Origin: Phoenix dactylifera
Taxonomy: Eukaryota; Streptophyta; Magnoliopsida; Arecales; Arecaceae
Assembly (NCBI RefSeq): GCF_009389715.1
Contig: NC_052395.1
Coordinates: 3,596,001 to 3,660,000, forward strand
Length of the DNA stretch: 64,000 nucleotides
Direction of reading: 5' to 3'
Made by a program: the position numbers and the translations under genes. Below are positions 1 through 64,000 of the stretch, one piece after another. How positions within the stretch are numbered: the stretch's first letter is position 1; every line of letters starts with the position of its first letter. A model generated the notes under the pieces. The model was not told where the DNA came from. It did not search any database and saw only the letters and a program-made list of their open reading frames with translations.

Positions 1-1965
1 GAGGTGTGGCGGGTGCTGGAGAAACTGCACATCATATGTTGCCATAAATGCACGATAAGCACATAAAGATCAGTCACGGAATTAGTATGTTTATCATTTC
101 AACATTCTTCACTAAGAAGAGTACTTTTTGGATGTGCATGCTTTATAGGGGATGAATGTCTAGGCGGTGGAGGTGGTAATGAATGGAAAGGTTGAAGCTG
201 TGGTGCTCGTGGCTTTCCTGAGGCAGATGTCGAAGGAGAAAGTACAGGAGATTGAACAGGCCCTGTAGGAATGAGCATGATCAAAAACCAATAACAAGTA
301 GTATTATAAGGAAGGAGAAACATGTATTAGAATAAGAGTAGCAATTAGATGCACTTTAGTGGAAATTTATTTTGAGTAGATGGTAACATTATTGATGGGG
401 AAGGTGTAAGTCTATATGTTATTTAGTAAGGTTACAACCTTGAATATAGGGTAGTGGAGCATGATGCTCTCGATTATGCTTTGGGAGTACTGCTGGAGGA
501 TTTGAAGAAGCTGGAAAAAACACCTGCCTGTTATTAAAACTCAATGAGGGGTCAATATAATATTTTCAAGTATATTATTCCTACCTGGATTACGGGATTG
601 TGGAGGAGCAGATGAAGGGCTTCCGGTTCTTTGCCTACCTATCGGCTGGCGAAATGAAACTACAGGTGCTGGTGCAGGGCTGCGAAATATTCTTTGTATT
701 GGAGGTTGGGGATGTGAAGCGAAAGGAGAATGTACTGAATATGAGGGTCTACCAGCCTCATGTGGAGCAGGGCTTATAACAGGAAAAGAGCCTGTAGAAA
801 AGAATAGACATTGGATTAGTGTTTATAATTTCCCATTCAAACATTTTTCATGGAGAATATAAGTACCTTTTGTGTGCGAATAATTTTTGGGGATTAAAGG
901 ACTGGATATATCTTTTGGTGGTGCAGGAACTGGCATGCCATATCTCCCATAGTTGGCAGGAGGTGTCGCGGGTGCTGGAGAAACAGCAGGCTCTGCACAT
1001 CATATGTTGCCATAAATGCACTATAAGCACATAAAGATCAGTCACGGAATTGGTATGTTTATCATTTCAACATTTGTCACTAAGAAGAATACTTTTTGGA
1101 TGTGCATGGTTTTTAGGGGATGAATGTCTAGGCGGTGGAGGTGGTAATGAATGGAAAGGTTGAAGTTGTGGTGCCCGTGGCTTTCCTGAGGTAGATGCCA
1201 AAGGAGAAAGTACAGGAGATTGGACAGGCCCTGTAGGAATGAGCATGATCAAAAACCAATAACAAGTAGTATTATAAGAAAGGAGAAACATGTATTAGAA
1301 TAAGAGTAGCAATCAGATGCACTTAAGTATAAATTTATTTTGAGTAGATGGGTACATTATTGACAGGAAAGGTGTTAGTCTATATGTTATTTAATAAGGT
1401 TACAACCTTGGATATAGGGTAGTGGAGCATGATGCTCTCTATTATGCTTTGGGAGTACTGCTGGAGGATTTGAAGAAGCTGGAAAAAACACCTGTCTCTT
1501 ATTAAAACTCAATGAGGGATCAATATAACATTTTCAGGTATATTATTCCAACCTGGATTACGGGATTGTGGAGAAGGAGCAGATGCAGGGCTTCCGGTTC
1601 TTTGCCTAGTTGTCAGCTGGCGAAATGAAACTACAGGTGCTGGTGCAGTGCTGTGAAATATTCTTTGCACTGGAGGTTGGGGATGTGAAGCGAAAGGAGA
1701 ATCTATTGAATATGAGGGTCTACCAGCCTCATGTGGAGCAGGGCTTATAACAGGAAAAGAGCCTGTAGAAAAGATTAGACATTGGATTAGTATTTATAAC
1801 TTCTCATTCAAACATTTTCATGGAGGATATAAGTACCATTTTTGTGCGAATAATTTTGGGGGGATAAAGGGCTGGATATATCTTTTGGCGGTACAGGAAC
1901 TGGCATGCCATATCTCCCATAGTTAGCAGGAGGTGTGGTGGGTGCTGGAGAAACAGCAGGCCCTG
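1..1965 (-). repeat. Tandem duplication of a four-exon module (~970 bp)
   Basis: Two near-identical copies lie head to tail. Exons 1837-1962, 1553-1762, 1407-1478 and 1093-1230 match 867-992, 585-791, 439-510 and 125-262 at offsets of 968-971 bp, introns included. A third copy begins at the left edge (exon starting at 24) with a 9-base deletion next to its splice acceptor. Each module adds about 181 residues and is phase 1 at both ends. Confidence 0.9.
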
Positions 1966-4900
1966 CACATCATATGTTGCCATAAATGCACTATCAGCGT
2001 GTAAAGATCAATCACAGAATCAGTATGTTTATCATTTCAACATTCTTCACTAAGGAGAAAAGTACTTTTTGGATGTGAATAGTTTACAGGGGACAAATGT
2101 CTAGAAAATTCCTTTGGAGGTGCAGCAACCGGCATGCCATGCCCATTCTGAGGGGTTCCAGGAGAAGTAATTGATGTAGGAGAAATAGTAGACACTGAAC
2201 ATCATAGAATGTGCACGATCAATACATAAAAGATCCATCATGACAGTGGTCCTCTTCTTCTGACATCTTGTTTTTCACTGAGAAGAAGAATACCTTTGGG
2301 GAGTGAATGATTTACAGGGGACAAATGGCTGGATGATTCTGTTGACGGTGCAGCAACTGGCCTGTCATACCTATTCCCACGGTTGGCTGGAGAAGTGATT
2401 GATGTTGGAGAAATAGTAGGCCCTGCACGAGAAGTGATTGATGTTGGAGAAATAGTAGGCCCTGCACATCATATTTTGCCATAAGTGCAAAATGAATCTA
2501 AAGAACATCAGTCATGGACTTTGTCTGTTTCACTCTCATTCCAATATCTTTCACTAAAGGGAAGAATGAATACCTTTTGGATGTGAATAATTTACGGGAG
2601 ATAAATGGCTGGATGATTCTGTTGGAGTTGCAGCAACTGGCATGCCATGCCTGTTCTCATGGTTGGCCGGAGAAGTGATTGAAGTCGGAGAAATGGCAGG
2701 CCCTGTACATCATAAATCGCCACAAATGCGCAATGAATGTAAGGAAGATAAGTCATGGGCCTAGTCTGTTTAATTTTCTCATTCCAATATGTTTCACTAA
2801 AAAGAAGAAGGAATACCTTTTGGATGTGAATAGTTTACAGGGTATAAATTGCTGGATGAATCTGTTGGAGGTACAGCAACCGGCATGCGATACCTATTTC
2901 CATGATTAGCAGGAGAAGTGATTGATGTTGGAGAAACAGCAGGCACTGGACATCATATATTGCCGCAAATGAATATAGAGAAGATCAGTCATGGATTTAG
3001 TCTGTTTAGCTATCTCATTCCAGTATCTTTCGCTAAAAAGAAGAATGGATACCTTTTGTATGTGAATAAGTTAGAGGGGATAAATGCCTAGTTGATTCCT
3101 TTGGGGTGTAGCAACTGGCATGCTGTATCCATGCCCATGGATGGTAGGAAAAGTAATTGATGTTGGAGAAACAGCAGGTCCTACACAAAATATATTGCCA
3201 CAAATGCATGATCAACTTCAAAAAGACCAGACTTGGAATTAGTCACTTATATTTCAGATCCAGTATTTTTCTGCTAAGGAGAAAAATACCTTCAGGGAAT
3301 GGATATGGCACATCATTTGCTGGTGTCAAATGATTGGATAATTCCTTTGGTGGTGCAGCAGTAGGTGTGCCATATCCATTCCCATGAATGACAGGAAAAG
3401 AAATTGATTTGGGAGGAACATCTTGCCCTGCACATCATTCGTCACCATAAATGCATGATCAACTAAACTTAAAAGAACTATAAGCCACGTAACAGTCCAA
3501 GTTAACATGATACATTAAGCAAGAAATCCTGAAGGACCACTGAGATGCCAACAGAACATAGGTCATCTGGCTGGCTGGTTGGCTGGGAGGAGGAGGAGGA
3601 AGAAGAGAGTGTAAAACAGCTAAAATGCTTACACTTGAAATTTGTAGTAGGAGGATAGTAGGTGATTCAAGTGGAAATTTTCTTGGAGATAGTGAAACTT
3701 GTGCAGTAACATATATATCAGATTCATAAAAAATTGTCATTCATTGGCAACCAAGTGAATGTGTTATTAATTAGCCTTACCTTGTGTATGTGGTACTGGA
3801 ACTGGAGAATTACTATTGGTTGCTTTTTCATGAACCCCAGCCTCAGGCACTCCCATTCCAGCATGTGATAGTGGAGGGCTCATATAGGATGGAGAAGGAT
3901 CATGATCTGTAGAATGTAATTAAAAATCTGAATTCACTAATTCCGAGAACATTGTGGGAATAATTTATTGATGGAAATTTACCTTCCCAAACCGAAAAAG
4001 TTGGTGATATACCTTGTATAGATGGAGATATTATTACTGGTCCGTGTTTCGTAGTTACATGTTCAGGTGGAGCACTAGGCTGCATGAATGGTATCACTGC
4101 TGGGGTGGAAGGTGGTAAAACCTCAGGCGAAGGTGGCAAAACCTCAGGCTTAGGTGGCATTATCACTGGGGGATGCAAGACAGCTCCTAGTATATAAGAT
4201 TAACAGTTTAGCAAATTGTTTCAAGGAGAAACTCAATACATGATGAGTACAACAAGGCTACCTTCAGGGACCATTATTTGACTATGTGCATATTCACTTT
4301 GTGATTTTGGAAGATATGCAGGAGTAGGTCCTTTCTCTTTGACATGTACAAGTGCAGGCGATATGTCTGAAGGGAATAGATGAAACCCAGCATGAGAACA
4401 AAAGCACTTATATCCAATGTTATTATGTGGGAACTCAAATCAACTCAATCATAAATTTTAACCTGTACTTGGTGGTTCAAGCTGTGAAGGAATGGATGGA
4501 GCCAGCATGCTTGAGAGCTGAAGCTTCGTGTCCATGTCATTGGGTGGAGGCCCAGATGTTGCTGATAGCAGTGTTCTGTGAGCCCATGGATGTACATGTG
4601 ATGGTTTTGGTAGTTGCTGTACAAAATTTGAAATTGGACCTATAAAAGAAGTGTTAGTGTAAGCTCATAGCCATGCCGTGAAGGTAGACTAAAGTGTACT
4701 TCTAAACAATACAAATCAGACATATAGAGCCAACCATTTCCCATAATGTCACATGAAGTTGTTGTTAGAGCACTCACAGGGGAAACAGATCATATGCTAC
4801 TCAAATATGCATGTCATTGTAATTCTGAACAATGTTCGGAATACAATAAATGGTTAATCCACATTAGATGCAACTGCTACTAATTTAAGAAAAATTTGGT

Positions 4901-7900
4901 ATTCATCTATATGATAAATTTTAAGTATCCAAAGATAGGATCACTGACCAGAACCACTTTAGATTTCTTTTATTTTTCTTCACCCTGGTTTTTGTTTTCT
5001 TTTTCTTTGTTTTTGGTGGGGGGACAGGTGGGAGCTTCAGTAGCTCTAATTATTGAAGCAGCAACTTAGCGAAGATGAAAGATAAACATATGCAGACTAA
5101 GAGCTTTCGTTTCCATATTAAATCAAAAGACCAAGAATTTCTAAAATATAGCTCCTAGTTCTCCATAGTCTTTTTTCTCTATCTTTATCTTTCATCTTTT
5201 TTTAAAATTTATTTTCGATATGTGGTTTCACTTATTTATCTCATCATCTCATCACCTCGAAATGTGCATTTAGCATAACAGTAAGTAAGTTGGTGTGATT
5301 TAAAATATCAACTTAATTTTAGCATATTCATGCTGTAGTCATAAATTTCAATGAATAATAACTAAAAGTGATGCTATCCACTCTAGGAAGGAAAATAATA
5401 AATAAAAAGGTCTCATAGTATCAAAGAAATTAAAGGTCTATGCTTTGAAGTTTTAAATTCCATCGCTTGCTGCTTGCTTCTATTTGCCCTCACATAGGCA
5501 TCTCTCTCTAAGGGATATATGTGTATTAAAGGATGCAGAGATATGAAAGCATTAGAAAAGTCACATACACAGCCAATTGAAAAAGGCCACTATTAGCACG
5601 ATGTTAGCTTCTTCTCCAGATACAGACATATCTCCATAAAAACTTGTTGTCTATTGTCAGAATTAACAACTAAAAAGAAATCCTTGATAAAGCAGAGCAT
5701 AACACAAACTGCAGGACATTCTGTTAAAATAACTGACATTATATAGCAAAATTTGCAGCATGTTCTCAATACATCTAGTCATTAAAGTTCTGCATTAAGC
5801 CTATTAATTAAAGTGACAGAAAATTGAAAGACAGCGAAGATATTTTGCTTCCAATTTAAAGTGTAATGAGATAACTGTGTGATGTGGTGAGGAATGCTAG
5901 ATCTACTAGATCTACATTTTCTTGTGAAGTTGGAAGCCTAGACAAGGTGTGTACGCAACTAATTCACTTTGTAAGGGGACCTTGCATAATAGCTCATATA
6001 ACTTGCCAACACTTGGTGCATGCAACATATAGTAATGGGCTATATGTTTTTTAACATCCCATGTAGAATATATTTATCTGCACAACCACGTAGATATAGT
6101 GAACCAGGTAATCCAATTGACTGTGGAACAATGATTTCATTTCTTTTCATATAGTCTGGAGATTAACCGTTGCATAGCATATAAGAGCATTCTTCTTTTA
6201 ATGGTAATAGAGGAGTTGGATTTATCTAGTGAAACCAAGAACATTAATCATATCCATGAAGAAAGGGTTGGTATGTAAATGAAACATTCGTAAGATCTTT
6301 GCTGGTCAAAGACCTCATACAACATCTTATCTGTCATAAAGATCGTTTCTCTACCCATTTGACCTTTGCAACTCCTCTGCTGCCTTCCCCAAACACCATG
6401 ACAAACGATCAACCAAGTCATATATTTTTTCTGGATATATCAGATTATAACTTTCGATGATAAAAGCATCATCTAAGCATAGTTTTCTTGATGGAAAGGA
6501 TGGGCCATCTAGAGCAAGTCTGGATAAAGTGAATGCAGTTCAATGAGGTTTAGGATTAAATCTAGAAAATTTGAAACAGTTTCTTCCAAAAACAAAGCTT
6601 GCAGATGAATTGTCTTAAAATCGTGTAGATGTCTTGACAATTTTAATAACATGTTCTCTAAGAGTCTAAGAACTATCTAAAGAAAAATGTTTTCTGCTCT
6701 TTCAAACTATATGAGAAACTCAAATCACATAACTACCTCCTTTCTTTGCCTATATAAATTCGAATAAAAAATCATCAAGAAAAGTTCCCTTAGCTCTAAC
6801 CTGAGTTTTACAATCCATCACTTCCTCAACTCCAAATTAGAAAGGGAGGTAGCAGCAAGAAAAAGAAGAGTGAAAAACCCTCACAATTAAGTTATATCAC
6901 ATTCGCGCAATGTTTTTTTTCCCAAAAAGAAAAACATGACCCTGTCCAGTATTTCATCTAGAGTGAGCAAAGAAAGATATTATCACATATGCCATTCTTG
7001 ATATTAAGAATTTCACTTTGTTTACCAAAAACAATTTTAGTATCATTTTTTTATGGTCAGAGAAGGAGCTTTCACGCAAAAGAACAAAATGGAGCTTGCA
7101 AACACCAAGAAGAACAAAATCTAAAATGGTAATAAGAGACCATTTGCCACGAAGTTTTTCACTTGAAATGGTTAATGATCAACCTATTCTAACTCAGGTA
7201 CCTATCTTACCTTCCTCGAAGAATCAATGCTGGAAAAAAAAAACAACAAAAAGTGACCTATATAGGGAATATTTTTGCACCATACCACATGAAAAACGTC
7301 ATGGAATATAAGAAATGTATGAAAGTATAGAAGAAAGATCAGATGGCAAAAGCATCATTAAGCATACTTCTCTTGATGGAAAAAATGGGCCCTTTAGAGC
7401 AAGTCTGGATACTAGGTGAATGCAATTCAATGAAATTTAGGATTAAATCTAGAAAATTTGAACCATTTTCTTCTGAAAACAAAGCTTTCAGAATAATTGT
7501 CTCAAATTTCTGTAGATGTCTTGATGACTTTAATAACATGTTCTCTTCGAATAAAAGAACATTCTAAAGCAAATAGTTTTTTGTTGCTTCTTCTAATTTT
7601 TTTTTGCCCGCATAGATTCGAATCAAAAATCATCAAGAAACTCTCTCTAAGCCGTAACCTGAACTTTACAAAACATCTGTCCCTTTCCCGGATTCAAATG
7701 AGAAAGGGAGATGGCAGCAAGACAAAAGAAGGAGGAAATCCTCCCAAGTTTTGCTTGTTTTCATAAATAATATCACAGGTAAAGCATTCAAAACATATAA
7801 TTTTCAAACACTTCTGCTATGAATTGTTTTACCTATCGATCCATGGATGACCAGAAGAACAACCACGACGCAGAGAACCCATGGGCGAGGAGTCTTTCGC

Positions 7901-7911
7901 CATCGCCCCAT
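1..7911 (-). CDS. Receptor-like kinase, proline-rich ectodomain half (ALE2-like); kinase off window
   Basis: This is the 5' half of a plasma-membrane receptor-like kinase gene. Exon 1 (7833-7911) encodes a basic start followed by a hydrophobic run (WVLCVVVVLLVI), a clear signal peptide. I then trace coding exons at 4469-4639, 4262-4366, 3983-4186, 3781-3906, 3635-3697, 3290-3427, 3053-3180, 2817-2945, 2574-2702, 2294-2461, 2066-2194, 1837-1962, 1553-1762, 1407-1478, 1093-1230, 867-992, 585-791, 439-510, 125-262 and one running off the edge from 24. All have GT-AG borders and all junctions are phase 1. The product is rich in Pro and Ser, with repeats of the type PAVSP...PVAAPPKE...HLSPVNYSH. 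There is no kinase or membrane segment in the window, so the ALE2-like name rests on the signal peptide, the ectodomain style and the CwfJ neighbour. A PERK or another proline-rich wall protein is possible. Exon 3053-3180 carries a frameshift. Confidence 0.66.
2066..3430 (-). repeat. Tandem array of single exon-intron units (~240-280 bp)
   Basis: Six related exons (3290-3427, 3053-3180, 2817-2945, 2574-2702, 2294-2422/2461, 2066-2194) follow each other with short introns of similar sequence. Most are 129 nt (43 codons). The shared intron-exon text around the donor recurs about every 240-280 bp, which shows amplification of a single exon-intron unit. The copies are more diverged than the four-exon module, so this array is older. 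Confidence 0.85.
6461..6890. repeat. Direct repeat, copy 1 (intronic)
   Basis: This segment is matched with moderate divergence by 7344-7748, about 880 bp away in the same orientation. Shared landmarks include GGGCC(A/C)T, AGAGCAAGTCTGGATA and AAATCATCAAGAAA in the same order. The repeat has no terminal inverted repeats that I can see; its nature is unknown. Confidence 0.7.
7344..7748. repeat. Direct repeat, copy 2 (intronic)
   Basis: Second copy of the 6461-6890 repeat, same orientation, with scattered small indels. It ends close to the first exon of the receptor-kinase gene. A local segmental duplication inside the intron is the simplest reading. Confidence 0.7.
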
Positions 7912-8290
7912 CCTACCGCTTCCCTCTCACTCATAACACAAACCCTAGATCGAATCGCTCAACAAAAGCTCCTCGTACCCACCTCTACGCCTTCCTCCAC
8001 TCCAAAAAACCCATATCAGATGAAACACAGAACCCGGAGAACCTAGAAAAGGACAGAGCCGAAGTACCCACCAGGAGTAAGATATGGGCAACGCCAAAGA
8101 CGACAGATTTAAGCAAAACCATGTCGGAAAGTAGCGATCTTGATATAAAAGAACAGCACGAGACAGCAGAGAAAACGATCAAACGTTTTTCAGAGGAAAT
8201 CCCCATGCCAAGAAAGGATGGCTTCCGTTGCCATGATGAACAAAAACCTAAAAAGATATCTCTTTAGAGAGAGAGAGAGAGAGAGATGCG
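7912..8290 (-). promoter_or_regulatory. 5' UTR / leader of the receptor-like kinase gene
   Basis: This is the stretch just upstream of the receptor-kinase start codon. On the minus strand it is pyrimidine rich and contains a CT repeat (8266-8286), common in plant leaders. It holds several short upstream ATGs with small reading frames, which could dampen translation. The transcription start is not visible; the extent is inferred. Confidence 0.35.
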
Positions 8291-9610
8291 CAGAGGACAG
8301 TATGGTATAGCTCCACCGCCAGTCTTTGGTGAATTGGAGGAAAAGGTTCTGAAGAGGAATAAAGAAAAACAAGCGCAAGGCCTTTAGACTTTGGCTGAGG
8401 GTTCCAAGCTGGCTTTCTTTAGTGGGGAGAGGCCAAATCCTACACCCTTCTCTCACACTAGATTCTTCATATCTATCTCAGTCTTCAACCAATAAAGGTG
8501 GATGTTTGGGTGGAGGAAAGGTCTTAAATCAAGATTCAAGGCTATCAGGTGGGCTTTATTAAATGGTGAGGGACCAACCTTTGCACCCTTTGGCTTCCAT
8601 TAGATTCTCAATTCCTTGCTCCCACTTCCCATCTTAAACTGTCATTATGGAGTGTGGGACTAAACTGGGGCTAGGGGAGATGGTTTGGGGTGGTCAGAAG
8701 AGGCAATGGTTTGTGGAATCATTAGCTGTTTGACAGGCTGATCTTGGAAGTTTAAGCTGTGGACTGCTCTTGGCTTTGTTTAATGAGGGCTTCTTGGTTG
8801 CTTGTGGTGGGGTGCAGTAGAAATTGCATTAGTTTAAGTGGATTCTCAGCTGATGTGCCAGTTTGCACCGTCTCTTGGGTAGATCATTGATGGACAGGCT
8901 GAAACAGATGGTTTGCAAGGACAAATTGTTCTTTTGTTTCATTTTATTTTGTTTTTTTTGGCAGCAAGGCAATTTGGCTCGATTAGGTCATGATGCACCT
9001 AATTTAACCATTGCACTTCTTTTGTATTTATCTCCTGACTCAAGTCACAAGTGGAATCAGGTAGAAGGCTTCATTTGTCATTCTTTTGAATACCTCGAAA
9101 TAATCAGATGATACTGTGCTTATGGATGTTGTTATCTATTGGCATCAAGATGTTCTAAAGTATGGCATTAGTTCTCTCTTTTTCAGCCTCTGAAAATCAG
9201 AATTTTCTGTTAGAAATTAGGGAAACAAACATATACAAGTGCATACAAAGATGAATATCAAGGCAATGAAGATGGTAGCAAAATGAATAAGTTGGTGATT
9301 GCTCATGAATTCTTCATCATTTTGTGGACTAATAACCAGATCATTCTGCTGATCAAACTTTTGATGGTAAGTAGAGAATATTATGTTAGTACTTGGAGTA
9401 CATGATGCAGGCTTTGACAGTCCCGCTACAGGACATCATTCAAGATCCTCCTTCCTCTCTCTAATAACACCCAACATTTTATGAAGAGGTTGTGTAGTCC
9501 CCATCGCATTTGACTAGCACCCAGAAAACTTCCACATTGGGACCACCACTCCAAGGAAAGATGAGCCAGAGAATCCAATGGCTAAAGCTAAAGCATGGCA
9601 AATGCCGGTA

Positions 9611-9748
9611 GAGAAATTATACCCTGCACCATGCGCACGACATCAGCAGTGCACCACATCAATGGTGCACCAGACGCATGATGCATGGGGTTCACATAAA
9701 CCAAACACGTGATTAACATGGTGCACCGCCATATGGTTATAATTTCTC
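9611..9748. mobile_element. Short MITE with GAGAAATTATA terminal inverted repeats
   Basis: The segment begins GAGAAATTATACC and ends, read on the other strand, GAGAAATTATAACC. Inside lie further copies of the palindrome GGTGCACC. At about 138 bp with no coding potential it fits a miniature inverted-repeat element. I see no clear target-site duplication, so the family is open. Confidence 0.5.
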
Positions 9749-11179
9749 GAATCCAATCAATAGGCACTTTCTGTTTGTTTGGCTGGTCAGAGAGGTGAAG
9801 CTAATTCAAAGCCATAGATACAGAGTCCAGCAAGCAATTGAAAGCTTCTGCAAGTGGGCTCGGCACTTAAAGTTTTGCCGGGCCCCGCACCAAGGCTAGT
9901 GGCCGGGGATGTGGTCTGAGTCAATTCAAACATCAGAGATCTCAATGGCATCCATGGTGGCATTGCGTGGATCCTTCAGATTGTGACTAGTACGACACAC
10001 TTGTCACAAAATTTATCCATTAGCTTTGATCTTATCTTAGAAGTAGCACCACTAAATCTCATGCTCTACACGTAACTCCTTAATCTGCCATCAAGTATCA
10101 GTGTAGTTAGATTTCCTTGGCAATGTTACCAAGAATTAGATGATATATGCTATCTATATATTAATTTGGATGCGGGTACTTTGATTTACTAGAAATTATT
10201 GTCTACACTAGCATGCATGGCCACATAGTGCATGCGGCATAGGCAATGATTTCTATAGATTTATAGTTGGGTCTTGAGATTGACATTTGATACTTGATGT
10301 CCTCCGAGTCAAGTTAGCATGTAAAAAATTGCTATCAATACTCCAATCTCTCTTTGGTGTCACTTTAGATGGATACATGAAACTTTTCATTGTGGGGTAT
10401 TACCCTGAGCTCCTTCATTGAGAGGAAAATGATGGATGGATAGGCCAGTCTTGCTGATCTATCAATGGTGAACTATTCTGGTTTTGTCTGAAGCGTGCAG
10501 AAGCCATCCAGTGTTATTTATATGTAAACATCAAGAAGGCCCCACACTGCATGTGATCCATGTTTCCTGCCAGGTACCACAGAACTAAGCATCCCTTTCG
10601 CACTTCATTCAATTGTCCAATAGTCACAGGGCACTGCCTCTTGACCCCACTGTGACTTTTTTTTATTATTATTTTTTTGGTTCATCATACAATGCGTATA
10701 CGAATATACTCAATAAAATCGGAGAATACAAACTCACAAAGTGTCCGAGACAGTTCCTCCTCTTTTAACTAGAAGGTATATTCTGAATAATTAGCCATGA
10801 AAGTAGTCACTCAGTCAATAATTCTGTTGGCCTCTCTAAATACACTGGACCTTCTTGATGAGGTTCTTTAAGCTGGCAAACAAAGACAAACGTGCCTCTC
10901 AAGCAATGAAGTCGGGGAGCCGGTGGGCCACCATAAGGGACTTCTTTGGCCTCTGCTTTTGCCCGAGGCTGGAAAAACGTTTAAGAAGAGCTTGCCTTTT
11001 GAGGAACTTCTCAGTAAATCGATTGCATTCTTGTGTGTATGTTGGGATGAAATGCATACATGTCACGATGTGTTAATGTGGTTACAAAAATGAATTATGT
11101 AATCATATAATTTTTCTAATAACAGTTATGGGAGCACCATTTTTTTTTTTTTTTTGGTTGGTTTGACCGAAGGGAGCAC

Positions 11180-11402
11180 CGTTTTTTTTTTTAATCAACC
11201 AAAATTGAGGAAAGGATGGGATCGAACCCAAATGATACCGACTATACCAACTCAATTAGTTGGCACCTTCATGACCACACAGTTGTCTTTGCTCATCTTT
11301 ATGGGAAGAGGGTGGGATTGAACCCAAATGCTACTACTGTCTATACCAACTCAATTAGTTGGCACCGTCGCGACCAAACAGTTGTCTTTGCTCATCTTTG
11401 CT
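11180..11402 (-). mobile_element. tRNA-derived SINE-like repeat, tandem head copies
   Basis: On the minus strand there are two copies (about 11315-11402 and 11217-11310) of a unit with an A-box-like CTAATTGAGTTGGTATAG and a B-box-like GGGTTCGATCCC at roughly tRNA-like spacing. The second is followed by a short unique tail and an A-run (T-run 11181-11192 on the plus strand). This is the layout of a tRNA-derived SINE with a duplicated head. It does not fold as an intact tRNA. Confidence 0.45.
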
Positions 11403-11586
11403 ATTATTACGTAACTAAGATACACATGCATCTCACTTAGCAACTTCAAATCATGGATTGCAACTTCAAATCATCATGTGAATATTATTATATCATCACA
11501 TGTGGCATAAAAATATATCTACTTATGTAACAATATCATAAAAATATAACCTAGAAACAACAAATCATAGTATGTGCACAACTACA

Positions 11587-11617
11587 CCACACACACATAC
11601 ACACACACACATACACA

Positions 11618-11651
<34 letters not shown>

Positions 11652-11654
11652 TAT
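11587..11654. repeat. CA/TA compound microsatellite
   Basis: Runs of CACACA, CATA and then TATATA follow each other without interruption. Simple-sequence repeat. Confidence 0.95.
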
Positions 11655-12681
11655 GTTTCTGAATTGATATTTTATTTTTTTTATATAATCACATGGATAA
11701 ATATTTTGTTTTTCCACCACAATAACCAATAGAACTTATTGTTGTTCTTGAACTTTCTTTATTTTTTTCTTTTATTGGTAAAAAAAAGGAGACCCCACCA
11801 TACACAAATTAACTAAGGTTTTTCAAATATATGGGATTCACTGCCTAAAGTTTCTTTTTTTGTTGTTGGATAGTTTCTTTTATTCTTTCCAAGAGTGTCA
11901 TTCTTCTTATACTTTATTAAATTAAATTTCAATCTCGGGGACATTAATAATTATTTTCTTAGAGCTTTAAGCTGTATTTCAGATTGTTTATATAGCAACT
12001 GCCTTGCAACTAATTAGCTATGGTTACATTTGTTTGAATTCACTGTTTTGAATTAAAAGGAGAGTTAAATAGGGATCAATTATTTATATAGGGTTTCTAT
12101 GTTGAAGGTGATATAATGCACTTCGTATCTTGGTTTTTTTTAAAATAGATATCATGGGAATGAATTTCAAGTCTTCCTTCACTATTTCACATAAATGCAA
12201 GTCATGGATGAAGGGGCCATAACTGATATCGCATTACAAAGGCAACGTCAAGATAATTTTGTTAAGTATCTAAATGAGGATATCGAAGTAATTAGCCGAA
12301 TATGAATCCTGGAAGATAACTACTTTAAAAATATTGCATTTTAATTTAAGTCAAGACCTTACTTTCCTCTCGCATCAAAGCTGTAACACTAGATGTGTAT
12401 CTTAAACAACGAATTAAAAAAATGAACCATATTATTTAAACAATAAATAATTGATACTAAAAAATTATTATTGCTATTGATTTTACAAGAAAAGTTAGAC
12501 CTCACTTTTATATTTTTGTATAATGATATTCATTCATACACCTCTCTGCAATTTTATCTATGAATCTAAATTTGAAAAGCGAAAAACTAAACTTGATATA
12601 TGTATTAAATGGTCAATCAATATATTATATATTTTAAAGCTCTTCTTTCTGAATATGGGACGGTTGGCTTGAATAAAGCAG

Positions 12682-12731
12682 CAAAGTCGGCAAACTGTAA
12701 AGTCGGGCAGCGGCACGATTTGCCGACTTTG
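12682..12731. promoter_or_regulatory. 13-bp perfect inverted repeat upstream of the CwfJ gene
   Basis: CAAAGTCGGCAAA at 12682-12694 is repeated as its exact reverse complement at 12719-12731, with a 24-bp spacer that holds a further AAAGTCGG. It ends 81 bp before the CwfJ start codon, in the leader or core promoter. It could be a paired regulatory site or an RNA hairpin. Confidence 0.4.
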
Positions 12732-12812
12732 TTTGCAAGATAGGTCCCGTCGCTTCTCTCGAATTGCATCCATCTCATCAGCTCCTCTCTTCCCCGCTCT
12801 CACATCCCCTCC

Positions 12813-15800
12813 ATGGCGACGATTTCAACTCCAAGAATCCTTTTCTGCGGCGACGTCCTCGGCCACCTACACCAGCTCTTCAAGCGAGTTCAGACGGTCT
12901 CTTCCTCCCCCTCCGATCCATCCTGTTACTAGGTTTCCTTCTCCCTTCGCTCCGGCCAAGATCGAAACCTAAAACCCTAAATTTTTTCGAATCTCTTGTT
13001 CAGGTGAACAAATCGAGCGGGCCCTTCGACGCCCTCTTCTGCGTCGGTCAGTTCTTCCCGGACTCCGCTGACCGCCCCGACGAGCTCTCCGACTACCTCG
13101 ACGGCCGCGCTGCCGTCCCCATCCCCACCTACTTCACCGGCGACTACGGCGTTGGCGCCGCGCGGTTCCTCTCTGCCGCCTCCAAGCTCCCCTCCAACCT
13201 CGGCTTCAAGACCGACGGCGTCCAGCTCTGCTCCAACCTCTACTGGCTCAAGGGCAGCGGCAAGTTCTCCCTCCACGGTCAGGGTCGCCTATCTCTCTGT
13301 CTCCCCGATGCCCTAGTTTTCTTGAATACATTGGACTGACTTACTTCTTCTTGTAACTCTAATCTCTCGCAATCTTGGATCATTAGATTATTTCTAACTT
13401 TAATCTCCTGTTTCTTTACTTGAATTATTAGGGTATTGCGCTTGATCATTAAAGTATCTGTAAGATTACAGGGTTATCGGTGGCTTATTTATCTGGTAGG
13501 CGTTCACAAGACGCTGGGGGCTATGGAGTGTACACCGAGGATGATGTTGATGCATTGAGAGCCCTGGCAGAAGAGCCGGGGATAGTTGATATGTTTTTGA
13601 CATATCCTTAATTCACTTTTTTTTTTTGTCAAGAAAAGGAGTAAATTTTACATGGATTTTTTTCTACCCACACTGATTCTTAAGGAATTCTGCTTGGCCT
13701 TTTTCCTTAATCATGTTTTACTAATGAATGGCCAAGTGGGGTCTCTAATGGAGCTGATACTTCCAATACTCCACCGGGTGTTTCAGATCCTTCAGGATAT
13801 GATCCCATTGTATCGGAATTAGTTGCAGAGATCAAGCCGAGGTAGGTCCCTTTTGAATATTAGCATTTATTTAATAGCACATTATGCATCTGTAGTCAGA
13901 CAAATTATTCCCGTAATTCAGACCTGTTAGGAGTAGTGGTATGCAATCTGCATGAGGTTTATCTGCGTCCCTCTGTTGGATGTCTTAAATCAATGTCCCC
14001 TTTCTCTTTTCTTTTCATATTGTTGTCTTATTTGGAGAATCAAGAATTGTGTACTTTAGGCACTTTTAGTATGTCAAGAATAAGATGTCAGTAGGCATTG
14101 TAGGATCTAGTTATGCATAATATAGCTATGAGGACAATTACCTCTTCTACTTGACTATGCTTGATTTGCTGTTATGTTCATTTGGTTCAAGCTTCATGAA
14201 CGAGATTCTTTTTATTCTTGGAGGTGGGCATTAATTCCAAGTTTGAACACTGGTTTATAGTTTAGAGGCTTATGAATGCTGTGTTGAATAAATTGTGGAA
14301 CTAACTGTTTGACAAGCATTGGAGTTTTATCTGACTTCGTATAGGATGATGCTGATGCTGGGGCCTGCTATCTATTTTCTGTAGGTATCATATTGCAGGT
14401 ACTAAAGGTGTATACTATGCACGTGAGCCCTATTGTAACAAAGAAGCTGAACACATTACCCGTTTTATTGGACTCGCGGCTGTAGGGAATAAAGAGAAAC
14501 AGGTCTAGTTGTTTTCTTAGCACAAGAACTGTACCTAAGCATTTAGTTTTTTATGATTTATGTTCCATGCTACATCTTTATTTTCTTTGCACTTTTTTAT
14601 TTTCGTATTTTGTACCTTTTTTAGGTAAATGTTACTTTGCTGTTTTTCAGAGTCAAATATTTATCTGAATTAATTATGTTCTACATCAAACAGAGGTGTC
14701 GCATTTTCTACATCAAACAGAGGTGTCATATCTCTGTCTGTGTTATCCGTCTCTCCATCTAAATTTATGCACACATACGCATATTCACATGCATGTATCA
14801 TATTTGATTGTAGACACACATTGCAAAAAATGATGTTTTGGCTCTTCATGCTGTTAGCTTATATGCTTTTTTGTGGAATGAGGATATCTCCTTTATAGAA
14901 AATAACTTCTCTTCCATTACTATTCTTTTCTGTTCCATGTTCTTTTGTAGAAATCCTTCTTTTTTGGCACTAACAAGTACTTACCCATCTTACACGAATT
15001 TTTTTTAAGTACACATTTTCAGGTTCAATTCATTTGCTTAATGTTTGTTATGGCAGTATGGCACTAGTCTCCAAAATTTTACCATGTATTTTTTTTTTTA
15101 AATTTGGAATACTGTATTGAAAGTTCAATTTTCAACAATGTTACAATATTGTCTTAACATTCATGTTATTCTGATGCTGTTTTTACTAACTAGAAAAGAA
15201 AAGAAAGGCTGTATAAGTTGTTGTATTTTGCTTTATGCTGCATTTTCTTAAATCAGTATTTGGTAGAGTTAGATTGTTCATCTTTATGTGATTATCAAAT
15301 GGTAAAGCTAAGATTTTTTTTTTCATTTGACTTTTTTCTATTATTCTATGTTTTTTGTAATTCAATACTCCTATCAGCCATGCTTGTAGTTTTAAATTTA
15401 AATATTAGCTAATTTTATAGAACTGAATTATGTGAATTTCATTGGTCCCAACTGTCTTTAAGAAATGACATCTTGTGTGAAAGTTCTTGAAATCAGTGGT
15501 TCGTACTCATTAAATGGGATACTATATTTCTGACTTTCACAGTTCTACATGTTACATAATATGACAATAATGCAAATGCAGGTGTTGAAATAGTCAAATT
15601 TTGCTGATAGTTCCTATTAAGAAGTAAAATTTTTGTTCATGTTAATCTTATTGCATTGATCTGACTATAGCTTTTAGGCATTATATAACTGTTTGTATGC
15701 CATACATGCTTCCCAGAAGTTTATTCATGCGATTTCTCCTACTCCAGCATCTACGATGTCAACTGCTGAGATTCGCACAAGACCACCAAACACCACCTTA

Positions 15801-18800
15801 TCACCATATATCATTGCAGAGATAACCAGTCCTGCAAGAGAAGCTACTAAACGTCCTGCCAATAGTGATATTGATACGCAATACTGGCGATTTGATGTTT
15901 CAAAGAGGCAAAAACGGGGAGGGGCAGGTGGGGATAAATTGTGCTTCAAGTTTACATCTTCAGGATCCTGTTCTCGAGGGGAGAAATGTAATTATCGACA
16001 CGATGCGGATGCGAGGGACCAATATCTAAAAAATGTATGCTTTGATTTTCTTAACAAAGGAAAATGTGAACGAGGTTCTGATTGCAATTTTAACCACAGC
16101 CTCTCTGACGATGGGGCTAGTTTCTCTCAGAATGCAAAATCTCATAGGTAAGTTAAGTACTTTGTGAAATATGTTTTATATTTTTTCCTCAATAAAGTAC
16201 TGTTGGCTTCTCAACACGTACAATGGGTCAATCTCCTTACAAGCCAGTGTTTGATGATTTAGACCATATCTCACATATACCAGATGGAGAACCATGACTT
16301 CCATAGTTTCAGTGTTCTTTTATGTAATTTTTTGTATGAGTTCTGGATGCGTCCATTTTGCTGATGCTCCCTTTGGATATTAACCTTCAATGTCGTGATT
16401 TTGTCAACTTTTAGTGATCGGAAGAGCTCAGGGAAAAATTGTTGGTTCTGCTTGTCAAGCCCAAATGTTGAGTCACACCTCGTAATAAGCATAGGAGAAA
16501 GTTACTACTGCACACTTGCTAAGGGCGCGCTTGTGCAGAACCATGTACTGCTGGTACCAATTGAGCACTGCCCTAATACTCTTATGATGCCTTCAGATAC
16601 AGACATGGAGCTTGAAAAATATAAAAATGCTCTCAATGTGTATTACAAAAACCAGGCAAAGGAAGTTGTCTTTTTTGAGTGGATATTTCAACACAGTCCT
16701 CATGCTAACCTTCAGGTAGGAAGGATTTCTCCTCGAGGATTTAATAATTACGTATTATATAGCCATAAATTAACAGAGTTAGAGCTTGTCTCTTTTATAA
16801 GATCTATTTGATTTTTTTTTTCTTCTAATTCATTAACTTGCATTGCTATCTTATCTTTAATATGTCTCGATTGCATAAAAAATGAACCGACAAGAATTCC
16901 AGAGTAGCTTCTTAAAAGGCACGCATCAACAAAGAATCGGGCTCTTTTTTGCTTTGACTAAAAGCTGTAGCTGCAGCTAGCCTATTAATTGTAGCTAATA
17001 CCAACTTTTCTTGATGTTTCCCGAGTTTTAGAATGCAAATCTCTCTCTCTCTTGTAACTTATGGTCTTGATGAATACATCTGCTTTATGATTTTTGTATG
17101 TTACTGCAACAATATATTTTTCTAATAAATGTTTTCCTAATAAAGAATTTCATTACCAATGTGGAAACTGTGAATGCTGTGTTAGTTTGATCTATGATTA
17201 TTTCATAATCAGTATTGTATGTCCTGAAAGCTGGCTGGGTCCAATATGCATTAGGCCTTTGGATCGTCAAACAGATAGCCACACATCTTGCATCGCACCT
17301 TGAGATGTGGCCTCAAGTAGAGCCGATGAGAGGCGCTGCATATGTGCAGTGCTTTCTTAGCATGCAAGAGCACCATGTACGCCAATGCTGCGGTTGATGA
17401 TCAAAAGGTCCAATGCATGACGATCCTACTAGTTGCATGTTGTGAGTTACTTTGTTTGTTGATTAATATTCTTGCAAATGTTCTGAACAGGCTGTTCCCA
17501 TTCCATTATCTAAAGCATCCAATGTTCAGCGGATTTTCAATTTAGCTGCCAAGAAATTAGGATTTGAATTTGCAGTGGTGAACCCAGGTATGTTGTTCGT
17601 GAAATGTCCTTATGTTTATCTGTGCATAGATGCTATAGTAGACATGGGTAGAATGATAATACCATCGAACAAAGGGAAGTATTGGAATTTCAGTGATACA
17701 TATTCATGATAAACGGTTTAAATTATTTGCTTAGGATTTGAAGTAGATCGTTTTTTGCATTGTTGATGATACCCTGTTTTCACTATTAGAAAATGGTGTT
17801 AACTTTCATGTCAGACAGTCAGTGTCAAAATTTAGGTTTCCTTTTCCCATGCTGGTGTGGAATTGTTAGTTTAGGCACATGTCATATATGTAACTTTGAC
17901 TCTCATTTGTAAATTTCCTCTAACATCTTCAGATTTTTAATCATCCTGGTTCTGCATCAATTCTGTTTGATATGCCTTTAACCATGTGGTTTGGATGGTT
18001 TGACAAACTTTGAATGGCACATTATATTTTCCTAGGTCTGATAAATAGTCATTGGAAGAGAAACCATGGCAAATGTGGGATTTATATAGCTTACAAGACA
18101 GAAGCTGAATGATGATTTCAAATTTGTTTAAGCTCACACCTCCATTAAAATGTATTTTTTAAAAAAGAACTGATGAGCACGAGCAAACTATTGCTATCTG
18201 CAAATGCATCAGATTATAGCTTGAATGCCATAATTTAGTTATGATCTTTCTGACATACCTTCTCTGAATATCTCTGCTATCTGTCCCCCTGTTATGAATT
18301 GGTGGGGGAGAGGTCCTTGAGCAACTTTCTGAACTCTGTTTTCTCAGTTGAAATGCACAGATGTTTTATATAAAATGGACCAAAAGGGCTTCTCTAATTT
18401 GCAAGTTTTGTCAAAATCTTTAGCATTCTTCGACATGCAACATTGATAATCTCTTGATCCTTTTGCAGACAATGATTCTAGTGAAGGTAGAAAATTATTG
18501 AGGTCTCAATTTGATGGCAAATCAAGTTTATTTTATGTAGAACTCCCTGAAGGTACAATACTGTTGCATCTTGTTGATGACAAAGAGAAGTTCCCAGTCC
18601 AGTTTGGGCGTGAGGTAATTTCTGAACAGTTCATTCTTGATCCTTGAGTTATTTGTTTCTTGTCTCTTGGAATGACATAGGCTGGACCCCTAAACCTAAA
18701 AGCTTATCATGTTAGATCTGATTGTAGCTTCCAATACTCTGCCAGCCATGATCATTGTCGTTTCATTGAGATGTTAAAATTGTTCGAAATTTTACAGGTG

Positions 18801-18926
18801 CTAGCAGGCCTGTTAAGTGTTCCAGAACGAGCTGATTGGAGGAATTGCAAGCTCAACAAGGATGAGGAATTGCAGATGGTAGAAGGTTTCAAGAAGGGAT
18901 TTGGTGACTACGATCCAGCCAAATGA
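12813..18926 (+). CDS. CwfJ / CCCH zinc-finger protein (C3H64/59-like), 609 aa
   Basis: This protein is related to the debranching-enzyme-associated factor CWF19L1 and probably acts in nuclear RNA processing. Exons: 12813-12896, 13004-13277, 13472-13601, 13722-13841, 14385-14502, 15717-16147, 16415-16715, 17491-17587, 18469-18614 and 18798-18926. They join in frame to 610 codons including the stop. Domains in order: an N-terminal metallophosphatase-like CwfJ region (GPFDALFCVGQFF, PTYFTGDYG), two CCCH fingers of spacing C-x8-C-x5-C-x3-H (residues about 318-337 and 350-369), then CwfJ C-terminal domains 1 and 2 (CWFCLSSP, the HIT-like LLVPIEHCPN, QFGREVLAGLL). The start codon is in a good context (CCATGG) and opens the conserved PRILFCGD motif. 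Intron 3 is AT-AC; the others are GT-AG. The length matches Arabidopsis At5g56900 (about 600 aa). Confidence 0.93.
13602..13721 (+). other. U12-type AT-AC intron of the CwfJ gene
   Basis: This 120-bp intron starts ATATCCTTA and ends TTTTAC. It carries TTCCTTAAT (13703-13711), an exact match to the U12 branch-site consensus, 11-12 nt before the 3' splice site. Removing it joins ...FLT to NEWPSG in frame. No GT-AG alternative keeps the frame. Confidence 0.92.
14503..15716 (+). other. Long intron 5 of the CwfJ gene
   Basis: 1.2 kb, T-rich, no embedded element recognised. A short repeated phrase (CTACATCAAACAGAGGTGTC) occurs twice at 14681-14727. Confidence 0.7.
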
Positions 18927-20030
18927 TTCAATCATGAAATTCATTTTGTTCTTACTGAGTATTCTCATGCTCTCCTGCATAATGAGAAAAGCATCAATCT
19001 TTTATGTTACAAAGAGGCAAATTTCATATGGAGACGCAACTTGGGGACGTTGTGAAGGCTTCAGCGGCAATTTCAAATACGCAACGGTTCAAAGAGTCGC
19101 ATTTTACTAATGGTGGTTATAGGCATATTGGGAGATATTTTGTACTATTTTTGGTGATGAAAAGGATGTTGCACCTATAAGACCAAAGCTGGGTGCAGTT
19201 GCTATTTCAACTAGTATAATAGTCACAGCTAATTGATGGTGTTGAACATGAATCCTAATTTTTAGCACTCGCAAAATTTCAAAACTTAAAACTACCACAA
19301 TTTCTGTAACCTATCAGGTTCTTGGCAATCGCAGGGTACTTTTTGGATATGGTGGCAGTAGTTAGCCAATGTTGTGCATTGTGGCTGGAATCTTGCTGAC
19401 AACTGATGCTTTGATGTAATATTAATGTGGCATGGTGGTTTCCTAAAATTCTTTCAAAAGTTTGACTCTCTCTCTCTCTCTCTCTCGTGTAAAGTGTTTA
19501 ATTGTATTAAGATTAGAAATTTTGTTAGTGTTGGAAACTCATGTAGTTGGTGCCAAAACAGGAGACAAGAATGGGAAGCATGGATTTCTGGCGTAAGAAC
19601 TTATGTACAGCAAATCTCCTTCCGAATTTGCTTATTGGATGCATGTGTGTGCAGTTAATTACCTATTTTAAAACAAACTGTCACATGAAAATCAGAAACT
19701 TGTTTAATTGTGATGCAGTCTTGTAAGCTTATTACTTGATGTAATTTCCTCTGCAATGCGTTACTTGGAAGTATTGGAATGCTTTCATATAAGCTTGGAA
19801 AAAGATGAAAAAGATGTGCTAGCATGATATGAGCACCATTTTTGTCATATGGACTTCAATCACAGATCGTATCTCTGATTTCAAACCTCAGCATATATCT
19901 ATTGCAAGGGATTCTTTAATTTGACTTGTTAAAGTTGTATTATGTTAGATCTAGATCAATTCTGCTTGGTTGCTGGAAGTTAACGTTGCAAGCTAAAACT
20001 CTATTTAGAGTTGGTCATGAAAGATATCCA
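18927..20030. other. Spacer between CwfJ gene and transporter pseudogene
   Basis: This holds the CwfJ 3' UTR and AT-rich spacer with a TC microsatellite (19466-19486). I see no further gene. Confidence 0.5.
19466..19486. repeat. TC microsatellite
   Basis: Uninterrupted CT dinucleotide run. Confidence 0.95.
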
Positions 20031-20620
20031 CCGAAGTGTAGCTTGAAGCTTTTGATCACAAGCCAAAGAGCCACCCTGCCTCCCTGACAGCATCAAAATA
20101 TGGCATCAGCAAGTAGGAACTTTTGAAAGCTAATCTTGCAAGAGAACTCTTGCTGATGAAACGAAATTCATTTACGTATATTTTCAAGGCAATCGAGGTG
20201 AGTGATATCCACCATTAACGAAGCGAGAAGGCTCGAACTCGACAAATTGAAATCTTGTAATTTCGAATTTTTCAGTATTCGCAGCCATGGCTATCATCAC
20301 AATGACAGTCTTCCCGCGCATGGAGAGACACCGTGACTCGGTAAATTTTCTTTGGAATGGTGTTTATCTTGTATGGTTGGCTCTCGGAGCTACCGACGAC
20401 CGTTCTGAAGCTTCCTGGATCTTCTTCAAACAAAGAGATCTGCTCTGTTATCCCGCATGGACGTATACGCTTCCAACATGGATTTTGAAGATTCCCATTT
20501 CATTTATACAAGTTGGTGTCTGGGTGTTCATAACGTACTATGTCATCGGATTTGATCCGAACGTAGGAAGGTAATTAAGATGGTTGACTTTGTTTCTGTC
20601 TCATTACAGCTCGATCCTTT

Positions 20621-21325
20621 TGTTGGGGGAAAAATGGAACACTCGAAGCACATGGTCAAATCACCGTAGCCTGGTGACGTACATGACGATAGCAAGCATG
20701 CTCTAAGCAGTCACGACCTCAGCGCCCGACCTCAGAGCGTTCAACCATGGCACCGACGACCTCAGAGCGCTCGATCTCGGCACCGACGACCCCAGAGCTC
20801 ACGACCTCGATCTCGGCATGACCTTGACAGGCATGGTCTCAGCTGAGTTAAGCCTGATCGATCTCAAGGCCAAGAAAGACTCAATCAAAGGGAGAAACCG
20901 ACCCCCACTCCACCGAAAATCAAGTCCTCCATATCTGGGATCAAATCCCGCGATCTCCACCCCAACGGCTGTCAACGTTTGAATTCACACAATCTCAACG
21001 AATCGCCAGCTAGCCTAAAATCTCGGGCCATTTACAGTAACTCATTGATTTACACAATCACGCTCGATTGCAAGTAACCTCCCCAATAAAAAGGAGGGGA
21101 AGCTCTAGGTGGGGAACCTCTTTTTTCTTCTCCTCCGGCTCAAAAATATCTCTCCATTATTTCTCTATAAAAAATCCCTCTCTGACTTAAGCATCGGAGG
21201 GCCTACACCGGAACCCCCGACTACAGGCTTCTTGCAGGTCTGCCGGAGAAAATCGTCCGCCACCACATCACCAGCTGGAGCTCCTCCTCGGTCCGCTGTC
21301 GCCCTCGGGTCCAATTTTCAGCAAA
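20621..21325 (+). mobile_element. Solo LTR (Gypsy type) in the transporter pseudogene intron
   Basis: The sequence starts TGTTGGGGG and ends near TCCAATTTTCAGCAAA, matching the end style of the Gypsy LTR at 57802-58994 (TCCAATTTCCAGCAACA, read on the minus strand). It has a TATA-like AATAAAAAGG and a GC-rich leader. Flanks CCTTT and CCTTC look like a 5-bp target duplication with one change. No internal retroelement sequence is present, so it is a recombined solo LTR. It sits within the intron between FDPNVGR and LFRQY. Confidence 0.72.
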
Positions 21326-21690
21326 CCTTCCATTTCGGGTTCTTCAAAATAAGTGCGTACTTGTCTCCTTAACAGGCTGTTCCGGCAGTATGTGCAGCTC
21401 TTAGCGGTCAATCAGATGGCATCGGCACTCCTCCGATTCATTGGTGGCCATCGCGAATACCTTTGGATCCTTTGCGTTGCCTATTGTTTTCATGCTGGGC
21501 GGGTACGTCTTATCGAGATGTGCGCTCCAATCACTTGCTTTCCTCTTGATCTTACCATAAGCTGTTGGAGATCACGCTCTTCGTCTCAACCACATGCAAT
21601 AATGGTTTGCAAAATACACCACTATCTCTATTCTATTGACAGAGAATGTGAAGAAATGGTGGGTATGGGGTTACTAGACCCTCAAACTTG

Positions 21691-22159
21691 GGGCTTGTTT
21701 GGTTCGCCAAAAGTATTTTTCTTTCTAAAAATATTATTTCTAAAAAGTAGATTTTTAAGAAGAGGATTCCTGAGAAAGTACTTTTGGCATATTTGGTTGA
21801 CCATGGAAATGTGACAGATTTACAGAGTACTTATATTTGGTTGACCATCCACTTTCTTGGGAAAGTTATGTGTAATTTCTATTATACCCTTAATAAAAAT
21901 TAGGTATTTAATGCCTCTTTAATACTGAAGGGCTTTTTTGGAAAAAAAATAAAAATAGAGTGATTTTTGGCTTATGGGAAAGTAACTTTCCCATGTTTCT
22001 TATGGGAAAGATTTTTCCATGAAATATAGGAATCATATTTCCATAGGAATATAACTTTTCCGTCTTTCTTCTTTGAAAAACTCTAACCAAACAAAAGGCA
22101 TCTCATTACTTTTCCATTGACCATACTTTTCCGCTTTTTTCCGCAAACCAAACGAGCCC
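21691..22159. mobile_element. MITE, copy 1 (GGGCTYGTTTGGTT family)
   Basis: This 469-bp non-coding element has terminal inverted repeats GGGCTTGTTTGGTTCGC and, on the other strand, GGGCTCGTTTGGTTTGC. It is flanked by the 3-bp duplication TTG (21688-21690 and 22160-22162). The inside is full of short palindromes built on GGGAAAG and CTTTCCC. A related copy lies at 27253-27733. Confidence 0.85.
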
Positions 22160-23421
22160 TTGATGTATGGACTCACAGAATGCAAGCTCAACAAACAAAT
22201 TTCTAGGCAAAAGTTGGAGCCAAGTAAGGGCATCTCTAACTTGATAGGAGAAGAAAATGCATGATTTGAGGAAAGAATAGCTGATATCTGTGCTCAATAT
22301 GGTCTTGTAGATTCTTCACGGATCAACAGAGCCAACTAGGAGTGGTCGTCCTGAAGCCTCGTGGTGTCTTTCCTGAGGCAAAATGTTGCTGGATTGGTTT
22401 TGGTGCCTTGGTTGGATACATATTGCTATTCAATTCTCTTTTCACGGTGGCTCTCACCTATCTCAATCCTGAGTATAAATCCTAGCTACGACAGCATCTT
22501 GTGGAAAAAAATGCAAAATATTACAAATTATGGCTTAAAACTCTCAGATTGAGAACTTTATTCTGAGCATCGCCTCCCGTTTGCAGCATTTGGGAAAGCT
22601 CGCCCACCTATGTCTGAAGAAACATTAAAGGAAAGACATGCAAATTTAGACGGGGAAGTATTAGAATCATCATCCGGAGGAAGCAGCTCCGGAAATCATT
22701 TCACGTCTGGAAGCAAGTCTAGCCAGCATAGTTAAGGTAAGTTGACTTCCTCTCGACAGGTTTCATCTTATTGCCATTTTCATGCATGCATATAGTCCTG
22801 ATGGGTGTTAGTAGAGCCGGTAAGACAACATTGATTGGCGTATTGGCTGGGAGAAAAATAGGTGGATACATAGAGTGAAGCATCACCATATCTGGCTATC
22901 CAAAGAAGCAAGAAACTTTTGCTCGGGTATCAGGATATTGTGAACAAAATGATATCCACTCTCCGTATGTGACAGTCCACGAGTCTCTTGTATACGCTGC
23001 ATGGCTTCGATTGTCCTCTGAGATTGATTCTGCTACAAGAAATGTTGACAAGCGGCTGACGATTGCTGTGGAGCTTGTTGCTAACCCATCTCTAATATTC
23101 ATGGATGAGCCAACCTCCGGACTTGATGCACGGGCTGCAGCAAAATCGTCGTGAGGACCGTAAGGAGCACCGTGGACACCGGGAGGACGGTTGTGTGCAC
23201 CATTCACCAGCCTAGCGTCGCATATTTGAAGCTTTTGATGAGGTAAGGGAATGTCAGGATTAATTGGCTTATTTGTATTGATAAACTGAAGTACAATGAG
23301 GCGGAACTTTCATACATTTTATATTTGATTGCAGCTCTTCCTGATGAAGCGAGGAGGAGAAGAGACATATGGAGGTCCGCTAGGGCGCCATGCTTGCCAT
23401 CTAATCAATTATTTTGAGGCG

Positions 23422-23446
23422 ACACACACACACACACACACACACA
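23422..23446. repeat. CA microsatellite
   Basis: An uninterrupted (AC)n run directly follows the last recognisable codons (LINYFE) of the transporter pseudogene. Confidence 0.95.
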
Positions 23447-23869
23447 ATACAAGATTCAGCTCGACAAAACAACTAGCAATGTCTTTTGGTTTATTTTATC
23501 AAAGGAATTGAAGGTGTCGGCAAGAAGAGAAACTAGGTGTTAATTTCAGCAAAGGATACAAAAAATCTGAACTGTATCTGAGAGTAACTTTTTTAATTCA
23601 GCCTTTTTTCCTAATAGATGTAGCTAGCATATCTTTACTCTTGTATCTGCATATTCCAACTCAGGAGGAACATGAATTTGATAAAGGAATTAAGTACACC
23701 GCATCCTGGTTCAAGCGATCGACACTTCCCAACTGAGTACTCGCAGTCCTCCTCCGCACAATGCAAGGCTTGTGAGGCCTGATCCACTAACCGGCCCACA
23801 CTTGATTTGGGCTTGCGGGCCGGCCCGAAGAGGCCCGCCCGGCCCTTCACTTGCCTCGTACATGATGAA

Positions 23870-26798
23870 TCGAGAGTGGAGGATTGAGGCCAATGGGCAA
23901 ATTTAATAGGTGAAGTAACAGCCAGTGTAATACCTCTGCCATGATTGAAAATTGGAGCTTCATCATTATATCTGTTGTCCTGCTGGTGGTCAGTCCAGCC
24001 ACCATAGCCTCTGCCACGGCCTCGGAAGCCATTACCTCTACCACGGCCCCAACCACCTATGCCATTATCCGCATCCCCTGTTGTCCCTTCCTCCATCGCT
24101 GTAATCCACAGCCAGAGTATCATTTCCTACATATAAATCCTAAACCGTCATGCCTTAGGTTACAAAAGATGAGTGAAGATTTAGGTCTGACAAGACAGGT
24201 TGAAGCATAATGACACACCTCTAGCCCTCTTCCCCTGCCATGATCCCCACGACCTCTGCCCCGACCACCAGGCGAGCCCTCTAGAGTGCAAATAAATTGT
24301 CAACAAAGATAAGCATATAAAGCAGCTAAACAGATAAAATGAAGAAATGTACCTCCACCATAATCAAATTCAGAAAGTGGTTTCACCTGATGCTTGGGCA
24401 AGGAGGTTGATACCTGGGGAAAGGAATAGACTATTAAGTAAAACATGGCATGATTGCAAAAGCAAATCAAAATTGTGGGATCATCAAACTTCAATAAGAT
24501 AAACAAGCTTTACAGGCAACTAAACAAAAATGAACAAAAGGTCAAGTAAGAGTAGCAAGACCTTTAAAGTTTACATCAGTAATACTTCTAAATTTTAAAT
24601 CAATATTTATGAATTTATTTGTATATATTTACAAGTTTTCAGACTTGGGTTCATGTTGCGAAGTATAGACCATATTAACACATCCAACATGGTCAGTGGA
24701 TTGTTTGAGCACCCTTGCTTTGGATAACTTATGTAATTTGGATTAGAGATCCAACAATAGATGGTGTAGGTAAACTGTAAACATGATTAACACATCCACA
24801 GGAATCTAGAATAACAAATCATCTTAGATATCAATTATATCTGCTGTTTAGCATCAGATTTATAGGACCAGGATTCTTCTATAAATTAGACTAGTATGCA
24901 TTTTCAATGACAAAAACTAGTTTGATGTGGGCAGCAATGCAGGTGTTGTAGATATTCTGTCAATATTGTGGGAACTTCATATATCGGTGGTAAATGACAA
25001 CTTGTTGTCACTGTGAGAGAGAAGGAGAGGGATTTTTTATTTTTTTGGAAGAGCGGTGGTGCTACAAATTGGTACAAATTGTTGTGAAGTAATAGAAGTT
25101 GGAACGAATGGTATATACGCACACACCCCTGTCCTGTTGTGATAACTTCATTGCACAGTATGCATTGCATGTATAGTATAGTATGAATGAGCATTTTGGT
25201 CCTTAACACTGCCACTCTTCCCTTCTACATTGCCTAAAATGCAAACAATACAACTTTGGAGGCCTTATTACTAACTTAAATATTCTTCCTAGTCTTTAGG
25301 GCATGTGACATTCACTAGCAAATAATAAAAACACCATATAGAGAATGACAAGATGAATGAAGACACATTATAGAATCAGAAAGCTCACCAGAGCTATCTA
25401 TACCACTAGTCAATTTTCATACCACATGCTTTTTCCAAGTTTATAAAATCATGTGTTTGATTTGTTTCTTCGCTCTAAATCTTCATAACATATTACGCGA
25501 GCAAGAATAAAGCATCCAATATTCGCTTTTCTTGACCAAAAATAAGAAGTTCTTTGATATTGATGTGATTTTCCTCTATTTTCACAAGATAAATGCTATT
25601 TGCCCTGGTCTTTCTATTTGAAATTATTGATTAGCAACAAAAAATGAAATTTACCTATTCATTGCATCCTAATAAAATCACACCATCTAGAATCATGCCA
25701 TTTGACCTCATAATAAATTAAGTAAACTATCAAGAACAAAGAGTCGCATCCGATAATCATGCATTGCATCCATTTAACTTCATAATGCTTGGGTGCTTAA
25801 TAATAATTAACTTAGTCTAATTGATGCATCCAAACGCTCCAAAACTATTGCAGAATTATAAATCAATTCTTTGTTGGAATTATAAATCAACCAAGCATAG
25901 TGAATAGTATTATTAAGCACAACAAGTACAACATAAAACGACATGGGCATCATAAAACCAATATCGAATTAGAATGTGACTAACAAGTTAAGTACAACAA
26001 AAAACGACATGGGCATCATGAATAGTATAAAAGGTTCCCATGACCACTAGTGATTCAGGCAAACAAATATTCAAGTGAACCACTCTTTGCCATGATTGTA
26101 GCACAAGAATAGACCGTCCACCTCAACATAAACGGGATTCATGACCTACCACTGCAGCATAGTTCAAAGAGTGATGTCGAATATCTTCATCACAATAAAA
26201 AGCCATCAAGAAGATTTTTTTTAAAAAAGACAAAGTTTGGTGGGAATAATCAATGCTTTGGCAAGATCAATCAATGAAAAGGATGGAAAAAAAGAAGATA
26301 ACAACATAGAAACAAAACACACCTTCAAAAACTTCCTTTTGATTCATGTGTGAATTTTAAGCTTGTTTCTCTCTTCTACTACAAGTTCTAACTATAAGGT
26401 AGTCAAATCATCACAAAACTCATAATTTTGTCCATTGCATGCTTACAGTTCTAAACACCCAACACAGTTAATAAAATACACAATTCAAACAATGTGAAGC
26501 ACCATGAGTCAGATACTCTGCACACATGAAATACAAGAAGCAAAGCTCATATTTTGACCTCCCTATCAAAGTCATTATGATCATAAATAGTAACCTCTAC
26601 CAGGAGAAACCGAAAGAGCGATGGAAACAAACATTCCGATGCGTTATTTTGTCGTAGGATACATATATAGTATACCTGAAGCAGGCTGGTGGCGTAAGTG
26701 ATGTAGCTGCGCATCCTACCCTGAGCCGTAATACGAATCTCATTCTCATTGACAGAGGTTGCCTCCTTCGGCTTCTGCACCCTCTGGTACCGATCCAT
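23870..26798 (-). pseudogene. Alba-type DNA/RNA-binding protein gene, middle exons missing
   Basis: Plant Alba proteins bind RNA and DNA through an N-terminal Alba fold and carry a C-terminal RGG tail. Exon 1 (26676-26798) encodes 41 residues starting MDRYQRVQKPKE and ending YATSLLQ, with a good donor. The following exons that should finish the Alba fold are not found in the 2.2 kb down to 24413. Then come remnants of the 3' half: 24353-24413 (the LPKHQVKPLSEFDYGG region, with a one-base frameshift at its start), 24219-24280 (GSPGGRGRGRGDHGRGRG) and the RGG tail from 24098 (NGFRGRGRGYGG, NDEAP), again in a shifted frame. Introns are kept, so this is a decayed duplicate and not a retrocopy. 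A very divergent middle exon that I missed is possible. Confidence 0.72.
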
Positions 26799-27130
26799 CT
26801 TCTCCCCCACGAAAAGAATATATAAAGAATTAAACCTTTACGCCATTAAAAACAAAAACTTTCACAGAGAAACAAATCCACTGCTCTCAGCAATTACAGA
26901 AACAAACAGAAAAACAGATCAAATCCACGCCAGACGATCTTCCAAGAACTTTGAAAACAGAAAAAGAGGGTCCAAAAATCTACAGAAACAAACCCTAAAG
27001 ACAAGACATACTCGAGATTGGAGCCCGAAGAAGGGACAAGAAGAAGAGGAAAGAGAGAGAAGGAGACCCCTTCAACTGCAGACAACTGCTAGGGTTTGTC
27101 GCAAAGCGAGTGGGATCAAACTAAAAATCT
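26799..27130 (-). promoter_or_regulatory. Leader / promoter-proximal region of the Alba pseudogene
   Basis: Purine-rich on the plus strand (CT-rich on the minus strand) and typical of a plant 5' UTR ahead of an Alba gene. No TATA box could be fixed. The related MITE begins about 120 bp further upstream. Confidence 0.3.
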
Positions 27131-27252
27131 AGAACTAGAAAAGATCAAAAGAAAAAGAATCTTGGAGAGTCGTCGTTCTTGTTTGTTTGGTTCTCTCCAC
27201 CCTTCTCTATGACCCGTATTCTTCCTTTCCGCCCTCGAGTGGAAACCTCTCG

Positions 27253-27733
27253 GGGCTCGTTTGGTTCGCAGGAAAACGAGGGGGGAAAGTGTGGTCAACG
27301 GGAAAGTAATGAAATGCCTCTTGTTTGGTTGGAGTTTTCAAAGGAGAGAGATGGGAAAGTTGTATTCCCATGGGAATATGATTCCCACATTTCATGGGAA
27401 AGTCTTTCCCATGAGAAACATGGGAAAGTTACTTTCCCATGAGGTGGGAATCACTCTTTTTTTATTTTTTCCCAAAAAGACCCTTCAGCATTAAAGAAGC
27501 ATTAAAGAGGCATTAAAGATCTAATTTTTATTAAGGGCATAATAGGAATTATACATAACTTTCCTAGGAAAGTGGATGGTCAACCAAACATAAGCACTTT
27601 GGAAATTAGTCACTTTCCCATGGTTAACCAAACATGTCAAAAGTACTTTCCTAGGTATCCTCTTCCTAGGAATCTGATTCCCAGGAATCATATTTCTAGG
27701 AGGGAAAATACTTCCCGCGAACCAAACGAGCCC
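27253..27733. mobile_element. MITE, copy 2 (GGGCTYGTTTGGTT family)
   Basis: This 481-bp element has ends GGGCTCGTTTGGTTCGC on both strands and is flanked by the 3-bp duplication TCG (27250-27252 and 27734-27736). Its inside is packed with hairpin-prone CATGGGAAAG and CTTTCCCATG words. It is clearly related to 21691-22159. It carries no coding capacity. Confidence 0.87.
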
Positions 27734-27736
27734 TCG

Positions 27737-29926
27737 ATGCAACGGGGCTCTCCTCCCTACTAATGTAAAATTACCATCATGACACGGCTGATTACAACGG
27801 CTTGATGGAGATCCAAGGGTGCACAATGTATGAAAGTTTTGGGAGGAGAGTGATCCTCGGCGTGAGGTACACCGTTTCGAAAATTCAAACTCAAATGGTA
27901 AAAGGTGGCCATTTTTGAAATGTTATATAGATATCTATTATTCCTTAATAAAAGTACTAAAAAAAAAAATCACATGCACGAAAATATTTTTAAAAAATAA
28001 TAACAACAATTTCTAGCTTGCAGAAAAATAGCTTTCTAATACCGGTTCATATAATTTTTTTTTTATAAAATATAGAAAACTTATTTCTATGAAAAAGTTG
28101 TTTTTCTTTTTTTTGTCTTTGAAATCTCCAACCAAATACATACTTTTTCTTTTTTTTCCATTGATCATACTTTCTCTACTCCTTTTCTCGCCAACAAATT
28201 ATTTATGGCACATGAAACTTAGTGCACAACAACTTAATTGGAGTTTCTTATTGTAAATCCAAATTTATTTTCTGATTCTATGACCACTGCCATATTTCAC
28301 AAGATGTGTTTAACTTGTGGTGTTAATAAAGATCAGAAAAGGCAAAAATACTACAACAATTACAATTGTTTTATCTCATACAAATATTGCAAAAGCTGTA
28401 ACGAGATAGAAATTTGTTGGCTAATCTCATAAAATTGCTTGTGATGGGAATATCAAAATTGAGGAGAAGATGGAAAAGTCGAGCAAAATTTTTATAGACC
28501 GATATACTGAATGAATGAAGTAAAAAGAGGAATGGCGAATGTTGATTTCTGCCCTCTTCCACAAAATTAATATGTAATCAATGTCCAGATATTTAATCAA
28601 GATAAAAAATCAATATTTAATGTTAGTTATCCACAAAATTATGACATATAATGCAAAGTAGTGATCGTTCTTGGCATGGTAGGATTTTTTTTGTGAAAGG
28701 CTTTTCAAGCATGGATCATTCCTTTGTCATGACGGTCGCATATTTGTTTAGATTTGTATTTTTCCTTATTTCTTAATCAATCGAGCTGTGAAATCACAGT
28801 TACATTCGCAATGAATATATATTTTTTAGAAGAAAAGTTGAATATATTCTCGTGTCTAAAAATTTGAATTTAGGCAAATAATTAAGTTAGGATATTGGTG
28901 GATATAGATGAAAATTATGATAACAAATGATAATTAAATTTTATGCATGTCTAGATTTGAGGTCGACATGTAGAATAAAGACATGAATATTTATAAATAA
29001 ATAAATAATAAATTAATTAGCATAAAGGAGAAACAATTATAGATGAGAAAGTTTTCTAGATGATATCTTAAAAATTCTATCATAGTCGTGCCTTCATACC
29101 AATTTCAATTTGTACAAGCAATATATGGACTTTTCTTTTCTACAAACCACATCAACTCTTTTAGTTATGTGTGAAAAACAATCTCTATATGAATTCAATT
29201 CATACATTGACTCCTTTTTTTTTTTTCACAAACCATATCAGTCGTCGTAAATAATATGTATGAAAACAATAATAATTGCAATAGTAAAACTTTTTGCATA
29301 TGAATTGAAGTTGCAGATGGACTCTCTTTTTCCACGATATGTATCACTTACAGTAAATGATGTGTAGAAATAATAATTGTAAGAGCATTAGCTAATTTGA
29401 ATTTGACCTAGGATAAAATGGACTGCGAGGTGTTGATTTCATGCGACATGATACGAAATTAGAGTAAAAAATTGGAAATGCTTGTGATCAATAACTAATA
29501 ATTGAAAAATCACATCTGCTGCTCATCAAGATCTACACCATACATGGATCTCTATGTAGTCCTGATGGCTATCTGCTTTCCACCAAAAGCAGGGAACTAA
29601 AAACTAGAGGAAAAAAAAAACACCACCACAATAACTTGTGAGGTGATCGTCACTTCCAACACCAGTCCTACTTCTCAACTGCAACGTCCTCTTCATGCAC
29701 TTACTGCTTTTCAACTAGACCGGGATGGCGGAAGTAAAAAAAATAGTTTCAATCTTTACCCCATCTTTTGGTGTGCAAGTCTTTTAAACTCTTGATTGAA
29801 ATGTACATAAACTCCATCTACTGCATTTCTCCACACAACCGCAGGAAACCTCCCAGATTCTCAGAGTCCTACAGCATTCCTCGTTTGGCCATTGGCATCA
29901 CTAGCTAGTATTCATTCTCTACCCTC
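27737..29926. other. AT-rich intergenic region upstream of the polyketide synthase
   Basis: I see no gene. The DNA is strongly AT rich with homopolymer runs. The last few hundred bases should hold the promoter of the downstream polyketide synthase, but I cannot fix a TATA box or start site. Confidence 0.5.
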
Positions 29927-31255
29927 ATGGCAAGCACTGGAGAGAACAAATCACGAAACCCCACACAAGGAAAAGCTAAAATCCTGGCGCTTGGCAAAGC
30001 CTTCCCTCACCAACTAGTCATGCAGGATTTCCTCGTAGATGGCTATTTCAAGAACACAAAATGCGATGACCCTGAGCTCAAGCAGAGGCTGACTCGACTT
30101 TGTAATCCAAGATTCATGGCTCCTCAGCTTCTTCTTCTCTATTTTATTACTGCTAATAATATATATGTTGTTTCTCCTAACTCAAGTTGATGCGAGTTAT
30201 TTCTATAGCAAAGTACGTAGGAACTAAGAGTTGCATGCCTTCTTTGGATCGTAGGCAAGACAACCACAGTCAAAACAAGATACGTGGTCATGTCCGAGGA
30301 GATCTTGAGGAACTACCCGGAACTGGCAGCGGAAGGCCTCCCCACGGTGAAGCAACGCTTGGAGATATCCAACAAGGCGGTCACGCAAATGGCCGTGGAA
30401 GCCTCACTGTCGTGCATCAAGGCACTTGGGAGGCCCCTCTCCGCCGTCACCCACCTGGTCTACGTCTCGTCCAGCGAGGCCCGCTTCCCCGGAGGTGACC
30501 TCCACCTCGCCCTCGGCCTCGGGCTCAGCCCCGACGTCCGTCGCATCATGCTCTCCTTCACCGGTTGCTCGGGAGGTGTCGCCGGCCTCCGCGTCGCCAA
30601 GGACTTAGCCGAGAACAACCCCGGCAGCCGCGTGCTGCTAGCCACATCCGAGACCACCATCGTGGGGTTTCGACCCCCGAGCGCCAGCCGGCCCTACGAC
30701 CTGGTCGGCGCCGCGCTTTTTGGTGACGGAGCAGGGGCTGCGATCCTCGGCGTCGATCCGATACCGGGCGTCGAGACTGCCTTGTTCGAATTGCATTCTG
30801 CGGCCCAGCAGTACCTCCCGGGCACCGAGAAGACCATCGACGGGCGGCTCACCGAGGAGGGGATAAATTTTCGTCTAGGAAGGGAGCTCCCACAGGTCAT
30901 TGAGGACCACGTTGAGGCGTTCTGCAAGAAGTTGATGAGAGAAGGTAGGGAAGGAGGTGAGGATGCCGAGAACAATGAGATGTTTTGGGCGGTTCATCCC
31001 GGTGGGCCGGCGATATTGAGCAAGGTGGAGAGTAGGCTGGAGTTGTGGCCTGATAAGTTGAATGCCAGCAGGAAGGCATTGAGGGATTATGGAAATGCCA
31101 GCAGCAACACTATCGTGTATGTCTTGAACTACATGGTGGAGGAGAGCAGGAAGAGAAGGGAGAAGGGAGAGAAGGATTGCGAGTGGGGTCTTATACTTGC
31201 CTTTGGGCCTGGTGTTACCTTCGAGGGGATTCTGGCAAGGAACTTGGTGGCTTGA
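29927..31255 (+). CDS. LAP5: Type III polyketide synthase B (LAP5/PKSB), 391 aa
   Basis: This is an anther-type chalcone-synthase-like enzyme. In the family it condenses hydroxy-fatty-acyl-CoA with malonyl-CoA to alkylpyrones, precursors of pollen-wall sporopollenin, in tapetum cells. Exons 29927-30101 and 30255-31255 join in phase 1 to 392 codons including the stop. The single intron splits the conserved cysteine codon of RLCKTTT, as is usual for this superfamily. The catalytic triad is present: Cys163 (FTGCSGG), His306 (AVHPGGP) and Asn339 (DYGNASSN). The C-terminal GFGPG-type loop reads AFGPGVTFEG. The N-terminus ILALGKAFPHQLVMQ and the FRPPSASRPYDLVG region point to the LAP5/PKSB branch and not LAP6 or true CHS. 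Exon 2 is GC rich compared with its surroundings, normal for monocot genes. It looks intact. Tapetum expression is known for the family, not read from this promoter. Confidence 0.95.
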
Positions 31256-32333
31256 AACTTGACAGAGAAGAACAATTTTTATTCAACTCTTTTATAAAAT
31301 ATATATGCATGCATATCGGTCTGTTTACCGAAAGAATAATTTAGCATGATGACATAACAATGTCATATGCAAAGTCCTGTTCTTTATATACATCTATTTG
31401 AATGCGAAAAAAGACTTAATACATTCGCTCTTTGCCTTTGTTTGCTGTTCTTCCTTTAACTCTAATCTTTTTATTTTTTTTTTCCCTCAAAAAAACAAAC
31501 AGGTGCGATAAAATTTTCATGATAATACAGGTAGCAATAAAAGACTCGACTCGCCTCTAAAACATTTGCATGAAATCAAACAATCTATTTCCATCTTTGG
31601 TGTATTTAAAGGATTTAACCTGCACCTAACTTACCATCTAGTTAGAAATATGAAAATCAAACTATCCGAAAATTAAGTTTCACTCTTCAGGAGCTCACCT
31701 CTCGAATTAAGTTTTTCAGACAAAAACCTGTCAAGAATAAGTTAGATGTCACATATTGCTCATTTCAAGGCAATTTAAACCTTCCATTGCAATGGTGTTC
31801 GGATCTTGCATATATTTTGGTACGTGGATTTATTTCTGTAGACCTGATGCATGCATACGAATTGATATATGGCACATGTAAGCTATGTAGATCTCAAGTG
31901 CCAAACGTCAGCATCTGCATATATTTTCTACTGCCAGATTCAAGTTACACCAGGTGTAACTCTTATAAAGTTACACCGTTTTTGAATTCAACCATAGAAG
32001 AACTACATCAATGATCCAAATTGTTGCATGTGATCTATTATCTTCAAACTACTTATGCACACAAAATATGAAAAAATATTTATAAAGATGTGGAAAAATC
32101 ATTTACAATTGAAACCTAATTGCAAAATGTATACATAGTCAACGGAGAAGTTGACAGAGACGGGGAGAAAAATGCCCATCTAGGGGACACTGCTTCATGT
32201 ATTCTATATTCTTGTGAGAGTTCATAAATTCTGATAGTCAAGGAACTGTCAGCTGAAAAATTACAAGAGGCCTAGCCAGCTTTGGAATGCGTCCGATCAA
32301 CTTTAACCAGAGCCAGGCTTTTATCAAAAAACT
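31256..32333. other. Spacer between the polyketide synthase and DPM3
   Basis: This is the space between two convergent genes. It contains their 3' UTRs and AT-rich sequence. I see no gene; the 75-codon frame at 31787-32014 has no recognisable product. Confidence 0.5.
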
Positions 32334-34371
32334 TTAATTGGAGCCCACATCAATCCCCTTATTCTTCAAGAATTCCTTGGCCTCTGCAATATCCTGCTTG
32401 ACAAAGATACGTTCGTATCAGATACAAGATGCCATAATAATACAAAGAATTACCCTAGCATTCCTAAGGTGCAATACATGCATATGCATGGGTGCTTGTC
32501 AGAGAAAAAATCATTAAATTTGAGAAAATATTATGGAAGACTGAAAGATGCATGTTTTTCTAATATGCAGAAGCATCTCTGTCGAGATTCCATCACACAC
32601 TTGTTTTTTCTTTTTCCTTTTTTTGGGCCCATTGCAAGCTAAAGTAGAGGACTCCTCTAGAATCCGCAACAGCAAGACGCAACAGGTCTCGGCAAAAGTC
32701 AGATGTTGATTGAGAAGAACCAGCACCCCAGATGGCTAACAGGTCAACAGGCCGGTTAGCTGATCCATCAGGCACTTGACAATCCTCCATTACATGTGAA
32801 GATGGAAAAGAAAGTGCAAGGAAGATCAGATTTGTGGTGGTCTTATATCCTTCCCAGAAGAGTGGCTTAAAACTAAACAAAGCAATGGACTAGACCGACC
32901 ATCCTTACGTCTAAACTGCCCATCTAGTTTAACGGCTCCAGCAATGGTTCAGGATAAAATTGAAAAGCTACAATGACATTTTATTTCCCTGGTCCGGGAT
33001 ATACAGATATTGCATTTATTAAAATTGTACCAGATGAGTATCAGGTTCTGTGCCCCCAGGTCTGCATGCTTGATTCAGACTCTATGAGTGGAAGATTTTA
33101 ATTATATAAATGTTAAAACTTTAGTACAAGGAGTTTGAAAGAAAGATGATGGAAAAATCTATAAGGAAATTGAGAAAAATGGCAGGATATCAACACAGTA
33201 TTACAGACCTCTTGAAATAAAAAACATGTTCACTCATTAGAAAAATTAGAATTGGAGAGTATAAGACGTCATTTTAAAAGCACAAGTAATTCTCATTTTC
33301 TAGCATAACATAGGCTATCATCAAATTAAAAGTCCATTGTCGATTTAAGTCCACATTTAGGAAAATAGGTGCTAATCTTTTGCAGAGGTCAATTTTAGAG
33401 CTTTCTGATGGTACTTGGCATAATCATAACTGCCTATGCTCGTTGCTTCTGCTAATGGACTATGCTACCAATGCCTTAATTACCACATGGAGATTCTACA
33501 TAAACAGATAAAAGCTCTCATCAAAGAGTTGCTAAAATAGTTCATCTTCTTGCATTTTTTTATATCCTTACATTTTTTTATATCCTTGAAATTTTTATAT
33601 GAATAAGCCTGATCACTTTCCCTACAAATGGGGCATAAATAATGAAAGTCCAACACGTATAATTCCAACTATATTGCAAATGAAAATTTCAATTCTTAAA
33701 ACAACTAACATCAAAATTAAAGATCACTGAAGTACTAAAGCACATATGATGATACAAGGATGATAAAAATGGAAATATTCCTCTGAACCTTGGGGAAGGA
33801 TTTTTTTTTTTGCTCTCTTTTTTGGTAGAGAAGCAAAACCAATTAGACCAAAGTTCGCAGTCTCAGTTCCGGACCCCTTACCGGTACCATCATATTACAA
33901 TATCGGTATACGGTATGGTATGGTACCGACCAATACGGTAAACCTTGAGTTAGACCTTTTTTTTTGGCTTAAGAAACTAAGCTGCAAGAATATTATGTAC
34001 AGAATTATAAACTAAGACATAACATGCGCTGAAACAAGTTATGAACCAAAGAACCTTTTGCAGTAGTACAGCTTCTTGAGGGCATGTTGGAAAGAGCATT
34101 AAACCACTTCCAACCATGAGAAGACCATAGCATCCTAGCGAAACAATTAAGTAGATTGGAAGCTGGGAGAAAATGGTAACCATAAGGCATATTTACTTGA
34201 AGAAAGGTAAGAGAACATAAAAGGCTATCTTATACCAGATAATTCAAGAATTTTTTATATGAAACTAACCAGCCAAGTATAGCTTCGTGGGACCACTGAT
34301 GTTTCCAACAGGCCTATCCAAAATGCAGAGATAGCCACCAGCAATGCCATTATCTTTAGAACATGCTTCAT
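32334..34371 (-). CDS. DPM3: Dolichol-phosphate mannose synthase subunit 3, 89 aa
   Basis: DPM3 is a small ER membrane protein that anchors and stabilises the catalytic subunit DPM1, which makes dolichol-phosphate mannose for N-glycans and GPI anchors. Coding exons 34270-34371, 34055-34162 and 32334-32393 join to 90 codons including the stop, the length of the Arabidopsis protein. The protein starts MKHVLKIMALL, with one hydrophobic segment at about residues 4-30 and a second at about 36-58 (YLIVSLGCYGLLMVG), followed by the conserved CPQEAVLLQKDIAEAKEFL coiled-coil tail that contacts DPM1. All introns are GT-AG and phase 0. A 5' UTR exon precedes the coding part. Confidence 0.95.
33850..33950. 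repeat. GGTACC-rich dispersed repeat in the DPM3 intron
   Basis: The words CCGGTACC, CGGTATACGGTATGG and GGTACCGACC give this short stretch partial dyad symmetry unlike the AT-rich intron around it. It is probably a dispersed repeat or the remnant of a DNA element. I cannot name the family. Confidence 0.35.
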
Positions 34372-35775
34372 TCTCACACGAGTCAGCTGGTTCAAAACTA
34401 CTACCTGAATGTGACAAAAAGTAGATATTTACATGAAGAACTCAACAAATATACAACAAAAGAAGTGTCCAGTTAGAGAGATCAAGGAAAATGAACTTCA
34501 TGACTACTCCCCACTGATCAGTAATGCGAAATGGATGCCCGATTACAATAATAAACTGATCATAGTATTCCTTTTCTAATGACAATTTGTTCAAATAGTT
34601 CCTTTTAGTTATTACTAGACATCCACTTCTGCCTGAATCCTATACCACTCTGGTTAAGGTTTTAGATTAAATTTAACTAATTGAATTACTTAATTAGTGC
34701 TCAAAGAGTTTGATATATGAAAATAATTTAAAGTTTAACCATCATTTTCTTTTTCCTTCTTTCTTTCTTTAGGTACTTAAACCTTAAAACTATAATCTTC
34801 ATACATTATCCCCTTTGAAGACTACTTAGGTCAAGGGCTTGGCTAAATGCCAAAGAATCATAGTGTGATATTCTTCGCAAGGGATGGGAAGGTTAGAAGA
34901 GACGAGACAAACCAAAAAAACATTCGTAGTACGCATAGATCTTACCATCAGAATCAGATAAAAAATCACTAAGAAAATATTTCATGGGGCATGCAATCCT
35001 TGAAAAAATGAAACTTAGATGCTCAGAAATCCACCACATTCTACGCAGGCTGCCCAAATAATAATGAAAGGAGTCACAAAGGCTCTTCTCCTACCCATTC
35101 TCTATCCCCTGCCTGAGTTTGGCTCTTGCCAGCCAACTAGTATAAGTAGTAACATTGCTTCTGAAATTAACCAGCTCTCATTAGTACTATTTTTTTATCC
35201 TGAGATGGTCACAATGCAAGACTTTGGGGCAGGGCGGTCTGGAGTCCGAACAATCTCTGGCCAACTCAGCTGTGAATGCGTCACAGGGACCTAACCTACT
35301 CTCATGACAGTACCAAGTATTATAGATAGCTGCTCAAATAAGCATAGCAAATATTTCTGTGATCGCTAAAGACTTGTACTATAATATTGTTGACCGACTC
35401 GAGTCTTTCGTAACAATCTATTAATTGTCACCATCATTCCGGAGAAATCAATGTCAAGATTCATCTTGATGACAGTGTTATTAGCGTTGTACAAAAGAAA
35501 TCACTAGCCAAACAATAACATCCACAAAAAATCCAGTCACTTGCACCAATTATTACCGTAAAAACAGCGAAGGATTTGAAAGATCATATATCCCATGTAT
35601 TAAATTAAACTAAACTACAAAGAAAGATAATATGGAAGCCCTATTGCTGAAGTTTGTTCACAAATCCAAACCTTTGATCTTAGAAACATAAAACTAGGGG
35701 GAAATGGAACTTTGTCGGATATAAAAATGGAAACAAAGAAGACATGAGAGGGAAGGATCAACGAGAAGCGCTTAC

Positions 35776-35960
35776 GGTCGCGGAACTTGGTGGATGGCTC
35801 GAGATCAAAAGAGGGAAAGAGGTTGATGGAGACCTCGGAGGCTTCAAGCCACACAAAGACCCTGACGTCGATGAAACAATGGCTACGGCAGAAGGCCGAT
35901 GACGGTCCGGCGGCGATCGGCGGCGGCGGCTAGAAGAGAGGAGAACAGAAGAGATCGAGA
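35776..35960 (-). promoter_or_regulatory. DPM3: 5' UTR exon of DPM3
   Basis: On the minus strand a CT- and GCC-rich leader ends in a strong donor (CGACC|GTAAGC at 35776/35775). The coding exon has a matching acceptor about 37 nt before its ATG (near 34408). An intron of about 1.37 kb in the leader is thus likely; leader introns often raise expression in plants. The upstream limit is a guess. Confidence 0.55.
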
Positions 35961-38900
35961 CCTAGGGTTAAGGCTCCAGGAGAACAGGGGGTGGAAGTAA
36001 TCGTGGCCATGGGCCACCGAGCGCGCCATGACCCTGGTTAGGTCGGGTTTCTAGCCTGGATATTTAGCCCAACCCCAGCTCGATCTAAATAATAAAACGG
36101 GCCGAATCATAAACATAAAACCAAATCGGTTCGGATCCAACAAATCACGCCCGTTCATAGTACTTATTAAAGCAAAGGTAGGACTTTCGATTGTCCTTAC
36201 ATAAATTATTTCAAAAATATTGTCCTTATATAAATGACTAAAATGTTTAATAACTAAAATATATTGCATTAACTCAAGTAAAAGTCTGACCTTTTTTTTT
36301 TTTTTTATCAATTTAGCATTGCTACTAAAATAAAACTGATGCTATTAAAATAGATTTAAAAGCTATCCAAAATTGGGAAAAAAAAATAAACCGCTCTAGA
36401 ATTAGCATAACCCTTCTTCTCTCTATTTAAATTACCATTTATATTAATATTTTGGAATATCAATGTGTAAATTAAATGTCATTTAGTTATTCAAGCACAT
36501 TAAAAAGTAGAAGAATTTTCGTGTTGGAACGTCGTCGTACCATGCAAGATGTTCGGAAGGCAATTACCGAAAACTATCTTTGAAGGTCCATCTAGATAAA
36601 AATAAGGCACCCGCATCTAGAGGTGGCAATGCTTAGCCCATTTAAGTTGTTTAACTTGATTAAACCTATTGTAGGTTGGCTTGGATTTATTTAATAGAAT
36701 GATCGTGTTTATGTCTGAATTTTTGACCTGTTTGATAACATAATCTATATCCGACCTTATTTATATCTTGTCCGATCAAATCCGATTGCCAGCCTTACCC
36801 GCATTGAGAAAGCCTATAAGGCGGTCCCTAAAGTTTAAGAGTAGGAAAAGGTATGACTTTGTTGGGTCCAAGGGGGCTGTTACAATAGGGTTCGATCAAT
36901 TTTATTTGCCTTACCATGGTCCTTGTAGATCAACTGGCTGCAGAGTACAGCCCTGGGTATATGGCAAAGCCTGCTAAAGTCTGAGCCGACTCTATGGGAT
37001 TAATATGCATCTTGGCCAACCAATCCCAAAAGCATACCTCATGATGGCATTGTCTATGCAACGTATCCTATGTACACTCAAAAGAAAATAATTGATTCAA
37101 ATGGCACGATGACAAAATCTGCCATTGTGACTTGAGTTGTTATCCTCCAGTCCAAATTGTGATGTCTCATTGAGTCATTAATAAAGGAGTTGATGGTGCC
37201 ACTTTTTGTTGGCAACTTCGTTGGTTCATAAGCCCTATAGTCCTCTAATAATGTGCTAGACTCCAATTACATCACGTGAGTGCATGGTCCACGGTTATCC
37301 TTCTTCTTTTCTCTGCATGCATGCATGTATGAAGGTGAAGGATGGATCTTGATGGCTGCAAGTCGATTAGTGTCTCCTGGCTCCGCAAGACACTTCAGTC
37401 AGGTGAGAAAGACACTTTCAGAACATTAAAAGGTTGATCTACTGTGATGCAAAAGTAGCAAATTTCATGCAAACAAAAGCTCAATGGACGTACATGAGAT
37501 ATCCAACTTGGGTTCCTACTTGAAGGGCCGACTATCAACATCTCAAAGTATAGTATTGATTTGACTTAAGAGGACACGAAGTGTGACACTCGACAATGTA
37601 TTGAAGCATGCATGCATGCATGGCATGGCACATATTACATATATAAGCTTTAGCCCCTGTGATGCACAATTTGCCGAGAAGAGATAATAATACATCTTAT
37701 TAAAAATCTGTGGTTTTATAATCTATGAAGCGATTCCAAGATACTCAGGGCTTTTCCCATCCAAAAATATGTGTTAGCCCTTCCCCGTTATCGATCACAT
37801 ATTGGCCGGAAGGGGGGAAAGGAAATATGATTATTTTTAGGTCCGGTTTGGTTCAAACTTTACATGCATTATTTCTATCCAGTTCATTTCTGTTTTTGTA
37901 TTTGAGGTCAAAGATGATGCCCGAGCTATATAAGTTTATGATTGAACTTACTTAAAAGAAAAGGAAATGATTTGAACGCCATTACCACCGACGCTCCCTT
38001 TCTAAAAGCTTTGTATACTGCATTCCAAAAATAATCCCATCCAATTAATGACAGACCTTGTACCTTAGTAAGTGTTCTAACTATTACCTCATAATTGCAT
38101 GCCTCTTTACGTTTGATTTCACTCCAACTAATTTAAAGATAAAGTACCATCAATCATAACATATGGTACAAAAAATCCAGCTGGAATCGTTGGTACAAAA
38201 CTTGCAACCTTAACCTCTTCTATCTTTTTCATCTCCATGAGTACCTTATAGGCTTCAGAGAAAAGAAAGATGCTTTACGTGCACCAAGGTAGATCTACTC
38301 TCAACTCTCCAAAAGACCATCACCATGTGCAATAATACGCCCATGCAAAGACTTCTCTTTAACGTAAATCCAAGCAATGTCAGCAAAATTTTGGGTTGGC
38401 GATTGTTGCATGGAATGATGGAAACCTCATGATCTCTTGGCTTGATTGTCACTTTACGTGCACCCATAATTCGCATGGTTCCAGAGTGGAGTGCAACTTC
38501 ATTGAAGCTGCAGTACTCCGTTTTCTCTCAATGATAGCCATCAAATAATTCGCTCCTCCATTAATTAAGTTCCTTAAATGAAAGGACTTGGTACATGAAC
38601 TGGATCCAACTCTTTATCCTTTTCCACTACACTGGATCAGGGAATGGCAGTGGACTTGGTGGTGATGCTGAAGCTAAAGCTTCTGGCTGCCAGTGGTGGT
38701 GGTGGTCACTACCATCTCCATGTAGCCCTCCTGTGGTTCTTCTTGCTTAAGCTTCCACTCGCAGTGCGGATGAGGGGATCCTATACCGACATGGTCTTCG
38801 CATTGAGGCTCTTCTTCTTTCGACTAAACCGTGTGCTCTTCTCTGAAGCTCCAGCACGAAATGGCCATAGATGGCAGAGAGCACTGCGGCTGTTCCAAGA

Positions 38901-39628
38901 GAGGGTTGCCGAGGAAGGGCGGTTAAACACGCAATCCAATGAGGATAGCCTGCATACCTTCTCCATGCTTGCACTCTAATCCACACTTCAGCTTGCAAGA
39001 ACTGCAAGGATTAGTTGCTAAGATGATTAGTGTTTACTACTGCATCAGCGAAGCAGGTTCATGGTTTGCTTAGTTATATAGAATGGTGAGGTTCTGTCAA
39101 TTGGAGAAGTGAGAACAACGACTGTAACATTTTCTTGTTCTTTCTTTCTTTCTTTCTTCTCCTGGTTCTCTGTTTCTTTTCTTTACTCCCCTCCACCCTA
39201 CATCCCCCCTCGCACATATATTTGTGGGACTGAGGTCGCTAAGTTCTGTTTCTGGGATGGTGTTCATTTTAAAGAAAAAATTTGTCTTTAACCTCTTGAG
39301 AAAGTGCCCTGCTGTATCCAAAAAAAAACTTCATTAGGAGCCACGTCTTTTACTAGAATTTGGAGACTGTTCTTTCCAGCATCCCATAATTTATTTACAT
39401 CAGCACTACGATTGTTATCGATCTTTCGTGGAAGTTCATCCACTCTCTTTACCTCTTTTGTTCTAATTTTTGGCTAACAGCATCATGGTATTAGATGTAT
39501 GTGATGCTTGTCTCTAGGATCTAAGAATGGATTTAGGAAACATAAATTTCTTTTGTTCATGTGAAGAATGGGCATTTATATTCGCATAAGGTCTTCTGGT
39601 TAGTCCCAGCACTTCTCCATGTCGTGAT

Positions 39629-39706
<78 letters not shown>

Positions 39707-40738
39707 AAATTAAGAAAGAAAGTAAACTTTACTCGTCTCCAACGTTTAAGGACACAAGAAACGAAACAAAATAAGGGCAGCGTTATGAAACTTTTTATTG
39801 GGCAGAGTGTATCTTTTGATGGGAGGGCAAAGTGCATTTAGTAACGGAAAATTATATAGAGAGGATAGCATTAAAAAAATTCTTGTTTTAGAAGATGCTT
39901 CGCTATGTGTTTACTAACTTCATGACCGACCTTCCATACCACGGTAATGTAGGTATAAGATGATAATTTCTATCAGTGCAGCTCATTACTTGCTTAGCCA
40001 TAAGAATATTTATAATATGCTAATAATTTTGTCAAAATGATGCTTAATTTTATTCAAAAAGCAGGAATTCGTTATACTATCATGTATGCGATGTACATGC
40101 TCTATCATATTTTTTTTTATTCTCACTATTTGTTTAGCTCTGCTCGAAGCTACCAAATTAACCTGTAATGGGCCTCTTGAATTGATAGCATAATCCAGGA
40201 TCAAGGACAAAAGCTATCCATCCAATTAAGCACTACGAATCAATGTATTAAAATACAAAAAGCTTACGTAAATTACATATGTGTAAGAAATTCTCTATCT
40301 ATCTTTATGATTGATGTTTATGTAAGTAGGACTCATCTAGGACAATGAAATAAAAGAGTTATTTATGAGAAACTTATGTTCAGCTTGAATTTTGGCTTGA
40401 CATGAGATTAAAAGACTGGCAAAAAAATTATAGGCTCGCAAAATAAATGAGACTTATAAGATGGCGGAATAAATTCATGCAACTCCACAAGTAAAAAATG
40501 AAATGAATTAATCATCTATTCTTCAATCCTTCTTTTGCACAAGATTCACCATTGGATCATCCACTAGTCGCTTTGAAAACAATAAATATAATTTCTAGCA
40601 AAAAACAAAAAACAATAAATATGACCCCCTTTTATTTTATTTATTTATTCATTTGGAAAACAATAAATATGGCCGATCAGTATAAAGAACGTCAAGTGAA
40701 GTGAAACTAAACACACACACACACAGAGAGTGACTAAC
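35961..40738. other. Intergenic region without a recognisable gene
   Basis: This is AT-rich spacer. It includes a stretch starting CTAGAGGTGGCAATG (36619) that resembles the end of a degenerate DNA element, a TTTC-rich tract (39138-39160) and a long TA microsatellite. The open frames at 38644-38979 (plus) and 38747-39007 (minus) overlap each other and match nothing I know, so I do not call a gene. Confidence 0.45.
39631..39702. repeat. TA microsatellite (~36 units)
   Basis: A perfect AT dinucleotide run of about 72 bp. It creates a meaningless Tyr-Ile reading frame on the minus strand. Confidence 0.97.
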
Positions 40739-40925
40739 CGGAGATGCCGACGCTGCAGTAGATGAGGATGAAGATCATGCTGCCGAAGGACCAAGTGATG
40801 TCGAGGATGCTGACGTCGCCGCACTAGTCGTTCTGGGGTTGGACCTTGTAGCCGATGATGGTGGCGATGGTGACGTAGAGGAAGAGGGTGGCCACGAACT
40901 CGGCAATCAAAGCGCGCGCGCGCGC
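40739..40925 (-). pseudogene. Aquaporin (PIP) exon fragment
   Basis: On the minus strand the sequence encodes ALIAEFVATLFLYVTIATII, then GYKVQPQND, a TAG stop and CGDVSILDITWSFG...ILIYCSVGISG. This is the first two membrane helices of a plasma-membrane intrinsic protein, ending at the usual PIP exon border before GHINPAV with a GT donor. The rest of the gene is absent on both sides. The 5' edge runs straight into a CG/CA/TA microsatellite (about 40913-40946) instead of the N-terminal exon part. It is a truncated pseudogene. Confidence 0.82.
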
Positions 40926-41010
40926 ACACACACATATATATATATAATATTTGCTTGACTGATTTTATGTAGAAAAAGAAAAGATTATTTTTGCATGATA
41001 TATACGTACC

Positions 41011-41972
41011 TGTTGCTGGAAATTGGACCCGGGGGCAATCTTCGGTCGAGGGAGAGGGAGCGGCGAGTCACCACGGCGGGGCGGCGACCGGTCGGCGGGC
41101 GGCGTCCTCCGTCTGGTGTGGTCGGAGAGAAGGAGCAGCTGGTCCTCGTGGTGAGGCGGCGATCCGTCAGCTGGTGGCGTCCTCCGTCTGGGTGCCTGCA
41201 CACGAACCGGTGGCCGGGTTTTTCGGCGCCGGCCCTCCGACGCTCAAGTCAGGGAGGGGGCAAATAGTGTGAAAAGAGAGATAAACAGTGTCTGCAGAGT
41301 GTATCCACCTTCCAACCCCCTCCTGAGAGGCCAAGGCTCCCTTTTATAGGCGGGGGTCGGTTTACCTGCGATGTAACAGGGCGAAGCCGTAGTACGGTTC
41401 GGCATGTCGTTCAGGTCGGCGCACGGTCAGGCGAATCATTGCACTGATGTCGGCGGTGAGGGCGTCGTACAACCCGAACTAGCACGCTACCAGGCGAATT
41501 ATTGCATTGATGTCGGCGGTGAGGGCGTCGTACAACCCGAACTAGCACGCTACCAGGCGAATTATTGCATTGGTGTCGGAGGTATGGCCGAGATCAGAGA
41601 CTTATCATAGTCGACTAGACTCTGCTGGGCTAATTTGCCGTGGAGAGCTGAGGGTCCGTAGATGACAGGAGCCATGCGCATTAATTGTGGAGTAAGCCGG
41701 AGATCCGTATTTATTGTGGAGTAAGCCGGAGATCCGCATTTATTGTGGAGTAAGCCGGAAATCCGCATTAATTGTGGAGCAAGCCGAAGATCCGCATTAA
41801 TTGTGGAGTAAGCCGGAGATCCGCATTAATTGTGGAGTAAGCCGGAGATCCGCATTTATTGTGGAGTAAGCCGGAGATCCGCATTTATTGTTGAGTGAGC
41901 CGGAGGGTTATAGCGGCCATGCGCAATAAATGCCAGAGGGGCGTCAGGATATGGTCCTCGGCCGGACCTCGA
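41011..41972 (-). repeat. Gypsy 3' LTR (lacking the U3 start)
   Basis: Matches 57802-58763 or so of the other LTR. It then stops abruptly within ...GGCCGGACCTC, so about 220 bp that begin U3 in the 5' LTR are absent. The adjoining sequence (41973-42250) is element-specific and carries its own tandem repeat. A deletion of the U3 start plus the polypurine tract, or a template switch, would explain this. The minisatellite has eight units. Confidence 0.88.
41679..41905. repeat. 29-bp minisatellite in the Gypsy 3' LTR (8 units)
   Basis: Units start CATTAATTGTGGAG or CATTTATTGTGGAG and end CCGGAGATCCG. One unit less than in the other LTR. Confidence 0.92.
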
Positions 41973-42130
41973 GGGAGTCTGGTTCTCTACGGTCGACCCT
42001 CGGGGCATCCCGACCTTAGTCGAGGAATTCTTGCGTCAAGCCGATGTTTCATCGTCCTGCGATGCTTCTCGAGATCGAGGGAGTTTGGGACTCTACGGTC
42101 GAGCCTCGAGGCATCCCGATTTTGGCCGGA
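41966..42130. repeat. Tandem repeat in the Gypsy 3' untranslated part
   Basis: Two copies, about 105 bp apart, share TCGAGGGAGT(C/T)TGG and CTCTACGGTCGA followed by CCTCG and GGCATCCCGA. They lie between the pol stop codon (42251) and the 3' LTR. Confidence 0.75.
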
Positions 42131-42250
42131 GAATCTGAGGATCACAGACGACCCAACGTTAGAAGAGAGTTACAGCCACCAAGATGAGAGAATTATTTGC
42201 AAAAAAGGAACTGAGTCCATTGTCCTGATTGTTTTGAACCCCTAGGGGTT

Positions 42251-42288
42251 TCACTGGTAGTACGTTCGTAGATTCTCAGAGTTCCAGC
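42251..42288 (-). pseudogene. Last codons of the Gypsy pol, cut off by the Copia insertion
   Basis: Directly left of the Copia element the minus strand reads in frame W-NSENLRTYYQ-stop, the usual end of a plant Gypsy integrase. The bases 42284-42288 (CCAGC) are the target duplication shared with 52352-52356. Confidence 0.85.
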
Positions 42289-44616
42289 TGTTGGGAACCC
42301 GCCCATGCCGCTGATATTTCAATAATTTTTCAGATGGCAGCGGAATCGGCATGCACGGGTTCGACGTTCATCACATGAACATTGTTTCGAGACCTTTCGT
42401 AATTAGGTAGGAATTAAAACTTTTAAAATTATTAGGAAGATCAAATCTTCACCTTGCGCGGGTAGATGATCACCGCAAATCTGAATTCGTGGTTTTGGAA
42501 GAGGGTTCGCTTGAAGCCGTTCAAACGTCCGGCCTCTACGGGTATCCACACGAAGCAGGATCCGATCCAAGCTCTCTATCTCACCGGGGTGCTAGCTCCC
42601 TTGCAGAGATAGCTTTGATGGCTGATGTCCTCTCTTTCAATCAACTCTTGATTGCACTTGAGAGGAGGAAGAAGAAGGATGAAGAAGAGGAAGAAGATCA
42701 AATCCCTTCGCAGCTTTCTTCTCTTCACACGCGCTGAAGCCAAGGAAGAAGACCAAGAGGAGGGAGACGCCTCCTCTTCTTTTCCCCTTGCTGATGGCGG
42801 CTGAACCAAGGAGAGATGGAGAGGGGGTGGCCACGTGATGAAGAGGAGAAAGGGTCATCTAGGGCGCCGGCCCTAGTCCTCCTTTAATAAGGATGAAGGG
42901 CTCCTACAAGTTAGGAGCCTTGACAACTTTCCAAGAGGGGGCGCCGGCCCCCTCTCTCTTCATGTCGCACCTAATCAAGTGGAGAGGGGCTGATGCCCCT
43001 CTTACTTGGTTAGCCTAATCCTCTTCCAAAGAGGATTAGGTCCCTCTTTCATGGTTTAATCCTAATCTAATTAGGATTGGCCAAATTGGGTTTAATCTAT
43101 GCTAGTCCTAATCCAATTAGGACTTGAATGAACCATGACTCAATTGAACTCTTCAATCCTAATCCAATTAGGAGTCATGTTGATTCATTAGATTAATAAT
43201 TAATTTAGACTTAAGGAATCCTAATCTAATTAGGATGTATTTAATTTTAGTCCTAATCCAATTAGGACTCTATTTGAATCCGAAGTCCTAATCTAATTAG
43301 GATTTCTAGGAATCCTACTCCAAGTAGGAATCCTATTTTAATTCAAAATTCCTAATCTCATTAGGATTGTAGGAATCCTATTCCAAGTAGGAATTCCAAT
43401 CCTACTCCAACTAGGATTCCCAGCCCTAATCCAATTAGGACTCTAGGAATCCTACCCGAAGTAGGATTTGTGTTTAAGTCTAATTAATTAATTCCCTTTG
43501 TTCCTTCTTCAACTTTTATCAATCAAATTGATTTCTTGTGATTCCTAATCACGATTTCAACCATCGGATCGGTCAATACTTCTAGTGTGTGTGACCCCAT
43601 AGGTTCTATTCTGACTGGTAGTGAGATATATTGTGATCTCTATCACTATATCATTGAAAACTCCTTTCAATGGGTTGGAACGATTCCAACTCAACTCATT
43701 AGGGTTTATCGATCATCAAGATAATCTCTATGAGTCCCACCATCCACCAGTGACACCTAGCAGCATGTAGTGGCTACCCAGCAGAATGGAATGATGAACC
43801 TCTAGGTGCAGTTAACATGTGATACAGTCCTACTATCGTGGATCCCTACAGGACGGAGGTCATGGACAACTCGTCAAACCCCATCGTCTGTCATATGTCA
43901 AGATTTATTCGACTTGAGTTCGATAGTGGAAAACTCTTTCTCCACTTTACTGCCCTGGCCAAGGTCTTAGAACTCAGTCTAACAAATCACATAGGATCAC
44001 TCCTCTTCTATCAAGGTCGATAGATTCCTTATAGGTGCATACCCTACTCCTACAGTGAACCTACTGCAGCCAATCTACACTGCATGGACCCATATGGCTA
44101 GAGACCATGTATGTGTGCAGTCAAACTACAATAACCTCACTGTGAGTAGCCGAAGCACCGCAGGTCAAAGGACCAGTCACACTACTGCAACATCAAGCAA
44201 GTCACTGACGAGTGGATAGACATCCAAGTGACTTCTTGTCTTGGTCACGCTCAGTACCCTTGTTCTCTAACAAGCACCTGCACTATCACTTCAGTGTCCC
44301 TACACTGTGGACTCAAGTCTCGTCCATCCAAAAGGAAAGTGATCTGTGCACTGATCGGATCAATCACCGTCCTCGTGATGATCCATTGATCAGGAGCATT
44401 TAGAAATTAATCACCAATGATACATGGCTTAAATTCTCAACTCTTGAGAATATGTATCATCATCTTATTAATTTCTTGGACGATTCATAGACACATAAAC
44501 AATATGAATGAAAAGACGCCTTTTATTTATTCAATAATAAATAGTCAAGTACAAAATTATGTCCCTAGAATCAACAATGTGTCAGCCAATTTGGCTTCTA
44601 GGGCATACATCTAACA
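42289..44616 (-). repeat. Copia 3' LTR
   Basis: 2328 bp at a constant offset of 7735 from the 5' LTR, with one noted substitution at 44563. The small open frames in it are duplicated exactly in the other LTR and look non-coding. Confidence 0.96.
43055..43470. repeat. Array of dyad-symmetric 16-17-bp motifs in the Copia 3' LTR
   Basis: At least eleven imperfect palindromes of the type TCCTAATCYAATTAGGA occur in about 415 bp, with variants such as TCCTACTCCAAGTAGGA. Spacing is irregular and both the arms and the centre vary together, so symmetry is kept while sequence changes. Some have compensating changes in both arms. Confidence 0.9.
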
Positions 44617-44628
44617 ATCTCCCACTTG
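44617..44628 (-). other. Copia polypurine tract
   Basis: CAAGTGGGAGAT on the minus strand directly abuts the 3' LTR, the position and composition of the plus-strand primer. Confidence 0.85.
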
Positions 44629-45581
44629 CACTAAAGCCAATTGGTCATATATCTTAGGCCCATCTTCTCAAGGTGGGCTTCAGTCTTTTGCTGACTCAGT
44701 TGCTTAGTGAACGGGTCTGCCACGTTATCCGCGGAGTCTACTCTCTGCACCTGTACATCATAGTCGCGTATGAAATGGAAGCGCCGCTCTATGTGCTTGG
44801 ACTTCTAATGAGACCATGGCTCCATAGCTAGTGCTATGGTGCCAATATTTATCGCAGTAAAGTGTTATGGCATCTAATGACATTACACCTAACTCTGCAA
44901 TTAACTTTTAATCAGAAGGTTTCCACTGCACCCTTAGATACGGCTTAACATTTAGCTTCTAAGGTAGAATCTATAATGATCGGTTGTTTGGAACTCTTCC
45001 AATTTACTGAACCACAATTGCACATATTCTGATGTAGACTTTCTATCATCAATATGTGTGCATCCTTCTACCTTCAACTCTGATCTTCTCCCAAAGACCA
45101 AGAACATGTCCTTAGTTCTTCTCAAGTACTTAAGACTGTTCTTTCACAGCTATCCAGTGCTTCTTGCCTGGATCCGACTGATATCTGCTTGTGACACTCA
45201 CAGCAAGAGCTATATCAGGTTGTGTACACAGCATGGCATACATGAGGCTTCCCATTGCCGATGCATAGGGAATCTTGCTCATGTGTTGAATCTCTTCAGC
45301 ACCTCCTCTATGTACATCTTCTGTGAAAGGCCAAGCATTCTTTTAGATCTATCTCTATAGACCTTTATTTCCAAAATATAGGATGCTTTCCAAAGGTCTT
45401 TCATGGAGAATTCTTTTGACAACCAGACCTTGACCGAGGTTAGCATGGGAATATCATTCCCAATCAGGAGAATGTCATCTACGTACAGTACGAGAAAAAC
45501 GACAGCACTCCCACTAACCCTTTTTGTAAACACACGGTTCCTCTTCGTTTTTGATGAAATCAAATGTTTTGATTGCGTCAT
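44629..45581 (-). pseudogene. Copia RT end and RNase H remnant
   Basis: After the frameshift, FLVLYVDDILLIGND, LSKEFSMKDL and related RT residues are still readable to about 45279. From there to the polypurine tract, RNase H pieces (PYASAMGSLMYAMLCTQPD, SKHIERRFHFIRDYDVQ, DSADNVADPFTKQLS) survive in several frames with stops and small deletions, some involving the active-site region. The 3' coding part is heavily decayed although the LTRs are fresh. Confidence 0.85.
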
Positions 45582-48468
45582 CGAAACGAGTGTTCCAACT
45601 CCGAGATGCTTGCTTTAGTCCATAGATGGACCTTTGCAGCTTGCAGACCTTGTGATCTCCATCACTGGAAGTGAAACCCAAAGGCTGTTCCATATAGATA
45701 TCTTCATCAAGATATCCATTCAGGAAAGCAGTTTTCACATCCATCTGCCAGATTTCATAATCATGAAATGCTGCAATGGCAAGCAATGTTCGGATGGATT
45801 TTAGCATGGCTACAGGTGAAAAGGTCTCCTGATAGTCAATGCCTTCGCGCTGACTATACCCTTTCGCCACAAGCCTTGCCTTATAGGTCTCTACCTCTCC
45901 ATCCGAACCTATTTTCCTTTTGTAGATCCATTTGCATCCAATAGGTACAATACCTTCTGGTGGATCTACTAAGGTCCAGACTTGGTTGGAATGCATGGAG
46001 TCTATCTCTGACTTCATAGCTTTCAGCCATTTCTCGGAATCGATATCAGATATCGCCTCGTTGTAGGTTTTGGGATCCTGTATGTGATCCCTATCTCCCA
46101 CTAGGAACATTTCCTCGGTATCCTCTTCTACTATACCTAAGTATCTATCGGGAGGATGGGAGACCCTACTAGATCTACGAGGTGGTCGAGGGACATCGTG
46201 TACTGGCTCTGTATGAATGGGTTCAATAGGATCCATGACTCGTTGCTTTTCAGAGACTTTCTCTTCAAGCTCAATTTTCCTCCCACTGCCTCTATCAAGG
46301 ATAAACTGATTTTCCAAGAAGATGGCATGACGGCTCACAAACACATTGTGATCCTCTGAGACGTAAAAATTGTATCCTAATGACTCTTTAGGATATCCTA
46401 TAAAACGAGCACTTATGGTCCTAGCCTCTAACTTGTCCGCCTGTAGTCGCTTGACGTGGGCCGGACACCCCCAAATCTTGAGATGACCCAGACTTGGTTT
46501 CTTACCATGCCATATCTCATACGGTGTGGTAGGAACGGATTTAGAGGGAACTCTATTCAATAAATAAATCGCTGTGAGTAAGGCATCTCCCCAAAGGAAC
46601 ATAGGTAAATCAGTGAAGCTCATCATGGACCTGACCATATCCAATAGGGTCCGATTCCTCCTCTCTGACACCCCGTTGAGTTGAGGTGTACCCGGAGGTG
46701 TCCATTGTGAGACTATGCCGTTTTCTTTGAGATAGTCCCGGAATTCCCCACTAAGGTATTCTCCTTCTCGATCTGATCGAAGGGCTTTAAGAGGTTTTCC
46801 AGTTTGTTTTTCTACTTCATTCTTGAACTCTTTGAACTTTTCAAAGGATTCAGACTTGTGTCTCATAAGATACACATACCCATACCGTGAATAATCATCG
46901 ATAAAGGTAATGAAGTATGAATAACGTCCCCTGGCTAGCACATCGAATGGGCCACATACATCTGTATGTACTAGGGTAAGTATTTCGGTGGTCCTCTCCC
47001 CATGTCCTACAAAGGGCAGTCTAGCCATCTTTCCTTGAAGACAGGACTCGCAAACTGGATATGACTCGGAAGTCAATGAGCCTAAAAGCCCATCTTTATC
47101 CATTTTGTTCATTCTGTCCTCTCCAATATGGCCAAGCCTGAGGTGCCACAAATACCTTTGGTTTATCTCATCTCTGGATCTTTTGGATCCTTTGGCACTC
47201 ACTTCTTGCTCGGTAACATTCACAGATACATCCATATGTAAATGATAGAGACTGTTAATCATGAAACCACGTGCGACTATTTTATTTCTTAAATAAATAG
47301 AACAGCAGTCTTTGTCAAATGTAAAAACATGACCTTCCTGTGCTAGACATGAAACAGAAATCAAATTTCTGCTAGCAGCAGGTACATAATAGCAGTCTCT
47401 AAGTGATAAACTAAATCCAGACGGTAGTCGCAGATGGTAGGTGCCCACAGCCACAGCAGCAACTTTTGCCCCGTTGCCAACCCGAAGGGTTACCGCACCT
47501 TCCGCCAGCCTTCTACTTTCCTTTAGACCCTGCATGGTAGTGCACAAATGAGCACTAGAACCAGAATCTATAACCCAACTAGAAGTAGAAGAAACCGTTA
47601 GATTAGTTTCAATAATGAGCAAGTCTATACCTTCTGAAGGTGTGTCACCTTTCTTGTTCTTCAGGCTCTCGAGGTATGAAGGACAGTTTCTCTTCCAGTG
47701 GCCTTCGACATTGCAGTGGAAACATTTTCCTTTGTCGTTAGCCTTTTTCTTTTGAACTTCCTTCTTTGGCTTCTTGTCTTTCTTCTGCTTCTTTGCAGGC
47801 TTCTTTTTCTTCCAAGTAGACTTTCTCTTGGAACCAGAAGTCAACTCAGCAGCGAGGACATTGCCCCTTGAACCTTTCAAGGCTCCCTCAGCAGTTACCA
47901 ACATGTTGATTAGTTCAGTCTTAGTGCATTCAATCTTATTCATGTGGTAGTTTACTATAAACTGACCAAATGAATCAGGAAGTGACTGTAGGATCAAATC
48001 CACTTGCAATTCCTTGTGCATGTCCATACCGAGCTTCTCAAGCTCCTCTAGGTCCTTGATCATGGTCAGACCGTGATCATGGACAGACTGCCCCTCGCGC
48101 ATCTTCGCTTTGAAAAGCCTCTTGGACACTTCAAAACGAGCTGTGCGACTTTGCTCACCATACAACTCTTGCAGGTGTGCCAGTATGTCCCTAGCAGTCT
48201 TTATATTTTCATGCTGGCATTGGAGTTCATTAGACATAGATGCCATCATATAGCATTTTACTCTAATGTCATCATCCAACCACTTTTTATGCATCTCACG
48301 CTGAACATCAGTGGGACGTGCTGGTAATGTGGGGATATCTGAATCGAGTATGTAGCCTATCTTCTCACAGTCCAAAACTATTTTGAGATTTCTAAGCCAG
48401 TCCTTGTAATTGGTTCCGGTCAGTCGGTTGGTCTCAAGAATACGGGTCAAAGGGTTTGAAGCCAACAT
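45514..48468 (-). CDS. Copia gag-pol polyprotein, frame cut in the reverse transcriptase
   Basis: 984 codons. Gag (1-250) is followed by a CCHC knuckle ([14 protein letters not shown], residues 249-262), the aspartic protease ([10 protein letters not shown], about 298-306), the integrase zinc finger (H...H...CESC), core ([30 protein letters not shown]) and then RT up to [21 protein letters not shown] and [10 protein letters not shown]. It ends just before the RT catalytic site in CVYKKG because of an extra base in a G/C run at 45518-45520. The RT catalytic YVDDILL follows in another frame at 45279-45581. So this copy cannot make its own RT as one protein. Confidence 0.93.
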
Positions 48469-50010
48469 TGTATCTGCAGAGAGTAAAGATTCTAGTTAGA
48501 CTTTTGTACTTGATCCTAATCTGTCCTAAGGTCTTTTAGAACAAATTGTGACTCCCACTATTTTCTCGAATTCCTCACACTCCCCTGGTAGGAAAACGGA
48601 AATCCCACACGACTAGGGTTTCTAGTGGGTACTGCGGTCCCACCAATTTACATGCCACCTCACCTAACAGTTATTGGTGACACATAGATGGATGAGTGTA
48701 CAACTCTTGTACAATGCTTCTCAAGCATGTTGCAGTGCAACTTGGTCTCTAAGCCATGAAGACCTCACCTAACAGTTATTGGTCTCATTTCTTAGTTAAG
48801 TCAGACCCACTGTATAACCGTAGGAATAAAGTCGTCATTGGGTCCTCACCTAACAGTTATTGGTGCCCAACCCCACCTTTACCCTACAACATCTCATGTC
48901 TATAGAGAGGTCCAGCCCCCCAATGCAACTTGACCACTGTATCCAGCCGAGACAAGTCAACATCAGAAAGGCCTTAGCAGCTCTACTACAGTGGAAGACC
49001 TATTGACTTAATATTGGTTAATCAGGTCTTAGTGTTTGCAACTTGAGCCTTTCATAAGAGGTAATCGAACAATTGGCCAGGTAAGCAGGTGGGAGGCTCC
49101 CCTTACTCAGAGAGTAAGGTCCTAATTAAGTAACCACCTTTCATGCTTTCCTAGACACCAATTAGATCAATTAATCTAATATGACTTGCTCATGTCGGTT
49201 CACTCTCGACTTGATTGAGGAGGTTTTGATTTAGGTCTCAATTGGGTTTGCTACATCACATGTAGACCTATCTACCCGACTCTCATTCACATCACATGCA
49301 AACGGCGCATTGCAGGCAGTTATAATCGCAGCAATAATTAAAGCTAAACTTTAACTAGGTGATGATCATGGATTCTAATTAGGTCGTATTACAAGCACAT
49401 GCACATCAATTGATCAAGTGGTCTTCAACTCTTGAATTGGTTCCAAGCCTCCTTGATTCGATCCTTGATCAACCCTTGATCCCATCGCCATCAACCGCTT
49501 GGATCACCTTTCATCTCATGCCTTTGCTTCAACTTGATCGTTGATGTACATCACATCACAGAAATACAACCAGATGTAAAATAAAAATAAAAATAAATTA
49601 CATCTTCTTTTAGGAGGCACGCAGGCCTCTCAAAATATCAAATAAGATGCATGCAAGCATCTGAAAAATTACATGACATCGCAGATCACATCGCAGGTCA
49701 TTACATTTGATACCAAAAGGGTTTGAATCCTATGATCATCACCGTATGCAACAATTATAATTTCAGATCTGAAAACTAACTGATTATATCATTACATAGG
49801 TCGCTGATCATGCTAATCATGATTCTAAACTTTGTAATCCCATTAACAATGCAATTAGAATCATCTTTTTATCACATAAAAATCAGCATGTAAAAAATCA
49901 GCACCCCTGAAAAATCTGCATGCAGAATTTTTCAGCATGCATGATCATTTAATTTTCAGATCTAATATGCCTTTAAATATTTAATTCTTACCTTAATCTA
50001 CGAAGCCTAG

Positions 50011-50022
50011 GCTCTGATACCA
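50011..50022 (-). other. Copia primer-binding site (initiator tRNA-Met)
   Basis: TGGTATCAGAGC on the minus strand, one base inside the 5' LTR, matches the 3' end of plant initiator tRNA-Met and primes minus-strand DNA synthesis. Confidence 0.93.
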
Positions 50023-50023
50023 C

Positions 50024-52351
50024 TGTTGGGAACCCGCCCATGCCGCTGATATTTCAATAATTTTTCAGATGGCAGCGGAATCGGCATGCACGGGTTCGAC
50101 GTTCATCACATGAACATTGTTTCGAGACCTTTCGTAATTAGGTAGGAATTAAAACTTTTAAAATTATTAGGAAGATCAAATCTTCACCTTGCGCGGGTAG
50201 ATGATCACCGCAAATCTGAATTCGTGGTTTTGGAAGAGGGTTCGCTTGAAGCCGTTCAAACGTCCGGCCTCTACGGGTATCCACACGAAGCAGGATCCGA
50301 TCCAAGCTCTCTATCTCACCGGGGTGCTAGCTCCCTTGCAGAGATAGCTTTGATGGCTGATGTCCTCTCTTTCAATCAACTCTTGATTGCACTTGAGAGG
50401 AGGAAGAAGAAGGATGAAGAAGAGGAAGAAGATCAAATCCCTTCGCAGCTTTCTTCTCTTCACACGCGCTGAAGCCAAGGAAGAAGACCAAGAGGAGGGA
50501 GACGCCTCCTCTTCTTTTCCCCTTGCTGATGGCGGCTGAACCAAGGAGAGATGGAGAGGGGGTGGCCACGTGATGAAGAGGAGAAAGGGTCATCTAGGGC
50601 GCCGGCCCTAGTCCTCCTTTAATAAGGATGAAGGGCTCCTACAAGTTAGGAGCCTTGACAACTTTCCAAGAGGGGGCGCCGGCCCCCTCTCTCTTCATGT
50701 CGCACCTAATCAAGTGGAGAGGGGCTGATGCCCCTCTTACTTGGTTAGCCTAATCCTCTTCCAAAGAGGATTAGGTCCCTCTTTCATGGTTTAATCCTAA
50801 TCTAATTAGGATTGGCCAAATTGGGTTTAATCTATGCTAGTCCTAATCCAATTAGGACTTGAATGAACCATGACTCAATTGAACTCTTCAATCCTAATCC
50901 AATTAGGAGTCATGTTGATTCATTAGATTAATAATTAATTTAGACTTAAGGAATCCTAATCTAATTAGGATGTATTTAATTTTAGTCCTAATCCAATTAG
51001 GACTCTATTTGAATCCGAAGTCCTAATCTAATTAGGATTTCTAGGAATCCTACTCCAAGTAGGAATCCTATTTTAATTCAAAATTCCTAATCTCATTAGG
51101 ATTGTAGGAATCCTATTCCAAGTAGGAATTCCAATCCTACTCCAACTAGGATTCCCAGCCCTAATCCAATTAGGACTCTAGGAATCCTACCCGAAGTAGG
51201 ATTTGTGTTTAAGTCTAATTAATTAATTCCCTTTGTTCCTTCTTCAACTTTTATCAATCAAATTGATTTCTTGTGATTCCTAATCACGATTTCAACCATC
51301 GGATCGGTCAATACTTCTAGTGTGTGTGACCCCATAGGTTCTATTCTGACTGGTAGTGAGATATATTGTGATCTCTATCACTATATCATTGAAAACTCCT
51401 TTCAATGGGTTGGAACGATTCCAACTCAACTCATTAGGGTTTATCGATCATCAAGATAATCTCTATGAGTCCCACCATCCACCAGTGACACCTAGCAGCA
51501 TGTAGTGGCTACCCAGCAGAATGGAATGATGAACCTCTAGGTGCAGTTAACATGTGATACAGTCCTACTATCGTGGATCCCTACAGGACGGAGGTCATGG
51601 ACAACTCGTCAAACCCCATCGTCTGTCATATGTCAAGATTTATTCGACTTGAGTTCGATAGTGGAAAACTCTTTCTCCACTTTACTGCCCTGGCCAAGGT
51701 CTTAGAACTCAGTCTAACAAATCACATAGGATCACTCCTCTTCTATCAAGGTCGATAGATTCCTTATAGGTGCATACCCTACTCCTACAGTGAACCTACT
51801 GCAGCCAATCTACACTGCATGGACCCATATGGCTAGAGACCATGTATGTGTGCAGTCAAACTACAATAACCTCACTGTGAGTAGCCGAAGCACCGCAGGT
51901 CAAAGGACCAGTCACACTACTGCAACATCAAGCAAGTCACTGACGAGTGGATAGACATCCAAGTGACTTCTTGTCTTGGTCACGCTCAGTACCCTTGTTC
52001 TCTAACAAGCACCTGCACTATCACTTCAGTGTCCCTACACTGTGGACTCAAGTCTCGTCCATCCAAAAGGAAAGTGATCTGTGCACTGATCGGATCAATC
52101 ACCGTCCTCGTGATGATCCATTGATCAGGAGCATTTAGAAATTAATCACCAATGATACATGGCTTAAATTCTCAACTCTTGAGAATATGTATCATCATCT
52201 TATTAATTTCTTGGACGATTCATAGACACATAAACAATATGAATGAAAAGACGCCTTTTATTTATTCAATAATAAATAGTCAAGTACAAAATTATGTTCC
52301 TAGAATCAACAATGTGTCAGCCAATTTGGCTTCTAGGGCATACATCTAACA
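50024..52351 (-). repeat. Copia 5' LTR
   Basis: 2328 bp, unusually long for a Copia LTR. It contains the array of dyad-symmetric TCCTAATC-type motifs at about 50790-51205. Identical in length to the 3' LTR. Confidence 0.96.
50790..51205. repeat. Array of dyad-symmetric 16-17-bp motifs in the Copia 5' LTR
   Basis: Exact counterpart of 43055-43470 at offset 7735. Confidence 0.9.
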
Positions 52352-52356
52352 CCAGC

Positions 52357-54889
52357 TTCGCGGGATCAGGGTCCCCTCTAGGGACTTCAATTTGTACGCC
52401 CCTGGTCGTTGCACCCGGGCGATCTGATATGGCCCTTCCCAATTTGGGGCGAGCTTTTCTTGCTCGGTCGGTCGAGAAGCCTCGGCTCTCCTGAGGACGA
52501 GGTCCCCCACTTTGAAGAGCTTGGGCTTGACTCTGGAGTTGTAGTATTGGGATGTTCGCTGTTGGTACCTCGCCATGCGGACCCGGGCGACCTCTCTTGT
52601 CTCTTCGACGAGGTCCAAGTTACTCCTGAGCTGGGAAGAATTGGTGTCGGGGTCGTAATACTCCACCCTTGGAGAAGGCAGGCCGATCTCCAACGGGATG
52701 ACGGCCTCAGTGCCGTATGCTAGGTTGAAGGGGGTCTCTCCCGTGGGCAGTCGGAACGTGGTCCGATATGCCCAAAGGATATTGTACAAGTCCTCGACCC
52801 ACTGTCCTTTGGACCGATCAAGCCTAGCCTTGAGTCCCTGCAAAATAGTGCGGTTAGTCACCTCAGTTTCCCCGTTTGTCTGGGGGTGAGCGACCGAGGT
52901 GAAGCGGTGATCAATGCCGAGCTCAGAGCAAAATTTCCTGAAATGAATATTGTCAAATTGTCGACCATTGTCAGATATAAGGATACGGGGTAGTCCGAAT
53001 CTGCAGATTATGGACTTCCACACGAAGTCCCGCATCTTTTGCTCGGTGATCCGGGCGACGGGTTCGGCCTTGACCCATTTGGTGAAGTAGTCGATGGAGA
53101 CGACCAGGAACTTTCTCTGTCCGGTGGCCAGGGGAAAGGGCCCCAGGATGTCGATCCCCCATTGGGCAAACGGCCAGGGGGCGATGATGGAGGTCAGCAA
53201 AGCTGAAGGGCGGCGCTGGATATTGGCGTTTCGTTGGCACCGATCGCACTTCCGGACGAAATCCGTTGCATCCTTCTGGAGTGTGGGCCAATAATATCCT
53301 TGTCGCAGGACCTTATGGGCTAATGCCCGACCCCCCAGGTGATTTCCGCAGATCCCTTCATGGACCTCTCGGAGGGCATAGTCCGCCTCGGAGGGGCGGA
53401 GGCATCTGAGAAGGGGAGAAGTAAATGATCGCCGATAGAGTCTATTCTCATATAAGACATACCGGGGGGCCTGGCGCTTGATTCGGCGAGCCTCCGTCTC
53501 GTCGTGAGGTAGGGTTCCGTCCTGAAGGTAGCAGACGAGCCCATCGATCCAGCTTGGCTCGGAGTCGATGCACATGGTGGGCTCGGGTTCCTCCGTGCTG
53601 GGGATCCGAAGATACTCGAGCGCTGTTCCCTTGGGAAGCTCGCTCATGCGGGAGCTTGCCAATTTGGATAGCTGGTCTGCCCTGAGGTTCTCCGCTCTGG
53701 GAATATACTGAATATTGAAAGAATTCAGGGCAGATATGAGCTCCCGCACCTTTTGGAGATACTTTTGCATGGATGGCTCTTTAGCTCCGAAATCTCCTTG
53801 GATCTGGTTCACTACCAGCTGGGAGTCGCTGAAGGCCGTCAGGTCTTCCACTTTTAGTTCTTTCGCCAGCTTGAGCCCGGCGATGAGAGCCTCATACTCG
53901 GCCTCATTATTCGAGGCCGGAAATTCGAGGCGCAAAGCTTGCTCGGCCACCACTCCGTCTGGACTGGTGAGGATAAGTCCGGCCCCGCTGCCCCCCGAGG
54001 TCGAAGACCCGTCCGAGTGCAGGACCCATGGCTGCCTCGGGGCCTCCTCCACGGATTCGGGTGGCCGCTCGGGGTCGTCCGGAAGGGTGCACTCCACGAT
54101 GAAGTCGGCGAGTATCTGAGCTTTGATAGCCGGCCTGGGCCGATATTCGAGGTCGAATTCCCCGAGCTCGACCGCCCATTTGGCGATCCTCCCTGCACGA
54201 TCCGACCTCTGCAATATTTGCTTCATAGGCTGGTCGGTCAATATAGCTATCGTGTGGGCTTGGAAGTAAGGCCTGAGTCTCCGAGCCGAGATGATGAGAG
54301 CGAAGATGGTCTTCTCAAGTTTAGAATATCGGGTCTCAGCATCCCTGAGAACCCGGCTGGTATAATAGACCGGCTTTTGGAGCTTGTCCTCTTCCCGGAC
54401 GAGGACTGAGCTCACTGCAGCTGGGGAGACGGCCAAATATAAGTAAAGGATCTCGCCTTTCTGGGGCTTGGTGAGCAGTGGGGGAGAGGCCAGAAGGCTC
54501 CGAAGCTCTTCAAAGGCCTGCTGGCATTCTTCTGTCCACCGGAAGTCTTTCGGCCGTTTGAGGCTCTTGAAGAAGGGGAGGCAGCGCTCGGCTGACCGAG
54601 AGACGAACCTTCCCAGGGCGGCAACCCGCCCCGCGAGCCGTTGCACCTCCTTAACTGTCTTTGGAGGCGACATCTCTTGCAGTGCCCGGATTTTCTCCGG
54701 GTTGGCTTCAATTCCGCGCTGGGTCACTATGAAACCCAGGAACTTGCCCGAGGTGACCCCGAACGCGCACTTCGCCGGGTTAAGCTTCATTTGGTATCTC
54801 CTGAGCTTGGCGAATGTTTCGTTGAGATCGGCTATGTGGTGTTCCGCCGCTCGGCTCTTCACCAGCATGTCGTCCACATAGACTTCCAT
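52357..54889 (-). pseudogene. Gypsy reverse transcriptase (rest), RNase H and integrase
   Basis: Begins at the RT catalytic site YVDDMLVKS and continues with RT thumb, RNase H-like repeats (LHSDGSSTSGGSGAGL), integrase zinc finger (H...H...C-x2-C in the HEGICGNHLGGRALAH and KCDRCQR region), the catalytic core (WGIDILGPFP, ISDNGRQF, NGETEVTNRT) and a basic C-terminus ending FKVGDLVLRR...GTLIPRSW. At that point the Copia element is inserted. The last codons (NSENLRTYYQ and a stop at 42251) lie beyond it at 42251-42283. Without the insertion and upstream frameshifts this would be a full pol end. Confidence 0.9.
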
Positions 54890-54908
54890 GTTCCGGCCGA
54901 TCTGGTCT

Positions 54909-55865
54909 TTAAAAAATTTGGCTGACCAGTCTCTGATAGGTGGCCCCAGCGTTTTTCAGGCCAAAGGGCATCACCTTGTAGCAGTAGGTGCCCTTATCGG
55001 TGATGAAGGCCGTCTTTTCCTCGTCTTCTGGCGCCATTCGAATTTGATTGTACCCTGAAAAGGCGTCCATAAAAGTTAGCAGCTGGTGTCCTGAAGTGGA
55101 GTCGACGAGCTGGTCGATGCTCGGGAGGGGGAAGCTGTCTTTCGGGCAGGCCTTGTTTAGGTCGGTGTAGTCCACGCACATACGCCACTTCCCGTTGGCC
55201 TTCTTTACGAGGACTACGTTGGCGAGCCAATCCGGGTAGGAGACCTCCCGGATGAAGCCGGCCCCGAGGAGTTTGTCCACCTCCTCAGCCGCAACTCGTT
55301 GTCGTTCCGGGGCGGAGCCCCTTTTCTTCTGCTTTACAGGCCTGCTGGTTGGCCTCACCTGGAGTCGGTGGACCATGACCTCAGGGTCAATTCCTGGCAC
55401 GTCCGCGGGCGACCAGGCGAAGACGTCAGCGTTGTCCCGCAGGAAGCTGACGAGGCGATCCCTCTCGTGGGCACCGAGGCCGGAGCCGACCTGCACGGTT
55501 AGCTCGGAAAAATTTTCTTGTAGTGGGATTTGAATAAGGAGCTCACCGGGCTCTACTTGCTTCTTCCAGAGGGTGTCCCTCGCATCGAGGGTTTCTATGG
55601 GCAGCGAAGGGCCCATCGGGTGGTCCGGCGCCTCGGTCAGTTGCTTTGCTGTGTGGGCTGCCATGTAGCATTGCTTGGCGATCAGCTGGTCTCCGCGGAC
55701 CTCGCCTACTCCTTGGCCGGTGGAGAACCGCACGAGCAAATGGCGAGTTGAAACCACGGCTCGAAGGGCGTTTAGCCCAGGGCGCCCAAGGATGGCGTTA
55801 TAGACCGAGGGCAGACGGACCACCAGGAAGTCCATCCTCACGGTGCTCTCCCGGGGGGGCGAGGC
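54909..55865 (-). pseudogene. Gypsy protease end and reverse transcriptase, first part
   Basis: This frame continues the polyprotein after the first frameshift: the protease end VYNAILGRPGLN, a linker with DVFAWSPADVPGI, then reverse transcriptase motifs WRMCVDYTDLNKACPKD, LLTFMDAFSGYNQI and KVMPFGLKNAGATYQ. It ends in SQIF followed by a stop, caused by a run of six A/T bases at 54911-54916 that is one base too long to stay in frame with the following YVDDMLV part. Confidence 0.88.
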
Positions 55866-57768
55866 CGACTGTGACAAGGAAGCTAGCCTCACCTTCAACC
55901 GGGACCGCATCTCCGATAAACCCAACCAACAGGGCATTGACTCTCCGGAAATACCCTTCTGTCACTCCCATTTTTTGGTAGGCATGATAATACAAAATGT
56001 TGGCTGAGCTTCCATTGTCAACTAGGACACGCTTTACATCAAACCTGTTTACAATCATAGAGATGACCCCAGTGTCATCATGAGGGGTTTCGACCCCTTC
56101 TAAGTCCTCATCCGAGAACGAGATGACTTCATCAGTACGTGGGCGCTTCGGGGGTGCTCCCTGGGCGGCTGTTCCTGTCGAGGCCCGCCCAATCATGTTG
56201 ATGGTACCGGCGATGGGCCTGTTGTCGCCCGGATTTTCGGTTGGTGCGACATTCTCCGCCGGCCTCCTTTCCTCATGTCGGTTCCTCACGAACCGGTTGA
56301 GTACTCCCCGTCGGATGAGCGCTTCTATCTCGTCCCGGAGTTGGAAGCAGTCCTCCGTGTCGTGCCCGCGATCCCGGTGGAAGCGGCAATACTTCCTGGG
56401 ATTTCGGGGGAATCCCGTGTCTCGCATGGGGGGCGGGGGTCGGAAGAAGTCCCGACCCTCGATTTCCATCAGGATTTCAGCCCGGGGAGCGTTGACGGGT
56501 GTATAGTTCTCGTACTTCCCCGGGTACGTCCGAGGCCGTGGTGGGGACCTCGGTCGAGGAGGGGTCCTCTGCTGAGGTCGCCTTTGCTGTCGGGGCGGAC
56601 TTCTCAGTCTGGGGAGACTCTTCTCTCGGCGGGGAGACCGGCTCCTTTGCCGGCCGCGCTCCTCGTGGCGCTTCTTCCGCTTCTTCGAGGCGGGCTCGAT
56701 TGCTCCCCGCCTGGAGGCGACTGCCTCCTCGGCCTTGGCATACTTCCGGGCTCGGGCCAACATTTCGGTGAAGTCGGCCGGGAAGCTCTTCTCTATGGAG
56801 AAGAGGAATCGGTAGGAGCGAACCCCAGTCTTCAGAGCCGACATGGCTATCGACTGGTCTAGCTTGCGAACCTCCCACGTAGCGGCGGTGAAGCGATCCA
56901 GGTACTCCTTGAGGGACTCCCCCTCTTTCTGTTTGACGTCGAGGAGGGAGTCTGACGTCCGTCGCTGGCGCCGGCTGGCAGCGAAGTTGGTAGCGAACTG
57001 CCTGCCGAGTTGCTCAAAAGAGGACACCGTATTCGGCTTCAGTCCCGAAAACCAAAGCCGAGCGGTCCCTCGGAGGGTTGCTGGGAAGGCCTTGCAGAGT
57101 ATGGCCTCCGAGGACCCTTGTAGGGCCATGAGGGCCCGATAGCTCTCCAGGTGGTCGAGAGGGTCAGTCGTCCCGCTGTAGGGTTCCACTTGAGGCATTT
57201 TGAACCTCGCGGGAACCGGCTCATCCTCGATCTGGAGGGAAAAGGGGGACTTGGTAGTGAACTCAAAGTCTCTCTCTTGTCTTGCCTTCTTGCTGTGGAG
57301 CGCCGCAATCTGGCGCTCCAGATACTCAACTTTCCGGTCGAGCTCCCCCATCCGTGGGATTGTCGCTGTGGTTTGCGCCGGCTCACGGTGGTCTGGGGCT
57401 GACTCCGCCTCAGAAAGTTGGGGCCTCCGGTCGAAACCTTCTCCCGGTAACTCCCTCCAGGGAGAAGCTCGTTCTCCGTTGTTGGCTCTGGAGGAGCCAT
57501 GCAAGTTTTGGCTTGGGAAAACCGGGCCGTTGGGGAGGCACTCCGGCGGGGCCTGGGCCCGTGGGGGGAGCGTAGGTAAGGCTTCCTCGCGCCGCAGATC
57601 CTGAACGGCGGCGGCCAGGGCCTGGACTTGCTGTACCAGGGCGTCGAACTGTTCCGGCTGGATCTGAGGAGCTGGGTCAGCCGGAGTTGGAGAATTCTGG
57701 ACAGAGTGTCCAGGGCTTTGCGGGGGACGCCGGGAGATGTTAGAGGCTCCCTTACTTCTCAACTTCAT
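55798..57768 (-). CDS. Gypsy gag-protease polyprotein (broken at its end)
   Basis: The 656-codon frame starts 33 bp inside the 5' LTR border. The central part (residues about 190-345, ARFKMPQVEPYSG to ARKYAKAEEA) is the retrotransposon gag domain. A basic Arg/Pro/Ser tract (about 360-415) follows, then a knuckle-like C-x2-H-x4-H-x4-C at 461-474 (RFHRDRGHDTEDC) and the aspartic protease active site DNGSS at 584. The frame runs out in VTVGLAPPG because of a length change in the run of seven C/G bases at 55853-55859; the protease/RT part continues in another frame. It packages RNA and cuts the polyprotein in functional relatives. Confidence 0.9.
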   Translation of the reverse strand: MKLRSKGASNISRRPPQSPGHSVQNSPTPADPAPQIQPEQFDALVQQVQALAAAVQDLRREEALPTLPPRAQAPPECLPNGPVFPSQNLHGSSRANNGERASPWRELPGEGFDRRPQLSEAESAPDHREPAQTTATIPRMGELDRKVEYLERQIAALHSKKARQERDFEFTTKSPFSLQIEDEPVPARFKMPQVEPYSGTTDPLDHLESYRALMALQGSSEAILCKAFPATLRGTARLWFSGLKPNTVSSFEQLGRQFATNFAASRRQRRTSDSLLDVKQKEGESLKEYLDRFTAATWEVRKLDQSIAMSALKTGVRSYRFLFSIEKSFPADFTEMLARARKYAKAEEAVASRRGAIEPASKKRKKRHEERGRQRSRSPRREKSLPRLRSPPRQQRRPQQRTPPRPRSPPRPRTYPGKYENYTPVNAPRAEILMEIEGRDFFRPPPPMRDTGFPRNPRKYCRFHRDRGHDTEDCFQLRDEIEALIRRGVLNRFVRNRHEERRPAENVAPTENPGDNRPIAGTINMIGRASTGTAAQGAPPKRPRTDEVISFSDEDLEGVETPHDDTGVISMIVNRFDVKRVLVDNGSSANILYYHAYQKMGVTEGYFRRVNALLVGFIGDAVPVEGEASFLVTVGLAPPGEHREDGLPGGPSALGL

Positions 57769-57801
57769 GACTGCTACTCGGTCCCTTCCTCTAGCGCCAA
57801 C

Positions 57802-58994
57802 TGTTGCTGGAAATTGGACCCGGGGGCAATCTTCGGTCGAGGGAGAGGGAGCGGCAAGTCACCACGGCGGGGCGGCGACCGGTCGGCGGGCGGCGTCCTC
57901 CGTCTGGTGTGGTCGGAGAGAAGGAGCAGCTGGTCCTCGTGGTGAGGCGGCGATCCGTCAGCTGGTGGCGTCCTCCGTCTGGGTGCCTGCACACGAACCG
58001 GTGGCCGGGTTTTCCGGCGCCGGCCCTCCGACGCTCAAGTCAGGGAGGGGGCAAATAATGTGAAAAGAGAGATAAACAGTGTCTGTAGAGTGTATCCACC
58101 TTCCAACCCCCTCCTGAGAGGCCAAGGCTCCCTTTTATAGGCGGGGGTCGGTTTACCTGCAATGTAACAGGGCGAAGCCGTAGTACGGTTCGGCATGTCG
58201 TTCAGGTCGGCGCACGGTCAGGCGAATCATTGCACTGATGTCGGCGGTGAGGGCGTCGTACAACCCGAACTAGCACGCTACCAGGCGAATTATTGCATTG
58301 ATGTCGGCGGTGAGGGCGTCGTACAACCCGAACTAGCACGCTACCAGGCAAATTATTGCATTGGTGTCGGAGGTATGGCCGAGATCAGAGACTTATCATA
58401 GTCGACTAGACTCTGTTGGGCTAATTTGCCGTGGAGAGCTGAGGGTCCGTAGATGACAGGAGCCATGCGCATTAATTGTGGAGTAAGCCGGAGATCCGCA
58501 TTTATTGTGGAGTAAGCCGGAGATCCGCATTTATTGTGGAGTAAGCCGGAAATCCGCATTAATTGTGGAGCAAGCCGGAGATCCGCATTAATTGTGGAGT
58601 AAGCCGGAGATCCGCATTAATTGTGGAGTAAGCCGGAGATCCGCATTTATTGTGGAGTAAGCCGGAGATCCGCATTTATTGTGGAGTAAGCCGGAGATCC
58701 GCATTTATTGTTGAGTGAGCCGGAGGGTTATAGCGGCCATGCGCAATAAATGCCAGAGGGGCGTCAGGATATGGTCCTCGGCCGGACCTCAGAGGTGCAC
58801 GGCCGTAGCAGGTGGTTGACAAGAGTAGACCTCGAACATCGGGGTTTTTCTCAGATCGGAGGTCTCGAGGTCGGTCGTCTTGAGGTCGGGCGTTCCGAGG
58901 TCGGACGCCGACTTCGGCCGTCCAGGGTCGGAGGTTGTGCAGCTTCTTAGGGGCATTTGCGTCATTTGGGGAAAAAATCTTATTCCCCCCAACA
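57802..58994 (-). repeat. Gypsy 5' LTR (complete)
   Basis: 1193 bp, matching the 3' LTR at a constant offset of 16,791 over most of its length. It contains a 29-bp minisatellite with nine units and an upstream pair of roughly 65-bp tandem repeats. Differences from the other LTR that I noted are all transitions. The end lies about 0.8 kb upstream of the topoisomerase start codon, in the opposite orientation. Confidence 0.93.
58468..58730. repeat. 29-bp minisatellite in the Gypsy 5' LTR (9 units)
   Basis: Same unit as at 41679-41905, with nine copies. The extra unit (CATTTATT type) lies in the 3' part of the array. Confidence 0.92.
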
Positions 58995-58999
58995 GTACC

Positions 59000-59810
59000 T
59001 ATGTATATACTATAGGACATAGTGACACCCAAAGATCATAAAGGTATAATTAGCTCAGTTGAGTTAGATTACCAAACAGCTTCACCCCCACTAGTTCTCC
59101 CCAAGCAATGTGATATGCAACCTTGTTCGCCTCTCTCAATAAATGTATGTTTCAGATTTCATGGAGAAAGGTGGACATTTAGGATCATTTTGTCACAATA
59201 TTGACGGGCATAATTTCTCCAAGAAGTTTCCAAAAGAGAGACTTCGTAGGTGATAGGGTGAGCAAATTCGAGCAGGATTCGCACACGTGGCAAATCAGGA
59301 GGACCTGGGCTAGCAATTGCATGAGGGACGAGATTGAGTGCTCTTACAAAATCTTGTGGTTGGCTTGGAAATAGAAGAGAAGATGAAGAATATTGGGAAA
59401 AAGTGACTTTCTATTGTCACATGAGGACTTGACATCCTTGCAAGGCTCTAAATGGCTTGATCTTGACAGACTAAGGGCCTGTTTGTAAAATCCAACAGAA
59501 TTGGGCTTGGAAATAAAAACCGAGCACAGGCACACCAATCGGCATGCGAGCAAACCCTTCGGCTAAGCCACCAGGTGCCGTGCGGAGGCAAACGTAGATC
59601 AAAGCCACCAACCGCAGCCGCCCGATCCTCCTCTAAATCATCCCTACCCTCCATTTCAAAATCCCGCCACCCATTTCAAATTTCAAATCAGTCGACCGTT
59701 TCAACCCTCAACCCCTCCCCCCTTATTGAACCTCTCCGAGAAGGGCAACCTTCGCCTTGTCTCTCTCGCTTTGTTCCCTCGGACACAACCTCGGTGTCTC
59801 TTACTCCGCC
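59000..59810. other. Spacer and promoter/leader of topoisomerase 2
   Basis: About 0.8 kb between the Gypsy LTR and the topoisomerase start codon. No gene seen. It turns CT-rich from about 59620, as expected of a leader. AATCCCGCC at 59660-59668 is one change from an E2F site (TTTCCCGCC), which would suit an S/G2-phase gene, but a single near match is weak evidence. Confidence 0.4.
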
Positions 59811-62800
59811 ATGGCCGTCGAGAAGAAGCAACCGCTCCAGACCAGCACCGCCCACAACTCCGCCGTAGGCGGCGCCACGGCCTCCCCTGGGGCCCCCAAT
59901 AAGACCATCGAAGAGATGTACCAGAAGAAGACCCAGCTGGAGCACATCCTCCTCCGCCCCGACACCTACATCGGCTCCGTCGAGAAGCACACCCAGACCC
60001 TCTGGGTCTACGAGAATGGTGAGATGGTCTGCCGCCCCGTCACCTACGTCCCGGGCCTCTACAAGATCTTTGACGAGATCCTCGTCAACGCCGCCGACAA
60101 CAAACAGCGGGATCCGTCGATGGACTCCGTCAAGGTGGACATCGACGTTGCCGGGAACTGCATCAGTGTCTACAACAACGGGGATGGAGTTCCCGTCGAG
60201 ATCCACCAGGAGGAAGGGGTCTACGTGCCCGAGATGATTTTTGGGCACCTGCTGACCAGTAGCAACTACGACGATAACGTCAAGAAGACGACTGGTGGGA
60301 GGAACGGATACGGGGCCAAGCTCACTAACATCTTCTCGACGGAGTTCGTCATCCAGACTGCGGATGGGAGGAGGAAGAAGAAATACAAGCAGGTTTGGTT
60401 GCGTTCTTGAAAAATTTGTTTTCATGAAGCCTTGTTTTCATTTCTTGATCAAGATAAGATTTTTCTGTCTCCTTTTTGGATCGAGAATATTGGAATATTT
60501 CGGTGAAATTTTTGTGAATTTGGATTAAGGTTTATGTTCGCGAACATTGGTCGGTCTTGGCTAGGGTTTCTTTGGTTTTCATTGTAGGGTTTGTTTTCTC
60601 CATCTTTGTAAGACTGTGGAATTTGAAGTTGGGTGTTCTAGGGCCAACAGGTTTTGGCGTTCTTTGGAATTTAAGGTTTCTATCTGTGATCTTTCTTAGG
60701 TATTTCTTGTGGAATTTGGTTGTTGTGTAGATGGATTAGGGTTTCTGCGTATAAAATTTCGATATCTCTGTTGGGATTTGGGGGCAATTCTCTGTCTCTC
60801 TGTTGATATTTTGAAAATTGGTGCTTTGTATCTACTGGGTGCCGGGGATTTTTTTTGATTCCATATTAAGGTTTCCATCTACAGTTTCTGTGTTTTTTTG
60901 TAAAATTTCGGGATTTTGAAAATATGAACTGGCGTTTGTTTTCAAGATTTTGTTAGATTTTGCTGCTAAAAGTTGGAGCTTGGTTTGTGATTTCAGTTTT
61001 GTTAGGCCTTTTCGTCAAAGTTTTGAAATTTGGTATTTTAGAAGCATGGGAAAAATTAGCGTTTCTGCATTTCAAGATAATGGATTCTTTTTACAACTTG
61101 TAGGCCTTCCAGTTGAATTTTGGAGCTTGAATTTGTCATTATTGTTTTAAGTCTGGATGTCTATTATTTTGATGTACGATTTTCTTATGCAATCTTTTTA
61201 GGTCTTCTTCTGTTGAATTCTGGGGTTTGGATCCATCAAATTTTGGTGCTTTGGATCAGTTGTAATATATGATTCTTGTCACTTTCAAATTAACGTTTGT
61301 GCATGGAGTCTTATTTGGATCGCAAGCTGAAAAGTCTGGGGGTTATCATTTACAACTTGGGATTTCGGTGGTATTGTGGTCTTTACAGTCTGATTAAGCA
61401 TGTATTTCAAAATTTGGGAGTTGTGGATTTAGTTCAGTTGAACTCCTGGTTCTGATTATTTGGAACAGGGGTTTGAAACTCCTCATCCTTATCTGGCTCT
61501 TTAGGATCCACTGTGTGCTATAGGAACTTGAGTTGACGGTCTTAGCGTCCATATTATCATGTATAATTATGTCTCTTTTTTGCTTTCTAGAAACTATATA
61601 TCCTAGATTTCATGTTATTCGGGTTTTTGGTTGGAGTTAACTGCTAAAATCTTTCTAGCTTGTGAATTTCAAAACCTCAGCCTAGTGATTATAAGATCTG
61701 CAAACCTGGTTTCTATGATTCTTCATATGTAGGTTTTCTCAGAGAACATGGGACAGAAGTCTGAGCCCTCCATTACCAAGTGCAAGGAATCAGAAAACTG
61801 GACTAAGATCACTTTCAAGCCGGATTTGGCCAAATTTAACATGACCCATCTAGAAGATGATGTGGCCGCGCTAATGAAGAAGAGAGTTGTTGACCTAGCA
61901 GGGACCCTTGGCAAATCTGTCAAGGTTGAGTTAAATGGACAGCGGATTCCTGTGAAATCATTCAGTGACTATGTCAACCTATACCTTCAATCTGTTTCTA
62001 AGTCCAGACCTGAGCCTCTTTCAAGGTTTGAAGATAATTTGCGTTCTGCATTGCATGTATAAGCTTTTCTTATATTGTAAGTGTTCTTATTTGGTGATTG
62101 ATGCTGAACAGGATTTCAGAGAAAGTTAATGATAGGTGGGAGATTTGTGTTAGCTTAAGCGAAGGGCAATTCCAGCAGGTATGTGTGAAAGTTACCCTTG
62201 ATGACTGTCTTCCAATTAATTTTTATTGTCTTCAAATTTTAGATATCCAGATAAATAATTTTATCTGCCTTGTTTTATCAGGTCAGCTTTGTAAATGGGA
62301 TCGCCACGACCAAAGGAGGAACCCATGTGGAATATGTCACTAACCAAATCACGAGCCATGTGATGAACATTGTAAATAAGAAGAACAAGAATGCTAACCT
62401 CAAAGCCCATAATGTGAGAAGCCATTTATGGGTGTTTGTCAATGCACTTATCGACAATCCAGCCTTCGATTCACAGACAAAAGAAACCTTAACTACTCGT
62501 CAAGGAAGCTTTGGATCAAAGTGTGAGCTCTCACAGGAGTTTCTTAAAAAGGGTCAGTGTTGTCCTATTTGATGAATTTACTAAGGATTGAAGTGACAAA
62601 AAAAAACTATTTTTTGACAATCTGTTTGTTTGCAGTGGCTAAATCAGGAGTTGTAAATAGTCTCCTCTCATGGGCTGATTTCAAGCAGAGTAAGGAATTG
62701 AAGAAGACAGATGGAACCAAGAGGCAGAGAATTGCAGGCATTCCTAAACTCGAGGATGCTAATGATGCTGGTGGAAGGAACTCTGAGAAGTGTACCTTGA

Positions 62801-64000
62801 TTTTGACAGAGGGAGATTCAGCAAAGGCCCTTGCTGTGAGTACCGTGAGCTTAGTTAAGTCTGTTAATATCTGAGCTTCTTAGTTTGAAAGAATAATTTC
62901 TGCTTTGTTGTTTAACATACAGATGGCTGGTATCTCCGTAGTTGGAAGGAACTACTATGGTGTGTTCCCTCTGAGGGGTAAGCTACTGAATGTGAGGGAA
63001 GCAAGCCACAAGCAGATAATGGAAAATGCAGAAATCCAGAACATAAAGCAAATTCTTGGTTTGCAGCATGGGAAGGAGTATGACAGCACAAAAGGTTTAA
63101 GATATGGACATCTCATGATAATGACCGATCAGGCATGTTTTGGATATCGTTTATCACCTTTTCATTCTTGGAGGAAAGAAAATGCCAGCATGCTTACAGG
63201 TTCTTTGTCTGCTGGTTCAGGATCATGATGGTTCCCACATAAAGGGCCTCCTGATTAACTTCATCCATTCATTTTGGCCATCACTGCTTAAAATCCCATC
63301 ATTCATGGTTGAGTTCATCACACCTATAGTGAAGGTCGGCCTTGTGTAAATATTCTGCTAGAAAATTATTATAATTAAGATTGTCAAGCAAGTGATGTTT
63401 TTTTCTGTTCTACAGGCAACTCATAGCAAAAACAAGACTGTTCTGCCGTTCTACTCCATGCCTGAGTATGAAGCATGGAAAGAAAGATTGGGAGGGAATG
63501 CAAGTGGTTGGTCTATTAAGTATTATAAGGTCTGTTGTTTTAGAGTGTAATGAATCAGAATATAATTTACTCGATATTCTTTTACTTCACATGCAATATT
63601 GTTTATTTTTCATGTAATTGCTGGTCATAGGGGTTGGGAACAAGCACGTCAAAAGAAGGAAAGGAATATTTCCATGATATTGACAAGCATAAAAAAGATT
63701 TCATATGGGTGGATGATCAAGATGGAGATGCTATTGAATTGGCATTCAGCAAGAAAAAAATTGAGGCAAGGAAAAACTGGCTTCGTCATTTTGAGGTAAA
63801 CGAATGGCCCTTTTTTTATTTTTGCCAACTCAGATTAATATCTGTTTGAATTATGATAGAATATTCTACCAATCTTTACAGACTGGGACATATCTTGATC
63901 AAAGGCAGAAGCACATCAAATACAGTGATTTCGTGAACAAGGAGCTGATATTGTTCTCTATGGCGGATTTGCAGCGGTCGATACCATCAACGGTTGATGG
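59811..64000 (+). CDS. TOP2: DNA topoisomerase 2, N-terminal part (runs off the right edge)
   Basis: Type IIA topoisomerase: passes one DNA duplex through a break in another, using ATP, to untangle chromosomes in the nucleus. Exons: 59811-60392, 61733-62025, 62112-62178, 62282-62552, 62636-62835, 62923-63132, 63221-63334, 63416-63529, 63631-63795 and 63882 to the edge; all join in frame (about 711 residues). GHKL ATPase motifs are present (EILVNAADN, VYNNGDGVPVE, NGYGAKLTN), then the transducer (KGGTHVEYV) and TOPRIM with EGDSAKALA (about 463-471) and DQDHDGSHIKG (about 540-550, the metal-binding DxD). The start at 59811 has an excellent context (GCCATGG) and follows family practice; an in-frame ATG at 59757 is less likely. 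Intron 6 is GC-AG. The catalytic tyrosine lies beyond the window. Confidence 0.95.
60393..61732 (+). other. TOP2: Long first intron of topoisomerase 2
   Basis: 1.34 kb, T-rich, with repeated TTTTGG(A)GCTTGG and GGGTTTC-like words. No gene or element recognised. Confidence 0.75.
63133..63220 (+). other. TOP2: GC-AG intron of topoisomerase 2
   Basis: The donor reads CAG|GCATGT and the acceptor GGTTCAG. Removing exactly this 88-bp segment joins MTDQ to DHDGSHIKG, a strictly conserved TOPRIM motif. No GT donor nearby gives the right protein. Confidence 0.9.

Follow-up and report, generated by a model that had tools for sequence, protein, structure and literature searches.

The window, a 64,000-nucleotide stretch of Phoenix dactylifera DNA, contains on its minus strand the 5' part of a predicted receptor-like kinase gene. 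A signal-peptide exon is followed by 19 more coding exons up to the left edge (Table 1). The borders of the window exons are AG/GT throughout, all splice junctions being predictions from the genomic sequence. The initial annotation had placed the exons at 1-4639; this range holds the other exons of the window, while the signal-peptide exon lies outside it. Neither Rfam matches at the gathering score nor tRNAs were detected in the window.

Table 1. Predicted exons and related features of the gene, in order of transcription.
Feature	Position	Strand	Description
E1	7911-7833	-	Signal-peptide exon (MGRWRKTPRPWVLCVVVVLLVIHGSI), ends in phase 1; counterpart in paralog C11 80% over 25 aa
E2	4639-4463	-	Ectodomain exon, single-copy, phase 1-1
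E3	4366-4262	-	Ectodomain exon, single-copy, phase 1-1; C11 counterpart has a stop
E4	4186-3983	-	Ectodomain exon, single-copy, phase 1-1; merely a short C11 match
E5	3906-3781	-	Ectodomain exon, single-copy, phase 1-1
E6	3427-3290	-	B-type repeat exon; clusters with the intact C11 B exon, tree support 100/99
E7	3180-3053	-	B-type repeat exon, 128 nt
E8	2945-2817	-	B-type repeat exon
E9	2702-2574	-	B-type repeat exon
E10	2461-2294	-	B-type repeat exon; two candidate acceptors, placing the exon start at 2461 or at 2422
Tandem duplication	2390-2467	+	Perfect, 39 bp, 2.0 copies, 100% match; spans the E10 acceptor, frame-neutral
E11	2194-2066	-	B-type repeat exon; 3' end and intron similar to those of E15 and E19
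Cassette 1	1962-1093	-	E12 to E15
E12	1962-1837	-	B', cassette 1
E13	1762-1553	-	P, cassette 1
E14	1478-1407	-	Q, cassette 1
E15	1230-1093	-	R with B-like 3' end, cassette 1
Cassette 2	992-125	-	E16 to E19
E16	992-867	-	B', cassette 2
E17	791-585	-	P, cassette 2
E18	510-439	-	Q, cassette 2
E19	262-125	-	R with B-like 3' end, cassette 2
E20	24 to left edge	-	Opens cassette 3 (E20-E23), which runs past the left edge; E23 lies 916 bases left of the window
E22x	left of window, 36 nt	-	Tentative; C11 and C8 have similar stretches, not clearly spliceable
E24-E28	left flank	-	ALE2_N, membrane and kinase exons, after E20-E23

In the same genome sequence, the left flank of the window completes the array and goes on to encode an ALE2_N domain, a membrane helix and a kinase. 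Window and flank together give one frame of 1642 residues with a single terminal stop when E7 is omitted. In Pfam, ALE2_N (PF23180), whose exon lies in the flank, matches residues 1015-1133 (E = 4.9e-56, 188.4 bits against a cut-off of 27). After the membrane helix, PK_Tyr_Ser-Thr (PF07714) matches residues 1269-1537 (E = 2.6e-49), and the kinase strings GEGGFG, VAIK, HRD, DFG and APE occur in order. The predicted signal peptide and single membrane helix correspond to hydrophobic stretches in E1 and from residue ~1171. Over the 1642 residues (E up to 0.01), Pfam returned ALE2_N and two kinase families only, with no leucine-rich repeats. As the flank adds ALE2_N, a membrane helix and a kinase in one frame, the gene is, on its predicted protein, an ALE2-type receptor-like kinase. 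The kinase domain that the initial annotation had expected to the left of position 1 is indeed located there. Five paralog ALE2_N domains matched only ALE2_N in Pfam (up to E = 10, most matches above ~0.1 being dropped), and a profile built from them matched none of the PDB sequences up to E = 10.

A cysteine-free, Pro/Ser-rich stretch of ~980 residues precedes the ALE2_N exon. The mature ectodomain comprises ~1144 residues overall, the signal peptide being taken as 26 residues. Where more than 850 residues had been given earlier for the Pro/Ser-rich ectodomain, the window part without E7 encodes 832 residues, free of stops. This part has no Pfam match of its own, as might be expected of a separate secreted wall protein, extensin- or arabinogalactan-like and devoid of a kinase. 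Such a protein is very improbable, given that the same frame runs on leftward, across phase-1 joins, into ALE2_N, the membrane helix and the kinase. Moreover, Ser-Pro3-5 motifs are absent from the 979 ectodomain residues, and in two paralogs, C11 and C8, matches to these exon types precede ALE2_N in the same order.

Without E7, every junction in the window is in phase 1, and 17 of the 18 complete internal exons (E2-E19) have lengths divisible by three, the exception being E7; the earlier count of at least 20 phase-1 exons, with all internal ones but one a multiple of three, is borne out. Read in the phase-1 frame, the 18 internal exons contain a single stop, in E7, among 823 codons, compared with 23 in 840 and 38 in 823 for the other frames. 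In 2000 sequences simulated by a first-order Markov model from these exons minus E7 (17 exons, 798 codons), stops averaged 27.2 and no sequence was open. Chaining of AG..GT exons gave 11 exons in a first setting and scored 981; the highest control scores were 264 among 180 shuffled runs and 228 among 72 runs on other tiles. A looser setting, picked after the first result and with length limits set with the exon model already in view, recovered exactly E2-E6 and E8-E19 (score 1389). Its controls reached at most 512 (180 shuffled runs) and 677 (72 other-tile runs), with 305 for the two other phases of this strand and 364 for the opposite strand. Since four types (B, P, Q and R), each present in several copies, account for the majority of the exons, the uniformity of phase does not represent 20 independent facts and is largely inherited.

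Since all array exons but E7 begin and end in phase 1, their gain, loss or skipping alters the length of the protein, not its frame. The proposal that any exon can be added or removed without loss of frame therefore applies to these exons, but not to E7, whose inclusion stops the frame after residue 312. The break may be a sequencing error, a dead exon or a poison exon, and E7 would be left out of the working mRNA.

Cassettes 1 and 2 are identical at 510 of 543 exon positions and 396 of 424 intron positions, and their exon differences are spread without bias over the three codon positions (12/10/11). Because the exons diverge as fast as the introns and without codon-position bias, strong selection on the cassette exons is not seen. 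Among the three copies, cassette exons are 91-94% alike, the comparisons with cassette 3 including an unlike R end. E15 and E19 resemble E11 both at their 3' ends and in the intron that follows, while E23 has a different 3' end (PPPPPN). As C11 and C8 have this end in their R exons, it is the original one. The likeness of the cassettes, in an assembly of 2391 contigs, could also come from stretches of one locus falsely repeated during assembly. This is scarcely credible: the exon copies differ by 6-9% (again with the unlike R end in the cassette 3 comparisons) and carry private indels: E20 lacks 9 nt at its start, an indel of one codon affects E17, and cassettes 1 and 2 lack a 101-nt piece of the Q-R intron that is present in cassette 3 (the C11 intron measures 276 nt). 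In addition, scoring of 18 genomic candidates revealed no further B-repeat locus. In the genome-wide search, which covered B only, this module was confined to the gene and two paralogs.

The gene is very probably an ALE2-type receptor kinase whose ectodomain lengthened as whole phase-1 exons, together with their introns, were duplicated in tandem. The B-type exon (~129 nt, plus an intron of ~110 nt) would have been multiplied first, and the four-exon cassette B'-P-Q-R tripled later. Unequal crossing-over between similar exon ends and introns is the most likely agent and would account for E15 and E19 as R/B chimeras.

The paralogs are in line with such growth. C11 has one four-exon cassette by tblastn, compared with three in the gene of the window (C4). 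The dS values are 0.07-0.13 among the C4 cassettes and 0.22-0.27 between these and C11. The three C4 B' exons cluster together (92/86), nested in a group with the C11 B' exon (98/94). By these measures, the C4 cassettes multiplied after C4 and C11 had separated. C11 contains an E10-like exon end fused to an E11-like exon start, a relic that marks deleted repeat exons. The suggested variation in repeat number by exon gain is thus found between the two genes. The presence of B, P and Q exons in C11 is based on tblastn, as the chaining script missed them in favour of longer false exons. As the E3 acceptor and E5 donor of C11 look lost by eye, this gene may have undergone partial decay and not be a functional short version. 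In the same genome, C191 and C17 have no match to the exons preceding E24, and the two neighbours of the gene in the window have none in the examined stretches of C8, C11, C191 and C17.

Between C4 and C11, dN/dS amounts to 0.82 for seven pairs of ectodomain exons (E3 and E4, degenerate in C11, being excluded), 0.43 for ALE2_N and 0.23 for the kinase exons E26-E27. The pN is 0.145 in the ectodomain versus 0.057 in ALE2_N and kinase (odds ratio 2.8, p = 1.7e-8), with similar synonymous rates (p = 0.90). These rates show a weak constraint on the ectodomain sequence. The older B exons show a shortage of amino-acid changes in the phase-1 frame, seen in two sets of pairs (pN/pS 0.38 and 0.51; p = 0.0002 and 0.009), although introns translated as if coding reach 0.40-0.78, so that pN/pS by itself is weak proof of coding on such short stretches.

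The high ectodomain dN/dS, the equal divergence of cassette exons and introns, the stop in E7 and the apparent loss of splice sites in C11 are also compatible with a neutrally drifting exon minisatellite, perhaps in a decaying gene, in which changes of length have no function and E7 marks the onset of loss. This is possible but rather unlikely, as ALE2_N and the kinase are constrained, all internal exons in the window but one are open and in frame, and the older B exons show the deficit described above, with the reservation made for introns. For the preferred receptor kinase, the ectodomain would be a long flexible spacer facing the cell wall, probably O-glycosylated, for which length and composition would matter more than sequence, standing before a normally constrained ALE2_N/kinase module.

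The locus may tentatively be regarded as an exon-level variable-number tandem repeat. Recombination between phase-1 units, together with exon skipping, would keep yielding alleles and isoforms of differing ectodomain length and so tune the spanning or sensing of the wall; this, too, is less probable than the duplication history itself. Comparable length variation is known from animal membrane mucins. The gene offers a clear plant case of a receptor whose outer part lengthens or shortens by whole exons with the frame intact: one paralog has a tripled cassette, its sister a relic of lost exons, and both a constrained kinase behind. The role of ectodomain length in wall-facing receptors thereby becomes directly testable at one locus, through alleles and isoforms.

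The Pro-rich stretch of Arabidopsis ALE2 is merely short. ALE2 (ABNORMAL LEAF SHAPE 2) kinases (Arabidopsis AT2G20300) share with the present gene an ALE2_N adjoining the membrane and a kinase; they differ in that, here, ALE2_N is preceded by ~980 Pro/Ser-rich residues whose exons are mostly multiplied. No report of repeated ectodomain exons in ALE2 genes was found among the titles and abstract openings listed by searches of open-access literature. A review classes ALE2 as an 'Extensin' type and names it for the development of integument, embryo sac and epidermis (PMC10868138). PERK/extensin-like kinases also combine a receptor kinase with a Pro-rich ectodomain, whereas the present gene lacks Ser-Pro3-5 motifs and possesses ALE2_N.

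Animal phase-1 modular proteins likewise have extracellular modules bounded by phase-1 introns. Their modules are mostly folded domains common to different genes; those described here are of low complexity, and B, in the genome searched, occurs solely in the present gene and two of its paralogs. According to one study, modules of extracellular proteins are often flanked on both sides by phase-1 introns, and a phase-1 intron near the end of the signal peptide is ordinary in secreted proteins, plants included (PMC1626468).

The initial annotation had considered this layout seldom described in plant receptor kinases. The modular phase-1 ectodomain stands, but phase-symmetric duplicated exons were already known: in a study on rice LRR-kinases, small phase-symmetric ectodomain exons, of 72 nt and phase 2, are attributed to exon duplication and shuffling (PMC3050792). 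The case is therefore a variant of a known plant pattern, in which the ectodomain is built of small phase-symmetric exons. The rice exons are in phase 2, often 72 nt long, and encode leucine-rich repeats, whereas those of the present gene are in phase 1, 72-210 nt long (36 nt for the tentative E22x) and Pro/Ser-rich, and the paralogs differ by the gain and loss of particular copies.

At the left end of the window, 20 coding exons (E1-E20) are predicted on the minus strand, the last one cut by the edge. The left flank extends the gene: it completes a third cassette of repeat exons (E20-E23, with a tentative 36-nt exon, E22x, within it) and adds an exon for ALE2_N (PF23180, E24), a membrane helix (E25) and the kinase with its stop codon (E26-E28). 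Pfam gave no match with the window part of the protein alone. On the predicted protein, 1642 residues with a single terminal stop when E7 is left out, it recognized ALE2_N (E=4.9e-56) and, behind it, PK_Tyr_Ser-Thr (E=2.6e-49). Judged by this predicted domain order, the gene is an ALE2-type receptor kinase, and the kinase lies left of position 1, where the initial annotation had expected it. The range 1..4639 proposed for the array including the signal peptide was too short: the signal-peptide exon, E1, lies outside it. The E1-E2 intron measures 3193 nt and the other window introns 74-353 nt, the shortest slightly exceeding the minimum of 70-73 nt cited for plants (PMC1626468).

The mature ectodomain would comprise ~1144 residues, the signal peptide being taken as 26. 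The 979 residues preceding the ALE2_N exon contain 22% Pro and 15% Ser, with neither Cys nor a Ser-Pro3-5 motif. With E7 left out, all junctions in the window are phase 1, as are 26 of the 27 in the 1642-residue model; the remaining one, in the kinase between GTFG and Y, is phase 2. As originally noted, the complete internal exons are multiples of three (17/18) with the sole exception of E7. With E7 included, the frame stops after residue 312; with E7 omitted, the window part reads 832 residues. E7 may be a dead exon, a sequencing error or a poison exon.

Such an open array is not expected by chance. The phase-1 frame of the 18 internal exons holds one stop (in E7) in 823 codons, versus 23 in 840 and 38 in 823 for the other two frames, and when the 17 exons other than E7 were simulated 2000 times with a Markov model, every copy contained stops (mean 27.2). 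A script chaining AG..GT exons, with length limits chosen once the gene model existed, found 11 exons at its first setting. At a looser setting, picked after that result, it returned exactly 17, E2-E6 and E8-E19, with a score of 1389; shuffled sequence reached at most 512 (180 runs) and the remainder of the window at most 677 (72 runs).

Features of the window
Feature	Position	Strand	Remark
E1	7911-7833	minus	signal-peptide exon
E7	3180-3053	minus	B-type, one base short, in-frame stop
Tandem repeat	2390-2467		perfect 39-bp duplication spanning E10 acceptor
Open frames	12701-16151	plus	begin ~5 kb from signal-peptide exon, opposite strand
Frame within these	15678-16151	plus	CCCH zinc fingers (Pfam)
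Type III polyketide synthase exon	30221-31255	plus	chalcone/stilbene synthase family (Pfam)
Ty1/copia-like retrotransposon frames	45514-48495	minus	Pfam domains
Ty3/gypsy-like retrotransposon frames	52346-54955	minus	Pfam domains; adjoining G+C-rich frames reach 57858
ATPase-domain exon	59730-60410	plus	HATPase_c (Pfam); resembles the beginning of a DNA topoisomerase II gene

The array consists of single-copy exons (E2-E5), B exons (E6-E11) and three B'-P-Q-R cassettes (E12-E15, E16-E19 and E20-E23). E6, E9 and E12 are strongly linked, E15 and E9 weakly. Since the exons fall into few types, the uniform phase was mostly inherited through copying, although phase 1-1 also holds for E2-E5 and E24-E26, which are single-copy. 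Between cassettes 1 and 2, identity is 93.9% in exons and 93.4% in introns. Their R exons have a 3' end resembling that of E11, followed by an E11-like intron, and cassette 3 has a different end, common to the paralogs on contigs C11 and C8: the footprint that would be expected from unequal crossing-over between E11 and R ends. In the Q-R intron, 101 nt of cassette 3 are absent from cassettes 1 and 2; the C11 intron (276 nt) is like that of cassette 3, so the absence is a loss common to cassettes 1 and 2. Because of the duplication at E10, splicing could use either of two acceptors separated by 39 nt without altering the frame.

Searching the 773-Mb assembly (2391 contigs; window at C4:3596001-3660000) for ALE2_N gave five strong loci (C4, which carries the gene, C8, C11, C191 and C17) and six weaker rows; stretches around the other four strong loci were taken for comparison. 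Further matches, on C773 and at C8:7.68-7.69 Mb, have internal stops or lie in two pieces ~8 kb apart, and may be copies that have decayed or been interrupted. A peptide of two B units had 11 matches, nine of them in the C4 gene and one each in C8 and C11. In tblastn comparisons, the exon order of C11 is that of the C4 gene, with a single B and a single B'-P-Q-R cassette, and C8 shows B, P, Q and R once each; the chaining script broadly agreed for C8 but failed to pick up the B, P and Q exons in C11. The B units E8-E11 differ among themselves by pS 0.26-0.44, exceeding the C4-C11 dS of 0.20-0.25, so the B array predates the split and shrank in C11. A 110-bp C11 stretch matching the E10 end, intron and E11 start of C4 (72%) is a relic of deleted B exons. 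The cassette, by contrast, tripled in C4 after the split, because dS among cassettes (0.07-0.13) is below that to C11 (0.22-0.27), in line with a tree that does not resolve the order of E7-E11. In C11, a close paralog, E3 carries a stop, E4 gives only a short match (tblastn), and on visual inspection the acceptor of E3 and the donor of E5 seem to be gone; E24-E28 are stop-free over the 631 codons taken, leaving the ALE2_N and kinase part open.

Between C4 and C11, dN/dS is 0.82 for seven ectodomain exon pairs (E2, E5, E6 and cassette 3; E3 and E4 were omitted as degenerate in C11), 0.43 for ALE2_N and 0.23 for kinase exons E26-E27. The ectodomain and the ALE2_N plus kinase part have similar synonymous rates (p=0.90); their nonsynonymous proportions are 0.145 and 0.057, respectively (odds ratio 2.8, p=1.7e-8). 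Older B units show pN/pS of 0.38-0.51 in the phase-1 frame versus 1.18-1.44 in the other frames. Introns read as coding give 0.40-0.78; therefore, the open frames and homology were weighted above this ratio. In the recent cassettes 1 and 2, differences are spread over the three codon positions without bias (12/10/11).

In the favoured reading, the ectodomain acts as a long, flexible Pro/Ser-rich spacer of weakly constrained exact sequence, probably O-glycosylated in the cell wall, with the constrained ALE2_N/kinase unit behind it. Its length would be altered via recombination between similar exon-intron units. Acceptors of B-type exons are pyrimidine-poor (fraction 0.35-0.59 versus 0.53-0.82 in nine others measured), which would fit optional exon inclusion, as a lead rather than as isoform evidence.

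ALE2 receptor kinases as a class are already known; a review describes ALE2 and ACR4 as acting together on gene expression specific to the protoderm (PMC10868138). In plants too, phase-1 introns are reported close to where the signal peptide ends (PMC1626468). The apparent novelty lies in how the features are combined: an ALE2-type receptor carries a multiplied array of phase-1, low-complexity exons whose gain and loss can be traced between paralogs. No such combination came up among the open-access titles and abstracts searched. Duplicated, phase-symmetric ectodomain exons, as in the ALE2-type gene here, have already been described for plant LRR kinases (PMC3050792).
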